Below, piece after piece: positions 1 through 64,000 of a DNA stretch of 64,000 nt. The notes beneath the pieces are model-generated. The model was not told the origin of the DNA and made no database searches. It saw nothing but the letters and a program-made list of their open reading frames with translations. Where the stretch lies: contig NC_037275.1 of NCBI RefSeq assembly GCF_000002425.4, positions 16,513 through 80,512 on the forward strand. The letters run 5' to 3'. The position numbers and the translations under genes were made by a program. The stretch's first letter is position 1; each line of letters opens with the position of its first letter. This DNA is from Physcomitrium patens. Lineage: Eukaryota > Streptophyta > Bryopsida > Funariales > Funariaceae.

Positions 1-79
1 AGCTTTTCATTGATACGTTTGCATCGCAGCAGGGTTATTTGTACCTAAAGATATCATCCCTGATAGGGGAACTCAATTT

Positions 80-925
80 GTGTCGAGATTCTGGAGGACT
101 CTTTTCAAGATTTTAAAAGTGGACATAAAGCTATCTTCAGCTTTCCATCCTCAAACTGATGGACAAACAAAGCACGTAAACCAAGTCTTGGAACAGTATT
201 TAAGGTGTACCATCAACTACCAACAAGATGATTGGACAAACCTTTTGCCATTGGCAGAGTTTGCTTATAATAATACGGTACATTCCTCCACGCAACAAAC
301 ACCTTTCTTTGCCAATTATGGCTATCATCCACGACTTGATACTTTTGATTTTTCAAAAGTTGATAATCCTACAGCAGAAGATATGGCAAATCGGTTGTCA
401 GAGTTACATGCAATAATGAAGGCGCAGTTGAAGAAAGCTCAAGAACGACAAAAGATAAATGCAGATGTATATCGTAAAGAGCAACCACAACTCAACGTGG
501 GTGATAAGGTATGGCTACTTCGTCGCAATATCAAGACCACTCGACCTTGTGACAAATTGGACTATCGTAGGCTTGGCCCCTTTTCTGTTTCTGAACAGAT
601 CAACCCAGTTGCATATCGGTTACATCTACCGGAGTCAATGAAGATCCATCCTGTATTCCACGTGTCTCTTCTTGAACCATATAAGACAGTGGATATACAA
701 GGAAGAAGACAAATGCCACCGCCTCCTATAGAAGTAGATAATAATGAAGAATTTGAGGTGGAAGAGATATTAGACTCAAGGCGGCGCCGAAATAAGCTGG
801 AATATCTTGTTCATTGGTGCGGATATGATATTAGTGAGCGCACATGGGAGCCATCCAGGAATCTAGCAAATGCATCAGCTAAAGTCAAAGTTTTTCATCA
901 ACGACATCTATCAAAACCAAGATGA
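80..925 (+). pseudogene. Ty3/gypsy pol 3' fragment (integrase C-terminus and chromodomain), copy 0
   Basis: This is the 3' part of a chromovirus pol, cut by the window edge. It shows the last integrase core stretch (DRGTQF, HPQTDGQT), a GPF motif (RRLGPF) and a C-terminal chromodomain (VEEILD, YLVHW, RTWEP). It is nearly identical to 5881-6726 at an exact 5801-bp offset. The integrase catalytic Glu is Lys here (codon 170-172), and the next residue is His instead of Arg. Upstream, the pol frame can be followed only back to about position 44. Positions 17-43 do not match the other two copies and the frame hits a stop at 11-13, so the left edge is a breakpoint or a diverged junction. The first codon given is arbitrary. 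Confidence 0.9.
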
Positions 926-1020
926 AAACCTCTCTTATAAAAGAGACAAGATTGAGGCAAGATAACATTCAATTTCCTATCCTTGTTTGTAACTTCTTTG
1001 CATTTTGTGATGCTAATTAG

Positions 1021-1443
1021 ATGGAGAGCCAACAACCAGTGGATTCAACTCAAGAACCTTCGTTTGCTGACTTACCGGATGAGACATTACGATTGTCACA
1101 ACCTTCAAGACGACGCAACCGAAATGAAGACCCTCAAGAACGACATGTTCTTCCTCGAATAGATGGTGAGATACAACGCGTTTGGTATCACGACCTTGGA
1201 AGAGATTCTCGATGTTTGGTGATATTATTGGAGATAGGAACGACTCCTGATGGTGTTTCAAATGTATTATTTGAAGGAAGTTATGAAGGCTTCAACAGTG
1301 ATCAAATAACAGGGTGGTCTTCTCGCCCTGGAATGGGACACTATCGATGGCTAAGAGGATCCATCAACTATCTTCGAAGAGAACAAAGATCAGAGTATGT
1401 AGCAAATATAATTCGCCGCATATTAGATTTTCTCAATCTATAA
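1021..1443 (+). CDS. Extra ORF downstream of chromovirus pol (ORF3), copy 0
   Basis: A 140-aa ORF lies between the pol stop and the polypurine tract, 95 nt after pol. I do not recognise it. The N-terminal 45 residues are polar and Arg/Glu-rich (SRRRNRNEDPQERH). The rest looks folded (GEIQRVWYHDLGRD, LVILLEIGTTPDG, GHYRWLRGSINYL) with a basic helical C-terminus. Standard Ty3/gypsy elements end after the chromodomain, so a separate ORF here is unusual. It could be an accessory protein or a captured gene piece. It is intact in three copies, but these copies are recent duplicates, so intactness is weak evidence of function. Confidence 0.6.
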   Translation: MESQQPVDSTQEPSFADLPDETLRLSQPSRRRNRNEDPQERHVLPRIDGEIQRVWYHDLGRDSRCLVILLEIGTTPDGVSNVLFEGSYEGFNSDQITGWSSRPGMGHYRWLRGSINYLRREQRSEYVANIIRRILDFLNL

Positions 1444-1470
1444 TCACCGCTCCTCGTGGAACTCGTCCCT

Positions 1471-1484
1471 AGAAGGGGGGGTAA
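1471..1484 (+). other. Polypurine tract of copy 0
   Basis: AGAAGGGGGGGTAA sits directly before the TGTCAC start of the LTR. This is the expected place and composition for the plus-strand primer of an LTR retrotransposon. The same tract precedes the LTRs at 7286 and 16238. Confidence 0.85.
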
Positions 1485-2014
1485 TGTCACGGACATACAT
1501 ATAATTACCTATATGAATAGATAAAAGTATGTAAAAGTAGGTTAATTGTGTAATATCTTCTAGAGAAGCTTCTTAGAAGCTTCATAGACGCTGCTTTGAC
1601 TTTATAGGAGTCTATAGTTGACTTTTAGGTTAGAAACTTGGTCAACAAGTTAGCCATGTGCCACGCATGTTGGAAGCTTAAAGAACAAGCTAACTACGTG
1701 GTCCATCCATAGAAAACTTGCCTTGCAAGCAAAGGCATGTGGCCTAGAAAGTCAACATATATTGGAGGTCTTATAGAACATCGCCACGTGGCTTCTAGTT
1801 AGATAGTATATATAGAGGCAAGAGTGAAGCCCTCTTCACTCTTGTCAACTCCTTTCTTGCTTCTAGTCTAGTTTCAAGGGTCTCTAATTTTCTTGTATTT
1901 TGGCAATAGCCATTCCAGTTTCTTTCTTAATATACATACTTCTATTTTGTCCCATTTCTTTTTGAGAAAAGTCTCACTTACTCTTTAGCTTTCATCGAGT
2001 TCTTGTCCTTGACA
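1485..2014 (+). repeat. LTR A (530 bp)
   Basis: The LTR runs from TGTCACGG to CCTTGACA and is followed by CGTAG. It serves as 3' LTR of copy 0 and is the only LTR upstream of the next gag-pol. It differs from LTR B at only a few positions (for example CATTCCAG versus CATTCTAG near 1912). Ends were fixed by comparison with the solo LTR at 8859-9388, which has clean CGTAG repeats on both sides. No primer-binding region follows; satellite DNA does. Confidence 0.92.
1565..1814 (+). promoter_or_regulatory. LTR U3 promoter with stress-type motifs
   Basis: Seen in the sequence: two GAAGCTTC palindromes (1565-1572, 1576-1583) resembling a heat-shock element but with one extra base between the pairs; W-box cores TTGAC at 1596-1600 and 1618-1622 and the reverse at 1640-1645 and 1751-1755; a perfect G-box palindrome GCCACGTGGC at 1783-1792; and a TATA box TATATATA at 1807-1814. 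Order and spacing fit an RNA polymerase II promoter with transcription starting around 1840. The same motifs occur in the other four LTRs. Stress or light induction is inferred from motif identity only. Confidence 0.55.
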
Positions 2015-2083
2015 CGTAGCCAAATTTGGTATGCATTCCAACTCTTTACATAGTTCTCACATGATAACAAATATAAAACTCAG
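2015..2083 (+). repeat. Satellite fragment joined to element leader (junction at 2083/2084)
   Basis: CGTAG followed by CCAAATTTGGTATGC and on to AACTCAG equals 7816-7884, the satellite that flanks the LTR on its right. At 2084 the sequence switches without spacer to the element leader (TTGATAAG, ACATAAGCGC), which at 11036-11045 lies ~75 bp inside the element. The switch is a rearrangement junction and is near-reciprocal to the one at 16846/16847. Confidence 0.85.
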
Positions 2084-2242
2084 TTGATAAGACATAAGCG
2101 CATTAGAAGTTGCGGATTACCCTCTTTTAAACTGATATTGTTCTTAGTATTTTCTTTGTTATCAATTCCTCTCTTCTATTTGTTTTGAGCGTTGTTAGAC
2201 ATCTTCTCTTTTCTAAGTGCTACTATGGCAGAGCTTGTTTAA

Positions 2243-3232
2243 ATGAAGAGTGCAATGGCACAGATGCAAGAACAATTGAGGGAGTTAATGCTTGCGATGC
2301 ATCAACTCAATTTACCACCACAAGGAGCAACAAGAATGGTAGGAAGTGAAGATATAGAGATGATTGGGGCTGCTTCAACATCTGCACCAAACCATGTCCC
2401 TTCTCCCAGAATGGAACACCCTTCGAGTGTTAGAGAACCGAGAGTTGCCTTGCCCGAGAAGTTTGATGGTACCAGATTCAAGTTTCGAGGATTCATCAAT
2501 CAGGTCCAACTAGTGATTGAACTTCAACCCCAGAGCTATCCAACTCCAGGGTCACAAGTAAGATTCATTGGTACACTTCTTTCAGGTTCAGCATTGTCAT
2601 GGTTTTCATCTTTTCTTGAACGACGAGATCCAATATTGGATAATCTGGAGGCTTTTTTGGCGGAGTTTCGATCCATGTTTGGAGAACATGATGCAATTCG
2701 TGTTGCAACCAACAAGATCCGTATTTTGCGACAAGGCAATCGATCAGTAACATTATATGCTTCGCAATTTCGACAACTTACAACTGATATCAAGTGGGAT
2801 GATGCCGCACTTGTGAGTCAATTTCTCTACGGATTACAATATGAGGTAAAGAAATTGATGCTTAATTTACCTGATCCTCAAACATTGAGTCAAGCAATTG
2901 ACTTTGCTGTGAAGTGCGACAATCGACTTTTTGAATTTCGATCCGAGAGTCGCACAAGTGGGCCTCAACGTTACTACAATTCAATGGCAACACCGACGTC
3001 TCCTCAACACATACCTTCGGAAGTAGAGGATATGCAAATTGATGCGGTACGTTTCAAACCTCTTACTGAGCAAGAAAAGTCTCGTCGTCGACAAGAAGGA
3101 TTGTGCTTATATTGTGGAGAACCTAAGCACACTGCTCAACATTGTCCAAAGAAGCGACGTAACTACAAAATGAGGAGTACGGCTGTCAAAGAAGACAGTA
3201 TGTCGGAAAACGAGTACGTCCAGCTACAATAG
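2243..3232 (+). CDS. gag: gag polyprotein of element 1
   Basis: A 329-aa Gag: N-terminal coiled region (MAQMQEQLRELM), capsid-like retrotransposon gag domain over roughly residues 75-230 (LPEKFDGTRF, ALSWFSSFL, LYASQFRQL), and one CCHC zinc knuckle near the C-terminus (CLYCGEPKHTAQHC, C-x2-C-x4-H-x4-C). It packages the element RNA. An in-frame ATG lies at 2225 with codons MAELV, then TAA (2240-2242), then this ATG. The original start was probably 2225, with CAA changed to TAA at codon 6. The gag stop is TAG at 3230-3232, overlapping the open pol frame. Confidence 0.9.
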   Translation: MKSAMAQMQEQLRELMLAMHQLNLPPQGATRMVGSEDIEMIGAASTSAPNHVPSPRMEHPSSVREPRVALPEKFDGTRFKFRGFINQVQLVIELQPQSYPTPGSQVRFIGTLLSGSALSWFSSFLERRDPILDNLEAFLAEFRSMFGEHDAIRVATNKIRILRQGNRSVTLYASQFRQLTTDIKWDDAALVSQFLYGLQYEVKKLMLNLPDPQTLSQAIDFAVKCDNRLFEFRSESRTSGPQRYYNSMATPTSPQHIPSEVEDMQIDAVRFKPLTEQEKSRRRQEGLCLYCGEPKHTAQHCPKKRRNYKMRSTAVKEDSMSENEYVQLQ

Positions 3233-3237
3233 GGACC

Positions 3238-5148
3238 GTGCGGCTGGAATCTTGTACAACTTCTAATAAAGGTCCTATCCTCTCCTCAAAACCATCTCCT
3301 TGTTTTATAATAGATGTGCATTTAGGACCTAATAATTACAAAGCCTCTGCCTTGGTAGATTCAGGAGCCTCATCTTGTTTTTTAGATGAAGAATTTGCTA
3401 GATGTCATAGAATATCATTAATACAAAAAACTAAACCTGTACACGTAGAAGTCATAGATGGTCGTCCGTTGTCTTCTGGAGAGGTAATTCACGAAACACT
3501 TCCTGTAGATGTAGTAATAAATGGTCATAGTAGTTGCGTAATTTTTAATATAATTAGATCTCCCTCTAATCCAGTAATTTTAGGCTTATCATGGTTAGAA
3601 AAGTATAATCCTCGAATAGATTGGATTTCTCGTAAACTTGATTTTCCTCAGAGCATTAGTAACAGTTCTATTAACCAAGTAAAAAACCATGAGTCTAGTA
3701 TAGTAAAACTCACACCTATAGGTGCAAAAGCATTTATACACGCAGCAAAAGAAGGATCAACTTTTGCTATTTATGCTGCACCTATTTCTGAAAGCGTAAA
3801 GACTTCAAGTGGCATTCCAAGTCAATATCAGGATTATCAAGACGTTTTTGAGAAAAAAAATGCAGATATTCTTCCTGAGCATCGCCCATACGATTGTTCA
3901 ATCGATCTCAAGGAAGGAACTCAGCCACCACTTGGACCAATTTACAGTTTATCGCAAGATGAGTTGGCTGAACTCAAGACATATATTGACGAGAATTTAG
4001 CGAAGAATTTCATACGCCATTCAAAATCTCCAGCAGGAGCTCCAATTTTATTCGTAAAGAAAAAAGATGGATCTTTACGAATGTGTGTTGACTATCGAGG
4101 ACTCAACAAGATCACAATCAAGAACAGGTATCCATTACCTTTGATATCAGGACTCCTTGACCAGTTAAATCAAGCTAAGATCTATACAAAAATAGATCTA
4201 AGAAGAGCATATAATCTAGTACGGATCAAAGAAGGAGATGAATGGAAGACTGCGTTTCGAACCAGGTACGGGCATTTTGAATATAATGTCATGCCTTTTG
4301 GACTCACGAATGCACCAGCTGCTTTTCAACATCTCATGAATGATGTATTTCGTGAATTCTTAGACAATTTTGTCGTCTGCTACCTAGACGATATCCTGAT
4401 TTATTCTAAGAATGTTGAAGAACATGAAATACATGTTCGCCAAGTATTACAAAAACTCAGAGATGCAGGATTGTACGCCAAGATGGAAAAGTGTGTATTT
4501 CACACTACTCAAGTTGACTTTTTAGGATACATCATTTCAAATGATGGTCTTATGATGGATTCTAAGAAAGTCCAAACAATCATGGATTGGAAGATTCCAA
4601 AGACTGTGAGAGATGTCCAATGTTTCTTGGGATTTGCCAATTACTATCGGATCTTCATCAAAGACTTCTCACGAGTTGCAGCTCCACTTACACGCTTGAC
4701 TAGTAAAGATAAATTCCAATGGAATCAAGAAGCGGAAGCAGCATTTGAAGCCTTGAAGACATCGTTTGTCTCTGCACCAGTCTTATATCATGTTGATTTT
4801 TCCAAGGCATTTTTTATGGAAACAGACGCATCGGATTTTGCCTTGGGTGCAGTTTTATCACAAATGGGAATAGATGACAAACTTCATCCGATAGCTTTTC
4901 ATTCAAGAAAATTCTCAGCAGCCGAGATCAATTATGAGATCCACGATAAAGAACTTCTTACAATCGTGGATTCCTTTCAAGAATGGCGTCATTATCTAGA
5001 AGGTGCTTCTAGTCGAGTCACTGTGTATACAGATCACAAGAACCTCGAGTATTTCATGTCAGCACGCGTGTTGAATCGTTGTCAAGCTCGTTGGAGTATG
5101 TCTTTGTCAAGATTCGACTTCATTATCACTTATCGGCCAGGAAAATAA
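3238..5148 (+). CDS. pol: pol part 1: protease, reverse transcriptase, RNase H (element 1)
   Basis: Aspartic protease at residues ~25-125 with active site DSG (41-43). Reverse transcriptase ~220-450 with motif A Asp320, FGLTNAP and catalytic YLDD (382-385). RNase H ~525-636 (ETDAS, YEIHDKELL, YTDHKNLEYF). The frame is -1 relative to gag and open from 3163, so it overlaps the gag end by about 70 nt. I see no canonical slippery heptamer, and the GTG start given is nominal. The ORF ends with TAA (5146-5148) inside the conserved linker before integrase (RPGK, stop, QG, DALSRR), best explained as CAA changed to TAA. Motif A reads DLRRAY here but DLRGAY in element 2. Confidence 0.9.
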   Translation: MRLESCTTSNKGPILSSKPSPCFIIDVHLGPNNYKASALVDSGASSCFLDEEFARCHRISLIQKTKPVHVEVIDGRPLSSGEVIHETLPVDVVINGHSSCVIFNIIRSPSNPVILGLSWLEKYNPRIDWISRKLDFPQSISNSSINQVKNHESSIVKLTPIGAKAFIHAAKEGSTFAIYAAPISESVKTSSGIPSQYQDYQDVFEKKNADILPEHRPYDCSIDLKEGTQPPLGPIYSLSQDELAELKTYIDENLAKNFIRHSKSPAGAPILFVKKKDGSLRMCVDYRGLNKITIKNRYPLPLISGLLDQLNQAKIYTKIDLRRAYNLVRIKEGDEWKTAFRTRYGHFEYNVMPFGLTNAPAAFQHLMNDVFREFLDNFVVCYLDDILIYSKNVEEHEIHVRQVLQKLRDAGLYAKMEKCVFHTTQVDFLGYIISNDGLMMDSKKVQTIMDWKIPKTVRDVQCFLGFANYYRIFIKDFSRVAAPLTRLTSKDKFQWNQEAEAAFEALKTSFVSAPVLYHVDFSKAFFMETDASDFALGAVLSQMGIDDKLHPIAFHSRKFSAAEINYEIHDKELLTIVDSFQEWRHYLEGASSRVTVYTDHKNLEYFMSARVLNRCQARWSMSLSRFDFIITYRPGK

Positions 5149-5154
5149 CAAGGT

Positions 5155-6726
5155 TTGTCCGATGCCCTGTCTAGACGTTCTTATTTTGTACCAAAAGAAG
5201 GAGATGCAGCTTTTGAGCAACAAAGAACGGTCCTCTTGAAACCGGAGCAATTTCATCTCCGAGCAGTGAAATCAACATTGACTGTTGATTCAACTTTTCT
5301 CAAGCAAATCCAGTCCAGTATGTCCTCAGACCCTCTTGTTCATGATATCAAGAATAATTCTTCCAAATCTCATGATTCTTCTAAGTTCGAGTTCAAGAAT
5401 AATCTATTATATTTTGAAGGACGCCTATATGTTCTAGAAGGAAAAGCACGTTTGCGTGTTCTTCAAGCACGTCATGACTTTCCAGCAGCAGGGCACTTTG
5501 GATATAATAAGACTCTGGAACTCATATCAAGAGATTTTTGGTGGCCACAAATGTGGAAGTCAGTCAAAGACTTTGTACAATCATGTGATATTTGTTCAAG
5601 ATCAAAAATTCCTCGACATCGACCTTACGGACTTCTTCAGCCATTACCTATACCAGAACAACCATGGTCTTCTGTTTCTATGGATTTCATCACAGATCTT
5701 CCAAACTCAAGATCTTATGATTCTATATTTGTGATAGTAGATCGTTTCACCAAGATGGCACATTTTATGCCATGTACAAAATCTATCACAGGTGAAGAAA
5801 CAGCTAAGCTTTTCATTGATAATATCTATCGCTATCATGGATTACCTAAAGATATCATATCGGATAGGGGAACTCAATTTGTGTCGAGATTCTGGAGGAC
5901 TCTTTTCAAGATTTTAAAAGTGGACATAAAGCTATCTTCAGCTTTCCATCCTCAAACTGATGGACAAACAAAGCGCGTAAACCAAGTCTTGGAACAGTAT
6001 TTAAGGTGTACCATCAACTACCAACAAGATGATTGGACAAACCTTCTGCCATTGGCAGAGTTTGCTTATAATAATACGGTACATTCCTCCACGCAACAAA
6101 CACCTTTCTTTGCCAATTATGGCTATCATCCACGACTTGATACTTTTGATTTTTCAAAAGTTGATAATCCTACAGCAGAAGATATGGCAAATCGGTTGTC
6201 AGAGTTACATGCAATAATGAAGGCGCAGTTGAAGAAAGCTCAAGAACGACAAAAGATAAATGCAGATGTATATCGTAAAGAGCAACCACAACTCAACGTG
6301 GGTGATAAGGTATGGCTACTTCGTCGCAATATCAAGACCACTCGACCTTGTGACAAATTGGACTATCGTAGGCTTGGCCCCTTTTCTGTTTCTGAACAGA
6401 TCAACCCAGTTGCATATCGGTTACATCTACCGGAGTCAATGAAGATCCATCCTGTATTCCACGTGTCTCTTCTTGAACCATATAAGACAGTGGATATACA
6501 AGGAAGAAGACAAATGCCACCGCCTCCTATAGAAGTAGATAATAATGAAGAATTTGAGGTGGAAGAGATATTAGACTCAAGGCGGCGCCGAAATAAGCTG
6601 GAATATCTTGTTCATTGGTGCGGATATGATATTAGTGAGCGCACATGGGAGCCATCCAGGAATCTAGCAAATGCATCAGCTAAAGTCAAAGTTTTTCATC
6701 AACGACATCCATCAAAACCAAGATGA
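5155..6726 (+). pseudogene. pol: pol part 2: integrase with chromodomain, catalytically dead (element 1)
   Basis: It continues the same frame after the TAA at 5146-5148. Residues counted from 5155: HHCC zinc domain H107, H114, C144, C147; DDE core D177 and D237, but the third acidic residue, expected at 273 in the GQTERVNQ motif, is Lys (codon AAG, 5971-5973). GPF motif near 420 and chromodomain ~465-515 (VEEILD, YLVHW, RTWEP), which in chromoviruses directs integration to marked chromatin. The Glu-to-Lys change should abolish strand transfer. All three copies share it. Confidence 0.9.
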
Positions 6727-6821
6727 AAACCTCTCTTATAAAAGAGACAAGATTGAGGCAAGATAACATTCAATTTCCTATCCTTGTTTGTAACTTCTTT
6801 GCATTTTGTGATGCTAATTAG

Positions 6822-7244
6822 ATGGAGAGCCAACAACCAGTGGATTCAACTCAAGAACCTTCGTTTGCTGACTTACCGGATGAGACATTACGATTGTCAC
6901 AACCTTCAAGACGACGCAACCGAAATGAAGACCCTCAAGAACGACATGTTCTTCCTCGAATAGATGGTGAGATACAACGCGTTTGGTATCACGACCTTGG
7001 AAGAGATTCTCGATGTTTGGTGATATTATTGGAGATAGGAACGACTCCTGATGGTGTTTCAAATGTATTATTTGAAGGAAGTTATGAAGGCTTCAACAGT
7101 GATCAAATAACAGGGTGGTCTTCTCGCCCTGGAATGGGACACTATCGATGGCTAAGAGGATCCATCAACTATCTTCGAAGAGAACAAAGATCAGAGTATG
7201 TAGCAAATATAATTCGCCGCATATTAGATTTTCTCAATCTATAA
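6822..7244 (+). CDS. ORF3 of element 1
   Basis: Same 140-aa protein as at 1021-1443, identical in translation. It starts with ATG immediately after an in-frame TAG (TTAGATGG) 95 nt beyond pol and stops 41 bp before the LTR. It has no recognised domain, no signal peptide and no membrane segment. Translation could come from a subgenomic transcript; no splice acceptor was evident upstream. Confidence 0.6.
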   Translation: MESQQPVDSTQEPSFADLPDETLRLSQPSRRRNRNEDPQERHVLPRIDGEIQRVWYHDLGRDSRCLVILLEIGTTPDGVSNVLFEGSYEGFNSDQITGWSSRPGMGHYRWLRGSINYLRREQRSEYVANIIRRILDFLNL

Positions 7245-7285
7245 TCACCGCTCCTCGTGGAACTCGTCCCTAGAAGGGGGGGTAA

Positions 7286-7815
7286 TGTCACGGACATACA
7301 TATAATTACCTATATGAATAGATAAAAGTATGTAAAAGTAGGTTAATTGTGTAATATCTTCTAGAGAAGCTTCTTAGAAGCTTCATAGACGCTGCTTTGA
7401 CTTTATAGGAGTCTATAGTTGACTTTTAGGTTAGAAACTTGGTCAACAAGTTAGCCATGTGCCACGCATGTTGGAAGCTTAAAGAACAAGCTAACTACGT
7501 GGTCCATCCATAGAAAACTTGCCTTGCAAGCAAAGGCATGTGGCCTAGAAAGTCAACATATATTGGAGGTCTTATAGAACATCGCCACGTGGCTTCTAGT
7601 TAGATAGTATATATAGAGGCAAGAGTGAAGCCCTCTTCACTCTTGTCAACTCCTTTCTTGCTTCTAGTCTAGTTTCAAGGGTCTCTAATTTTCTTGTATT
7701 TTGGCAATAGCCATTCTAGTTTCTTTCTTAATATACATATTTCTATTTTGTCCCATTTCTTTTTGAGAAAAGTCTCACTTACTCTTTAGCTTTCATCGAG
7801 TTCTTGTCCTTGACA
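7286..7815 (+). repeat. LTR B, 3' LTR of element 1 (530 bp)
   Basis: TGTCACGG to CCTTGACA, preceded by the polypurine tract (7272-7285) and followed by CGTAG (7816-7820), then satellite CCAAATTTGG. It differs from LTR A at a few single bases. Its CGTAG flank matches the CGTAG before LTR D (10430-10434) and both flanks of the solo LTR. Confidence 0.92.
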
Positions 7816-7820
7816 CGTAG

Positions 7821-8741
7821 CCAAATTTGGTATGCATTCCAACTCTTTACATAGTTCTCACATGATAACAAATATAAAACTCAGATTCCGAATTAAGGTC
7901 CCTAAACCCTAAAACCTGAAAAATGAAACTCATATTTTTGAGAAACAAAAACGTTTATAGATGTCTTTGAGACAATAGAAGGCTTGGCAAAATTTCAAAC
8001 TGAAAAAAGTTGTGATACATTGAGAGATATGTAGGATCAAAAACCTCTAAGACACTCTTGTAACCCTAAATCCTAAACCCTAATCCTAAACCCTCTAAAT
8101 CCTAAACCCTAGAAATATATAAAAAATAGTATACATATAATATTTTGAAACAAAAAAGGACATATACGTACATATGCTATTTAATATATTAGTATTATAT
8201 CTAGGTGCCTCTATGTATTTATTATATATTTAATTTCATTTCACTTTTTTGTTTCCTCATATATTAATCAAAGACAATTTCTTGCGATTTTGAAAACCTC
8301 ATAACTCCTAAATCCTAAAAACTTGCTCGAGACCCTAAGACCCTAGAACCCTAGAACCCTAAATCCTACAACCCTAAGACCCTAAGACCCTAGAATCCTT
8401 AACCCTAAGACCCTAGAATCCTAGAACCCTAAGATCCCAAGACCTTAAGACCCTAAGACCCTAAGACCCTAAACCCTAAACCCTAAACTTTAGAATCCTA
8501 GAATCCTAAGACCCTAAGACCCTAAGACTCTAGAATCCTAAGATCCTAGAACCTTAAGACCTTAGAACCCTAATACCCACAAACTCTAAGACCCTCAAAT
8601 TCTAAGACCCTAGAACTCTACAACCCTAAGACCTTAAAACCCTAATATCCTAAAACCCTAGAATCCTAATATCCTAAGACCCTAAGACCCTAGAACCCTA
8701 AGATCCTAGTACTCCAAGACCCTAGAACCCCAAGACCCTAG
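7821..8741 (+). repeat. Telomere-like satellite unit, interrupted at its right end
   Basis: The unit starts CCAAATTTGGTATGC, then CCCTAAACCCTAAAACC, then a ~150-bp core (7930-8075: AAACAAAAACGTTTATAG, GGCTTGGCAAAATTTC, ACCTCTAAGACACTCTTG), an AT-rich stretch, and a long tract of degenerate 7-8 bp repeats (CCCTAAGA, CCCTAGAA, ATCCTAGA). It contains no gene. At 8741 it breaks into an ORF3 fragment instead of completing the unit. Confidence 0.85.
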
Positions 8742-8819
8742 AACCTATCTTCGAAGAGAACAAAGATCAGAGTATGTAGCAAATATAATTCGCCGCATAT
8801 TAGATTTTCTCAATCTATA
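8742..8819 (+). pseudogene. 77-bp tail of ORF3 inserted in satellite
   Basis: TATCTTCGAAGAGAAC through CTCAATCTATAA matches the last ~77 bp of ORF3 (1367-1443), including its stop. It replaces the part of the satellite that reads CTTAAGACCC through AACAAAT in the copy at 10317-10396. The satellite resumes with TTGGTGACACC at 8821. No LTR or polypurine tract accompanies it, so it is filler DNA from a repair event, not a transposition. Confidence 0.8.
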
Positions 8820-8858
8820 ATTGGTGACACCATACACCTAGGATTTGTTTTGGCGTAG

Positions 8859-9388
8859 TGTCACGGACATACATATAATTACCTATATGAATAGATAAAA
8901 GTATGTAAAAGTAGGTTAATTGTGTAATATCTTCTAGAGAAGCTTCTTAGAAGCTTCATAGACGCTGCTTTGACTTTATAGGAGTCTATAGTTGACTTTT
9001 AGGTTAGAAACTTGGTCAACAAGTTAGCCATGTGCCACGCATGTTGGAAGCTTAAAGAACAAGCTAACTACGTGGTCCATCCATAGAAAACTTGCCTTGC
9101 AAGCAAAGGCATGTGGCCTAGAAAGTCAACATATATTGGAGGTCTTATAGAACATCGCCACGTGGCTTCTAGTTAGATAGTATATATAGAGGCAAGAGTG
9201 AAGCCCTCTTCACTCTTGTCAACTCCTTTCTTGCTTCTAGTCTAGTTTCAAGGGTCTCTAGTTTTCTTGTATTTTGGCAATAGCCATTCCAGTTTCTTTC
9301 TTAATATACATATTTCTATTTTGTCCTATTTCTTTTTGAGAAAAGTCTCACTTACTCTTTAGCTTTCATCGAGTTCTTGTCCTTGACA
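8859..9388 (+). mobile_element. Solo LTR C with target-site repeats
   Basis: A complete 530-bp LTR (TGTCACGG to CCTTGACA) with CGTAG on both sides (8854-8858 and 9389-9393), in satellite that is otherwise continuous. This is the classical product of recombination between the two LTRs of one insertion. It fixes the true ends of the LTR and the 5-bp target duplication. It shares CTCTAGTTTTC with LTR D where A, B and E read CTCTAATTTTC. Confidence 0.95.
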
Positions 9389-9393
9389 CGTAG

Positions 9394-10434
9394 CCAAATT
9401 TGGTATGCATTCCAACTCTTTACATAGTTCTCACATGATAACAAATATAAAACTCAGATTCCGAATTAAGGTCCCTAAACCCTAAAACCTGAAAAATGAA
9501 ACTCATATTTTTGAGAAACAAAAACGTTTATAGATGTCTTTGAGACAATAGAAGGCTTGGCAAAATTTCAAACTGAAAAAAGTTGTGATACATTGAGAGA
9601 TATGTAGGATCAAAAACCTCTAAGACACTCTTGTAACCCTAAATCCTAAACCCTAATCCTAAACCCTCTAAATCCTAAACCCTAGAAATATATAAAAAAT
9701 AGTATACATATAATATTTTGAAACAAAAAAGGACATATACGTACATATGCTATTTAATATATTAGTATTATATCTAGGTGCCTCTATGTATTTATTATAT
9801 ATTTAATTTCATTTCACTTTTTTGTTTCCTCATATATTAATCAAAGACAATTTCTTGCGATTTTGAAAACCTCATAACTCCTAAATCCTAAAAACTTGCT
9901 CGAGACCCTAAGACCCTAGAACCCTAGAACCCTAAATCCTACAACCCTAAGACCCTAAGACCCTAGAATCCTTAACCCTAAGACCCTAGAATCCTAGAAC
10001 CCTAAGATCCCAAGACCTTAAGACCCTAAGACCCTAAACCCTAAACCCTAAACTTTAGAATTTAGAATCCTAGAATCCTAAGACCCTAAGACCCTAAGAC
10101 TCTAGAATCCTAAGATCCTAGAACCTTAAGACCTTAGAACCCTAATACCCACAAACTCTAAGACCCTCAAATTCTAAGACCCTAGAACTCTACAACCCTA
10201 AGACCTTAAAACCCTAATATCCTAAAACCCTAGAATCCTAATATCCTAAGACCCTAAGACCCTAGAACCCTAAGATCCTAGTACTCCAAGACCCTAGAAC
10301 CCCAAGACCCTAGAACCTTAAGACCCTAAGACCCTCAAATCCTAAGACCCTAAGACCTACAACCCACAACCCATCTAGTCAGCATGAATAACAAATTTGG
10401 TGACACCATACACCTAGGATTTGTTTTGGCGTAG
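9394..10434 (+). repeat. Complete ~1.04 kb telomere-like satellite unit
   Basis: The most complete copy in the window: CCAAATTTGG start, CCCTAAACCCTAAAACC, conserved core (~9503-9650), AT-rich middle, ~450 bp of degenerate CCCTAAGA/CCCTAGAA repeats, then GGTGACACCATACACC and TTGTTTTGGCGTAG at the right end. It ends exactly at LTR D. It contains no gene or recognisable RNA; the telomere-like motifs are all in the CCCTAAA sense. Confidence 0.85.
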
Positions 10435-10964
10435 TGTCACGGACATACATATAATTACCTATATGAATAGATAAAAGTATGTAAAAGTAGGTTAATTGTG
10501 TAATATCTTCTAGAGAAGCTTCTTAGAAGCTTCATAGACGCTGCTTTGACTTTATAGGAGTCTATAGTTGACTTTTAGGTTAGAAACTTGGTCAACAAGT
10601 TAGCCATGTGCCACGCATGTTGGAAGCTTAAAGAACAAGCTAACTACGTGGTCCATCCATAGAAAACTTGCCTTGCAAGCAAAGGCATGTGGCCTAGAAA
10701 GTCAACATATATTGGAGGTCTTATAGAACATCGCCACGTGGCTTCTAGTTAGATAGTATATATAGAGGCAAGAGTGAAGCCCTCTTCACTCTTGTCAACT
10801 CCTTTCTTGCTTCTAGTCTAGTTTCAAGGGTCTCTAGTTTTCTTGTATTTTGGCAATAGCCATTCCAGTTTCTTTCTTAATATACATACTTCTATTTTGT
10901 CCCATTTCTTTTTGAGAAAAGTCTCACTTACTCTTTAGCTTTCATCGAGTTCTTGTCCTTGAAA
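10435..10964 (+). repeat. LTR D, 5' LTR of element 2
   Basis: TGTCACGG to CCTTGAAA, 530 bp by length. The last bases read TTGAAA instead of TTGACA, so the exact 3' end is slightly uncertain; an alternative end at GATTGACA (10972) would give 538 bp. Heat-shock-like, W-box, G-box and TATA motifs as in LTR A are present. Confidence 0.88.
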
Positions 10965-11194
10965 GATTGACAAGAGTACACTTACAATATCAGAGCTTTG
11001 TCTTTTCTTGATTAAGAGTGGATTACCCCTTTTTCTTGATAAGACATAAGCGCATTAGAAGTTGCGGATTACCCTCTTTTAAACTGATATTGTTCTTAGT
11101 ATTTTCTTTGTTATCAATTCCTCTCTTCTATTTGTTTTGAGCGTTGTTAGACATCTTCTCTTTTCTAAGTGCTACTATGGCAGAGCTTGTTTAA
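10965..11194 (+). other. Element 2 leader with primer-binding-like site
   Basis: It holds ATATCAGAGC (10987-10996), which resembles the usual plant initiator-Met primer site TGGTATCAGAGC but lacks its first bases and lies 22 bp after the LTR end instead of 0-5 bp. The leader continues through TTGATAAGACATAAGCGC to gag. A short in-frame ATG (11177) with five codons and a TAA precedes the gag ATG, as in element 1. Confidence 0.5.
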
Positions 11195-12184
11195 ATGAAG
11201 AGTGCAATGGCACAGATGCAAGAACAATTGAGGGAGTTAATGCTTGCGATGCATCAACTCAATTTACCACCACAAGGAGCAACAAGAATGGTAGGAAGTG
11301 AAGATATAGAGATGATTGGGGCTGCTTCAACATCTGCACCAAACCATGTCCCTTCTCCCAGAATGGAACACCCTTCGAGTGTTAGAGAACCGAGAGTTGC
11401 CTTGCCCGAGAAGTTTGATGGTACCAGATTCAAGTTTCGAGGATTCATCAATCAGGTCCAACTAGTGATTGAACTTCAACCCCAGAGCTATCCAACTCCA
11501 GGGTCACAAGTAAGATTCATTGGTACACTTCTTTCAGGTTCAGCATTGTCATGGTTTTCATCTTTTCTTGAACGACGAGATCCAATATTGGATAATCTGG
11601 AGGCTTTTTTGGCGGAGTTTCGATCCATGTTTGGAGAACATGATGCAATTCGTGTTGCAACCAACAAGATCCGTATTTTGCGACAAGGCAATCGATCAGT
11701 AACATTATATGCTTCGCAATTTCGACAACTTACAACTGATATCAAGTGGGATGATGCCGCACTTGTGAGTCAATTTCTCTACGGATTACAATATGAGGTA
11801 AAGAAATTGATGCTTAATTTACCTGATCCTCAAACATTGAGTCAAGCAATTGACTTTGCTGTGAAGTGCGACAATCGACTTTTTGAATTTCGATCCGAGA
11901 GTCGCACAAGTGGGCCTCAACGTTACTACAATTCAATGGCAACACCGACGTCTCCTCAACACATACCTTCGGAAGTAGAGGATATGCAAATTGATGCGGT
12001 ACGTTTCAAACCTCTTACTGAGCAAGAAAAGTCTCGTCGTCGACAAGAAGGATTGTGCTTATATTGTGGAGAACCTAAGCACACTGCTCAACATTGTCCA
12101 AAGAAGCGACGTAACTACAAAATGAGGAGTACGGCTGTCAAAGAAGACAGTATGTCGGAAAACGAGTACGTCCAGCTACAATAG
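11195..12184 (+). CDS. gag: gag polyprotein of element 2
   Basis: 329 aa, identical in translation to the copy at 2243-3232: coiled N-terminus, retrotransposon capsid region, one CCHC knuckle. The same TAA at codon 6 after an upstream ATG and the same TAG end are present, so both stops predate duplication. Confidence 0.9.
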   Translation: MKSAMAQMQEQLRELMLAMHQLNLPPQGATRMVGSEDIEMIGAASTSAPNHVPSPRMEHPSSVREPRVALPEKFDGTRFKFRGFINQVQLVIELQPQSYPTPGSQVRFIGTLLSGSALSWFSSFLERRDPILDNLEAFLAEFRSMFGEHDAIRVATNKIRILRQGNRSVTLYASQFRQLTTDIKWDDAALVSQFLYGLQYEVKKLMLNLPDPQTLSQAIDFAVKCDNRLFEFRSESRTSGPQRYYNSMATPTSPQHIPSEVEDMQIDAVRFKPLTEQEKSRRRQEGLCLYCGEPKHTAQHCPKKRRNYKMRSTAVKEDSMSENEYVQLQ

Positions 12185-12189
12185 GGACC

Positions 12190-14100
12190 GTGCGGCTGGA
12201 ATCTTGTACAACTTCTAATAAAGGTCCTATCCTCTCCTCAAAACCATCTCCTTGTTTTATAATAGATGTGCATTTAGGACCTAATAATTACAAAGCCTCT
12301 GCCTTGATAGATTCAAGAGCCTTAGCTTGTTTTTTAGATGAAGAATTTGCTAGATGTCATAGAATATCATTAATACAAAAAACTAAACCTGTACACGTAG
12401 AAGTCATAGATGGTCGTCCGTTGTCTTCTGGAGAGGTAATTCACGAAACACTTCCTGTAGATGTAGTAATAAATGGTCATAGTAGTTGCGTAATTTTTAA
12501 TATAATTAGATCTCCCTCTAATCCAGTAATTTTAGGCTTATCATGGTTAGAAAAGTATAATCCTCGAATAGATTGGATTTCTCGTAAACTTGATTTTCCT
12601 CAGAGCATTAGTAACAGTTCTATTAACCAAGTAAAAAACCATGAGTCTAGTATAGTAAAACTCACACCTATAGGTGCAAAAGCATTTATACACGCAGCAA
12701 AAGAAGGATCAACTTTTGCTATTTATGCTGCACCTATTTCTGAAAGCGTAAAGACTTCAAGTGGCATTCCAAGTCAATATCAGGATTATCAAGACGTTTT
12801 TGAGAAAAAAAATGCAGATATTCTTCCTGAGCATCGCCCATACGATTGTTCAATCGATCTCAAGGAAGGAACTCAGCCACCACTTGGACCAATTTACAGT
12901 TTATCGCAAGATGAGTTGGCTGAACTCAAGACATATATTGACGAGAATTTAGCGAAGAATTTCATACGCCATTCAAAATCTCCAGCAAGAGCTCCAATTT
13001 TATTCGTAAAAAAAAAAGATGGATCTTTACGAATGTGTGTTGACTATCGAGGACTCAACAAGATCACAATCAAGAACAGGTATCCATTACCTTTGATATC
13101 AGGACTCCTTGACCAGTTAAATCAAGCTAAGATCTATACAAAAATAGATCTAAGAGGAGCATATAATCTAGTACGGATCAAAGAAGGAGATGAATGGAAG
13201 ACTGCGTTTCGAACCAGGTACGGGCATTTTGAATATAATGTCATGCCTTTTGGACTCACGAATGCACCAGCTGCTTTTCAACATCTCATGAATGATGTAT
13301 TTCGTGAATTCTTAGACAATTTTGTCGTCTGCTACCTAGACGATATCCTGATTTATTCTAAGAATGTTGAAGAACATGAAATACATGTTCGTCAAGTATT
13401 ACAAAAACTCAGAGATGCAGGATTGTACGCCAAGATGGAAAAGTGTGTATTTCACACTACTCAAGTTGACTTTTTAGGATACATCATTTCAAATGATGGT
13501 CTTATGATGGATTCTAAGAAAGTCCAAACAATCATGGATTGGAAGATTCCAAAGACTGTGAGAGATGTCCAATGTTTCTTGGGATTTGCCAATTACTATC
13601 GGATCTTCATCAAAGACTTCTCACGAGTTGCAGCTCCACTTACACGCTTGACTAGTAAAGATAAATTCCAATGGAATCAAGAAGCGGAAGCAGCATTTGA
13701 AGCCTTGAAGACATCGTTTGTCTCTGCACCAGTCTTATATCATGTTGATTTTTCCAAGGCATTTTTTATGGAAACAGACGCATCGGATTTTGCCTTGGGT
13801 GCAGTTTTATCACAAATGGGAACAGATGACAAACTTCATCCGATAGCTTTTCATTCAAGAAAATTCTCAGCAGCCGAGATCAATTATGAGATCCACGATA
13901 AAGAACTTCTTGCAATCGTGGATTCCTTTCAAGAATGGCGTCATTATCTAGAAGGTGCTTCTAGTCGAGTCACTGTATATACAGATCACAAGAACCTCGA
14001 GTATTTCATGTCAGCACGCGTGTTGAATCGTTGTCAAGCTCGTTGGAGTATGTCTTTGTCAAGATTCGACTTCATTATCACTTATCGGCCAGGAAAATAA
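12190..14100 (+). pseudogene. pol: pol part 1 of element 2, protease active site mutated
   Basis: As at 3238-5148, but the protease triad DSG is DSR (codon AGA, 12316-12318) with neighbouring changes (IDSRAL versus VDSGAS), which should inactivate the protease. RT keeps YLDD and the usual DLRGAY motif A. A second Gly-to-Arg change sits in SPARAPILF near the RT start. RNase H motifs are intact. The frame ends with the same TAA (14098-14100) before DALSRR. Confidence 0.88.
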
Positions 14101-14106
14101 CAAGGT

Positions 14107-15678
14107 TTGTCCGATGCCCTGTCTAGACGTTCTTATTTTGTACCAAAAGAAGGAGATGCAGCTTTTGAGCAACAAAGAACGGTCCTCTTGAAACCGGAGC
14201 AATTTCATCTCCAAGCAGTGAAATCAACATTGACTGTTGATTCAACTTTTCTCAAGCAAATCCAGTCCAGTATGTCCTCAGACCCTCTTGTTCATGATAT
14301 CAAGAATAATTCTTCCAAATCTCATGATTCTTCTAAGTTCGAGTTCAAGAATAATCTATTATATTTTGAAGGACGCCTATATGTTCTAGAAGGAAAAGCA
14401 CGTTTGCGTGTTCTTCAAGCACGTCATGACTTTCCAGCAGCAGGGCACTTTGGATATAATAAGACTCTGGAACTCATATCAAGAGATTTTTGGTGGCCAC
14501 AAATGTGGAAGTCAGTCAAAGACTTTGTACAATCATGTGATATTTGTTCAAGATCAAAAATTCCTCGACATCGACCTTACGGACTTCTTCAGCCATTACC
14601 TATACCAGAACAACCATGGTCTTCTGTTTCTATGGATTTCATCACAGATCTTCCAAACTCAAGATCTTATGATTCTATATTTGTGATAGTAGATCGTTTC
14701 ACCAAGATGGCACATTTTATGCCATGTACAAAATCTATCACAGGTGAAGAAACAGCTAAGCTTTTCATTGATAATATCTATCGCTATCATGGATTACCTA
14801 AAGATATCATATCGGATAGGGGAACTCAATTTGTGTCGAGATTCTGGAGGACTCTTTTCAAGATTTTAAAAGTGGACATAAAGCTATCTTCAGCTTTCCA
14901 TCCTCAAACTGATGGACAAACAAAGCGCGTAAACCAAGTCTTGGAACAGTATTTAAGGTGTACCATCAACTACCAACAAGATGATTGGACAAACCTTCTG
15001 CCATTGGCAGAGTTTGCTTATAATAATACGGTACATTCCTCCACGCAACAAACACCTTTCTTTGCCAATTATGGCTATCATCCACGACTTGATACTTTTG
15101 ATTTTTCAAAAGTTGATAATCCTACAGCAGAAGATATGGCAAATCGGTTGTCAGAGTTACATGCAATAATGAAGGCGCAGTTGAAGAAAGCTCAAGAACG
15201 ACAAAAGATAAATGCAGATGTATATCGTAAAGAGCAACCACAACTCAACGTGGGTGATAAGGTATGGCTACTTCGTCGCAATATCAAGACCACTCGACCT
15301 TGTGACAAATTGGACTATCGTAGGCTTGGCCCCTTTTCTGTTTCTGAACAGATCAACCCAGTTGCATATCGGTTACATCTACCGGAGTCAATGAAGATCC
15401 ATCCTGTATTCCACGTGTCTCTTCTTGAACCATATAAGACAGTGGATATACAAGGAAGAAGACAAATGCCACCGCCTCCTATAGAAGTAGATAATAATGA
15501 AGAATTTGAGGTGGAAGAGATATTAGACTCAAGGCGGCGCCGAAATAAGCTGGAATATCTTGTTCATTGGTGCGGATATGATATTAGTGAGCGCACATGG
15601 GAGCCATCCAGGAATCTAGCAAATGCATCAGCTAAAGTCAAAGTTTTTCATCAACGACATCCATCAAAACCAAGATGA
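14107..15678 (+). pseudogene. pol: pol part 2 of element 2: integrase-chromodomain, catalytically dead
   Basis: 523 codons, differing from 5155-6726 by one residue near the start (HLQAV versus HLRAV). HHCC, two of three DDE acidic residues, GPF and chromodomain are present. The catalytic Glu is again Lys (AAG, 14923-14925). Confidence 0.9.
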
Positions 15679-15773
15679 AAACCTCTCTTATAAAAGAGAC
15701 AAGATTGAGGCAAGATAACATTCAATTTCCTATCTTTGTTTGTAACTTCTTTGCATTTTGTGATGCTAATTAG

Positions 15774-16196
15774 ATGGAGAGCCAACAACCAGCGGATTCA
15801 ACTCAAGAACCTTCGTTTGCTGACTTACCGGATGAGACATTGCGATTGTCACAACCTTCAAGACGACGCAACCGAAATGAAGACCCTCAAGAACGACATG
15901 TTCTTCCTCGAATAGATGGTGAGATACAACGCGTTTGGTATCACGACCTTGGAAGAGATTCTCGATGTTTGGTGATATTATTGGAGATAGGAACGACTCC
16001 TGATGGTGTTTCAAATGTATTATTTGAAGGAAGTTATGAAGGCTTCAACAGTGATCAAATAACAGGGTGGTCTTCTCGCCCTGGAATGGGACACTATCGA
16101 TGGCTAAGAGGATCCATCAACTATCTTCGAAGAGAACAAAGATCAGAGTATGTAGCAAATACAATTCGCCGCATATTAGATTTTCTCAATCTATAA
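15774..16196 (+). CDS. ORF3 of element 2
   Basis: 140 aa, differing from the other copies by two conservative changes (Val-to-Ala near residue 7, Ile-to-Thr near residue 130). Same position between pol and polypurine tract (16224-16237). Function unknown. Confidence 0.6.
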   Translation: MESQQPADSTQEPSFADLPDETLRLSQPSRRRNRNEDPQERHVLPRIDGEIQRVWYHDLGRDSRCLVILLEIGTTPDGVSNVLFEGSYEGFNSDQITGWSSRPGMGHYRWLRGSINYLRREQRSEYVANTIRRILDFLNL

Positions 16197-16237
16197 TCAC
16201 CGCTCCTCGTGGAACTCGTCCCTAGAAGGGGGGGTAA

Positions 16238-16846
16238 TGTCACGGACATACATATAATTACCTATATGAATAGATAAAAGTATGTAAAAGTAGGTTAATT
16301 GTGTAATATCTTCTAGAGAAGCTTCTTAGAAGCTTCATAGACGCTGCTTTGACTTTATAGGAGTCTATAGTTGACTTTTAGGTTAGAAACTTGGTCAACA
16401 AGTTAGCCATGTGCCACGCATGTTGGAAGCTTAAAGAACAAGCTAACTACGTGGTCCATCCATAGAAAACTTGCCTTGCAAGCAAAGGCATGTGGCCTAG
16501 AAAGTCAACATATATTGGAGGTCTTATAGAACATCGCCACGTGGCTTCTAGTTAGATAGTATATATAGAGGCAAGAGTGAAGCCCTCTTCACTCTTGTCA
16601 ACTCCTTTCTTGCTTCTAGTCTAGTTTCAAGGGTCTCTAATTTTCTTGTATTTTGGCAATAGCCATTCCAGTTTCTTTCTTAATATACATATTTCTATTT
16701 TGTCCCATTTCTTTTTGAGAAAAGTCTCACTTACTCTTTAGCTTTCATCGAGTTCTTGTCCTTGAAAGATTGACAAGAGTACACTTACAATATCAGAGCT
16801 TTGTCTTTTCTTGATTAAGAGTGGATTACCCCTTTTTCTTGATAAG
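16238..16846 (+). repeat. LTR E followed by a truncated element leader
   Basis: LTR E occupies 16238-16767. Then comes GATTGACAAGAGTACAC with the same primer-like ATATCAGAGC and TTCTTGATAAG as after LTR D, up to 16846, where satellite TCCCTAAACCC begins. An LTR preceded by pol/ORF3 and followed by a leader is the signature of a tandem LTR-internal-LTR-internal array whose next copy has been removed. Confidence 0.85.
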
Positions 16847-17810
16847 TCCCTAAACCCTAAAACCTGAAAAATGAAACTCATATTTTTGAGAAACAAAAAC
16901 GTTTATAGATGTCTTTGAGACAATAGAAGGCTTGGCAAAATTTCAAACTGAAAAAAGTTGTGATACATTGAGAGATATGTAGGATCAAAAACCTCTAAGA
17001 CACTCTTGTAACCCTAAATCCTAAACCCTAATCCTAAACCCTCTAAATCCTAAACCCTAGAAATATATAAAAAATAGTATACATATAATATTTTGAAACA
17101 AAAAAGGACATATACGTACATATGCTATTTAATATATTAGTATTATATCTAGGTGCCTCTATGTATTTATTATATATTTAATTTCATTTCACTTTTTTGT
17201 TTCCTCATATATTAATCAAAGACAATTTCTTGCGATTTTGAAAACCTCATAACTCCTAAATCCTAAAAACTTGCTCGAGACCCTAAGACCCTAGAACCCT
17301 AGAACCCTAAATCCTACAACCCTAAGACCCTAAGACCCTAGAATCCTTAACCCTAAGACCCTAGAATCCTAGAACCCTAAGATCCCAAGACCTTAAGACC
17401 CTAAGACCCTAAGACCCTAAACCCTAAACCCTAAACTTTAGAATCCTAGAATCCTAAGACCCTAAGACCCTAAGATCCTAGAATCCTAAGATCCTAGAAC
17501 CCTAAGACCCTAGAACCCTAATACCCACAAACTTTAAGACCCACAAATTTTAAGACCCTAGAACTCTACAACCCTAAGACCTTAAAACCCTAATATTCTA
17601 AAACCCTAGAATCCTAATATCATAAGACCCTAAGACCCTAGAACCCTAAGATCCTAGTACTCCAAGACCCTAGAACCCTAAGATCTTAGAACCTTAAGAC
17701 CCTAAGACCTTCAAATCCTAAGACCCTAAGACCTACAACCCACAACTCATCTAGTCAGCATGGATAACAAATTTGGTGACACTATACACCCAGGATTTGT
17801 TTTGGTGTAG
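16847..17810 (+). repeat. Telomere-like satellite unit (left end missing)
   Basis: It starts at TCCCTAAACCCTAAAACC, equal to 7899 in the first unit, then core, AT-rich part and degenerate CCCTAAGA tract, ending TTGTTTTGGTGTAG at 17810. No gene. Confidence 0.85.
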
Positions 17811-18413
17811 CCAAATTTGGTATGCATTCCAACTCTTTACATAGTTCTCACATGATAACAAATATAAAACTCAGATTCCGAATTAAGGTCCCTAAACCCT
17901 AAAACCTGAAAAATGAAACTCATATTTTTGAGAAACAAAAATGTTTATAGATGTCTTTGAGACAATAGAAGGCTTGGCAAAATTTCAAACTGAAAAAAGT
18001 TGTGATACATTGAGAGATATGTAGGATCAAAAACCTCTAAGACACTCTTGTAACCCTAAATCCTAAACCCTAATCCTAAACCCTCTAAATCCTAAACCCT
18101 AGAAATATATAAAAAATAGTATACATATAATATTTTGAAACAAAAAAGGACATATACGTACATATGCTATTTAATATATTAGTATTATATCTAGGTGCCT
18201 CTATGTATTTATTATATATTTAATTTAATTTCATTTTTTTGTTTCCTCATATATTAATCAAAGACAATTTCTTGCGATTTTGAAAACCTCATAACTCCTA
18301 AATCCTAAAAACTTACTCGAGACCCTAAGACCCTAAAACCCTAGAATCCTAAATCCTACAACCCTAAGACCTTAAGACCCTAGAATCCTTAACCGTGAGA
18401 TCCTAAGACCCTA
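17811..18413 (+). repeat. Satellite unit continuing across an uninterrupted element insertion site
   Basis: CCAAATTTGGTATGC follows TGTAG (17806-17810) directly. This is the pre-insertion state of the site that holds LTRs in the other units. The unit then runs through CCCTAAACCCTAAAACC and the core, and breaks at 18413 (AGACCCTAGGCC) into unrelated sequence. Confidence 0.85.
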
Positions 18414-18666
18414 GGCCAGGTATCGAGGGGGCATAGTATTGATAAGCCGGAATATCTAAGTGACAGGGTATCTTAGGGGATAAGCTTGAAGGGGCAATGT
18501 ATGGATGGGGGTAGTGTATGGAGTGCTAAAGTATCATTAGGATAGTATAAAGTATCATCAGCATAGTATATTGTAGGGATGGAGTACCAGAGGCCAGACT
18601 ATCGAGGAGGTAGGACATTCTACAAGCAGGATATTGATGGTGCAGGATATTGTTGGAATAGAGTAT
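18414..18666 (+). other. No gene seen
   Basis: G-rich unique sequence with loosely repeated words (GGGCATAGTAT, TAGTATA, AGTATCATCAG, GGATATTG). No coding frame or RNA gene recognised. Confidence 0.5.
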
Positions 18667-19096
18667 TTACGATGCAGATTGTCGAGGGAGTAGGCTATTC
18701 AGGACGAAGGGATCGAGCGGGCTAAATATCGACGGGGTAGAGTAGTATAGTGGGTGGAGCATCAAGGGAGTAGGATATCGAAGAGGGAGGGACTGTATTT
18801 TGAATCCGGAGAGGGATAACGGGGGGTTCACTTTCATGACAACAAGATCAGAACTCACATGCACCCATTTCTTGAAGGATCCCAAGTTTGCTTAGGCTGA
18901 CTTTACGATTCGCTAGATGCACGACTTCTCCGACCAGACTACAAAGGTTGCAAAGGGCTACCATGAAGCATGTCGTATCGACGTCTACCTTGTCGGTTGG
19001 ACTCACGGTGGTGGTAGATGCGGACTTCGATCCAGGATGAGGCCAGACGGGAACATCAGTAGGATCCATCTTGGCGGCGTCGACCTTGAACTCCAA
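18667..19096 (-). pseudogene. Frame-broken copy of the ACT-like gene at 43.2 kb
   Basis: Read on the minus strand, 19096-18850 gives AAKMD, KVDVDTTCFMV, LVGEVVHLANRKVSL. This aligns with the protein at 43244 (TEMD, DVDVDAMCFMV, LFGEIARLAKRRIQV). After a frame break the next stretch (VHVSSDLVVMKVN) matches LHVIFDPVLVKVN of that protein. Only the N-terminal ~100 residues remain, with at least one frameshift. The hydrophobic LPGLFGEIARLA-type segment of the better copy recalls an ACT domain, but the family is not certain. Confidence 0.55.
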
Positions 19097-19148
19097 AGAT
19101 GAAGCATAACTTATTGCACATTACAAATCATCGATAGTTCTATAACAT

Positions 19149-19737
19149 GTGGTGCTTTCATGTGGTTGTAGTCAAGCTTATACCGTGAAGAGGTGCACCT
19201 GGTTGCGCACCCTGCAAATAGATGTAGCTGCTAATCTTATAGAGTTGTACGAGAGCACAAACATCGAGGTTATCTTAGTCGTCCTAATACAGAAGTTACT
19301 CCGAAAGGTTCCAAGTCATGCAAATGTAAACTAGCGTACTTTTTGTTGTAACTATGATCTTGTTTTTAGTGATTCATGAAGTCTAGTAAAACAGATGCAA
19401 TTTTGTAAAATCTTTGGCGATATGTAAAAGTCACCTATCCATCCCACTCTGCCAAATGACAGATCATTCGAACATCTTTGGATGAGAGTGTAAAGGAAGC
19501 ACGCGCCCTCCTACATGATTTGCTGATGATTCTCATGGTACAATACGACGACTACTGCAAGCTTGCCGAATTCAAACAGCCCAACATTCACAGCAGGTTG
19601 GATGTGGCGTTCTCAGGGTGCTCCCAACTATAAGCATTGCCCCGCCTGATTTTTGTGCTACTTCGGAACCGGTTGTTGAGAAGTCACGAAGAAGGAGTCC
19701 ATCCTGATCACATATTATACCTCCAATACTTGTTCAG
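19149..19737 (+). pseudogene. Two exons of a Sec23/Sec24-like transport protein, decayed
   Basis: The first stretch (19149-19325) reads SCGCSQAYTVKRCTW, DVAANLIELYES, EVILVVLIQKLLRK. The second (about 19455-19737) reads DESVKEARALLHDLL, DDYCKLAEFK, LPRLIFVLLRNRLL, EEGVHPDHILYLQYLF and ends at a good donor (TTCAG/GTACGTG). The helical region and the LPxxxFxLLRxxLL, EEGVHPD pattern fit the C-terminal part of plant Sec23/Sec24-family COPII proteins. One in-frame TAA (near 19631) breaks the second exon. Neighbouring exons were not found. Family assignment is from memory of motifs. Confidence 0.4.
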
Positions 19738-19944
19738 GTACGTGATGTTTTTGTGGATCCTATACTCTGCTAGGGCCGAAGTGGACATGAGAGTCACATC
19801 CGGTTTATGGTGGAAGGACGGTGTGTGTGCACGAAAAGCGTGAGATTCTAGTCCCACGTCAGTTTCGTGAAAATCCCACTTAGCCATTTGAGGTATGTGG
19901 CTATCAACTCTATGCATGAATCTCACATCTTTTAAAACTTAGAT

Positions 19945-20205
19945 CCTTAATTAAGGTCTGTAGATCCTAATTAAACCCTAAACCCTAAACCTAGACCCTA
20001 GTTCCGATTTTTAAATCCAAAAATCTAAAAAAAACACATATTTTTGGAAAATAAAAATATTTATAGAAGGCTTTAAGACAATGTAAGCCTTGGAAAAAAT
20101 TCAAAACGAAAAAAAAAAGTGATATATTGAGAGAAATTTAGGATCAAAAACCTCTAGGACACTCTTGTAACCTTAATCCCTAAAACCCCTAAACCCTAAA
20201 CCCTA
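19945..20205 (+). repeat. Old satellite remnant with telomere-like repeats
   Basis: ACCCTAAACCCTAAACC, then a diverged core (AATAAAAATATTTATAGAAG, AAGCCTTGGAAAAAATTC, ACCTCTAGGACACTCTTG), then CCCTAAACCCTAAACCCTAAG. It is clearly older than the units at 7-18 kb. Confidence 0.7.
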
Positions 20206-20210
20206 AGACC

Positions 20211-20624
20211 TTGAACAGGGCCTTCACAGTACCACCCAAGGAAACCGTCGATGGCCTAGAATTGTCTTGGCCTCCTTTCAAAATTACAAGTAGGATAGGC
20301 TCGATGCATGAAGCGCACAGGGAGAAGCAGCCTTTTGAGGAGGTTGACCATCATAACAAGGTGATTATTTGCAATTTTGAACAAACTGTACGTGAATGTA
20401 AACCCGGTGAGTCTCCTCTTACGATTGGGTCAGGCTCAACACAAAGATGAATCCAAAAGAAATGGTAAGATGAGGAGATTGAGCTTTAGAAGCGGCAAGT
20501 CCAAGAGCATGGAAAAGGACATTGGAAGAAGATTTTGAACAACAATGCAAATCCATTATGTAGACGCACTGAAGTTGATTTGAAAGACAAGTGGAGGAAC
20601 TTGGAGAAGTACAATAGGGTGTGA
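20211..20624 (+). pseudogene. Telobox-type single-Myb (telomere-binding-like) gene fragment
   Basis: One reading frame runs from 20211 to 20621, interrupted by three stops: TGA (20448), TAA and TAG within the next 60 nt. The end encodes a telobox Myb: QKKW, DEEIEL, EHGKGHWKKIL, RRTEVDLKDKWRNL, EKYNRV. VDLKDKWRNL is the hallmark of plant and animal telomere-repeat-binding Myb proteins, and the three spaced Trp are all present. The frame meets TGA right after GGGTGTGAG, which could be a former splice donor. It lies directly after a telomere-like satellite remnant. It is non-functional as read; an origin by capture into subtelomeric DNA is inference. Confidence 0.75.
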
Positions 20625-20639
20625 GTTCTTTGAAGTTAC

Positions 20640-21000
20640 CACACTACTTGTATAAGTGTAGATTTACTTAATTAACCAAAATTTCTAAAATTTGAGGACA
20701 AAGCAAAACTTTTATGGATAAAAAGTTCATCAGTGCCTGTCAGGTTTAAAGTCTAGGGATTTTGGGAGAAAAATAAATAAATAAATAACAATATACTAGA
20801 CAAGTAAAAAAGAAAAAAGAGAAAAGATATATATATATATATGTACATACATGCTGGAGAAGTGTAATTTATTATAGCTTTATTTTTTTAATAAATTATG
20901 AAAGGGAAAAAGAAATGGACACCATGGCAAAGAATCGGGATAGGGACTTGCAGTGGAACTGAGACAGGGGCCAAGACGTAGGAACAAGGATTTGATAGTG
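20640..21000 (+). other. No gene seen
   Basis: AT-rich spacer with AAATAAATAAATAA near 20770 and a short TA run near 20830. Nothing coding. Confidence 0.5.
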
Positions 21001-21004
21001 GTGG

Positions 21005-23130
21005 AGGAAGGTGGCACCTATTGATCGCTCCACCGGCTATTCATTGTGGGACCTTTCTCTCCGTCTTTCTTTGTCTTTCTCCCTCTCTATGTATATGTGT
21101 GCATGCGTCTCTCTCTCTCTCTCTCTCTCTCTCCCTTCTTTTCATTCAACACTCTCTTTCTTACCTTTTCATCTTCTATTTGTATTCCACGGTTTTGTGC
21201 TTCTCTGTCCGATTGTATCCTCACACACTCGCACACACACATTATCTTCTATTTGGCATTGCTCCCCTTGCCTTCTTTTTCTTTGATCCTCTCTTTTCCT
21301 TCGATCCTTCCACCTCTGCTGGATCATTCCCTCCTCTTTTGCCTTGCCCCCCTGGGTCAAGGGTTTATCTTTGCGGTGGTCATGTCCTCCTCGCCTCGTT
21401 TGACCTGCGGATCGGTTGCTTTGTCCCTCGCCGCTCCTCGCTTCCGACCCCTTCCACCTCTCCCTTGCCCATTTTTCCACCATGGATGTCGTTTTTGCCA
21501 AATCAGAGTCCCTCCTTCCCTGATCGTTCTTGGTATCCAAAGTGAGGTTTTTATTTTATTTTATTTTATTTTTTTCCATTGTGAACCTTCGACTCCACTA
21601 GGTGATGTGAATGTGCAGGTGTCATAGCGCATTATATGATTGTGGATTGTTATTAAATGCCCAAGTATTCTTTAATCCGGTGAGGGTTTCTTTTACAATT
21701 ATTTTGGTTATTTTAAAAATTAAAAATTAAAAAATTTGTATGCATATATTTATGGTAAATATTTAAATAAATTATTAGTTATAAAAGTATTTACTGAAAC
21801 AGGAACCCAGGAGAGAGTGTATTGAATGCAAAGACGAATCTCAATGACCAGGGTTGAAGCAGGGAGGTCAATCCGGGTATCTGTGAAGGCGGGTATGATG
21901 GGAGAAGGGGAGGCTTGAAGCTAGGAGGTTAATTTGGATAAATTTGAAGGCGGGTATGATGGGAGAGTAGAGGCGAGGATGACAGGGTATGAAGTATAGG
22001 GAGATGCTTCTCCTTATCGGTTGTTGTCGTCATCGTCGTCGCTGCATGTGTGTGTGTATGAGAACTCGTGATGATCACCTTATCGACGACTGCATGCAGG
22101 GCTATTCTTTGTGAGATCTCTCTCTGTCTTTCTGTCTCTCCCTGTATCTCTCTGTGTGTGTATGTGCGTGCAATTCTTTGTCTCTCTCTCCCTCCCCGCT
22201 TCTCATTCGACGCCCTCTCTTGTACCTTCTCACCTTCTCTTCATATTCCGCCGTTTTGTGCTTCTTCGTCCTGCTGTATCCTCGCTTTCCTTCTTGTACT
22301 TGCATGCTCTTCATTTCCTTGTGCGGTGCGGCCACCCACCTTCACTCCTCTTTGCAACTCTGACGAATCATATCTAATCCTCTTGTTTCCCATTGACAAA
22401 GATCCACTTTTGCACCTTGCGGTACTGCTGTCTAAACCCTTCTTCCTACACCCTGGTTGGAAATGTGTGCATTAGTGTTTTGGGATTGTAGCTAATTGGA
22501 CCGAGAAGCAGCGGGAAGTAATTGGCATTTGAGTCATAATTGGCGTTTGAGTTGTGGTGGTGGTGGAGGTAAGAGGCATGAGTGTGTGGCATGGAGAGGC
22601 AAACCCCGATGATCAGGGTAGGGGGTCAATCAGGGTATTTTGGAAGGTGGGTATGATGGGGGAGGGGAGATGGGGATGGCAGGGTATGAAGTGTGGGAGG
22701 GGGAGATACTCGTCCTTCCCAGTCATTGTCGTCATCGCCATCGCTGCGTGTGTGTGTGTGTGAGAGAGAACTTTTGATGATCGCCCCACTAACGATTGCA
22801 TGCAGGGCTATTCTTTGTGAGATCTCTCTTCTTCCAACTGTATCCTCACGTACACACATTGTCTTCTGTTTGGCACTGCTTGCCCTCCTTACCCTCCTTT
22901 TCTTTGAACCTCCTACCTCTGTTGGATTATTCCTTCCTCCTTCGTCCTGCCCCTCTGAGTTGAGGATTTATCTCTACGGTGGTCTTGTTCTCGTTCTTCC
23001 TGTTGATCGCCCCCTGGTCGTCCCTCTCCGCTCCCTGCTTCCGACCCCTTCCACCTCTCTCTCTCTCGCCTATTTTTCCACCGTGGATGCCGATTTTGCC
23101 AGATCGGATTCTTCCCTCCCCTGATCGTTC
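21005..23130 (+). repeat. Three dispersed copies of a CT-rich repeat module
   Basis: The module starts GATCGCTCCACCGGC or GATCGCCCCACTAACG, then CATGCAGGGCTATTC, a CTCTCTCT/GTCTTTCT tract (a pure CT run near 21104-21133) and a TGTGTGTG run. It continues into TTTGCCTTGCCCC and CCTCCGCTCC-type sequence and ends near GATCGTTCT. Copies lie at about 21010-21550, 22060-22470 and 22780-23130; a fourth starts near 45430. Long ORFs here follow from low-complexity CT sequence and are not believed. Confidence 0.6.
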
Positions 23131-23254
23131 TCCTTCTCCTGATTGACTCAATTTACTCTAGTCTCATCTTCTCTATATTGCTCGGCCTCTGGTCGTGCCA
23201 CCTCCGTGTTCATTACTGCACCCTCTCTATTTGGGTCAAAGCTTTGTTCTAGCT

Positions 23255-24010
23255 GTTGGCCGAGTGCGTGTAATGTTGTGTTGAGTGTTTGGGAATGAGT
23301 AGAAGTAAGGAAATAGTGTGTAGATTATTGTTGAAGGAGGGGACTGGGATTGTGTAACTTTGTTCTATTATGATTTACATGATACGCAATTTATAGGAGA
23401 AAGCGAGTTCATCTACTACTTTTCATGAAAGCGTGAAAGCCCTTGTAATCTGAGGTTTACGAGGCGCGAGTAATGTGGAATTGAATGGTTAGGGGCAAGG
23501 AAAAGCGAGAAAGCATCTATGATCCGAGGTTCATAGTTTGCTAGTATTGTTGTGTACTTGTTGGGAAAATTCATATGAACCTGAGAATCTTCGTAATTTG
23601 AAGTTGGCTGAGTGCATGTAATGTTGTGTTGAGTGTTTGGGAATGAGTAGAAGTAAGGAAATAGTGTGCGGATTGATGTTGAACGAGGGGACTGGGGTTG
23701 TGTAACTTTGTTCTATTATGATTTACATGATACGCGATTTATAGGGGAAAGCGAGTTCATCTACTACTTTTCATGGAAGCGTGAAAGCCCTCGTAATCTG
23801 AGGTTTATGAGGCGCGACTGATATGGGAATGAATAGTTACGGGCAAGGAAAAGCAAGAAAGCATCTATGATCCGAGGTTCAGAGTTTGCCAGTACTGTTG
23901 TGTACTTATTGGGGAAATTCATGAAAACTTGAAAATCTTCACAATTTTAAATTAGCGGGGTGGGTGTAACACTGTGAAGAGCATTCAGGGATGGATAAAA
24001 ATAAAAAAAT
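23255..24010 (+). repeat. Tandem repeat with 348-bp period
   Basis: GTTGGCCGAGTGCGTGTAATG at 23255 recurs at 23603 and, more diverged (GCGGGGTGGGTGTAAC), near 23951. Units one and two match along their length (GAGTGTTTGGGAATGAG, TTTACATGATACGC, ATCATCTATGATCCGAGG-like words). The array ends ~230 bp before the dioxygenase start and may lie in its promoter. No coding content. Confidence 0.75.
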
Positions 24011-24235
24011 AAAAAAAATGTCCGTGGTCCAGAATTCATGATTTGTGAAAATTTGTGGAATATAAAATGTTTTAATGCATAATTGGTTGCACCGTATAAA
24101 ATATTGATTCGATGGGCTCCGCTATAACTATGTACTCACTTATTCATTTTTCATAGATCTGTTTTATTTTATTCGAATTTATTTAATTTTACATGCATTT
24201 ATTTCATTTTCCACAGGTTCATTTCATTGTGGACG

Positions 24236-26035
24236 ATGGGAAAAAGGCGAAAATATGAGAACAATTTTGGCAGGAAAATGGAAAAAAAACAAAAAAGTCC
24301 CAACGATGGTTATGGAAACAATACGAGCATGGTATGGTGTGAATTTTGTGAATGTGAGGTCCCGAACAAGAAACCTTGTTTGGATCAACATTTTCAACCT
24401 GGTTCAAAACATGAGAGGAAAGAAAAATTGGCTTTATTCAAGAGTTTATTTGAAAAAGAAGGATTGGATTACTTTCCAGGCGGTACTACATATTATTGCC
24501 AAAAATGTAAGATGCAGCTGCCTAATGTTGTAGGTGAGTTGTTATACCATATTAAAAAATTTGCTTATAATCATGGCGATGACAAGAAATTGAAAACAAT
24601 AGAATTTTCATTAAACGAAGGTGAAATATTTATCCAACGGAGTATGCGATTGGTTGATTGTGAAACTACAAATAAAGGTTTAACAGAACAATTGCTTCAA
24701 CTCCCGCGTGTTGAAAGTCCAACAATATTAACTAGAAGTGGTTTTTTTAAAGATAAATTAATTGACTTGAGGAATGGAATTTTCACTCCTAAAGAACTTC
24801 GAGTAATCACAAAAATAGTATCATATCTTGAGAAGGGTGGGAGAAACTTATGCCGATCGCCAGCAAAAGAAAGTTCAAGTATTTCTATGTTTGGGATGCG
24901 TTCTGCTTATGGAGACACTGGTTGGTGAGTTTTGTATACGTATATATATATATAAATTTGATATAATAATTAAAATTTTTAAATTCTTAAATGTAGTAAT
25001 ATTATGTTTCAATGTTATTTGATTTGATTTTATGGTTGGGTGTTATATAGGTATATTCAAAACAGGCCAGAATATTATCATTTATCTGAAGAACTTGCGA
25101 AATATACTTGTCATATTTTAAGGAGGTCGTATGAAAGTTTATTTCAACACTTGGATAATATTGTGATTGCTGAAGGCTTTTCAAATAGTGGTGCTTGTAT
25201 TGGTAATGGACCATTTACATCATTTGCTATCACGAGGGACTTCAATTGTAGGCCTCATCGTGATGAAGATGATTATGATTTTGGATTCATAATATGGCTA
25301 CGCGAAGGTAATATAATACAACTTAGTTTTTTATTGGAATTTCCAGTATTTGTATGTAAATGTAATGCAATGTTTTTTGGTTTTTTTTTAAACAAAATAA
25401 TTGGAGTGTTGATGTTTTAGATAACATGTTTTTTAACTTTAAACTTTTATACTAACAATGGATTATTTATTGAATTAGATCCATCGGAACAAAATGAACC
25501 GGCCATATTTGCTTTCCCAGAAGCATCGATTATGTTTGTACCCAAACATGGGGATGTTTGTGTTTTCAGGCCAAGTGAACTTTTACATTGTACACGGCGC
25601 CTTCAAGGAAAGGGCTTACTGGGTCTTGCATTTTTTCAAAAATGCTCACTTTACAGACAACTCGGGCGATTAATTCACCCCGACGGGCCCGGTATAATAG
25701 ACTACAAAGATAAGAATGGGAATGTTCGTGTTGTTGAAACCCGAGAAGGATTCCTTGAAAAGAAACGTTTTTACGAACGACACTTGTTGGAAAATCAGTT
25801 CTCCATCAAAGAATTCATGGTAAATTTACAATGTTATATTACTTTGTTACTTGTTTATAGCTTTTGGTTTTGGTGTTTGATATTTATTTATTTTTATTGT
25901 TTTTATAACTTTTAATGCTTGTTCAACTAAGTAATAAGTACAACTAGCTTTGCATTGTGGATAACAAGCAAATGTTTGTTTGATAAGGGCAAAAAAGAAG
26001 ACAAACAAGTATCTCCTGCCACTGATCGGGAGTAG
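24236..26035 (+). CDS. TET/JBP-like 2-oxoglutarate Fe(II) dioxygenase with two zinc fingers
   Basis: Spliced from four exons: 24236-24924, 25051-25307, 25479-25819, 25988-26035. All introns are GT-AG, phases agree, and the total is 444 aa with no stop. A likely 5'-UTR intron ends at CCACAG (~24216). Zinc finger 1: C35-x2-C38, H52, H59. Zinc finger 2: C88-x2-C91, H105, H113. Double-stranded beta-helix: metal ligands H299-x-D301 (PHRDEDD) and H352 (SELLHC), a preceding FAFPEASIMFVP and GDVCVFRP, with R355/R356 as possible 2-oxoglutarate ligands, then GLAFFQK. This arrangement fits the TET/JBP-type nucleic-acid dioxygenases known from fungi, algae and some early land plants. Oxidation of 5-methylcytosine or another base is inferred from family. 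The alternative is a 2OG oxygenase with an unknown substrate. The last small exon is the least certain part. Confidence 0.75.
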
Positions 26036-26350
26036 TCTTGTAGCAGTGGAGATGGATATATTGATGGATATATCAACATTTGTGGTGGATTTTGATGATA
26101 TTATTTTTGGAATTACTTTTAATATTGTGCTTAAGTAACTGTAAGTATTCACAGGTTGGAATGTGGTTTTATTCCACTGTTTATATTTTTTACATTATAA
26201 TATAGCCTCATGTATTATTGTTATTATTTTTTACATTATAATACTTGGTTTGAAGGAATAATGGTACGTTATTTGACATGTTCAAAGTACATTTATTTCA
26301 TTGAATGTAGTCATACACATTAATTTCCTTCCCTAACGTGTAATTTATAT
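26036..26350 (+). other. Spacer after the dioxygenase
   Basis: AT-rich sequence, probably 3' UTR and intergenic. TTTTTACATTATAATA occurs twice (near 26187 and 26230). No further gene seen. Confidence 0.5.
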
Positions 26351-26613
26351 TGATGGTGAACTATGCCTGAGCAAAGCGAAGCCAGAGGAAACTTTGGTGG
26401 AGGCTCGTAGCAATACTGACGTGCAAATCATTCGTCAGACTTCGGTGTAGGGGCGACCAATTAATCGAACCATCTAGTAGTAGCTGGTTCCCTCCGAAGT
26501 TTCTCTCGGGATAGCTGGAGCTCGTGTGAGAATTTTATCAAGTAAAGCGAATGATTGGAGGCATCGGGGGTGTAATGCCCTCGACCTATTCTCAAACTTT
26601 ACATAGATAAGCC
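26351..26613 (+). pseudogene. Fragment of 25S (large-subunit) rRNA gene
   Basis: TGATGGTGAACTATGCCTGA, GAAGCCAGAGGAAAC, GGTGGAGGCTCGTAGC, TACTGACGTGCAAATC, AATCGAACCATCTAGTAG, AGCTGGTTCCCTCCGAAG, GGATAGCTGGAGCTCGTG and CCCTCGACCTATTCTC are landmark words of domain II of eukaryotic 25S rRNA, in sense orientation and correct order. It has many substitutions (for example AACTTTGG for AACTCTGG) and small insertions, and no other rRNA is attached, so it is a dead fragment. Confidence 0.9.
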
Positions 26614-26616
26614 GTC

Positions 26617-27200
26617 AGGGCAAGGAACTGGGACTGGGACTCGCAGTGGAACCGAGACTCGCACCAAGACTGAGACTCGCGCCCTCACAATGGGAGTGTG
26701 GATTGGATGCGACACCAGTTAGCGGACCTCGGAGTGGGTCCCAGTTTTGACACAAGTCCCAGTTCTACGAGCTACTCTTGGCATGAATTCCACTCCCAGC
26801 GCGAGTCTCAGTCCTACGAGTCCCAGTCTCGGTAAGAGTCCCGGTCTTGCGAGTCCCAGTCTCGGTGCGAGTTTCGGTCCTGCGAGTCTCAATCCCGGCG
26901 CGAGTCTTCCTAGTCCTGTAACTCTCAGTCCCGGCGTGAGTCCCAGTTCGGCACAAGTTTCTAAATTCTGAATTGAAATTTCTTGAATTCCTTCGAACTT
27001 CTTGAATTCTTTGTCTCCATAGACCAAGTTTTTATTTACTCTTTTTTTTTTTTTTTTTTTTTTTTGTTTTTTGATGTTAGACAAATTCTATTTTTAAATA
27101 ATTATAACACTGACGTGAAAAAGTATTGGAGTGAAATGCACTTAGTTGCATGTGTAGTGAAGATCCCCGAATGCGAAAGTATTGTGATCCCCGGATACCA
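26617..27200 (+). repeat. Repeat module with GAGTCCCAG minisatellite, copy 1
   Basis: GCAAGGAACTGGGACTGGG, then ~10 degenerate 15-18 bp units (GAGTCCCAGTCTCGG, GAGTTTCGGTCCTGC, GAGTCTCAATCCCGG), then TTGAATTCCTTCGAAC, a 25-base T run (27041-27065) and a shared tail to GAAAGTATTGTG. The frame across the units reads as S-P-S-L-G-like repeats, a consequence of unit length. Copy 2 is at 28638-29196. Confidence 0.75.
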
Positions 27201-27239
27201 AACATTACACATCCGATGTTGACTACGTTTTCCTTCCTA

Positions 27240-27510
27240 ATCATCCATCATACCCTCTAAACTATCCACTCATCTCTAAACTATCCACTCATCAATTTAC
27301 TGGCTTTTCTTAACCCTACATACAATGTATTGTAAGACACAAAAATAAATAAATAAATAAATAAAATCCTACCCATTCTACCTGACCCCGCTCCCAACTG
27401 TGCAGCGTCCTCGCCAACAATGAACTGGTAAAACCTTTTCTAGTGATTTTCCGAACAAATTTTCTACCACTCTGGGCTCGCCGGATTGGTCAACTCCAAC
27501 ATTCACTGGA
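27240..27510 (+). other. No gene seen
   Basis: Unique sequence with AAATAAATAAATAAATAAA near 27345 and a short duplicated TAAACTATCCACTCATC near 27260. No coding signal on either strand. Confidence 0.4.
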
Positions 27511-27511
27511 G

Positions 27512-28070
27512 GTGGTTCCCCACAGGTTCTGGCTCTAATGATGAGTCCTCGTCCTCCTCCGATACTTCCATCGGCTCTCTCCGCGATTAGACTGATAAGT
27601 CTTCATCGTACCCTAAACCCAATTCACGAACTTGGGCCTCCAATTGCAAAATCCTGACAACCTGGTTGCTCCCAATTGGTGCTGCTGTTGCCTCACCTTC
27701 TCCTCCAATTCACCGATTGTTGAAACTGGTGGGGCAGACATCCGTGACCGACCAATACTGGCTGGGTCACTCTCCAATTTTGTGACTACAGCAGCTTTCC
27801 AGGTTCCTATTTCTGCCCGTAACTCTTCCGTTTCAATCCAATATACTGGTCAACCAATATCCCCCCTTTTTCCTATTCCAGTATGGCTGCCTTTTCTCGT
27901 TCCACCTCCAACAGGCGCTTCGCCTCTTCCCGTCCCAGAAGCCATGCCCTGCGATTTTGGAGCAGTTCTTGCCTTTGGCTTTCCAATACAGTTCGAGTGT
28001 TTTCTTTTTTGTGTTGTCCCAGGTGTAGTGGGAATCTGCTTGGTAGCATCATTTTCACGGAGCTCAAGTC
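27512..28070 (-). pseudogene. Coiled-coil protein fragment, frame-broken
   Basis: The minus strand reads as a heptad-like, charged protein: HKKENTRTVLESQRQELLQN, REEAKRLLEVEREKAAILE (28067-27875), then EELRAEIGTWKAAVV, IGELEEKVRQQQHQLG, and after a +1 shift VVRILQLEAQVRELGLG and EVSEEDEDSS. At least two frame changes interrupt it. The family was not recognised. Such coiled coils occur in many plant proteins and in transposon ORFs. The opposite-strand ORF is proline/serine low complexity and less likely. Confidence 0.35.
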
Positions 28071-28394
28071 TTGTCTTTTTTGTGTTGTCCCAGGTTTAGT
28101 GGGAATCTGCTTGGTAGCATCATTTTCACGGAACTTGGGACTCGTTCGACCAAGTTTACAGATTTTCCTGTCCCACTTTGATAAGCACTGATGGAACCAT
28201 AGCCGCGGCTAAACCTGGTTACTCCTTAGTTACCACTATCAAATGTGGCCAGAAGAGAAACTCCATCTTTGCACTGCAACCAACAACTTCATCGACAGTT
28301 TCTATTCCCATGGAGGACGCATTGAACAAAGGGCACATAGGAGTTCCATGGTGGCAATAATGCCCTTTCAGCATCAGATTCATTCTTTCCTACA

Positions 28395-28419
28395 CCCTAA
28401 ACCCTAAACCCTAAACCCT
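28395..28419 (+). repeat. Short perfect interstitial telomere repeat
   Basis: About 3.5 perfect CCCTAAA units, followed by CCTCCTCCCCCCC. Same sense as all other telomere-like tracts in the window. Confidence 0.8.
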
Positions 28420-28637
28420 CCTCCTCCCCCCCCCTTCTTCCTCCACGTCCAGGCGACGACAAACAAGCAACTAACACTCAGTGCATGTGCTCAGACCGAC
28501 CCTCTCACTCCCCTCCACACAACGACAGACAAGCAACAAACATTCAGTGCCCGGTGCCCAATCTCACCCTGTACACCGGAAGGAAAGGGAAGAAAATTCG
28601 AATGATGCATGGTGGGAGAGGGAGGGAGTGAGACACC

Positions 28638-29196
28638 GGGGCAAGGAACTGAGACAGGGACTCGCAGTGGAACCGAGACTCGCACCCTCACAATGGGAGT
28701 GTGGATTGGATGCGACACCAGTTAGCGGACCTCGGAGTGGGTCCCAGTTTCGACACAAGTCCCAGTTCCACGAGTCCCAGGCTTGGCATGAATTCCACTC
28801 CCAGCGCGAGTCTCAGTCCTACGAGTCCCAGTCTCGGTAAGAGTCCCAGTCCCGGTAAGAGTCCCAGTCCTGCGAGTCCCAGTCTCGGCGCGAGTTTCGG
28901 TCCTGCGAGCCTCTATCCCGGCGCGAGTCTCCCTAGTCCCGTGACTCTCAGTCCCGGCGTGAGTCCCAGTTCGGCACAAGTTTCTAAATTCTGAATTGAA
29001 ATTTCTTGAATTCCTTCGAACTTCTTGAATTCTTTGTCTCCATAGACCAAATTTGTATTTACTCTTTGGTTTTTTTGTTTTTTGATGCTAGACAAATTCT
29101 ATTTTAAATAATTATAACACTGACGTGAAAAAGTATTGGAGTGAAATGCACTTAGTTGCATGTGTAGTGAAGATCCCCGAATGCGAAAGTATTGTG
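28638..29196 (+). repeat. Repeat module with GAGTCCCAG minisatellite, copy 2
   Basis: Near-duplicate of 26617-27200: GGCAAGGAACTGAGAC, the 15-18 bp GAGTCCCAG units (one or two more than copy 1, for example an added AAGAGTCCCAGTCCCGG), the TTGAATTCC tail and GAAAGTATTGTG end. The T run is much shorter here (GGTTTTTTTGTTTTTTG). Confidence 0.75.
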
Positions 29197-29345
29197 TTCA
29201 GACTCACAACCGTAACCAAGTAACGTATTGAGGGCGAGGCGAAGTTGTGATGTGAGGCGAGGCGAGGCGAGGTGAGCCAGACTCCAAGCTCGTAAACCTG
29301 GTCGCATTGGAGGTGAACCTGTGCTGGATCAAAATTCGGCTGCTC

Positions 29346-29580
29346 TGTGTTGATCTGTTTTTCTTTCGAAGTGAAGTTGAGGCATTCTTGGGGCGATTTG
29401 AATCGATTTTTTATTTTATTTTATTGTTTTTTGTTTTGTTTTGGTTTGTTTTGTTTGTTTTCTAAAGTGAGTAACTGTGCTCCTTCGTTGTGTTTGAGGT
29501 TGAAGTAGGAGCTTGAAGGAGAGGGACGTTACATCGCTTCGCATGTTCCTTGTTAGGTCAACTCTTGTCTACTCCACCAC
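29346..29580 (+). repeat. Direct repeat left of the kinase pseudogene
   Basis: TGTGTTGATCTGTTTTTC, GAAGTGAAGTTGAGGC, GGGACGTTACATCGCTTCGC and TTGTCTACTCCACCAC recur in the same order at 32547-32818. Only the AT/GT-rich middle differs. The pair brackets the kinase pseudogene in direct orientation. Confidence 0.8.
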
Positions 29581-30261
29581 CTGCATAACATGTAAAACGT
29601 TGTCCAAAACTCTACATGCTTCCATGTTTGTGTGGTGCATGGTTCCCAATTTAATTGTTTCATGGATTGTTGAAACCTGGTGTAGGATTGAATTTGTTTT
29701 GGGATGGAATTAGAAGATTTGACAACTTTTTGGCTCAATGAACATGGGGTTTGTTTTAAGCCTCCTCATGGTTCTTGTTTTTCATTCACTGCTGCAGTCC
29801 CTAAACCTGGTACATTGCATAAAGGAATCGGCCAACGTAATGACAGGGACGGAGCGGTGGGACGGAGCGTGCTGGTCCACAGGCCGTTGAGGTATTCAAT
29901 TTCTTACAATTTGTTTTGCTCTAAACCTTGGTCGCAGCGGCATGTTTGGGAGATGCTCTGCACATTACATCGAGGTCTTGTAGGTATTAATGTAATAAGT
30001 TTTTGTACTCACGTTGAACTCGTTTGTGCAGGTTGCGGGGTTGAAGTTCGAGCAAGTTCGAGCATCGGAGTGGTAAGGGCTGCAATCATGGTCCTCCTTG
30101 CGAGTGGCAGGTTTACAAGTGCGTCTCGAGCTCGTACCATTGTGATTTCACTCTTGGGATGTGATTACTAGTGTCGCAATTACCTTTCTGCATTTCTTAT
30201 TTTCATCATTCAAATGTGATTAGGGCTTGTCTCCTAAACCTCCATGGTTGGCGCGGGTTCT
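29581..30261 (+). other. Spacer before the kinase pseudogene
   Basis: No clear exon. It contains AAAGGAATCGGCCAACGTAA and GACAGGGACGG (29820-29850), also present downstream of both 29-bp minisatellite arrays (34690, 39565), so parts are mosaic repeat. Confidence 0.35.
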
Positions 30262-32300
30262 TTCTCCAGCACTCTTGGTGGCAGCCATGGTGTTGGTCGT
30301 GTATATTGCAAAGGTCGACAAGGCGACTACTACGTCATGGTGAGTCACCTATTGAATTGTTGTAGTCTAAGCAGACCTTTAGTTTTCATGTAGTTGTCTT
30401 CTTTTCAAACTTGACTCATGATTTATTTATTTATTTATGTATTTATTTATTTATTTTAATCCGATTTTGACTTCGTTCACATGCTGTAGGTCATGGATAT
30501 GCTCGGACCAAGTCTCCGGGATGTCTAGAACTCTTCGGGGTCAAGCGCAAGTATTTAGGGCAGCTCGTTCTGATTGAGCAGGTATGCACATGGAGACGTG
30601 AAGCCCGAGAACTTTCTCCTAGGACAACCCAATACACCTGAAGAGAAGAAGCTTTTTCATGTACATCTCGGGCTTGGTGAGTTTTCAGTATCGTTGTGCT
30701 GCAATTCGTTCTCTGTTCACACATTAGCAACCTCCTTTGCTCCAATTTGGCGTTACATTTTTTTTTTTTTTTTTTTTTTGTTTTTTTTTTAACATCTGTT
30801 AACTGTTACATGAAGAGCATCTGGACTGAGAATTGGATGAGTTTATTACCGCTACGTCCATGCACAAGTCAATTTCACACCAAGATTAACGTCTTTCTCC
30901 CATATATGCAGCTACTCGATGGAGGGATGTTACAATCGGTCAGCATGTAGAATATGACCAAAGGCCTGATGTGTTCCGGTGAGGCTCTTCCCCCTCCCCC
31001 CCTTGTCCTGATCTGTAGTTGCCATTCCTGTTTTGGCGGTTGGGAGCGACTGTTTTGCTTTTGAGCTATATTTTGATTCTGTGTAATTTTCGTACATGCA
31101 GTGGAACTGTTCGCTATGCGAGTGTGCATGCACATATGGGAAGGACTGGGAGTAGGAAGGACGACTTGGGATCACTGGCTTATACTTTGGTATTCCTTAT
31201 GCAGGGTAGTCTTCCTTGGCAAGGTTATCAGGTATTGATCAACTTTGTAGCTAGTAGCTAATGAAGAAGTGATCAGCTAGTAGCTAATGAAGAAGTGATC
31301 AATGCGATATATATATATATATATATATATATTTATTTATTTATTTTTCCTTCCTTCCTTCCTTCTTTCCTTCTCACTATTTTTCATTTGGACGTGCTCT
31401 ATATATTTGGTTTTGTAGGGCGACAACAAAGGTTTTCTGGTGTGGAAGAAGAAAATAGCAACTTCTCCCGAAATGCTGTGCTGTTTCTGCCCGGTTCCGT
31501 TTTTAAACAGACGTTTTGGAGATGGTCGCAAATATGAAGTTCGATGAAGAGCCAAACCACGGCAAGCTCGTTCTACTCTTCGATTCCATCTTGGGTCCTA
31601 ATCCTACTGTGAGACCCATAAACACAGACAGTGTTGAAAAGGTGCATTTTATGACCTTCTTTTGCTTCGTTTTTCCTGTCCCTACACTGAGGATTCTTTT
31701 TTTGAACCTACTCTTCATTTGATCATCATATTAATAAAGCCTTTTGTTTCTAGTGTTCCATACATGTTGGTCAGAAGAGAGGGCGAATCAGATGTTGAAG
31801 AAGATGAGGATGACCAACCTAAGAAAAAGATCCAGTTAGGAATGCCCGCAACTCAATGGATTACAACGTTTACAACGCTCGGTGGCCAAATGAAGCAGAG
31901 GTAAGGCGGTGCGAGCTTTCGTCATTGATGTGGTGTGATGTCGCTCAGTTAGGCATGAGCCCGGTCATGTGTGTATCGTCGATTTTGACTTTGTCCTCCT
32001 GGATGTCGATCAGCTATTCCGATTTCTACGACATGCGTTTACTTTCAGCAAGCAGCCTGGATTCGGACAAACCCATTTATTGAACTTTCATTCCTACATT
32101 TGTTTCGACGTGTAGGTATCACTATGATGCAGCTGATTCTTGGCTTACGGAGCACGTGGAAAAGGGTAATGAAGACGGTCTGTATATAAGCAGTGTGGCT
32201 TCTTGTACAAATCTATGGGCTCTTGTTATGGATACAAGGACAGGATTTACTGCTCAAGTTCATGAGCTGTCGCATGTATTCGCCATCCTCGAATGCATGT
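30262..32300 (+). pseudogene. MUT9-like / casein-kinase-I-like protein kinase, intron-containing pseudogene
   Basis: Exons recognisable by GT-AG borders: to 30339 ([17 protein letters not shown]); 30490-30676 ([22 protein letters not shown]); 30912-30978 ([13 protein letters not shown]); 31102-31231 ([24 protein letters not shown]); 31419-31641 ([37 protein letters not shown]); 31754-31900 (QPKKKIQLGMPATQWI); 32116-~32290 (EHVEKGNEDGLYIS, NLWALVMDTRTGF). These are plant MLK/PPK-type nuclear kinases. Breaks: TAG after SLRDV (30526), DLGLA changed to HLGLG so the metal-binding Asp is lost, a frameshift near 31500, and missing N-lobe glycine loop and C-terminus. Retained introns show it arose by DNA duplication, not retroposition. 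Confidence 0.88.
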
Positions 32301-32546
32301 GGGTTTATTTAGAAATATATTTTGTGCAAGATTTTGCCTGCAGTCTCTTGGAAGGTAGTACAGGTTTTTTTTTCTTTTTTTCTTTTTTTTGTGTTGTTGT
32401 TATTGTTGTTGTTGTTGGGATTTTTGTGTTGATGGAGAATGTGGACTTTTTGTTCATTTCTAGGTTTTCAAGTTTTGTATGACACATTTGTTTTATATAT
32501 TTTGTTGCTTTGTTCGGGCTGTTGGTCCATTTTGTGTATTTGGCCC
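32300..32546 (+). other. No gene seen
   Basis: T-rich sequence with GTTGTTGTTATTG runs, after the last recognisable kinase exon. Confidence 0.4.
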
Positions 32547-32818
32547 TGTGTTGATCTGTTTTTTCTTTCGAAGTGAAGTTGAGGCATTCTTGGGGCGATT
32601 TGCATTGTTTTTGTTTTTTGTTTTTTATTTTTTTTTTGTTTCTGTTTTATTTATTTATTTATTTATTTATTTATTTTTGTGTGTGTGTGTGTGTTTTCTA
32701 CGGTGAGTGATTGTATTCCTTTGTTGTGTTTTAGGTTGAAATAGGAGCTTGAGACAGAGGGACGTTACATCGCTTCGCATGTTCCTTATTAGGTCAATTC
32801 TTGTCTACTCCACCACTT
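32547..32818 (+). repeat. Direct repeat right of the kinase pseudogene
   Basis: Second copy of 29346-29580, expanded by TTTATTTATTTATT and a GT run (32648-32694). Confidence 0.8.
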
Positions 32819-33039
32819 GGATTTGATTTCCATAACTCGACTCTGTAGAAAACCATATCCCGGTGAAAAAGTTTCTAGTCTAATATCATGGAGATGGAAA
32901 ATAATCTTAAAACAGAAAGCATCCACCTGCATGCATGACATGCAACGAAGGAAGATGCTGCATGCTTCTCACACCAAACACAACAAAGGATGACACAATT
33001 TGTAACCTTCGAAATGTGAGTCAGGAAAGCTGAGGGTCG

Positions 33040-33985
33040 GGGTCCTGTCGATGAGGTGCTTGTAGATAGCGCGTTGGGTGGGATGTATCAGAGGAGCCAC
33101 AACTTGAGGGGCAGGAAGAGCGCCTAGTTGCACGCATTCAATAATTTCTTTTTGAGCCCGTCGAGCTTGCCGGTGTCGAGGGGTGAGTTCTCAGGGTTTT
33201 CGATGCTGGATAAAGAATCGTTGATTGAGGCGGGGAGCGGGAAGCGTGAAGTGGAGCGGGTGAAGCGGCCCTACGAGGGTTGAGCTTGAGGTCGGCGTCA
33301 TCGCTGGAAGCCGGGGAATTGTCACTGGGGTCACCGACACTTTTTTATGCACTATTCAATAAGTTTCTGCCGTCGAACAACAAGGACGAGGAGGCATAGC
33401 CGGTGGTGGACATATATGGATCGATCAGTTGTGGATGTTTGAATTCAAGGTAAAGCGATGGACGAGGGGGAGGATCCATGATTGAACGGAGTGCCCGTTT
33501 GTCCACCCAGGCGACAAAGCTAAGCATTGCAATCCGCGGCAGTACCACTACTCGGGGACGGCATACTTGGACTTTTCGAAGGAAAGCTCTCAGAGAGGCG
33601 ATGCATGCAAGTTCACGCACAGAGTGTTTGAGTGTTGGCTGCATCCGGCTCGATACTAGATGCAACCTTGCAAAGATGGGTAAAATTATCGTCGTTTGGG
33701 TGTGTGTTTTTTGCACACACGCTGAAGTAGCTCCGGTTGCTGCCTGCAACGGCACAAGCAGTGACGACGGGAGGTCGAAGCGGAGGAGGTTACGATGGGT
33801 CGCCGCGAGCTAGAGCAGCGGCGTGCTATGATGGGACGTTTGGATATGAGAGCTTGTCTTACGACGTAGCATCGGCAGGTCACGATCCGAGCCACTTGTC
33901 GAGGTACTCGAGCTCGGCCGACTCGGGTGGAGGGTATGTGACATCGTAGAATTCATCGCCCAGGTCGATGGTAGTCAAGTACAAG
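33040..33985 (+). repeat. P module, diverged copy 1
   Basis: ATGTATCAGAGGAGCCACA, GCACGCATTCAATAATTTC, GAGTTCTCAGGGTTTTCGATG, GGCGGGGAGCGG, GAACAACAAGGACGAGGAGG and GGCGACAAAGCTAAGC occur in the order seen at 36.7-37.7, 41.6-42.5 and 45.9-46.8 kb. The plus strand has open stretches (YQRSH, LHAFNNFF, SRGEFSGFS, SLIEAGSG; later YESLSYD), while stops and shifts break every frame. It is probably an old gene fragment read on the plus strand, of unknown family. It is the most diverged of four copies. Confidence 0.5.
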
Positions 33986-34248
33986 CAATACGCTGTGTTG
34001 TTGAGCCCTCCGTTGTCTCCCTCGAAGTCGCCTCCGCCATCGCCTAGGTCGGTTCAGGAATGGGGGCAAATGCGGGGTCATTTGCAAGCAAGTCGATGTC
34101 ATAAGGGTAACGTGGGATGTTGCAAGCGACGCTACAGCAAGCGGCACAAGCTTAGGGACTAGGGGACACAAGCAGATGTCGGCGGTGTCGGCACATCGGC
34201 GACATTTGGAACATTTGAACTTGATGCCAACGCTGATAATACTCAAAA

Positions 34249-34567
34249 CAGGTTCAATTGGAATCGGCTGCCGAGAGCAGGTCCAGTTGGAATTGGCTGC
34301 CAAGAGCAGGTTTAATTGGAATCGGGTGCCAAGAGCAGGTCCAGTTGGAATTGGCTGCCAAGATCAGGTTCAATTGGTATCGGCTACCAAGAGCAGGTCC
34401 AGTTGGAATTGCTGGCTAAGAGCAGGTTCAATTGGATTCCACTGCCAAAAGCAGGTCCAGTTGGAATTGGCTTCCATGAGCAGGTTCAATTGGAATCGGC
34501 TGCCAAGAACAGGTCCAGTTGGAATTGGCTGCAAAGAGCAGGTTCAATTGGAATCGGTTGCCAACAG
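34249..34567 (+). repeat. 29-bp minisatellite, 11 units
   Basis: Units of exactly 29 bp (CAGGTTCAATTGGAATCGG + CTGCCAAGAG and the variant CAGGTCCAGTTGGAATTGG), the two variants often alternating. First CAGG at 34249, last at 34539: ten steps of 29 with no indel. Because 29 is not a multiple of three, all three frames read the same units out of phase and stay open. Confidence 0.95.
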
Positions 34568-34569
34568 CT

Positions 34570-36060
34570 CAATGCATGTCTGCCAATTAGAATTGCATGG
34601 CCGACAATTGGAATTGGCCGCCTTTGCTTGCTACCATTGCTCCTTTCTAGGGCCTGGCACGAAGTAACTTTAGGAGGTTGGCAAGCATAAAGGAATCGGC
34701 CAACGTAACGACAGGGACGGTGGCTGGTGTTGATGGCAATGAACACAACGGCATGAGACGAGGAATGAATGCAGCGTATGGGTATTGGCACTGCAATGCC
34801 CAATTGGGTGTGAATTGCGGACCAGGGTGGAGGGACGGGTGGGGGATTGGGAAATGTCTATCATAGCGTGAATCCTTTGTATTTGCTCCACATTTTCTCA
34901 GACCGGGTCTTGACGCCTCCTTATCGTACGTTTTATAATATGCATTTCAATGTTGGAACCACAGGTGCTGGTCGTGCTTGGTCGCTTGAGCAATGCGGTT
35001 AAGCTTCAACAACATCAAGAACATTAAGATCGAAGACGTAGATTACTACGAAGTCTGCAAGCCATCCACTCATAACCATATGAGCTGCACAAAGCTCCTA
35101 AACCTTGGTCGCAAATGGTGATGTCCAAAGCTGATGATCTCACAATAGATCAATACCTTGGTTTAGGGTACACAATTTATAGTCTTAGTCTTCGAAATAA
35201 TAGCTTCCAGTGGCAATTTACAGGTCCAAAGTATACCCTACAAACAAGAGATGATCTGGATTTTTATTCCTAAACCTAAGTACCCTACAGTTAGTCGGAG
35301 AGGAAGATGGAATACGTACAAATATATGAGGTCATATGGCTAAAATCAGGTTTAATGAAGGAGCTTGGAACTGTAGTGTCAAAAGCAAAAGACACAAGTG
35401 AAGTCTAAGAGAAGTGGTCGACCATGCGTGGGACACCCAGTTGAGAGCAGTCCTCCTTTTTCGCAGTTCATCTCGCTCGTCGTTGTCACGGTGGAGGTTC
35501 AAGTCATGACAAGGAATGGCTGCTGCAAAGCGTTTGTCTTGGGTCGTCGAAACTGGCCACAGGAGTAGTCGTAGACCGAGAAAAGCTGACCATTTCGACA
35601 GTTGTGAACAGGAGGGGAATGAGGTGAATATAGTTGTGAAACATAACTCCCTCGCCATATCACCCTTGTGTAGCAATAACCCACTGGCTGGATGCCATTT
35701 GCACTTCCAATATCAAGACTGAAAACGCTTAGAGATACACTTTAGTTCTAGCTGCAGAAGAACAATACCAGTTGAATTATGCCACCACTACACCTTCATT
35801 TAAAAAAGTACGATTTCCGCGCAAAGAATCTATGTGTGTTGATTGAGAGAGAGTTTCCACTTTGGGTGCCATGAGTCATAATCAAGAGGCGACCTCTACG
35901 TCTTCCTTCACCCAAACCAACACCCTCATCTACTACCGTTTCCGTAAGGACCCGAACCATTATAAGTAGATAGTTGACAATTATCTCAACTCAAACATGA
36001 GGCGAAGCACAAAACTGTGAGCCGAACACACGAGCAGGTAACCATGCTGTGGAAATTATG
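34570..36060 (+). other. Spacer of duplication unit 1
   Basis: Nothing recognised with confidence. A 114-codon minus-strand ORF (35676-35332) recurs at 40551-40207 with a handful of substitutions. It has no known motif and starts in a GC-richer stretch. Low-complexity or transposon match was not visible. Confidence 0.3.
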
Positions 36061-36063
36061 AAT

Positions 36064-36420
36064 TCATAGATGCGGGTTCATAGAAGTGAATATCACCTGT
36101 GAGGTCCCAGTCGCGATTAGGTTTACATCCAAAACCGGGCACATGCGCCCGCACAGGAGAAAGGCACATGAAGGGCGCCGTCCATCCCATACTGCCACCG
36201 TTCCCTGGATGCCACTCTCATTACTCTTTCCCCTTGTACGGGCTGGTCCAAAACCTGGTCGCCTAGTCTTCCGATCGAAGGCTGCCTTAGGCTTCACAGA
36301 AGAGCAAGATAGTGCGGCGCATGTCTCAACGAACACATCGTTCAGGTTTGCTTGCAAAGCACGGGGAGAATGAGCGGTCGGAGGGCAGTTCGAGGTTGGG
36401 AGAGACGGAAGTGTGGCCAA
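36064..36420 (-). CDS. Hypothetical protein, copy 1
   Basis: 118 codons on the minus strand, starting MATLPSLPTSNC. The middle is basic and Gly-rich (FDRKTRRPGFGPARTRGKSN, SGIQGTVAVWDG). The upstream minus-strand frame (36550-36326) is Ser/Pro/Thr-rich (PRNPKPAASPKLPLSPS), recalling a transit-type leader, with a telobox AAACCCTAAACC before it. A spliced plastid-type first exon is conceivable but unproved. The translation is identical at 40939-41295. No family recognised. Confidence 0.3.
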   Translation of the reverse strand: MATLPSLPTSNCPPTAHSPRALQANLNDVFVETCAALSCSSVKPKAAFDRKTRRPGFGPARTRGKSNESGIQGTVAVWDGRRPSCAFLLCGRMCPVLDVNLIATGTSQVIFTSMNPHL

Positions 36421-36528
36421 TGAGATGCAACCGAGGGAAGGGGGTGGAGAAAGACGTGGAGTGAAGAGGAGCAGGGGCTTGCGAGGGAGACAATGGCAGT
36501 TTTGGAGAGGCAGCAGGTTTAGGGTTTC

Positions 36529-37990
36529 GTGGGGGGAGGAAAAAAGTCACCGTTTATGAGCGGCGGAGCGAGGAGACTAGCATCGGTGGATGGGGGAGTT
36601 GGTGGTCGCCATCGTTGTATGAATCGATGGGTGACTACATGCCTATGTCGCAGGATGTGCAAGCGCAGCATGCTGCTCGGCGGTGGACCTCGTTCTTATC
36701 CGCGGCGATGCACGATGCACAAGCGCCTCGAGATGCGTTGGGTGGGGTGTACCAGAGGAGCCACAGCTTTTGGGGGTAGGGTTTAGGGTTGCACGCACTC
36801 AACAATTTCTTTTGGAGCCTGCCGAGGTCGTCGATGTCCAAGGGTGAGTTTTCGGGGTTTCCGATGGCAAACGAGGAGTCGCGGATCGAGGCGGGGAGCG
36901 GTGAAGGGGGCTTTTATGAGGAGGCAGGAAGGGAGCAAGTCGAACGGACATGCGAGGGTTGAAGTTGGGATTGGCGTCACTGCTGGGGGCCGAGGGACCT
37001 GGTCGCTAGGATTACAGACATTTTCCGATGCGTCGTTCAACAATTTTGTGTCATCGAACAACGAGGACGAGGAGGCGTGGGCAGTGATAGACATGTACGG
37101 GTGCAATGAGTTCCGGATGTTGGAATTCTAGATGAGGCGATGTATGAGAGAGAGGAGCCATGATTGGACGGAAGGCCCATTTGCCCACCCGGGCGAGAAA
37201 GCTAGGCGTTGCAATCCGCGACGGTACGAGGACTCGGGGACAGCGTGTAGGGAGTTTCGAAAAAGGGAGCTCTCGGAGAGGCGATGTGTGCGAGTTTGGG
37301 TGCATTTAAGTATTGAGTATTGGCTGCATTTGGCTCGGTACTTGGACGCAGCCATGCAAGGATGGGCAGAATTAGCATCATCGAGTGTGGTTTTTGGTGC
37401 ATACGTCGGAGCAGCTACGGTGGATGCCTGCGGTGGCAAAGGAGGCACAGGAAGCGACGACAAGAGATCGGAGCACAAGGCATCACGAAGGGTTGCCGCG
37501 AGCCGGTGCACGGGGGAGCTACGATCGAGCGTCGAGGTACGAGGACTTGTCTTACGACGGACCATGGGGACGTGACGGTCTGAGCCAGTCGTTGGAGCAT
37601 TCTAGGTCGGCCCAGTGGAGTGCAGGGTGTGCGGCATTGTAGAATTCATTGCCTAGGTCGATGTTGGTGGGGCTTGCACAGTACCCGCTGCCGTTGAGCC
37701 CTCTGTTGTTGGGGTTGGTTGAGAAATGGGCATAAGTGTGGGGTGATTAACGAGCGTGTCGATGTCTGATTTTACAGAATCTGTAATGTGACTATAGGCG
37801 ACACTACAGTAAGCGGCGTAGTCTCGAAGGCTGCACTCACGGATGCATCAGGGGTAGGCACCTTGGTCGCCTGCGGGAGTCTTGCAGAAGTCGAAGATGG
37901 AGCTGATATTGACTCCGTCAATGATGATCCTGATGGAAGGAGAGCCGGTGGTGCAGCAGGTGGAGAGCGGGCAAAGACATAGGGGCGAGA
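36529..37990 (+). pseudogene. P module, copy 2 (unknown gene remnant)
   Basis: On the plus strand a stretch reads YESMGDYMPMSQDVQAQ, RRWTSFLSAAMHDAQ, GGVYQRSHSFWG, then LHALNNFFWSL, KGEFSGFPMANEESRIEAG and, in another frame, FVSSNNEDEEAWAVIDMYG; further on SYDRASRYEDLSYDGPWG. This looks like real but repeatedly frame-broken protein. I do not recognise the family. Copies at 33.0, 41.4 and 45.7 kb share the order. The minus-strand ORFs over it are less protein-like. Confidence 0.4.
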
Positions 37991-38139
37991 AGCCCGAAGG
38001 ACTCTCTGGACCTGGACTAGGTGAACTACTTATCTATGGGGAATTGCTTTGAGTAAGCAGTGTTCTGTACGCATTTAGAGTCCATACACAGTTCTTTGAT
38101 AAGAAAAAATATGCAAGTGAGAACTGTAATCAGGGTGTT

Positions 38140-38395
38140 GAGACCCTAATTAGGGTTTTCAAACCCTAAATTACAGAAAACGAAACACATTTTTTTGAAA
38201 AACAAAAACGTTTGTAGAGGTCTTTGGGTGATTCTAAGCCTTGGCAAAATCTTAAAACAGAAAAAGCTGTGATATATTAAGAGATATTGAGGATGGAAAA
38301 CCTCTAGGACACCCTAAACCCTAAACCCTAAACCCTAGAACCCCAGAACCCTAGAACCCTAGAACCCTTGAACCCTAGAACCCTAAACCTTGGCC
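38140..38395 (+). repeat. Satellite core with telomere-like repeats (end of unit 1)
   Basis: GACCCTAATTAGGGTTTTC, then AAACAAAAACGTTTGTAGAG, AAGCCTTGGCAAAATC, CCTCTAGGACACC, then CCCTAAACCCTAAACCC and CCTAGAACC. Same family as the units at 7-18 kb, more diverged. Confidence 0.75.
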
Positions 38396-38659
38396 GTAAT
38401 ACGCTGTGTTGTTGAGCCCCCCGTTGTATCCCTCGAAGTCGCCTCCGCCATCGCCTGGGTCGGTTCAGAAATGGGGATAAATGCGAGATCATTTGCAAGT
38501 AAGTCGATGTCATGAGGGTAACGTGGGATGTTGCAAGCGACGCTACAGCAAGCGGCGCAAGCTCAGAGGCTAGGGGACACAAGCAGATGTCGGCGGTGTC
38601 GACACATCGGCGACATTTGGAACATTTGAACTTGATGCCAACGCTGATAATACTCAAAG

Positions 38660-39442
38660 CAGGTTCAATTGGAATCGGCTGCCGAGAGCAGGTCCAGTTG
38701 GAATTGGCTGCCAAGAGCAGGTTTAATTGGAATCGGGTGCCAAGAGCAGGTCCAGTTGGAATTGGCTGCCAAGATCAGGTTCAATTGGTATCGGCTACCA
38801 AGAGCAGGCCTAGTTGGAATTGGTTGCCAAGAGCAGGTTCAATTGGAATCGGCTGCCAAGAGCAGGTCCAGTTGAAATTGGCTGCTAAGAGCAGGTTCAT
38901 TTCGAATCGGCTGCCAATAGCAGGTCTAGTTGGAATTGTCTGCCAAGATCAAGTTCAATTGGAATCGAGTGCCGAGAGTAGGTCTTGTTGGAATCGGCTG
39001 CCAAGAGCAGGTCTAGTTGGAATTGGCTGCCAAGAGCAGGTTCAATTCGAATCAGCTGCCAAGAGCAAGTTCAGTTGGAATTGGCTGCCAAGAGCAGGTT
39101 CAATTCGAATCAGCTGCCAAGAGCAAGTTCAGTTGGAATTGGCTGCCAAGAGCAGGTTCAATTGGAATCGGCTGCCAAAAGCAGGTCTAGTTGGAATTGG
39201 CTACCAAGAGCAGGTCCAGTTGGAATTGGTTGCCAAAAGCAGGTTCATTTGGAATCGGCTGCCAAGAGCAGGTTCAGTTGGAATTGGCTGCCAAGAGCAG
39301 GTTCAATTGGTATCGGCTGCCAAGAGCAGGTCCAATTGGAATTGGCTCCCATGAGAAGGTTCAATTGGAATCGGCTGCCAAGAACAGGTCCAGTTGGAAT
39401 TGGCTTCAAAGAGCAGGTTCAATTGGAATCGGCTGCCAACAG
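38660..39442 (+). repeat. 29-bp minisatellite, 27 units
   Basis: Same unit as at 34249. First CAGG at 38660, last at 39414: 26 steps of exactly 29 bp with no indel over 754 bp. Internal sub-blocks are repeated (for example CAATTCGAATCAGCTGCC twice near 39040 and 39100), showing growth by duplication of several units at once. Confidence 0.95.
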
Positions 39443-39449
39443 CTCAATG

Positions 39450-40938
39450 CATGTCTGCCAATTAGAATTGCATGGCCGGCAATTGGAATTGGCAGCTTTT
39501 TTTTGCTACGATTGCTCCTTTCTAGGGCCTGGCACGAAGTAACTTTAGGAGGTTGGCAAGCATAAAGGAATCGGCCAACGTAACGACAGGGACGGTGGCT
39601 GGTGTTGATGGCAATGAACACAACGGCATGAGACGAGGAATGAATGCAGCGTATGGGTATTGGCACTGCAATGCCCAATTGGGTGTGAATTGCGGACCAG
39701 GGTGGAGGGACGGGTGGGGGATTGGGAAATGTCTATCATAGCGTGAATCCTTTGTATTTGCTCCACATTTTCTCAGACCGGGTCTTGACGCCTCCTTATC
39801 GTACGTTTTATAATATGCATTTCAATGTTGGAACCACAGGTGCTGGTCGTGCTTGGTCGCTTGAGCAATGCGGTTAAGCTTCAACAACATCAAGAACATT
39901 AAGATCGAAGACGTAGATTACTACGAAGTCTGCAAGCCATCCACTCATAACCATATGAGCTGCACAAAGCTCCTAAACCTTGGTCGCAAATGGTGATGTC
40001 CAAAGCTGATGATCTCACAATAGATCAATACCTTGGTTTAGGGTACACAATTTATAGTCTTAGTCTTCGAAATAATAGCTTCCAGTGGCAATTTATAGGT
40101 CCAAAGTATACCCTACAAACAAGAGATGATCTGGATTTTTATTCCTAAACCTAAATATCCTACAGTTAGTCGGAGAGGAAGATGGAATACGTACAAATAT
40201 ATGAGGTCATATGGCTAAAATCAAGTTAAATGAAGGAGCTCGGAACTGTAGTGTCAAAAGCAAAAGACACAAGTGAAGTCTGAGAGAAGTGGTCGACCAT
40301 GCGTATGACACCCAGTTGAGAGCAGTCCTCCTTTTCCGCAGTTCATCTCGCTCGTCGTTGTCACGGTGGAGGTTCAAGTCATGACAAGGGATGGCTGCTG
40401 CAAAGCGTTTGACTTGGATCGTCGAAACTGGCCACAGGAGTAGTCGTAAACCGAGAAAAGCTGACCATTTCGACAGTTGTGAACAGGAGGGGAATGAGGT
40501 GAATATAGTTGTGAAACATAACTCCCTCGCCATATCACCCTTGTGTAGCAATAACCCACTGGCTGGATGCCATTTGCACTTCCAATATCAAGACTGAAAA
40601 CGCTTAGAGATACACTTTAGTTCTAGCTGCAGAAGAACAATACCAGTTGAATTATGCCACCACTACACCTTCATTTAAAAAAGTACGATTTCCGCGCAAA
40701 GAATCTATGTGTGTTGATTGAGAGAGAGTTTCCACCTTAGGTGCCTTGAGTCATAATCAAGAGGCGACCTCTTCGTCTTCCTTCACCCAAACCAACACCC
40801 TCATCTACTACCGTTTCCGTAAGGACCTGAACCATTATAAGTAGATAGTTGACAATTATCTCAACTCAAATATGAGGCGAAGCACAAAACTGTGAGCCGA
40901 ACACACGAGCAGGTAACCATGCTGTGGAAATTATGAAT
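39450..40938 (+). other. Spacer of duplication unit 2
   Basis: Matches 34575-36063. Holds the 114-codon minus-strand ORF (40551-40207) seen in unit 1. No recognised gene. Confidence 0.3.
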
Positions 40939-41295
40939 TCATAGATGCGGGTTCATAGAAGTGAATATCACCTGTGAGGTCCCAGTCGCGATTAGGTTTA
41001 CATCCAAAACCGGGCACATGCGCCCGCACAGGAGAAAGGCACATGAAGGGCGCCGTCCATCCCATACTGCCACCGTTCCCTGGATGCCACTCTCATTACT
41101 CTTTCCCCTTGTACGGGCTGGTCCAAAACCTGGTCGCCTAGTCTTCCGATCGAAGGCTGCCTTAGGCTTCACAGAAGAGCAAGATAGTGCGGCGCATGTC
41201 TCAACGAACACATCGTTCAGGTTTGCTTGCAAAGCACGGGGAGAATGAGCGGTCGGAGGGCAGTTCGAGGTTGGGAGAGACGGAAGTGTGGCCAA
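40939..41295 (-). CDS. Hypothetical protein, copy 2
   Basis: Identical in translation to 36064-36420. A third, truncated relative lies near 45535-45652 (shared VSPNLELP on the minus strand). Confidence 0.3.
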   Translation of the reverse strand: MATLPSLPTSNCPPTAHSPRALQANLNDVFVETCAALSCSSVKPKAAFDRKTRRPGFGPARTRGKSNESGIQGTVAVWDGRRPSCAFLLCGRMCPVLDVNLIATGTSQVIFTSMNPHL

Positions 41296-41403
41296 TGAGA
41301 TGCAACCGTGGGAAGGGGGTGGAAAAAGACGTGGAGTGAAGAGGATCAGGGGCTTGCGAGGGAGACAATGGTAGTTTTGGAAAGGCAGTAGGTTTAGGGT
41401 TTC

Positions 41404-42860
41404 GTGGGGGGAGGAAAAAAGTCACCGTTTATGAGCGGCGGAGCGGGGAGACTGACATCACCGGACGGGGGAGTTGGTGGTCGCCATCGTTGTATGAATC
41501 GATGGGTGACTACATGCCTATGTCGCAGGATGTGCAAGCGCAGCATGCAACTCGGCGGTGGACCTCGTTCTTATCCGCGGTGATGCACGATGCAGGGGCG
41601 CCTCGAGATGACGCGTTGGGTGGGGTGTACCAGAGGAGCCACACCTTTTGGGGGTAGGGTTTAGGGTTGCACGCATTCAACAATTTCTTTTGGAGCCTGC
41701 CGAGGTCGTCGATGTCCAAGGGTGAGTTTTCAGGGTTTTCGATGGCAAACGAGGAGTCGCGGATCGAGGCGGGGAGTGGTGAAGGGGGCTTTTATGAGGA
41801 GGTAGGAAGAGAGCAAGTTGAACGGACATGCGAGGGTTGAAGTTGGGATCTGCGTCACTGCTGGGGGCCGAAGGACCTGGTCGCTAGGATTATAGACATT
41901 TTTCGATGCGTCGTTCAATAATTTTGTGTCATCGAACAATGAGGACGAGGAGGCGTGGCGAATGATAGATATGTACGGGTGCAATGAGTTTCGGATGTTG
42001 GAATTCTAGATGAGGCGATGTATGAGAGGGAGGAGCCATGATTGGACGGAGGGCCCATTTGCCCACCCAGGCAAGAAAGCTAGGCGTTGCAATCCGCGGC
42101 GGTACGAGGACTCGGGGACAGCGTGTAGGGAATTTCAAAAAAGGGAGCTCTCGGAGAGGCAATGCGTGCGAGTTTGGGTGCATTTAAGTATTTGAGTATG
42201 GGCTGCATTTGGTTGGGTACTTGGACGCAGCCGTGCAAGGATGGGCAGAATTAGCATCGTCGAGTGTGGTTTTTGGTGCATATGTCGGAGCAGCTGCGGT
42301 GGATGCCTGCGACGGCACAGGAGGCACAGGAAGCGACGACAAGAGATCGGAGCACAAGGCGTCACGAAAGGTTGCCGCGAGCCGGTGCACCGGGGAACTA
42401 CGATCGAGTGTCGAGGTACGAAGACTTGTCTTACGACGGACCATGGGGACGTGACGGTCTGAGCCAGTCGTTGGAGCATTCGAGGTCGGCCCAGTGGAGT
42501 GCAGGGTGTGCGGCATTGTAGAATTCATTGCCTAGGTCAATGCTGGTCGGGCTCGCACAGTACCCGCTGCTGTGGAGCCCTCTGTTTTTGGGGTCGGTTG
42601 AGAAATGGGCGTGAGTGTGGGGTGATTAACGAGCGTGTTGATGTCTGATATTGCAGAATCTGTAATATGAGTATAGGCGACACTGCAGTAAGCGGCGTAG
42701 TCTCGAAGGCTGCATTCTCGGATGCATTGGAGGTAGACACCTTGATGGCTTGCAGGAGTCTTGCAGAAGTCGACGATGGAGCTGATATTGACTCCGTCAA
42801 TGATGGTCCTGATGGAAGGAGAGCCGGTGGTGCAGCTGGTGGAGAGCGGGCATAGACATA
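41404..42860 (+). pseudogene. P module, copy 3
   Basis: Second member within the tandem duplication, close to 36529-37990 but with its own point changes and small indels (for example an extra 3 bp near 41610). The same plus-strand coding-like stretches are broken by stops. Family unknown. Confidence 0.4.
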
Positions 42861-43014
42861 GGGCTGAGCAGCCCGAAGGACTCTCTGGATTTGGACTAGG
42901 TGAACTACCTATCTATGGGGGATTGCTTTGAGTAAGTAGTGTTCTGTACGCATTTAGACTTCATACACAGTGCTTTCATGAGAAAAAATATGCAAGTCAG
43001 AACTCTATTCAGGA

Positions 43015-43222
43015 TGTGAAGACCCTAATTAGGGTTTTCAAACCCTAAATTACAAAAAACGAAACATATTTTTTTGAAAAACAAAAACGTTTATAGAGGT
43101 CTTTGGGTGATTGTAAGCCTTGGCAAAATTTTACAATAGAAAAAACTGTGATATATTAAGAGATATTGAGGATCAAAAACCTCTAGGACACCCATGTAAA
43201 CCTAAATCCTAAACCCTAAAGC
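43015..43222 (+). repeat. Satellite core with telomere-like repeats (end of unit 2)
   Basis: GACCCTAATTAGGGTTTTC, AAACAAAAACGTTTATAGAG, AAGCCTTGGCAAAATTTT, CCTCTAGGACACCCATG and CCTAAATCCTAAACCC. It ends ~20 bp before the next coding frame. Confidence 0.75.
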
Positions 43223-43243
43223 CCGACTTCGTAGCCAAATCCC

Positions 43244-44838
43244 TTGGTCACTGTTATGGCTACCGAAATGGATGTCATCTACGGTACCTGTGATCCTGTC
43301 AGGTCTCGACCTAGTTTAGCCGTCAAATCTATTACCGCTTGCCTATCCGATGTAGACGTGGATGCTATGTGCTTCATGGTGAACGTGCGTGATTTACCAG
43401 GTTTATTTGGAGAAATTGCCCGTCTAGCCAAACGTAGAATCCAAGTGAGGGATTTAGAGTATTTTCAAACTTGGTTGCACGTGATTTTTGACCCCGTGCT
43501 TGTGAAGGTGAATGCCAGCGACACAACTGGAGAAAGGCAGCTTCACAAGCGTGCTATTTGTCGAGAGCTACGGAGGAACCATCGATTGACACTGACTCTC
43601 AGCAATAGCAGCATGGTTCTTTCCAAGAGCCAAGTGAATGTCCCCGTTCGAGCCATAGTAGATGCGCTCCACGCTTGTGGTCATGTGGAGTGCCGAGTGG
43701 GATTCTTTAGAATGAAGTGGGCCTTCCTGAAGGCCCAGCCTAAAATTAACTTGTTTGTGGAATATCACATGATCCTTCATGGCACAACAACCGTGGTTGC
43801 AAGGAACCAGTTCGACATTGAGATCATGGTGCCAACAAGAATGGTACATATCTTTGGCTTTGATGAAAGTCAATTCCATCCCCATCAAAGGTTTAGGAAG
43901 GCAGACGTGTACGAAATGTTCAACACCAGAAAGCTTGGTTCTCTGGAATTTTGCATCCATGGATGTGAAAGGATCGGGAAAATCAAGATCTACCAAGAGT
44001 TGTGCCACGAGGTGGTCGCCGCAATACCAAAGGATAACTTGGATGATGTATCCAAGACTATGCGAACCATGCGCACTCAGGTGGAGCAAGTTGCAAACTT
44101 ATCACGGGCTTGGAAATAATATGATGGCAATGACCTCAAGGAGCGCCTTCTGGGTACCAGGATTGAAATCACAGTCCTTGGTGTGCACACGATTGCTGAG
44201 GCCTATCGCATTTACCTCGCCTTAGATGTTTTAAATTTGGGGGGCATCGAAAAGATGTTGGGAGGAACCTTTTTGGTCCGACAAATTTCCATCGATGATG
44301 TCCTTGGAAGCTTGTGATCGAAGGTCCAACAGCTGCAAGGGTTGGTGCAGGGTGGGAATGATACAAAACCGAGCATTAGGATGCGATCCGCTCTCACCGA
44401 GGCACGCCAGGCACTAGGATGGAGTGGCAAAAATATGAAGTGCTAGCTCCAGGAGGCTCGGGAGTGGAGGCAAGCCATGGTGGCCCAAAATAAAGAAAAT
44501 GAACGCCCTTTGTACCAATACGATGGTTAGGAGTTGGACGAAGAAGGGATTCGTCCTTTGATTGTGGACTTCTTGCACAATGCATCTTGGCAGTACCACA
44601 GCAGATCGAAACACCTGGACCCTCATCCCATCATGCTACAAAAGATAGAAGGGGGAGGATATTAGAAAAAAGATGGTGTCTATGTGGATCGCATTGGTGG
44701 CGCCCGTTTCTTCATCAACAAGTACGGTCAGAATTGGAGGCGGTATGTAAAAGCTAGGCCTTAGGACTCATGTGCAGGGGGTTACGTCTAAGGATTCATT
44801 CAAATCAACGACCATAAGAATGAATTGGGGTTTTAATG
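43244..44838 (+). pseudogene. Unknown ACT-like protein, one frame with seven stops
   Basis: The first 291 codons (to TAA 44117-44119) are open. The same frame then continues as clear protein to 44838 through further stops: TGA, four TAG and a TAA, ending at a final TAA. No frameshift is needed over ~1590 nt. Every internal stop could be one C-to-T change from CAA, CAG or CGA. N-terminal region: DVDVDAMCFMV, LPGLFGEIARLAKRRIQV, LHVIFDPVLVKVN (ACT-like by pattern, low certainty). The later part is rich in charged helices (LTEARQALGWSG, EAREWRQAMVAQ) and ends with GVYVDRIGGARFFINKYG. Family unrecognised. A minus-strand relative lies at 18.7-19.1 kb. Confidence 0.6.
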
Positions 44839-45150
44839 TTCAAGATCAGGGGTTCCTAAATACTAAATGCTAGTGAATTTGGAATTCCACTAGTCTCGTA
44901 GATTTTTAAAATAAAACTTTACAGACTACAATATTATGCAAAAATATACTTTTACTGATTTTTTTTTTTTTTTTTTTTTTTTTTTGATAACATACAATGT
45001 GATTACTTGAGCAACTACAGGAGATTGTTGTATTTGCAGGTCCAGCACTTGGCATTAGGTTATCTGGGCCTCTCACGAGTTCAATTGATACTTCTGTTGT
45101 TGGGACAGCATCGCCTTGGAACTTGTTGCCCTCCATAGTATTGAAGATTG
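44839..45150 (+). other. Spacer with 27-base T run
   Basis: The T run is at 44959-44985. No gene recognised. Confidence 0.5.
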
Positions 45151-45151
45151 A

Positions 45152-45535
45152 GTGAGAGAATGTGGTGAGGAGCTTCGTTCACCAGTCATTCTCTTGTTTC
45201 TTTTTTCCTCCGACGGCAACCATAACTACTATTGCTTTTCCATTTTCTTGTTTTTTGTCACACAAGACCGGGAACTGTTTTGTACAATTAAGCCTGCTAC
45301 ATCTTCATGTTTCTTTCTGTGGCCACTTCCAATCTTGATTGACGGGCTATTGACCGTGGGATCTCTATCCGACTTTCTCCGTCTTTCTGTGCATGTGCAT
45401 GTGTGTGTGTGTGTGCGATACTCACTCCACCAACGGATGCATGCAGGGCTATTCAACTTGGAATCTCTCTCCCACTTTCTCCGTCTTTCTGTGTGTGTGA
45501 ATGTGTATGTGTGAGACTAGAGTAAACCCTAAACA
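45152..45535 (+). repeat. CT-rich repeat module, partial fourth copy
   Basis: GGATGCATGCAGGGCTATTC, TCTCTCTCCCACTTTCTCC and GTGTGTGTG, as at 21.0-23.1 kb; an inner duplication gives two TTTCTCCGTCTTTCTGTG blocks (45375, 45475). Confidence 0.55.
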
Positions 45536-45538
45536 GTC

Positions 45539-47500
45539 GAAGGGTAGTTCGAGGTTGGGAGAGACGGAAGTGTGGCCAATGAGATGCAACCGAGAAAAGG
45601 AGGTGGAGAAAGAGGTCGAGTGAAGAGGAGTAAGGGCTTGCAAGGAAGACAATGGCAGTTTTGCATGAGCAGTAAGTTTAGGGTTTCATGGTAGGAGGAA
45701 AAAAGTCACCGTTTATGAGCGGCGGAGTGAGGACACTGGCATCGCTGGACGGGAAGTTGGTCATCGCCATTGTTGTATGAATCGATGGGTGACTACATGC
45801 CTATGTCGTAGGGTGTATCAGCGTAGCATGTAATTTGGCGGTGGACCTCGTTCTTACCTGCGGCGATGCACGATGCAGAGGCGCCTCAAGATGATGCATT
45901 AGGTAGGATGTTCCAAAAGAGCCACAGCTTTTGGGGGTAGGGTTTAGAGTTGCACACATTCAACAATTTCTTTTGGAGCCCGCCGAGGTCGTCGATGTCC
46001 AAGGATGAATTTTTGGGATTTTTGATAACAAACGAGGAGTCGCGGATCGAGGCGGAGAGCGATGAAGGGAGCTTTTATGAGAAGGCAGGAAGAGAGCAAG
46101 TCGAATGGACATGCGAGGGTTGAACTTGGGATCGACGTCATAGTTGGGGGCTGTGGGACCTAGTCGCTAGGATTATAGATATTTTTTGATGCATCGTTCA
46201 ACGATTTTCTATCATCGAACAACGAGGACAAGGAGGCGTGGCCAGTGATAGACATGTATAGGTGCAATCAGTTCCGGATGTTGGAATTCTAGATGAGGCG
46301 ATGTATGAGAGGGAAGAGCCATGATTGGACGGAGGGCCCATTTGCCCACCCGGGCGAGAAAGTTAGGCGTTGCAATCCTCAGCAATATGACTATTCAAGG
46401 ACAACGTGTAGGGACTTTCAAAAAAAGGAGCTCTCGGAGAGGCGATGCGTGCAAGTTTGGGTGCATTTAGGTATTTGAGTATTGGCTACATTCTGCTCGG
46501 TACTTGGATGCAGCTATGCAAGGATGGGCAGAATTACCATCGTCGAGTGTGATTTTTTGTGCATACGTCGGAGCAGCTGTGGTGGATGCCTACGGCGACA
46601 CAGGAAGCGACGACAAGAGATCGGAGCACAGGGCGTCACAAAAGGTTGCCATGAGGCGGTGCATCGAGGAGCTACGCTCCGGCGTTAAGGTATGAGGACT
46701 TGTCTTACGATGGACCATCGGAACGTGACTGTCTGCACCAATCGTTGGAGCACTCGAGCTCGGCCCATTGGAGTGCAAGATGTGCAGCATTGTAAAATTC
46801 ATTGCCTAGGTCGATGCTAGTCGGGCTCGTACAGTACTCGTTGCCACTGAGTCTTCTATTGTCTTGGTTGGCATCGATTGAAGAATGGGTGTGACTGCGG
46901 GGTGATTAACGAGCGTGTTGATGTCTGATTTTGTAGAATCTGTAATGTGACTACAAGCGATGCTGCAATAAGCGACGTAGTCTCAAAGGCTACACTCACG
47001 AATGCATCGGGGGTAGGCACCAACATCGTATGCGGGAGTGGTGCAGAAGTAAAAAATGGAGCTGATATTGGCTCTGTCAACGATGGTCGTGATGGAAGGA
47101 GAGCCGGTGGTGCAGCAGGTAGAGAGCGGGCAAAGACATACGGGCGAGCAGCCTTAACGACACTCTGGACCTAGACTAGGTGAACCACCCATCTATGGGA
47201 GATTACTTTGGATAAGCAGAGTTGTGTACGTATTTAGACTCCATATACAATTCTTACATGAGAAGAAATATGCAAGTCAAAACTCTAATCAGGGTCTTAA
47301 GACCCTAATTAGGATTTCTAAACCCTAAATTACAAAAAACAAAATGCATCTTTTTTATTAAAAAAAACGTTTATAGAGGTCTTTGGGTGACTCTAAGCCT
47401 TTGCAAAATTTTACAACAAAAAAAGTTGTGATACATTGAGAGATACTAAGGATGAAAAACCTCTAGGACACCCATGTAACCCTAAACCCTAAACCATAAA
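45539..47500 (+). repeat. Partial, diverged third unit of the segmental duplication (P module copy 4)
   Basis: CGAAGGGTAGTTCGAGGTTG onward follows 41255-43220: transit-like minus-strand stretch, P module (45700-47170), then TACGTATTTAGACTCCATA and a satellite core to ~47500. The minisatellite half is absent. Divergence is clearly higher than between units 1 and 2. Confidence 0.8.
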
Positions 47501-47504
47501 TCCT

Positions 47505-48225
47505 AAACAAAAATGTTTATAGAGGTCTTTGGGACAATGTTAGGTTTGGCGAAATTCCAGAATGCAAAAAGCTGTGATACATTGAAAGATATATAGGATC
47601 AAAAATTTCTAGGACACTCTTGTAATTCAAAATCCTAAATCCTAGAATCCTAAGACCGTAGAATCCTAAGATCGTAGAATCCTAAGATTCTAGAGCCCTA
47701 AACATCCTAAGACCTTAAGACTCTAGAATCCTAAGACCCCGGAACTCTAGAATCCTAAGACCCAAAATCCTAAGACCCTAGAATCCCAAGTCCCTAGAAC
47801 CTTAAGACCCTAAGACTTTGAAATCCTAAGACCCTCAAATCTTAAGATCCTAAGATTCTAAACCCACAATCGATCTAGTCAGCCTACACGATAAATTTTG
47901 TGATGCCACACATCCGAGATTTATTTTGGCGCAGTGACTATTTGATACGCATTCCAATTCTATACACATTTCTTACATGGTAACAAATACAAAATTTATA
48001 TTCCAAATCATGGTCTTCAAATCCTAATTAGGGTTCCTAAATCCTAAAACCTGAAAAATGAAACACATATTTTTGAGAAACAAAAATGTTTATAGAAGTC
48101 TTTGAGACAATGTAAGACTTGGCAAAATTTTAGAATGCAAAAAGCTATGATAAATTGAGAGATATATAGGATCAAAAACCTCTAGGACACTCTTGTAATC
48201 CTAAATCCTAAACCCTAAACTTGAT
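47505..48225 (+). repeat. Two old satellite units with an empty insertion site
   Basis: First unit 47505-47935: core, degenerate ATCCTAAGACC tract, GATCTAGTCAGCC, TTTATTTTGGCGCAG. The second continues at 47936 with TGACTATTTGATACGCATTCC, the counterpart of CCAAATTTGGTATGCATTCC, with no LTR between. It ends CCTAAATCCTAAACCC near 48220. Confidence 0.75.
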
Positions 48226-48246
48226 CATAAAACATCAGCTAGGCTC

Positions 48247-48605
48247 TTTGGATCATCACTTGCCTTGTGCATCTTGAAGTAGCACACCCATTGTAATACA
48301 TCAATTGCATTTTGTGGACTTGTGTTGAATCCACTTTAGAATTTTTTCCTTTTGCACTTGTGTGGACTCTTTTTACTTCTAAACTTTCGTAATAGTTGGT
48401 TACATTGACAAAATCTCAATCATTGTTTATTGACCAATTTAATTACTAATTATTTGCAGATACTAATTAGTTCATAGTGACAGCTTCTGAGACGAAAGAA
48501 GAACCCTCATTGTATTTTTTTCCTTTTGTAGAATAAAGAATGTTGCCTGAATGCTTGTGTGATTTGTTATTGATTGAGGTATTGTGACAAAAGGTTATGG
48601 GCTCT
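48247..48605 (+). mobile_element. Possible Ty1/copia LTR end and primer region
   Basis: Sequence ending ATTGTGACA (48581-48589), followed by AAAGGTTATGGGCTCTAAC, which resembles a copia primer site followed by a gag leader. The left end was not defined. Proposed because a copia gag remnant lies 240 bp downstream in the same sense. Confidence 0.3.
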
Positions 48606-48842
48606 AACACTTCAAGTTCTAAGTTTAGGGTTTAGGTTTTCAAGCTAGCTTGCAATTATTTTTTGTCATTTTGACCTTTATTTTTCCGCCATTTTTCAAA
48701 GCACATTTTCATGTCGCCATGTACAGCTACAGCTTCCTTCATCTACTACATTTTCTTCATAGTTCTTGTTTTTATTGCTTGGCATCACCTACGTTCTATC
48801 TTGATTTTTTTAATTTCTTGATTTTTTATAGTTCTTAATTTT

Positions 48843-49010
48843 ATAGGCAATTTAGATTTGATCACGAGTGAGTTAAAGAACTTAGATGATATTACTTTTG
48901 GTGATGATGCTATGATATCTAAGTTGAATGCTAACTTACCAGAGGGATTCGATCTTTTCATCACTGCGTGGGAGAGTACTTATCATAACTAATTTGAAGA
49001 TATTGAACAT
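48843..49010 (+). pseudogene. Ty1/copia gag fragment
   Basis: One frame reads DLITSELKNLDDITFGDDAM, SKLNANLPEGFDLFITAWES, then a stop and FEDIEH. The LPxxFDxFITAWES pattern is typical of plant copia Gag (UBN2-type). About 50 codons survive. Confidence 0.7.
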
Positions 49011-50130
49011 GTTTTTCATATTTGGTACCCTCTTATGCAAAGATGTGCTACTTGTCTATACAGAGAATCCATTAGTTAAATATTTACATTAGATAGTAAT
49101 TTTTTCCTCCACATTTAGTATACACATGTATAAAAGATATTTTTAAATATCCATTAAAGTACTCTAATGGATATTTAAAAATGTAAGAAAATGGATTTTT
49201 TTTAATATTTCTTTGTAGTTTAGCCATTTTAGATGTAAAGTAATCATGTGTGTTATTTTTATAAGGTTCAGCTATTTTTAGTTGACCTTATCTTCCATCA
49301 AAATTAGACAATGCTGAAATTGGTCCAAAAGACAGTACTTTTGGTCCACCCAACCATGCTTCTCCCAATCCATAGTTTTTTTTGAAGCAATCCACAGTTT
49401 TTGCACACCCACAGTAAGTTCAGGGCACAGTAAACCCTCCCCACAGTAATTGCACAAATCTGTGTAGTCCTTCAGAGGTTAATGATTATTTTCACATGAA
49501 ACCAAAGGAAAGCCAGAGACAAGGGCATATTTGATTGATTTTGATGATTCAGAGATAAATCATCTCGAATGTAAACCTGACAACAGATAATGGCATAATT
49601 TAGTACATTAAAAACATTTTAGACCCTGAGAGAAGTCCTTCTGCCTATGGGCGCCCAACAAAGGACTATGCACAACATGAGAATGTCAAGGCGAAAGCGC
49701 TAGTGAAGTGACCATCAGTGTTGCTCATGAGAGCCACAGGCAGTAGGTAATCATTCAAGAGCTGCCATCACCAGAGCATGTCATGACCAATGAGCTCAGT
49801 ATTCCGATTCAATGTTGTCCCTATACAATTGCCTCAACGTGCAGCATATAAATACAATCAGACATTTTGAGTTGCTAGAAGTTATAACCAAGGTGTTGAT
49901 TTTGCAACTCTGAGGATATGATACGTACAGATTCTGGGTTCTGATCACAACTCAAAGCAGCCAACGGGACAACAATCTAACGATCTTGTAATCTGAAGAG
50001 TCTGCACACTCTTCCTTCACCAAATCATATTCAACAAGCAGAGTCGTGTAACATCAAGCAGATTCAGATTAGGACTATACGTTTGGAAGTATCTTTTGCT
50101 GCATCAAGGAGGTCTACTGAAATTGAGAAT
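49011..50130 (+). other. No gene seen
   Basis: AT-rich intergenic DNA downstream (3') of the TIR-NB-LRR gene. A short inverted repeat TATCCATTAAAGTA.. / ..TACTCTAATGGATATTT lies near 49148-49170. Words CACAGTTTTTGCACACCC and CACAGTAA repeat near 49390-49450. Confidence 0.4.
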
Positions 50131-50135
50131 GCATT

Positions 50136-53100
50136 CTAAAGAAAGTTGGGTAATCGAAGCTCAATGAGCTTGCATATGATTTTTGTTGGGATGCTAAAGC
50201 AAGGATCACTTAAGGGCCGAATTTCACATGACACAGGATTAAAGTCTTCGAAGCAATGAATACTCTTCTTCCTCATCAAAGCCTCCGGGCTTTCCTCTTG
50301 AGCATATAGTAAGTATTCGTCTCCACGAAGGTTTTGTAATCCATTCCACAACACTTCAGCTCCGGCATGCTTTGCTTCTTCTTCTACCTAGAGTCAACCG
50401 AATCCTCCTTCACAATGGTTACTGGACTTAGTAGCGGCATGGAAGCAAGTCTGTAAACATCTCTGTATCGTAGTTGCACTGCACTCTGCGAGAAATTAAG
50501 CAGTTCAAGTTTGCTGGAGCTGCCCAAATCTGGCAGTTCTTCTAGCTTGCTGCAGCATGAGACATCAAGTTGCTGCAACGCAGGTAAAGGCCCTATGTCC
50601 TCCAAACTCTTCAATTCAGTGCACCCGTGGAGATTGAGAATTTTTAGTTTGGCAAAGTTCGGCTCACCCTGCGGTTCCACAGTGGACAGAAGACCAACAT
50701 TGCGCAGATACAGTTCTTTCATGTACGGGACCTCCTTAACACCAACATTACATAGATATAGTTCTTCCAAGGCAGCTAGGTCACTTAACCCCAGGCACAT
50801 GGTTAAGGATGCACAATCGTAAACCTTGAGAGATCTTAAATTGCAGCAACCTCCAACATTGAGAAGACGCAATGCAGGTAACTGCCGAAGGTTTTCCAAG
50901 CTCCTCAACACAATGCATCCCTTGAGGGAGAGCGCCTCCAAATTGGTAAGCCTTTCAAGCCCCGACAACCTTGTGAGCTTGTTACTCAAGATCTCCAACA
51001 CCTTCAGATTGGTAAGCTTCTGCAAATCGGCGGGTTCCATGGAATCAATCTGTCGGAGTTGAAGTTCTTGCAAGCCGATCAATTCACCAAGACCCGGGCA
51101 ACTCACCGACCTACTCGCGTTTCCAACAACCCTCAGAGATTCTAACTTAGACAGTTGTGAGTTCAAACCCCTGACGGTGTGCGCTTTATAACAGCCAGAG
51201 AAGAATATCTTCCGCAACGAACTTAGCTTGCTCAAATCTGGAAACATGAACATTTCAGGACATAGCTGTAGTGTGAGCTCGCGTAAATTGGTACAGTGGT
51301 CAAGGTTTGGCGGACGGTAAAGCTCCATATGACCTTGCAAGTGCAAATGCTTGAGTGACACTGGCAGATGATCCAGAGTTTTATTCCTGATCGGAACATC
51401 AGTCAACCTCAAATAGGTCAAGTATTTCAACGCTTGCAGCCCTGGAAGTTTGCTGAGGCGTGAACAATCGTAAGCATCCAAAGACCTCAGGAGCTCCAAC
51501 CCTTCCAAGTTCAAGTCATCATCGTCGAGGTCGCATCTGAAAAGCTTCAAGACAACAAGATTCGAGAAATAATGCCATTTGATACCCGCAAAGCTTTCCA
51601 GATCAAAGCAGTCTGTCAATGCAATTCTGACCAACTTTGAGCAACAATTGCCGGATCTTTTTCTCTGAAGCTCTGTAATATCGTCAGTCTCATAAACACA
51701 TCGTCGGGTATCAAAGTCCACTGCTTTCACTTCCATTTTCGCAAGCTCGCGGAATAATTCGTGCATGGCAATACTGCGAAAGCCATCACCCAAGTCCTCC
51801 AACATCCCTCTCGTCTTTAGGCGCTCCAACTTGTGCCAAGAGCAACCAGCAGAAGTCAACATGAAGTAAATATTGCACTCGATAGGCATTCCAAGCTGCC
51901 CATCTGCGACAACATGCATTGCTACTGCAAACATGGTACCTTACATCTCATTGTGATCATTAAGAGTCTTGGATCCGTAATTTCCATAGGTACTCCGATA
52001 CTGATACTCTTAAGGTGGTGATTGATCATGGTATTAACACATTACTCCCGAGCTTTGTTACTATGTCATGATTCTCATGTTTTAATGGTTCTCAATTACC
52101 TACAGTTAGTTCGCTGTCTGCTTCAACAAGCATTCAAGAATATTCAACTTCCAGAGTTACAGGGTTGGAAACAATTGCGAGTAAAAAAAAGTCATAGTAG
52201 ACAGAAGTAGTAGTGACAGAAGAGTGCCGATGATCTCCTAGAGCCACGAGGTCACATTGCGAAGGCGATTTTTTAATCGAACAAAATGAAATAATTTAAG
52301 TTAGACATTGCAAAAAGCCTTACCCGTCTGCGGACTTGAGTTACCTCCAAGTTGTGGACCATGCTTAGCCAATAGAAAATGTTTCCAGGTACCTCAAGGA
52401 AGATATACTTTTCAGGTGTATAAAGAGCCACATCCATAAAAAAAAGCTGGTCGTCTTCACGTAAGCTGTTGTAGCTTCTTTTGAGAACGCTGAAGACACG
52501 ATGTGTTGTTTCCCCTAAGAGGTTGAACTTATCGGGTTCCTCGTCTAATACGTCCTGCCATTCAGAAGGGTCGGAACTCCGCAGCTGCTCACCCAACACT
52601 TTTAGTGCTAGTGGATGATAGTGGGAACCAAAATTTTCACCCTTGCTGTAAAGGCACTCCTCAACACATCTTTGGATATCGTTGTCGTGGTCTTTGTCCC
52701 CAAAAGAGTCGTAATCAGGTGCGGCATGGTTGAGAAACAGTTTAGTCGCCTCTTCTCTCTCAAGCTCTGGCATCTCCATACAGTGGCTTTCGTTGATTTT
52801 AAGGTGTGATGTAAGTATGCTGAGAGAACGAGCTGTCACTAGCACCATACTATCTTTGTGAAAATCCGCGTCAAGGTACATTTTGGCTTGATCGAGTGAC
52901 TCAATTGACACATTGTCTAGAGCCAAAAATGTTGCCCTCCTCCGTACTTCATGCTTCAAATAATTTCGGCACTGCATCCCCCATCTCGAGCCAGAATGTG
53001 AGTGCCAAAGGTCATTTAACCAGTATGGTTGTTTGTCCTGGGATTAGCATGACTAAGAGAATGTAGAGTGTATTTTGCAACATTTGAAGAACCCGTGTAG

Positions 53101-54606
53101 GGGACAATCTCCAAGCAGTCGTCAAGCGGAGTTAAGACGAGGTACTCAAAAATTTAGAAGAGAATTAAAAAATGACCCCTCTAAGGAAACTTGGAGACAA
53201 TTTGTGTCCAGACTGTGCAGCTATGTCTACTTCAACTTGAACAGAATGTTCAACGTGAAAGACGATTGCCCGTACTTTATACCACATACCAGCTTTCCAT
53301 ATAGTCTGGAGATTTATCCAAGGTTTCTTTCAAACAAGACTCCATTTGCATCAACAAAAATTTAGTCTGGACCATTCAGGAGCAAGACTTACCTGGTCCT
53401 CCGTCCAGTGCTCAAACTGTTGCTTTGCTGTGTCTGTGAGGGTTTTTATTACGACCTTCAACAACTCTAGTGTGGGGTTGCCAAGTTCTGCATGACACAC
53501 CTTTCCATGGAACTTCTTATCAAGCTCATTGCATAAAACCTTACAAAAGGTTGTTTTGCCGATTCCGCCCGTGCCATACAAGCCCACCACGCGCACCCCA
53601 TTTCTAAGGGATTCACAGGTTTTCTCAAATTTTCCGAGTATTCTCTGTTGGATAAGACAGATTGAAAATGGTCAAGGACAATCTGTAGAGCAACCATCAT
53701 TACACCGCAATCACCATAGAATTATAATTCGATTCATCGTTCAAATATCTCATGGTCTCCTAAACAGCGTGCACCGAGTGCCTTCGAGTGGATGCCACAA
53801 CTAGTACCATGCCAATTCTTGGGCACGAACAGCATCTTGTTGATGCGGTGGAATACATAGAAGTTTTAGGGACTTTGCTTACCCGACATATTCGCAACCT
53901 CCCTTGAACATCTGAATCATCCCACCAAACATCAGGGGGAACTAGATCGCAGAGATAGCTTACAACGACGTCTCGATACGCTTTCACAGAGTCCTCTTGA
54001 TACGGACTTTCTCCCCGCTTGACGTATTCAATACCTTTGAAAGAGGGCAACTGCTTCAAAGCATCCTTCCATTTGCCAAGCTTGACCCTGTGATCCGCTT
54101 GTGCCAAAACTTCCCACGCCGAGAACCAGTGATTACGCCTTGTCGTATCACCCAATTCAGATAGTGATGTTTTGAAGAAAAGAGGGAGAATCTTGGGTTT
54201 ATTGATATCTGATTCTCGTGCTTGCATGAAAGCAACCAGCTCGAGCATGGGCCACTTGGTCGTGAAGTACTCCTCTGACAAAATCACTACTGCCACCCGA
54301 CATTGCTGCGCAGCTTGGAAGATCAAGTCTGGAAATCTCTCACCCAGTGGTAAGCTGTCAGCGCGTTTATCAAAGAAAGGGAAACGACGAACGTCCTCCA
54401 GTTGATCACATAATGCCTCCACAAAGCTTTTCTGAGCCCCGCTATGGCTCAAAAATATCTTATGTTTGGGTTCCAGCGGCGAGTCCCTGCACACACACTC
54501 AAATGTGATGGGTATTCGAACAAGAATTCTTGGAATTGTAGTGGAGGACGGTAAGGATTGGAGCAGACCAGAATACTACTCACCAATTGACTTGATGCCG
54601 ATCCAT
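50136..54606 (-). CDS. TIR-NB-LRR (TNL) immune receptor
   Basis: Exons on the minus strand: 54606-54584 (MDRHQVN), 54486-53883 (TIR), 53644-53393, 53037-52324 (NB-ARC), 51829-50384 (LRR). All borders are GT-AG and phases agree, giving ~1012 aa. TIR: FLSHSGAQKSF and WPMLELV with the conserved Glu (E90) used by NAD-cleaving TIRs. P-loop GTGGIGKTT (233-241), kinase-2 LALDNV (331-336), VLVTAR (358-363), HPLALK (434-439), and MHE (553-555) where MHD is usual. About a dozen LRRs follow (LEGLELLRSLDAYDC, LTRLSGLERLTNL). An extra frame at 50376-50136 (EEEAKHAGAEVLW, CEIRPLSDPCFS) follows a possible acceptor at 50388 and may be a last exon or a tail cut off by a 1-nt shift. Cytosolic pathogen sensing is known for the family. 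Confidence 0.88.
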
Positions 54607-55496
54607 TCCCTGTCGCAGTTAGGCCAATCTGTTCCTACGGAGTCGGAAAGCACGGCTGTGAGTGTTAGCCATTACTTTCACGTACTCGTTGACCTGGCCG
54701 AGCCGGGGCTTCAAAATACCACATGGATCTCTCTTCCGGCGCCGAATGATGAAAGCAATGAGCTCCGCCACTGAGGCAGATACTCTCCTGCGACGGGGAG
54801 GGACAGCTTACAGCGAAGTTTCGAATGGAAGTTGCTTAAGATGCACACAACTGGATAAAAATACAAATAGTACTAAAATAGAATCTAGACCGACAACTTG
54901 CTCCATCCATAATAGCCACGAAAGTCAGCAAGGCGGGAAGGGTTGGTATTGAAAATGAACACGCAAGTGGGCTTGTATCATTCAAAGTGAGGCATAGCCT
55001 GCAAGCAACGTGACTCGTGTGCAAGAATACGGTATCAAAGGATGCGAATGTTCAACGCCCGTCACGCAAAGAAGATGCGAGAGGCCCGGTCAGTGACCCT
55101 GCGCGTCTGCCACCAGACAACAGAGGTACGCTCATGGCCTAGGGGTGGAGCAAGCCTGCGCCGGTCCACCGCCCCCTTGCTCCTCTCGCACCCTCTTCAC
55201 ACTGAATAATGACTTTTGCTCGCTCAGGCAGAGGCGTACGCCGGCCCATTTTGCTCACGTGCGTACCTCTAACACGTACCTCCAACGCGACCAAAACATT
55301 TGAGGTGCTCGATGTATGAACCATGTTTGTCATGGTAGGGATTCCCTCTATCTGATAATCACGACAGCTTCTACTCCCTTTGAGCTGCATTAATTTCTAT
55401 ACTTGCTTGACCCCCTTGGAAACCGAGTTGTTCAGCTCCAAAGTTTCAATCCCTTGGTGAGTTTAAGCATCTTAGTATTATTGTCGACCACAATCC
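54607..55496. promoter_or_regulatory. Shared region between two divergent genes
   Basis: About 0.9 kb separates the TNL start (54606, minus) from the first ATG of the TPR-like gene (55497, plus). Just upstream of the TNL ATG the minus strand reads AELIAFIIRRRKRDPCG and EYVKVMANTHS before a stop, possibly 5' leader or an old exon. A minus-strand ORF at 55390-55139 has no known motif. Co-regulation is inference. Confidence 0.4.
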
Positions 55497-58271
55497 ATGG
55501 TCCTCACAGGTGCGCACATGTTGAGGGGCTCTGAGGTTTTTGCTCGTGATAAGCATCTGGAAGTTCTGTATGCTAGTTCATCTGATCTTAATCTGCTCAA
55601 GCCGAAGGTTTATAATGTATGTTGCGTTTAGCGCACGCGATGAAGAATACTCTGAACTAACCTTCACGCTATGATTCCGCTTTTACCCATTTAGGGATTC
55701 TTAATTTGATTGTCCTAACACTTGAACGTGTGTGCAGGGACTCTCATTCGGAACTCGAACACAATACATTTTGAGCCACTCTGAGCGGAGCGCAGAAAAG
55801 CCTCGTGGGTAGATCATTGGAATCCCGTTACCAATCCGTCGGCAGGATTGTTGGTCAGGATGGAACTTTGGTTAAAGGATGAGTCCGATGATCCAAAGAG
55901 CCAGGCCTACAAATTCGACTACCATACAGGTTGCATGATCCAACCATCCATAGAAAGGCTGGTGGAGCATTTAAATCAAATGCCATCCCGACTCGATACA
56001 GAAGCTCGCAACCTGCAAACTCATGCTGAGGATGCCATTGAAGCAGAGAAGGAGAGGAATTGGGAGTCCTCGTACCACGAGTATGTACGGTTTTTGGAAA
56101 TTCTTCACAGTATCGGGTTTGACCTCACGTTCGACCGCACATTTAACAGATATGGGGATTACTTGTGGGTTACCGCCTGGGCAAGCATACCATGCGCTTT
56201 GTACAAGCAAATCAAGTTGGGAGATTACGAAGGAGCCACTATACATCTTGGAGCTCTACGAGCAACACGGGACGATGAGATATCTGAAAGACTTCCGATG
56301 TTAGCCTATGCAAGCATCGACCAACACATTAGAATCGTAGATTGGGAGACAAGCTACATGCTCCAGAGACGCGGCCAAGTGGGGCTTTCGCATGTTCTCG
56401 CAGAACGTGCTGTGAGGGACTTCCCACGTGACTGGCTTCTGAATGCCGACACGCCTGCTGAGGCAACGTTGAGTCACCTTCTTGGCAACCAACACCGCAG
56501 GTTCCAGCAGTACGAGAAGGCTAAAGAATGGCGATTGGAATTGAGAAAGTGGTTGCCCAGCAATTTGTCGCTGGACGCTGAAGTGGAAATTACCCTAGAC
56601 GATGTTTATCTGCTCTGCGACATGGATGATTTAGCGGCAGCTTCCCACAAGCTCCTCAAGGTGAAGCAGAGGATCAGTGATGTGAGCCTGAACCTGCATC
56701 TCAGATGGGTGTTGAGCGTGGATAATGCCTGGTGGCAATGCAGGAGGTATCTGGCTCTTCAAGACTCCCCACCCGAGGAGTTATCAAAACATCACTTGGA
56801 ACAATTTCAAACTATCATAACCTCAATCATGCGCCAAGCATTAACGGTAAGCAATGAAGAGTTTGTACCTCCTCCGAATCTTACCGAGTCGTCACCGTAC
56901 ACCAGGCTGATGCAGGAGGTATCTAATCCCGTGAGCTGCACTGATGACTTCACAGACACCGTTCGTATGATAGAAAACTTTTTCATTGTTATGGATAGAG
57001 CGCTCTCCCCTTCGAGCTCACAGGACGTAGGTGATGAAGAGTTTCGAGATTTTTACTGTGAAAAAAGTTCTGGTCAAACCAAGAGAGATGCATTCCTAAT
57101 TGAAAATTTTGTCAACATGGTGCCGGAAGATTCTGGTTTAAATTCTGGGACATTGTGGCTCTCTGGAACCGTGGGTTTACGAGCGGAAAAATCTCGGATT
57201 TGGGATTTTACATATATCAATTACCAAGTTTACCTCACCTCACTTGTCAGCTGTGACATGCCTCTGCCCGGCAGCGACTGGAGTGTCATCTACCAAGTTC
57301 TATTTGCATGGGCCGCACTGCCATACGCACTGTGCTACCATACGCAATTCAAGGACTACGAACATTCCATCTGGTGAGTGCTATCACACATTCACATGGA
57401 CATTCAAACATAACCTTTTCATGAAGCACTGAAGTGTTGTCCATGGCTGCACTTGCTTTCTGCCAAATTTTCCTTGCCATGAACTACTATTGGCAAATCT
57501 AATGTTCTCGGCATTTCACCTAGATATGGCTTGATGGCCCATGCGTTTGTCTGCGGAAGGGAAGTACCCTTCTGTAGTCAAACGCCTCTGCAAACTAAAG
57601 CTAAGGTTTCCTGGATGAGCTCAGGAAAACATGCTGCCATCAAGACACACTGATTCTTGATTCCGAGTACAAAATTGCTCAATGTTTTTGCTGTACCTCA
57701 TCTGATGGTCATCTCCTCTCTAAACTTGTCTTTCATTTGTGTAGGTTCTTGCAGACAATTCAAACCGCTATAGTGAATTTCCCCCATGACCTGCTCACAA
57801 GGGGGGCTTATGCAGCCGTTGCGATGCAGGTGAGGATGGCTGCGTGGGAGTGGAGTTGGGCGCTTCGTGAGGAAGGGATGTTGGACAAGGCGGAGGTGCT
57901 TTCGAAGGTGGCAACGCAGAAATTCCCACGCCCGTTTCTGGATGACACCCGCAGCCCTGGATTACCAGGGGTGTGCTGAGGCCTCGTTGTGTAAATTATT
58001 AGCCAAACTGTACAAGAAGTTGGGACAACCTGATGAAGCCAGAATCTGGGATGCCGAGCTCACAAAGTATGTGGCTCGACAAAATGATCCTCCCACTCAC
58101 TTGCAAAAAGTAGTAGGTCGCGTCCCGCGCCCCAGATCAGACCTTTCAAAGTATCCACGAATTGGTAACATCTCTCCATGTATTCGACATGCCAGACCCC
58201 CTCCCCGCTCCAGCGGATTGTCATCACCAGAGCGGATGTTCAACGCCGATCCAAACAACAGTTTCTTATGA
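55497..58271 (+). CDS. TPR-like helical-repeat protein, head-to-head with the TNL
   Basis: Exons 55497-55616, 55738-55804, 55846-57373, 57745-58271, all GT-AG with matching phases (start MVLTGAHMLRGSEVF). Rich in helical pairs with Trp/Ala/Leu. Two ~250-residue halves resemble each other: FPRDWLLNADTPAEA and AKEWRLELRKWL in the first, FPRPFLDDT and ARIWDAELTKY in the second. I infer a TPR-like scaffold; the exact family is not recognised. Exon 4 needs a shift near 57945: the frame from exon 3 stops at TGA (57977-57979), while ALDYQGCAEASLCKLLAKLY continues one base later to 58271. This is either a 1-bp insertion that truncates the protein or a sequence error. Confidence 0.65.
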
Positions 58272-59240
58272 CCAGGTTTAGCATGTCTTGATTGTGGCAG
58301 GGCATGGTGGTGGAATCGTTACAGAAACAAGCATTCTTGTGATCATTGTACATCCAAAAAATTTGTGAAAATACCAATTAGGTCGGTATGGATTTGTACT
58401 TATCTGAAACTCACATCAGCCCCTTCAAAAGGATCTGATGCACAAGTTGCAATGCTGTCAGGGCAAATTTTGTCCTTCGGTTGGCCAAGACCCTGCACAA
58501 CACTGGTTTAGACTCATGGACTTAGACAGCTTGGTTGACATTATGAAAGACAGAGTAAGGCCTGTTGGCAGCTGCAGTGCGGTGTCTTTGTCATTGCGTG
58601 TCTACACCTCGTGTACATGTAGGTACCGTACCCTCATGTGAGGGTATCTGAAATGCACAAGAGGTGTAAACATAAGATACCCTCATCTCTTACCCACACA
58701 ACAGTGGTCTGAACAAACGTGGTATAGTTGATTCATAAAGGTGAGATTCCTCATGTGTGCCCTTGAAAGCTTGAAACACATATTAGAGGTGCATTGATGC
58801 CTTTGGATGGCTGATGGAGAAGTGACAAAAACCAAGCTGTGACCTGTAATTTTTGAATGGCTTTGAAGTCTCAGAGGTTAGACGAACCCCATAACAACCA
58901 AGTGTGTAGATATTTTGTTGTCCTTAGTTGGACAAAGTCCATACGGTAGAACTATTGCACATTCTTGTTTAGCATTAGATGCTATGTTTTTTTCCAAGTA
59001 CAATCTAGACAAGCCCATCCAATGTTCAACAAATTTTGGAGAACGTGTCCTCTTTTACACGGCCCTCCAAAGGCCCTAATTTGACTTTGATGGATATGGA
59101 ATTATACTATTCTGGCTTGTGTTCTTCCAACTTGTATTATACATGGGGTTACATGCCTCATCTTATTAGAAGCTTTGGACTCATTCCTTTGAGATCTCCT
59201 ATGGTCCCTATTGATATAATCAATGTCCAATGAAAGTGCC
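58272..59240 (+). other. No gene seen
   Basis: Downstream of the TPR-like gene. A short near-palindromic pair TACCCTCATGTGAGGGTA lies at 58628-58645, and TACCCTCATCTC recurs at 58678. No coding signal. Confidence 0.4.
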
Positions 59241-60140
59241 AACTTCAACAAGACTCTCTAATTGTAAGGCTAGAGGTTTGAATTTATTGAGAGCATTAAA
59301 TGTAGTGGCGCTTTCCATGCTATTTACTATGGTCTATAGTATTTATTGTAGCTACAAAGTTTAGAATGTAGTGAGAAGATACTGTTTATCTTCTTCCCTT
59401 CTCTTTACATAAGAAAAATAATCCTATCAATTAACCATGTATGTGTGTGTGCATATGACTTCTAGCTCTTGTCTTTCTTTCTACAAAACATTCTCAATAC
59501 ATCATCAGCACAATTTGCTACTATATACTATCACAATGTTCTTTTAATTATAGTCTTGATTCTTCAAACCTATTGCTACTCTTGATCCTTGTGTAATTTT
59601 TATTAATCTGTTGAATCTTGTTGCACTTCTTACTAGCCCCTCACACCTTGGTTACTTGATCCATTCTATGCCCTGGTTGCTTAGAGTACTTGCTCCAGCC
59701 ATACCTTCCTGTTGTTGCCTTGATGCCTCCTTGTTGCTCCCTCCCTGCTACTACTGCCTCCTTCTTGCTACCGTCAAACTATCCTGCACCTGCTGACTAA
59801 ACAGCCACTGAATTGTCACCAAACTGCCATCAAACTGCCACTGAACTGACACCCAATTGACACCAAACAACCGTCAACCTACGGCCAAACTATCACCAAA
59901 CAGCCGCCGACCTTGCCATTGTCGTTGCCTACCTGCCGCAGCCGCCGATAAGTGCTGCAACTGCCTTGTTGCTGCTATTCTGTTGCCACAATCCACAACT
60001 GTCAAGAAAAAAAATAAAATAAAATAAAATAATATTTTTGATTTCAAGTTCAACTTTATCATTTTATTTGACTTTATATTTTGAAGTACGTTTTACTCAA
60101 CTCTTCTACTTGATCTTGTATTTTTTTTTTACACATTTAT
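59241..60140 (+). other. Possible 5' LTR and leader of the copia element
   Basis: AATGTAGTGGCGC, a TATA-poor AT-rich stretch, TTCTCAATACATCATCAGCAC near 59490-59510 and a C-rich leader precede gag at 60146. LTR borders cannot be set because the 3' LTR is outside the window. At 59790-59905 a degenerate ~11-bp repeat (CACCAAACTGC, CATCAAACTGC, CACTGAACTGA) forms a small tandem tract. Confidence 0.3.
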
Positions 60141-60145
60141 TTATA

Positions 60146-63100
60146 ATGAGTGTTTCAATATCTTCAACCACTTCTACTATGGTTCCAACTATTACCACTG
60201 CATTGCAACATTTTCAAGCTCTTTTATTTCTACCATTGATTATAGATGGCAACGATTATATATTATGGGCAAAAATGGCAAAAGCAAATTTATTTGCAAA
60301 ATAATTCTTGAATGCTATTATGTTTGAAGAATCTCCTACAATAAGTACTTCTATTCCTCCAACTATTGGTTGGAAAGCACTTCTTCTCTTTTGTTGTCAT
60401 CTTGTACCTGTATTACAACATCAATATTTGGAAATAGAAGATCTTGCAGAACTTTGGAAGAATCTTAAATCCAAGTTTGATCATCAAAAGACCATTTTCC
60501 TTCTGCATCCATGTCATAATTGGACACATTTACGTGTCTTGGATTTTCAAAATTTGAATGCTTTAATAGTGAAATGTATAACATTGTCTCACAATTACGA
60601 TTATCTAGACAAAACATCTCTAAAGAAGAAATGATTGAGAAAATTCTATCTACATTTCTTCATGTATTTGTTGTGCTTGTACAACAATATAGAAACATGA
60701 AATTTTAGAGTCATTCTGATCTCATGTTGTATCTATTTCTTGTGGAGAAGCAAAATGAGCTACTCTTGCGTTATGCGGAAGCTCGTCCTATTGGAACCAA
60801 AATTCCAGAATCTCATGTAATTAATATTCCAAAATCTAAGAAACAATTATACAAACATGGAAAAAATGCTAAGAAGCACCAAATGAATTATAGTCGTGAC
60901 CATTTCTACCCATATAGAAAGAATCAACGTCTTATAATTAATTATAGTAGAAAACAAAAATGAGAGATGCGTTCTTACTTTAAATGTGGAATGATTGGAC
61001 ATTTGGTACATGCATGTTGTACTTTAGAGTATTTTATGAAAATATTCCAAGAAAATAAGAAACTTTGAGTATAGACTCATGAAGTTCATACTATGGATGC
61101 GTCCATGGATTCCATTGGTGTTGATGATTTAGAGGCTTATATGAATGACAAAACCTCTAATGATGAATCAAATGATGCATTCATTGATTTTGTAACAACA
61201 CATACTATCTTGCGAGATAGACGATTTTTTATTCAAAAATCTTCAACTTGGCAAACTAAAAATATGATGACCATGGTTGGAACAAATGTGTTTTGTTTCC
61301 AAGAGGGAATAGCGATGGTAAAATTACCTGTGGATGGAATCATAAAATATAAACATGCGATGTTTAGACCCTTAGCACCTCGGAGTCAAATCAACTATCA
61401 AGATATCCATATGAATGGTTATTACCTCTCAATCGCCATTTTAAATAAAAAAGAAGTTTTGGTTTTTACAAAAAATCATAAAGTTGTTGTAAAAGCTTTT
61501 GCTATAAAAAATGGTTTATGTCGAATTGCAATTCGGCCTACTATTATATTTAATTTTGCATCATCTATCACAAAGAGTTGTGTTTCTCTCTAGCATGGAC
61601 GATTGGAACATCCAAGATCTATATTATTTAAAAAAATCATTCCATATATAACTCGGTACAATTTAAAGCCTACAAATATAGACTCTATGGAATTATGTTA
61701 TGCATGCATGCAAGGCATGATGATTACTCGGCCTTTTATTTGGAAAATTCCACATGAATTACCACCAATGCTTGAAAGTTTGCATGGTGATATATGTAGT
61801 CCTATGAATCCAATATCGGGACTATTTTATTATTTTTTGGTCCTTGTTGATGCATTAGGTAAACAATCACATGTTTTATTATTATCAACCCAAAACATGG
61901 TGTTTGCCAATCTTATATCTATGCTTATTTGTTTTCAGGCATATTTTCCAAAATATCCTATAAAAATATTACGTATGGATAATACAAAAGAATTTGCATC
62001 AAAGTCTTTTGAAGACTATTGTATTGCAACAGGAATTGAATTGACATATAGTATTTTCTATGAACATGCTCAAAATAGACTTATAGAGTTATTTATAAAG
62101 CATATACAATTCATTACTCAACCACTCCTTTTTCATGCAAACTTATTTGCATCTATGTGGAATTATGTAGTTTTATATACTACAGTATTAATACGCCTCC
62201 ACCCTTCTTTTCTTGAAATTGTTTCTCCACATGAGCTCATTTTGGGTAGTATTCTAAATGTATGTCATTTATAAGTATTTGGTTGCCGTGTTTAGATTCC
62301 AATATCAGAACTTCAACAATGTATCATTGGAGCTCATCCACGAGAAGGCATATATATTGGTTTTGATTCATCAAACATTATTTGTATTGTTGATCCATCA
62401 ACTAACACATTATTATGTGCACGTTTGCAAAATTATTATTTTGAAGAAAATGTATTTCCATCTCTTCAAGAAAGAGTATCAAATCAACAAAGAAATAAAG
62501 TACTTGTATTTGAAGTACTAGAAATGTTTACAATGAATTCCTATCTTAGGACATCTTTGGCTAAAATTGAAGTTGCTAATATTTTATATCTAAAATGGAT
62601 CGCAGATAAAATACCTGATGGTTTCAATGATGTACCTAGGATTATAAGAGTTCCTATTAATGAGGTTCAAAATGTACCTACTCAGATTGTAGTGCCACTG
62701 ACTACAATATCTCAAGTTATAACAACAACAATTAAAAGAACTCGTGGACGAGATAAATAACCACGCAAGAAAAAAACTATAATATTAACTAATCTTGGTA
62801 TTATTTTTCAAGAAATTTCTACTCATCCTATGGAACCACTAATTTATAATGATATATCCATGCATAATGTACCTTCAATTCTTGGGAAAAAAAACCTTGG
62901 AATTTGAAGGAATAAGATTAAGTTGAATAAAAAATTATCTACTTTGTATTGTACTATAGATGATATTTGGAATAGACCATCTATTATAATAGATGAATCA
63001 TTTACATATATAATTATAGAAGCTCTTTCTTGCAAAGAAGACGATCCTAAACCTCAAACCACCAAAGAAGCAATGCGTTGCTCTAACTCGTTAAAATGAA

Positions 63101-63960
63101 AAACTCTCATCGAGGAAGACTATACTTTTTTGCGTAAGAAGAAAGTCTTTGGTCCAATTGTGGACACTCTAATTTCTCACCTTGTGGGATATAAGATGGT
63201 ATTAATATGCAAGCGAGATACTAAAGGTCAAATAATTTGCTATAAATCTCATCTTATTACTCAAGGATTTATCCAACGATTTAGTATTGATTATGAATCT
63301 ACATATTCTCCAATCATGGATTCAATTATATTTTGATATATTATTAGAATGGCAATCCATGCTACCCTTGAAATGCATCTCATTAATATGATAATTACAT
63401 ATTTGTATGGTTCACTTGATGCAAATATTTATATAAAAGTTCTACCTGATTTAGAAATAGAAACTCCAAATATACTTGATTCAAGATGATATCATGGTAT
63501 TAAATTACACAAGGCCTTATATGGTCTAAAATAATCTGAATGCATGTAGTATCAATGTCTTCGAGATTATTTAATTATAAATAAATTTATAAATGATCCA
63601 CTAATTCCTTGTTTATTTATTAAAGGAGATAAAAATGGTTTTGTGATCATTGCTATATATGTTAATGATCTTAACCTAATGAGTATTAGATCTACATGTG
63701 GTGCAGCTATTAACCTACTTATACGTGAATTTGAGATAAAAATGCTAAAAAAACAACTTTCTACATTAGTCTGCAGATTATACATCTCATAGATGGTAGC
63801 ATTTTTTTCTACCAACATATATTAGACAAATCTTATAGAGATTCAATATGATTGATGTATATCTATTGTCTATACCAATGGTTGGATGTGATTATGATGG
63901 TCATGATCCATATCATTTGTACGAAGAAGTGGAGGAAATATTAAGAGAGCAATATCCATA
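60146..63960 (+). pseudogene. Decayed Ty1/copia retrotransposon polyprotein
   Basis: Gag start MSVSISSTTS at 60146 with DGNDYILWAKMAKANL. Zinc knuckle near 60975 with its first Cys lost (YFKCGMIGHLVHAC). Integrase from ~61600 with CYACMQG, LHGDICSP, RMDNTKEF, and HAQNRLIELFIKH in place of the usual QNGLAE. RT from ~63120 (KGQIICYKSHLITQGF, SIDYESTYSPI, LHKALYGLK) with the catalytic YVDD changed to YVND (AAT at 63664-63666). The order gag-protease-integrase-RT is copia type. More than ten stops and several frameshifts occur. RNase H and 3' LTR lie beyond the window. Confidence 0.88.
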
Positions 63961-64000
63961 CCTCATAGCAATTAGAATACTTTTATATTTAGCCACTTCT

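Follow-up and report, generated by a model that had tools for sequence, protein, structure and literature searches.

The 64,000-nucleotide stretch of Physcomitrium patens DNA analyzed in this study (contig NC_037275.1, positions 16,513 to 80,512; hereafter termed the window) was found to contain an intact four-exon gene, the predicted product of which is related to CMD1 (5mC-modifying enzyme 1, CHLRE_12g553400v5) of Chlamydomonas reinhardtii, an enzyme transferring a glyceryl group from ascorbate onto 5-methylcytosine (5mC). CMD1 is, judged by sequence comparison, the closest characterized relative of the encoded protein. The structural novelty of the latter is the arrangement of two zinc fingers followed by a CMD1-like domain, since the alignment with CMD1 revealed no matching fingers in that enzyme. 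We tentatively put forward the possibility that the gene encodes an Fe(II)-dependent member of the TET/JBP superfamily that is guided by its zinc fingers and may act on 5mC in DNA by a CMD1-like mechanism, with ascorbate as the co-substrate and a hypermodified cytosine as the product.

The gene in the window is real, and its structure as first described was confirmed. The four exons join in phase to an open reading frame of 444 amino acids with a single terminal stop codon, and GT-AG borders are present at all three introns (Table 1). H299-x-D301 and H352, as well as the FAFPE, GDVCVFRP, and GLAFFQK stretches named in the initial annotation as the framework of the enzyme, are all present in the translation, and the two C2H2-type fingers claimed for the N-terminus are readable in it, their finger residues being kept in relatives. 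A further coding exon may precede exon 1. Its equivalent is used in the public P. patens protein A0A2K1ID74 (P0001), and the gene copy on contig C26 (see below) features ATA where the window copy starts with ATG at position 24236.

Table 1. Features of the gene and of its vicinity; positions refer to the window.
Feature	Position	Strand	Remarks
Duplicated block including the gene	18510..34163	.	Also on contigs C2, C26, C5, and C19; right limit is that of the fetched stretches
Possible upstream coding exon	22004..22110	+	In frame, spliced to 24217; protein of 486 aa
Exon 1	24236..24924	+	Both zinc fingers and N-terminal part of the catalytic region
Zinc finger 1, C35-x2-C38-x13-H52-x6-H59	24338..24412	+	Read from translation
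Zinc finger 2, C88-x2-C91-x13-H105-x7-H113	24497..24574	+	Read from translation
Exon 2	25051..25307	+	HxD motif and CMD1-like Trp
H299-R-D301, predicted Fe(II) ligands	25256..25264	+	Align with CMD1 H345/D347
D304	25271..25273	+	Aligns with CMD1 D350
W312, equivalent of CMD1 Trp358	25295..25297	+	W in 4/4 relatives covering the site
Exon 3	25479..25819	+	Remaining (second) half of the predicted double-stranded beta-helix, C-terminal region
H352, third predicted Fe(II) ligand	25586..25588	+	Aligns with CMD1 H397
L362, TET site of the 2OG-anchoring Arg	25616..25618	+	Six residues before F368; K360 two earlier
Exon 4 including stop codon	25988..26035	+	
Large-subunit rRNA fragments just downstream of the gene	26352..26666	+	Rfam RF02543, 130.4 and 73.4 bits
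Alternative last exon of model XP_024366530.1 (LOC112277918, P0002)	26607..26750	+	

The window protein and the two public P. patens entries A0A2K1ID74 (97% identity) and LOC112277918 (96% over half of the query) belong to one family. Outside P. patens, three protein searches revealed the relatives P0003–P0009, P0011, and P0015, with approximately 42–62% identity, all of them deduced from environmental or raw-read contigs. An environmental protein of 474 amino acids showed 50% identity to the query, with 78% of the latter aligned (E = 2.4e-110), and the similarity is therefore far beyond chance. The list of 16 proteins with E values of up to 10 contained no other named land plant, which is not proof of absence from land plants, since the search needs shared five-residue words and most of the rows are unnamed. 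In all four relatives covering the respective region (P0003–P0006), the similarity extends no further than the W-L/F-R/Q-E stretch or slightly past it. Intron 2 of the window gene starts at this point, which suggests that this intron position may be common to the window gene and these relatives. A viral origin was considered and rejected within the collection of viral contigs used, two pattern scans of which gave no relative.

In the HMM search of the spliced protein, Tet_JBP (PF12851) was the best-matching Pfam family (E = 0.0032), yet the score of 17.1 bits is below the gathering score of 34.9, as are those of P0003 (24.4 bits, E = 1.9e-5) and of CMD1 itself (13.3 bits only). A scan of the whole genome with the same Pfam model was uninformative, giving no match anywhere, controls included. 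Searches of the PDB with a profile of five family sequences placed CMD1 (7cy4) first (E = 0.0016); with an alignment of nine sequences, its E value rose to 0.12, and a haemoglobin match attributable to chance (0.055) ranked ahead of it. The window protein alone found CMD1 at E = 0.72, and P0003 alone did not find it. Human TET2, NgTET1, and CcTet were absent from the PDB matches listed up to E = 10 for the single protein and for the five- and nine-sequence profiles. When the nine-sequence family profile, from which CMD1 was left out, was compared with full-length CMD1, the local alignment scored 50.4 (probability 86%), as opposed to a mean of 15.6 (s.d. 2.6, maximum 26.2) for 200 shuffled CMD1 sequences and 13.3 for reversed CMD1; the global mode of hhalign gave no sensible alignment, and in BLASTP, 31% of the query aligned with CMD1 at 24% identity. 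The earlier description of a TET/JBP relative with two fingers in an early land plant is supported. AlphaFold2 models of P0001 (nine sequences) and P0002 (12 sequences) featured mean pLDDT values of 39.5 and 42.0, respectively, too low for the models to be usable.

At the 20 listed sites, the three MAFFT modes used paired the residues of the window protein and CMD1 identically. The iron ligands H345, D347, and H397 of CMD1 correspond to H299, D301, and H352, and its residues D350, I356, W358, F371, T399, F416, and T337 to D304, I310, W312, F326, T354, F368, and T291, respectively, the last of these varying between T, S, and A among the relatives; CMD1 R418 is represented by K370. Unlike CMD1, the window protein has no Arg410, and H249, S335, and S414 are unmatched (S214, A289, and A366). 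CMD1 R244 was aligned to P209, with R207, invariant in the window protein and all four relatives covering it, lying two residues off. For CMD1, H249 is reported to be essential and R244 to stack on the base and to contact ascorbate, Thr399, Thr337, His249, Ser335, and Ser414 being the other ascorbate contacts; W358A, T399A, and D350N each abolished activity (PMC7854593).

Among the relatives covering the respective sites, H299, D301, and D304 are kept in 4/4 and H352, F368, T354, and K370 in 5/5, and position 312 is Trp in all five sequences concerned (window, P0003–P0006). D304 and F368 represent the base-reading Asp/Asn and the stacking aromatic of TET/JBP enzymes, the former being the residue by which CMD1, TET2, and NgTET1 read the N4 position of cytosine (PMC7854593). 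The iron triad and the stacking aromatic are likewise shared with TET2, NgTET1, and CcTet, and so is the base-reading Asp, albeit replaced by Asn in TET2 and by Gly in CcTet, which accepts 6mA.

The residues at the predicted co-substrate site differ from those of the TET enzymes. In CcTet (385/391), TET2 (1896/1902), NgTET1 (289/295), and CMD1 (410/416), an Arg precedes the stacking aromatic by six residues, according to the published numbering (PMC7854593 and PMC11040006). In the family studied here, this site is occupied by Leu or Ile in 6/6 sequences (window, P0003, P0007, P0008, P0009, and P0011). The exact register at L362 is uncertain, since CMD1 keeps the Arg at the lost site and the preceding loop is three residues shorter in the window protein (deletion at CMD1 I409–W411). 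A second difference concerns the residue 13 positions after the first His, being Trp in the window protein, in contrast to Val in hTet2 and Leu339 in CcTet (PMC11040006), the two enzymes for which this residue was compared. In CMD1, the equivalent Trp358 occupies the place of a 2OG-binding arginine of TET2 and NgTET1 (PMC7854593).

The main rival explanation is a conventional 2OG-dependent TET-type oxidase, forming 5hmC, 5fC, or 5caC, in which another basic residue (359/360, R355, R356, or K370) would anchor 2OG. Tet_JBP being the best Pfam family is in line with this explanation. The shorter loop and a basic residue two to three positions before the lost Arg in five of the six sequences (K360 in the window protein, K359 in P0007 and P0008, R359/R360 in P0009, and R359 in P0011, with P0003 lacking one) may provide a stand-in for the lost Arg, and R355 and R356 are invariant in 5/5 relatives. 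Moreover, hTet2 also features Thr two residues after the second His, so that only W312 and the missing Arg discriminate between the two co-substrates. Against the conventional form stands that the 2OG-binding Arg replaced here is described as strictly conserved in PMC7854593, and that its exchange in CcTet (R385A) gave a dead enzyme (PMC11040006). The base oxidase claimed in the initial annotation is thus doubtful in its conventional 2OG form, because of the Leu/Ile in 6/6 sequences and the matched CMD1 Trp358 (5/5 including the window protein), and we consider this explanation somewhat unlikely.

Returning to the CMD1-like enzyme, W312, T354, and the missing Arg suggest ascorbate as the co-substrate, and ascorbate use by the window protein is put forward as a serious prediction. 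The fingers would direct the enzyme to selected DNA sites, Fe(II) would be held by H299, D301, and H352, and a flipped 5mC would be read by D304 and stacked on F368. Ascorbate would occupy the co-substrate site beside W312 and T354, and a carbon fragment would be joined to the methyl group of 5mC, as in CMD1, yielding, for example, 5-glyceryl-methylcytosine (5gmC). We infer 5gmC to be the product and the gene to be expressed.

To place the gene in its genomic context, the genome of 470,438,890 bases in 101 contigs was searched, the window corresponding to positions 16513–80512 of contig C23. The window protein gave 44 matches and P0003 gave 35, the latter adding contig C12 and one further site on C3; manual grouping of the matches resulted in at least about 15 places. 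The gene had been regarded as single-copy, which holds within the ~64-kb window, where no second copy was found, but not genome-wide. In six-frame translation, each older place found contains either stop codons, for some of which introns may account, or just a short piece. The young copies on four other contigs are in different states. The C5 copy carries four premature stops and D301H. In the C19 copy, stops are accompanied by a length change of one base and by H299Y, D301N, and C88Y. The C26 copy, which is the annotated one, has its exon 1 split by a copia-like insert of 3329 bases (approximately 10115875–10119200), the insertion being recent, since the 286-base ends of the element are 100% identical. 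The C2 copy has no stop and keeps 19/19 checked residues, but differs by 15 amino acid changes, including R222C, R300C, R314H, D341H, R355W, and R356H, the last two at sites invariant in 5/5 distant relatives; this copy may or may not work. The window copy shows no stop, frameshift, or lost key residue and is the sole copy found to be open and unchanged at family-invariant residues.

Because the end of the C26 insert can be translated into the SSFLN residues of A0A2K1ID74, this public entry appears to describe the interrupted C26 copy, with the element treated as an intron. Users of A0A2K1ID74 should therefore be aware that, despite its 97% identity, it matches a retrotransposon-split copy and not the intact one.

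Decay by C>T and G>A changes, noted as methylation-type in the initial annotation for the repeats of this region, is supported for the gene copies. Relative to the window copy, C2 shows C>T or G>A at 20/24 of the nucleotide differences, and the same changes predominate in C5 (47/56) and C19 (44/57). The CpG observed/expected ratio was 0.835 for the coding exons and between 0.43 and 0.83 across the 4-kb bins of the window. The dN/dS values of 0.41–0.59 for the young copies (window versus C2, 0.41) are too weak to use, as is the value of 1.52 for the window versus C26, which is based on seven changes.

Three of the protein matches were examined for the same signature. All four differences of P0014 are explicable as C>T or G>A, compared with 343 of 2966 possible changes, which fits an altered copy or allele; for P0015, this applies to 14 of 34 differences. 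P0016 corresponds to window positions 24707–24952 if T is substituted for each C and TGA is translated as Trp, which accounts for 82 of its 83 residues. Its interpretation as a decayed copy (18 of 22 amino acid differences being explicable as C>T or G>A) was rejected, as the every-C-as-T pattern is that of a bisulfite-type contig. Since all C are read as T, this part of exon 1 was hence unmethylated on that strand in the P0016 sample, as far as the amino acids tell; the reading covers 30 C, five of them in CpG, within 24712–24954, and P0016 may equally well derive from the C2 copy. As a general observation, raw-read protein collections can hold translated bisulfite-converted DNA mimicking C>T-decayed paralogues.

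The state of the copies bears on the next rival explanation, according to which the gene is a relic, namely an unexpressed member of a decaying chromosome-end gene family that is intact by chance. The other four young copies (two with stops, one split by an element, and one open but altered), the older places with stops or short pieces, and the dN/dS of just 0.41 between the window and C2 copies are consistent with decay. However, the window copy lacks stops, frameshifts, and lost key residues, and the C>T and G>A changes separating it from C2 are located in C2. Furthermore, P0016 fits an exon 1 that was unmethylated in that sample, albeit without distinguishing between the window and C2 copies, and in distant organisms, the family is maintained at approximately 50% identity, its active site being intact. 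We regard a relic as quite unlikely.

The substrate was considered in connection with the zinc fingers. No significant Pfam finger match was obtained for the 444-aa protein. The cysteines of finger 2 are kept in 3/3 and its histidines in 4/4 of the relatives covering those sites, and finger 1 is conserved in P0004, the sole distant relative covering it in full; P0003 diverges in the finger 1 region and features Gly at H59. The H-x6/7-H spacing is long, a property which we take to resemble RNA-binding U1/matrin-type fingers. It would be compatible with a finger-guided enzyme acting on another substrate, such as thymine, N6-methyladenine, or 5mC in RNA. Members of TET/JBP act on thymine (JBP) and 6mA (CcTet), as outlined in PMC12730594. 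Nevertheless, D304 matches the Asp/Asn with which CMD1, TET2, and NgTET1 read cytosine N4, a position held by Gly in the 6mA-using CcTet, and another substrate is considered very unlikely. The fingers, D304, F368, and K370 together suggest DNA as the putative substrate of the CMD1-like enzyme proposed here.

The young copies share a block extending from approximately 18.5–19.1 kb to 32–34 kb of the window (13–15 kb) with 92–98.6% identity over long pieces, the C19 block being interrupted upstream of the gene. All five of them are located within 162 kb of a contig end (C23 40.7, C2 9.3, C26 11.0, C5 48.5, and C19 161.2 kb from the nearer end), and six older places are 152.6–1519.2 kb away from theirs (C12, C20, the middle of C13, and the extra C3 place being left out). 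Of the two contig ends read, a TTTAGGG array was present at that of C26 and absent from that of C2. On C23, the first 9 kb consist of N, as do almost all positions of the 4.5 kb preceding the window. With regard to the nearer contig end, the gene is directed outwards from it in C23, C2, C26, and C5 but towards it in C19. Given their position near contig ends in a shared block, the young copies were probably spread by exchange between chromosome ends.

Multi-copy genes are also a feature of the fungal transposon-borne TET/JBP types PU, AG, and PE, and CMD1 is named among the closest solved relatives of the PU and PE types in PMC12730594. The window protein is set apart from the PE type by HxD instead of the HxE described for that type. 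Unlike the fungal genes, the young copies are spread as a block near contig ends, and the transposon link noted previously for TET/JBP relatives was not observed, as no transposon unit was seen around them. Although copies are many and dispersed and fungal TET+ DNA transposons provide a precedent (PMC12730594), a cargo gene spread by transposition is highly improbable, given that the young copies form one block without a unit of fixed ends and all lie near contig ends, that inverted repeats within 20500–29000 are of low complexity, short, or in a tandem array, and that a Pfam scan covering nine of the 17 long open frames detected no transposase.

Taken together, the CMD1-like reading may be widened to a land-plant, zinc-finger-targeted, ascorbate-dependent hypermodifier, producing 5gmC or a kindred base, encoded by a working gene in a duplicating chromosome-end region, in which case the ascorbate level could influence which methylated loci are modified in moss; in this full form, we consider it unlikely. 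If true, CMD1-type chemistry, that is, the attachment of a vitamin C fragment to methylated DNA, would also occur in a land plant. Such a candidate has implications for the idea that 5mC removal in plants relies on glycosylases. The open-licence literature searched listed no account of a TET/CMD1 gene in a moss; earlier TET/JBP surveys may already list one. Gene targeting is routine in P. patens, and together with light-controlled ascorbate synthesis, it makes the 5gmC question testable with the candidate described here. The light control of ascorbate synthesis in P. patens is described in PMC11066809, and according to PMC12458080, 5gmC has not been reported from other species.

Several further features were recorded in the window. 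The large-subunit rRNA fragments downstream of the gene correspond to positions 822–950 and 967–1124 of RF02543, and it is within them that the public model has the start of its alternative last exon. Positions 1–18414 contain near-identical chromodomain Ty3/Gypsy elements (98.3% over 7.3 kb) and long AGACCCTA-type arrays, and the 8–12 kb bin features the lowest CpG observed/expected ratio of the window (0.43). Open frames of 530 aa (55785–57377, + strand) and 294 aa (43235–44119, + strand) had no Pfam match at E = 0.01. Pieces of TIR, NB-ARC, and LRR domains, located in separate open frames at 50384–54575 on the − strand, represent a disease-resistance-type gene; together with the Ty3/Gypsy elements, they are in keeping with a moss genome. 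Tandem repeats of 29 bases were identified at 34249–34568 (11 copies) and 38658–39443 (27 copies), where they coincide in part with open frames 220 and 283 aa in length.
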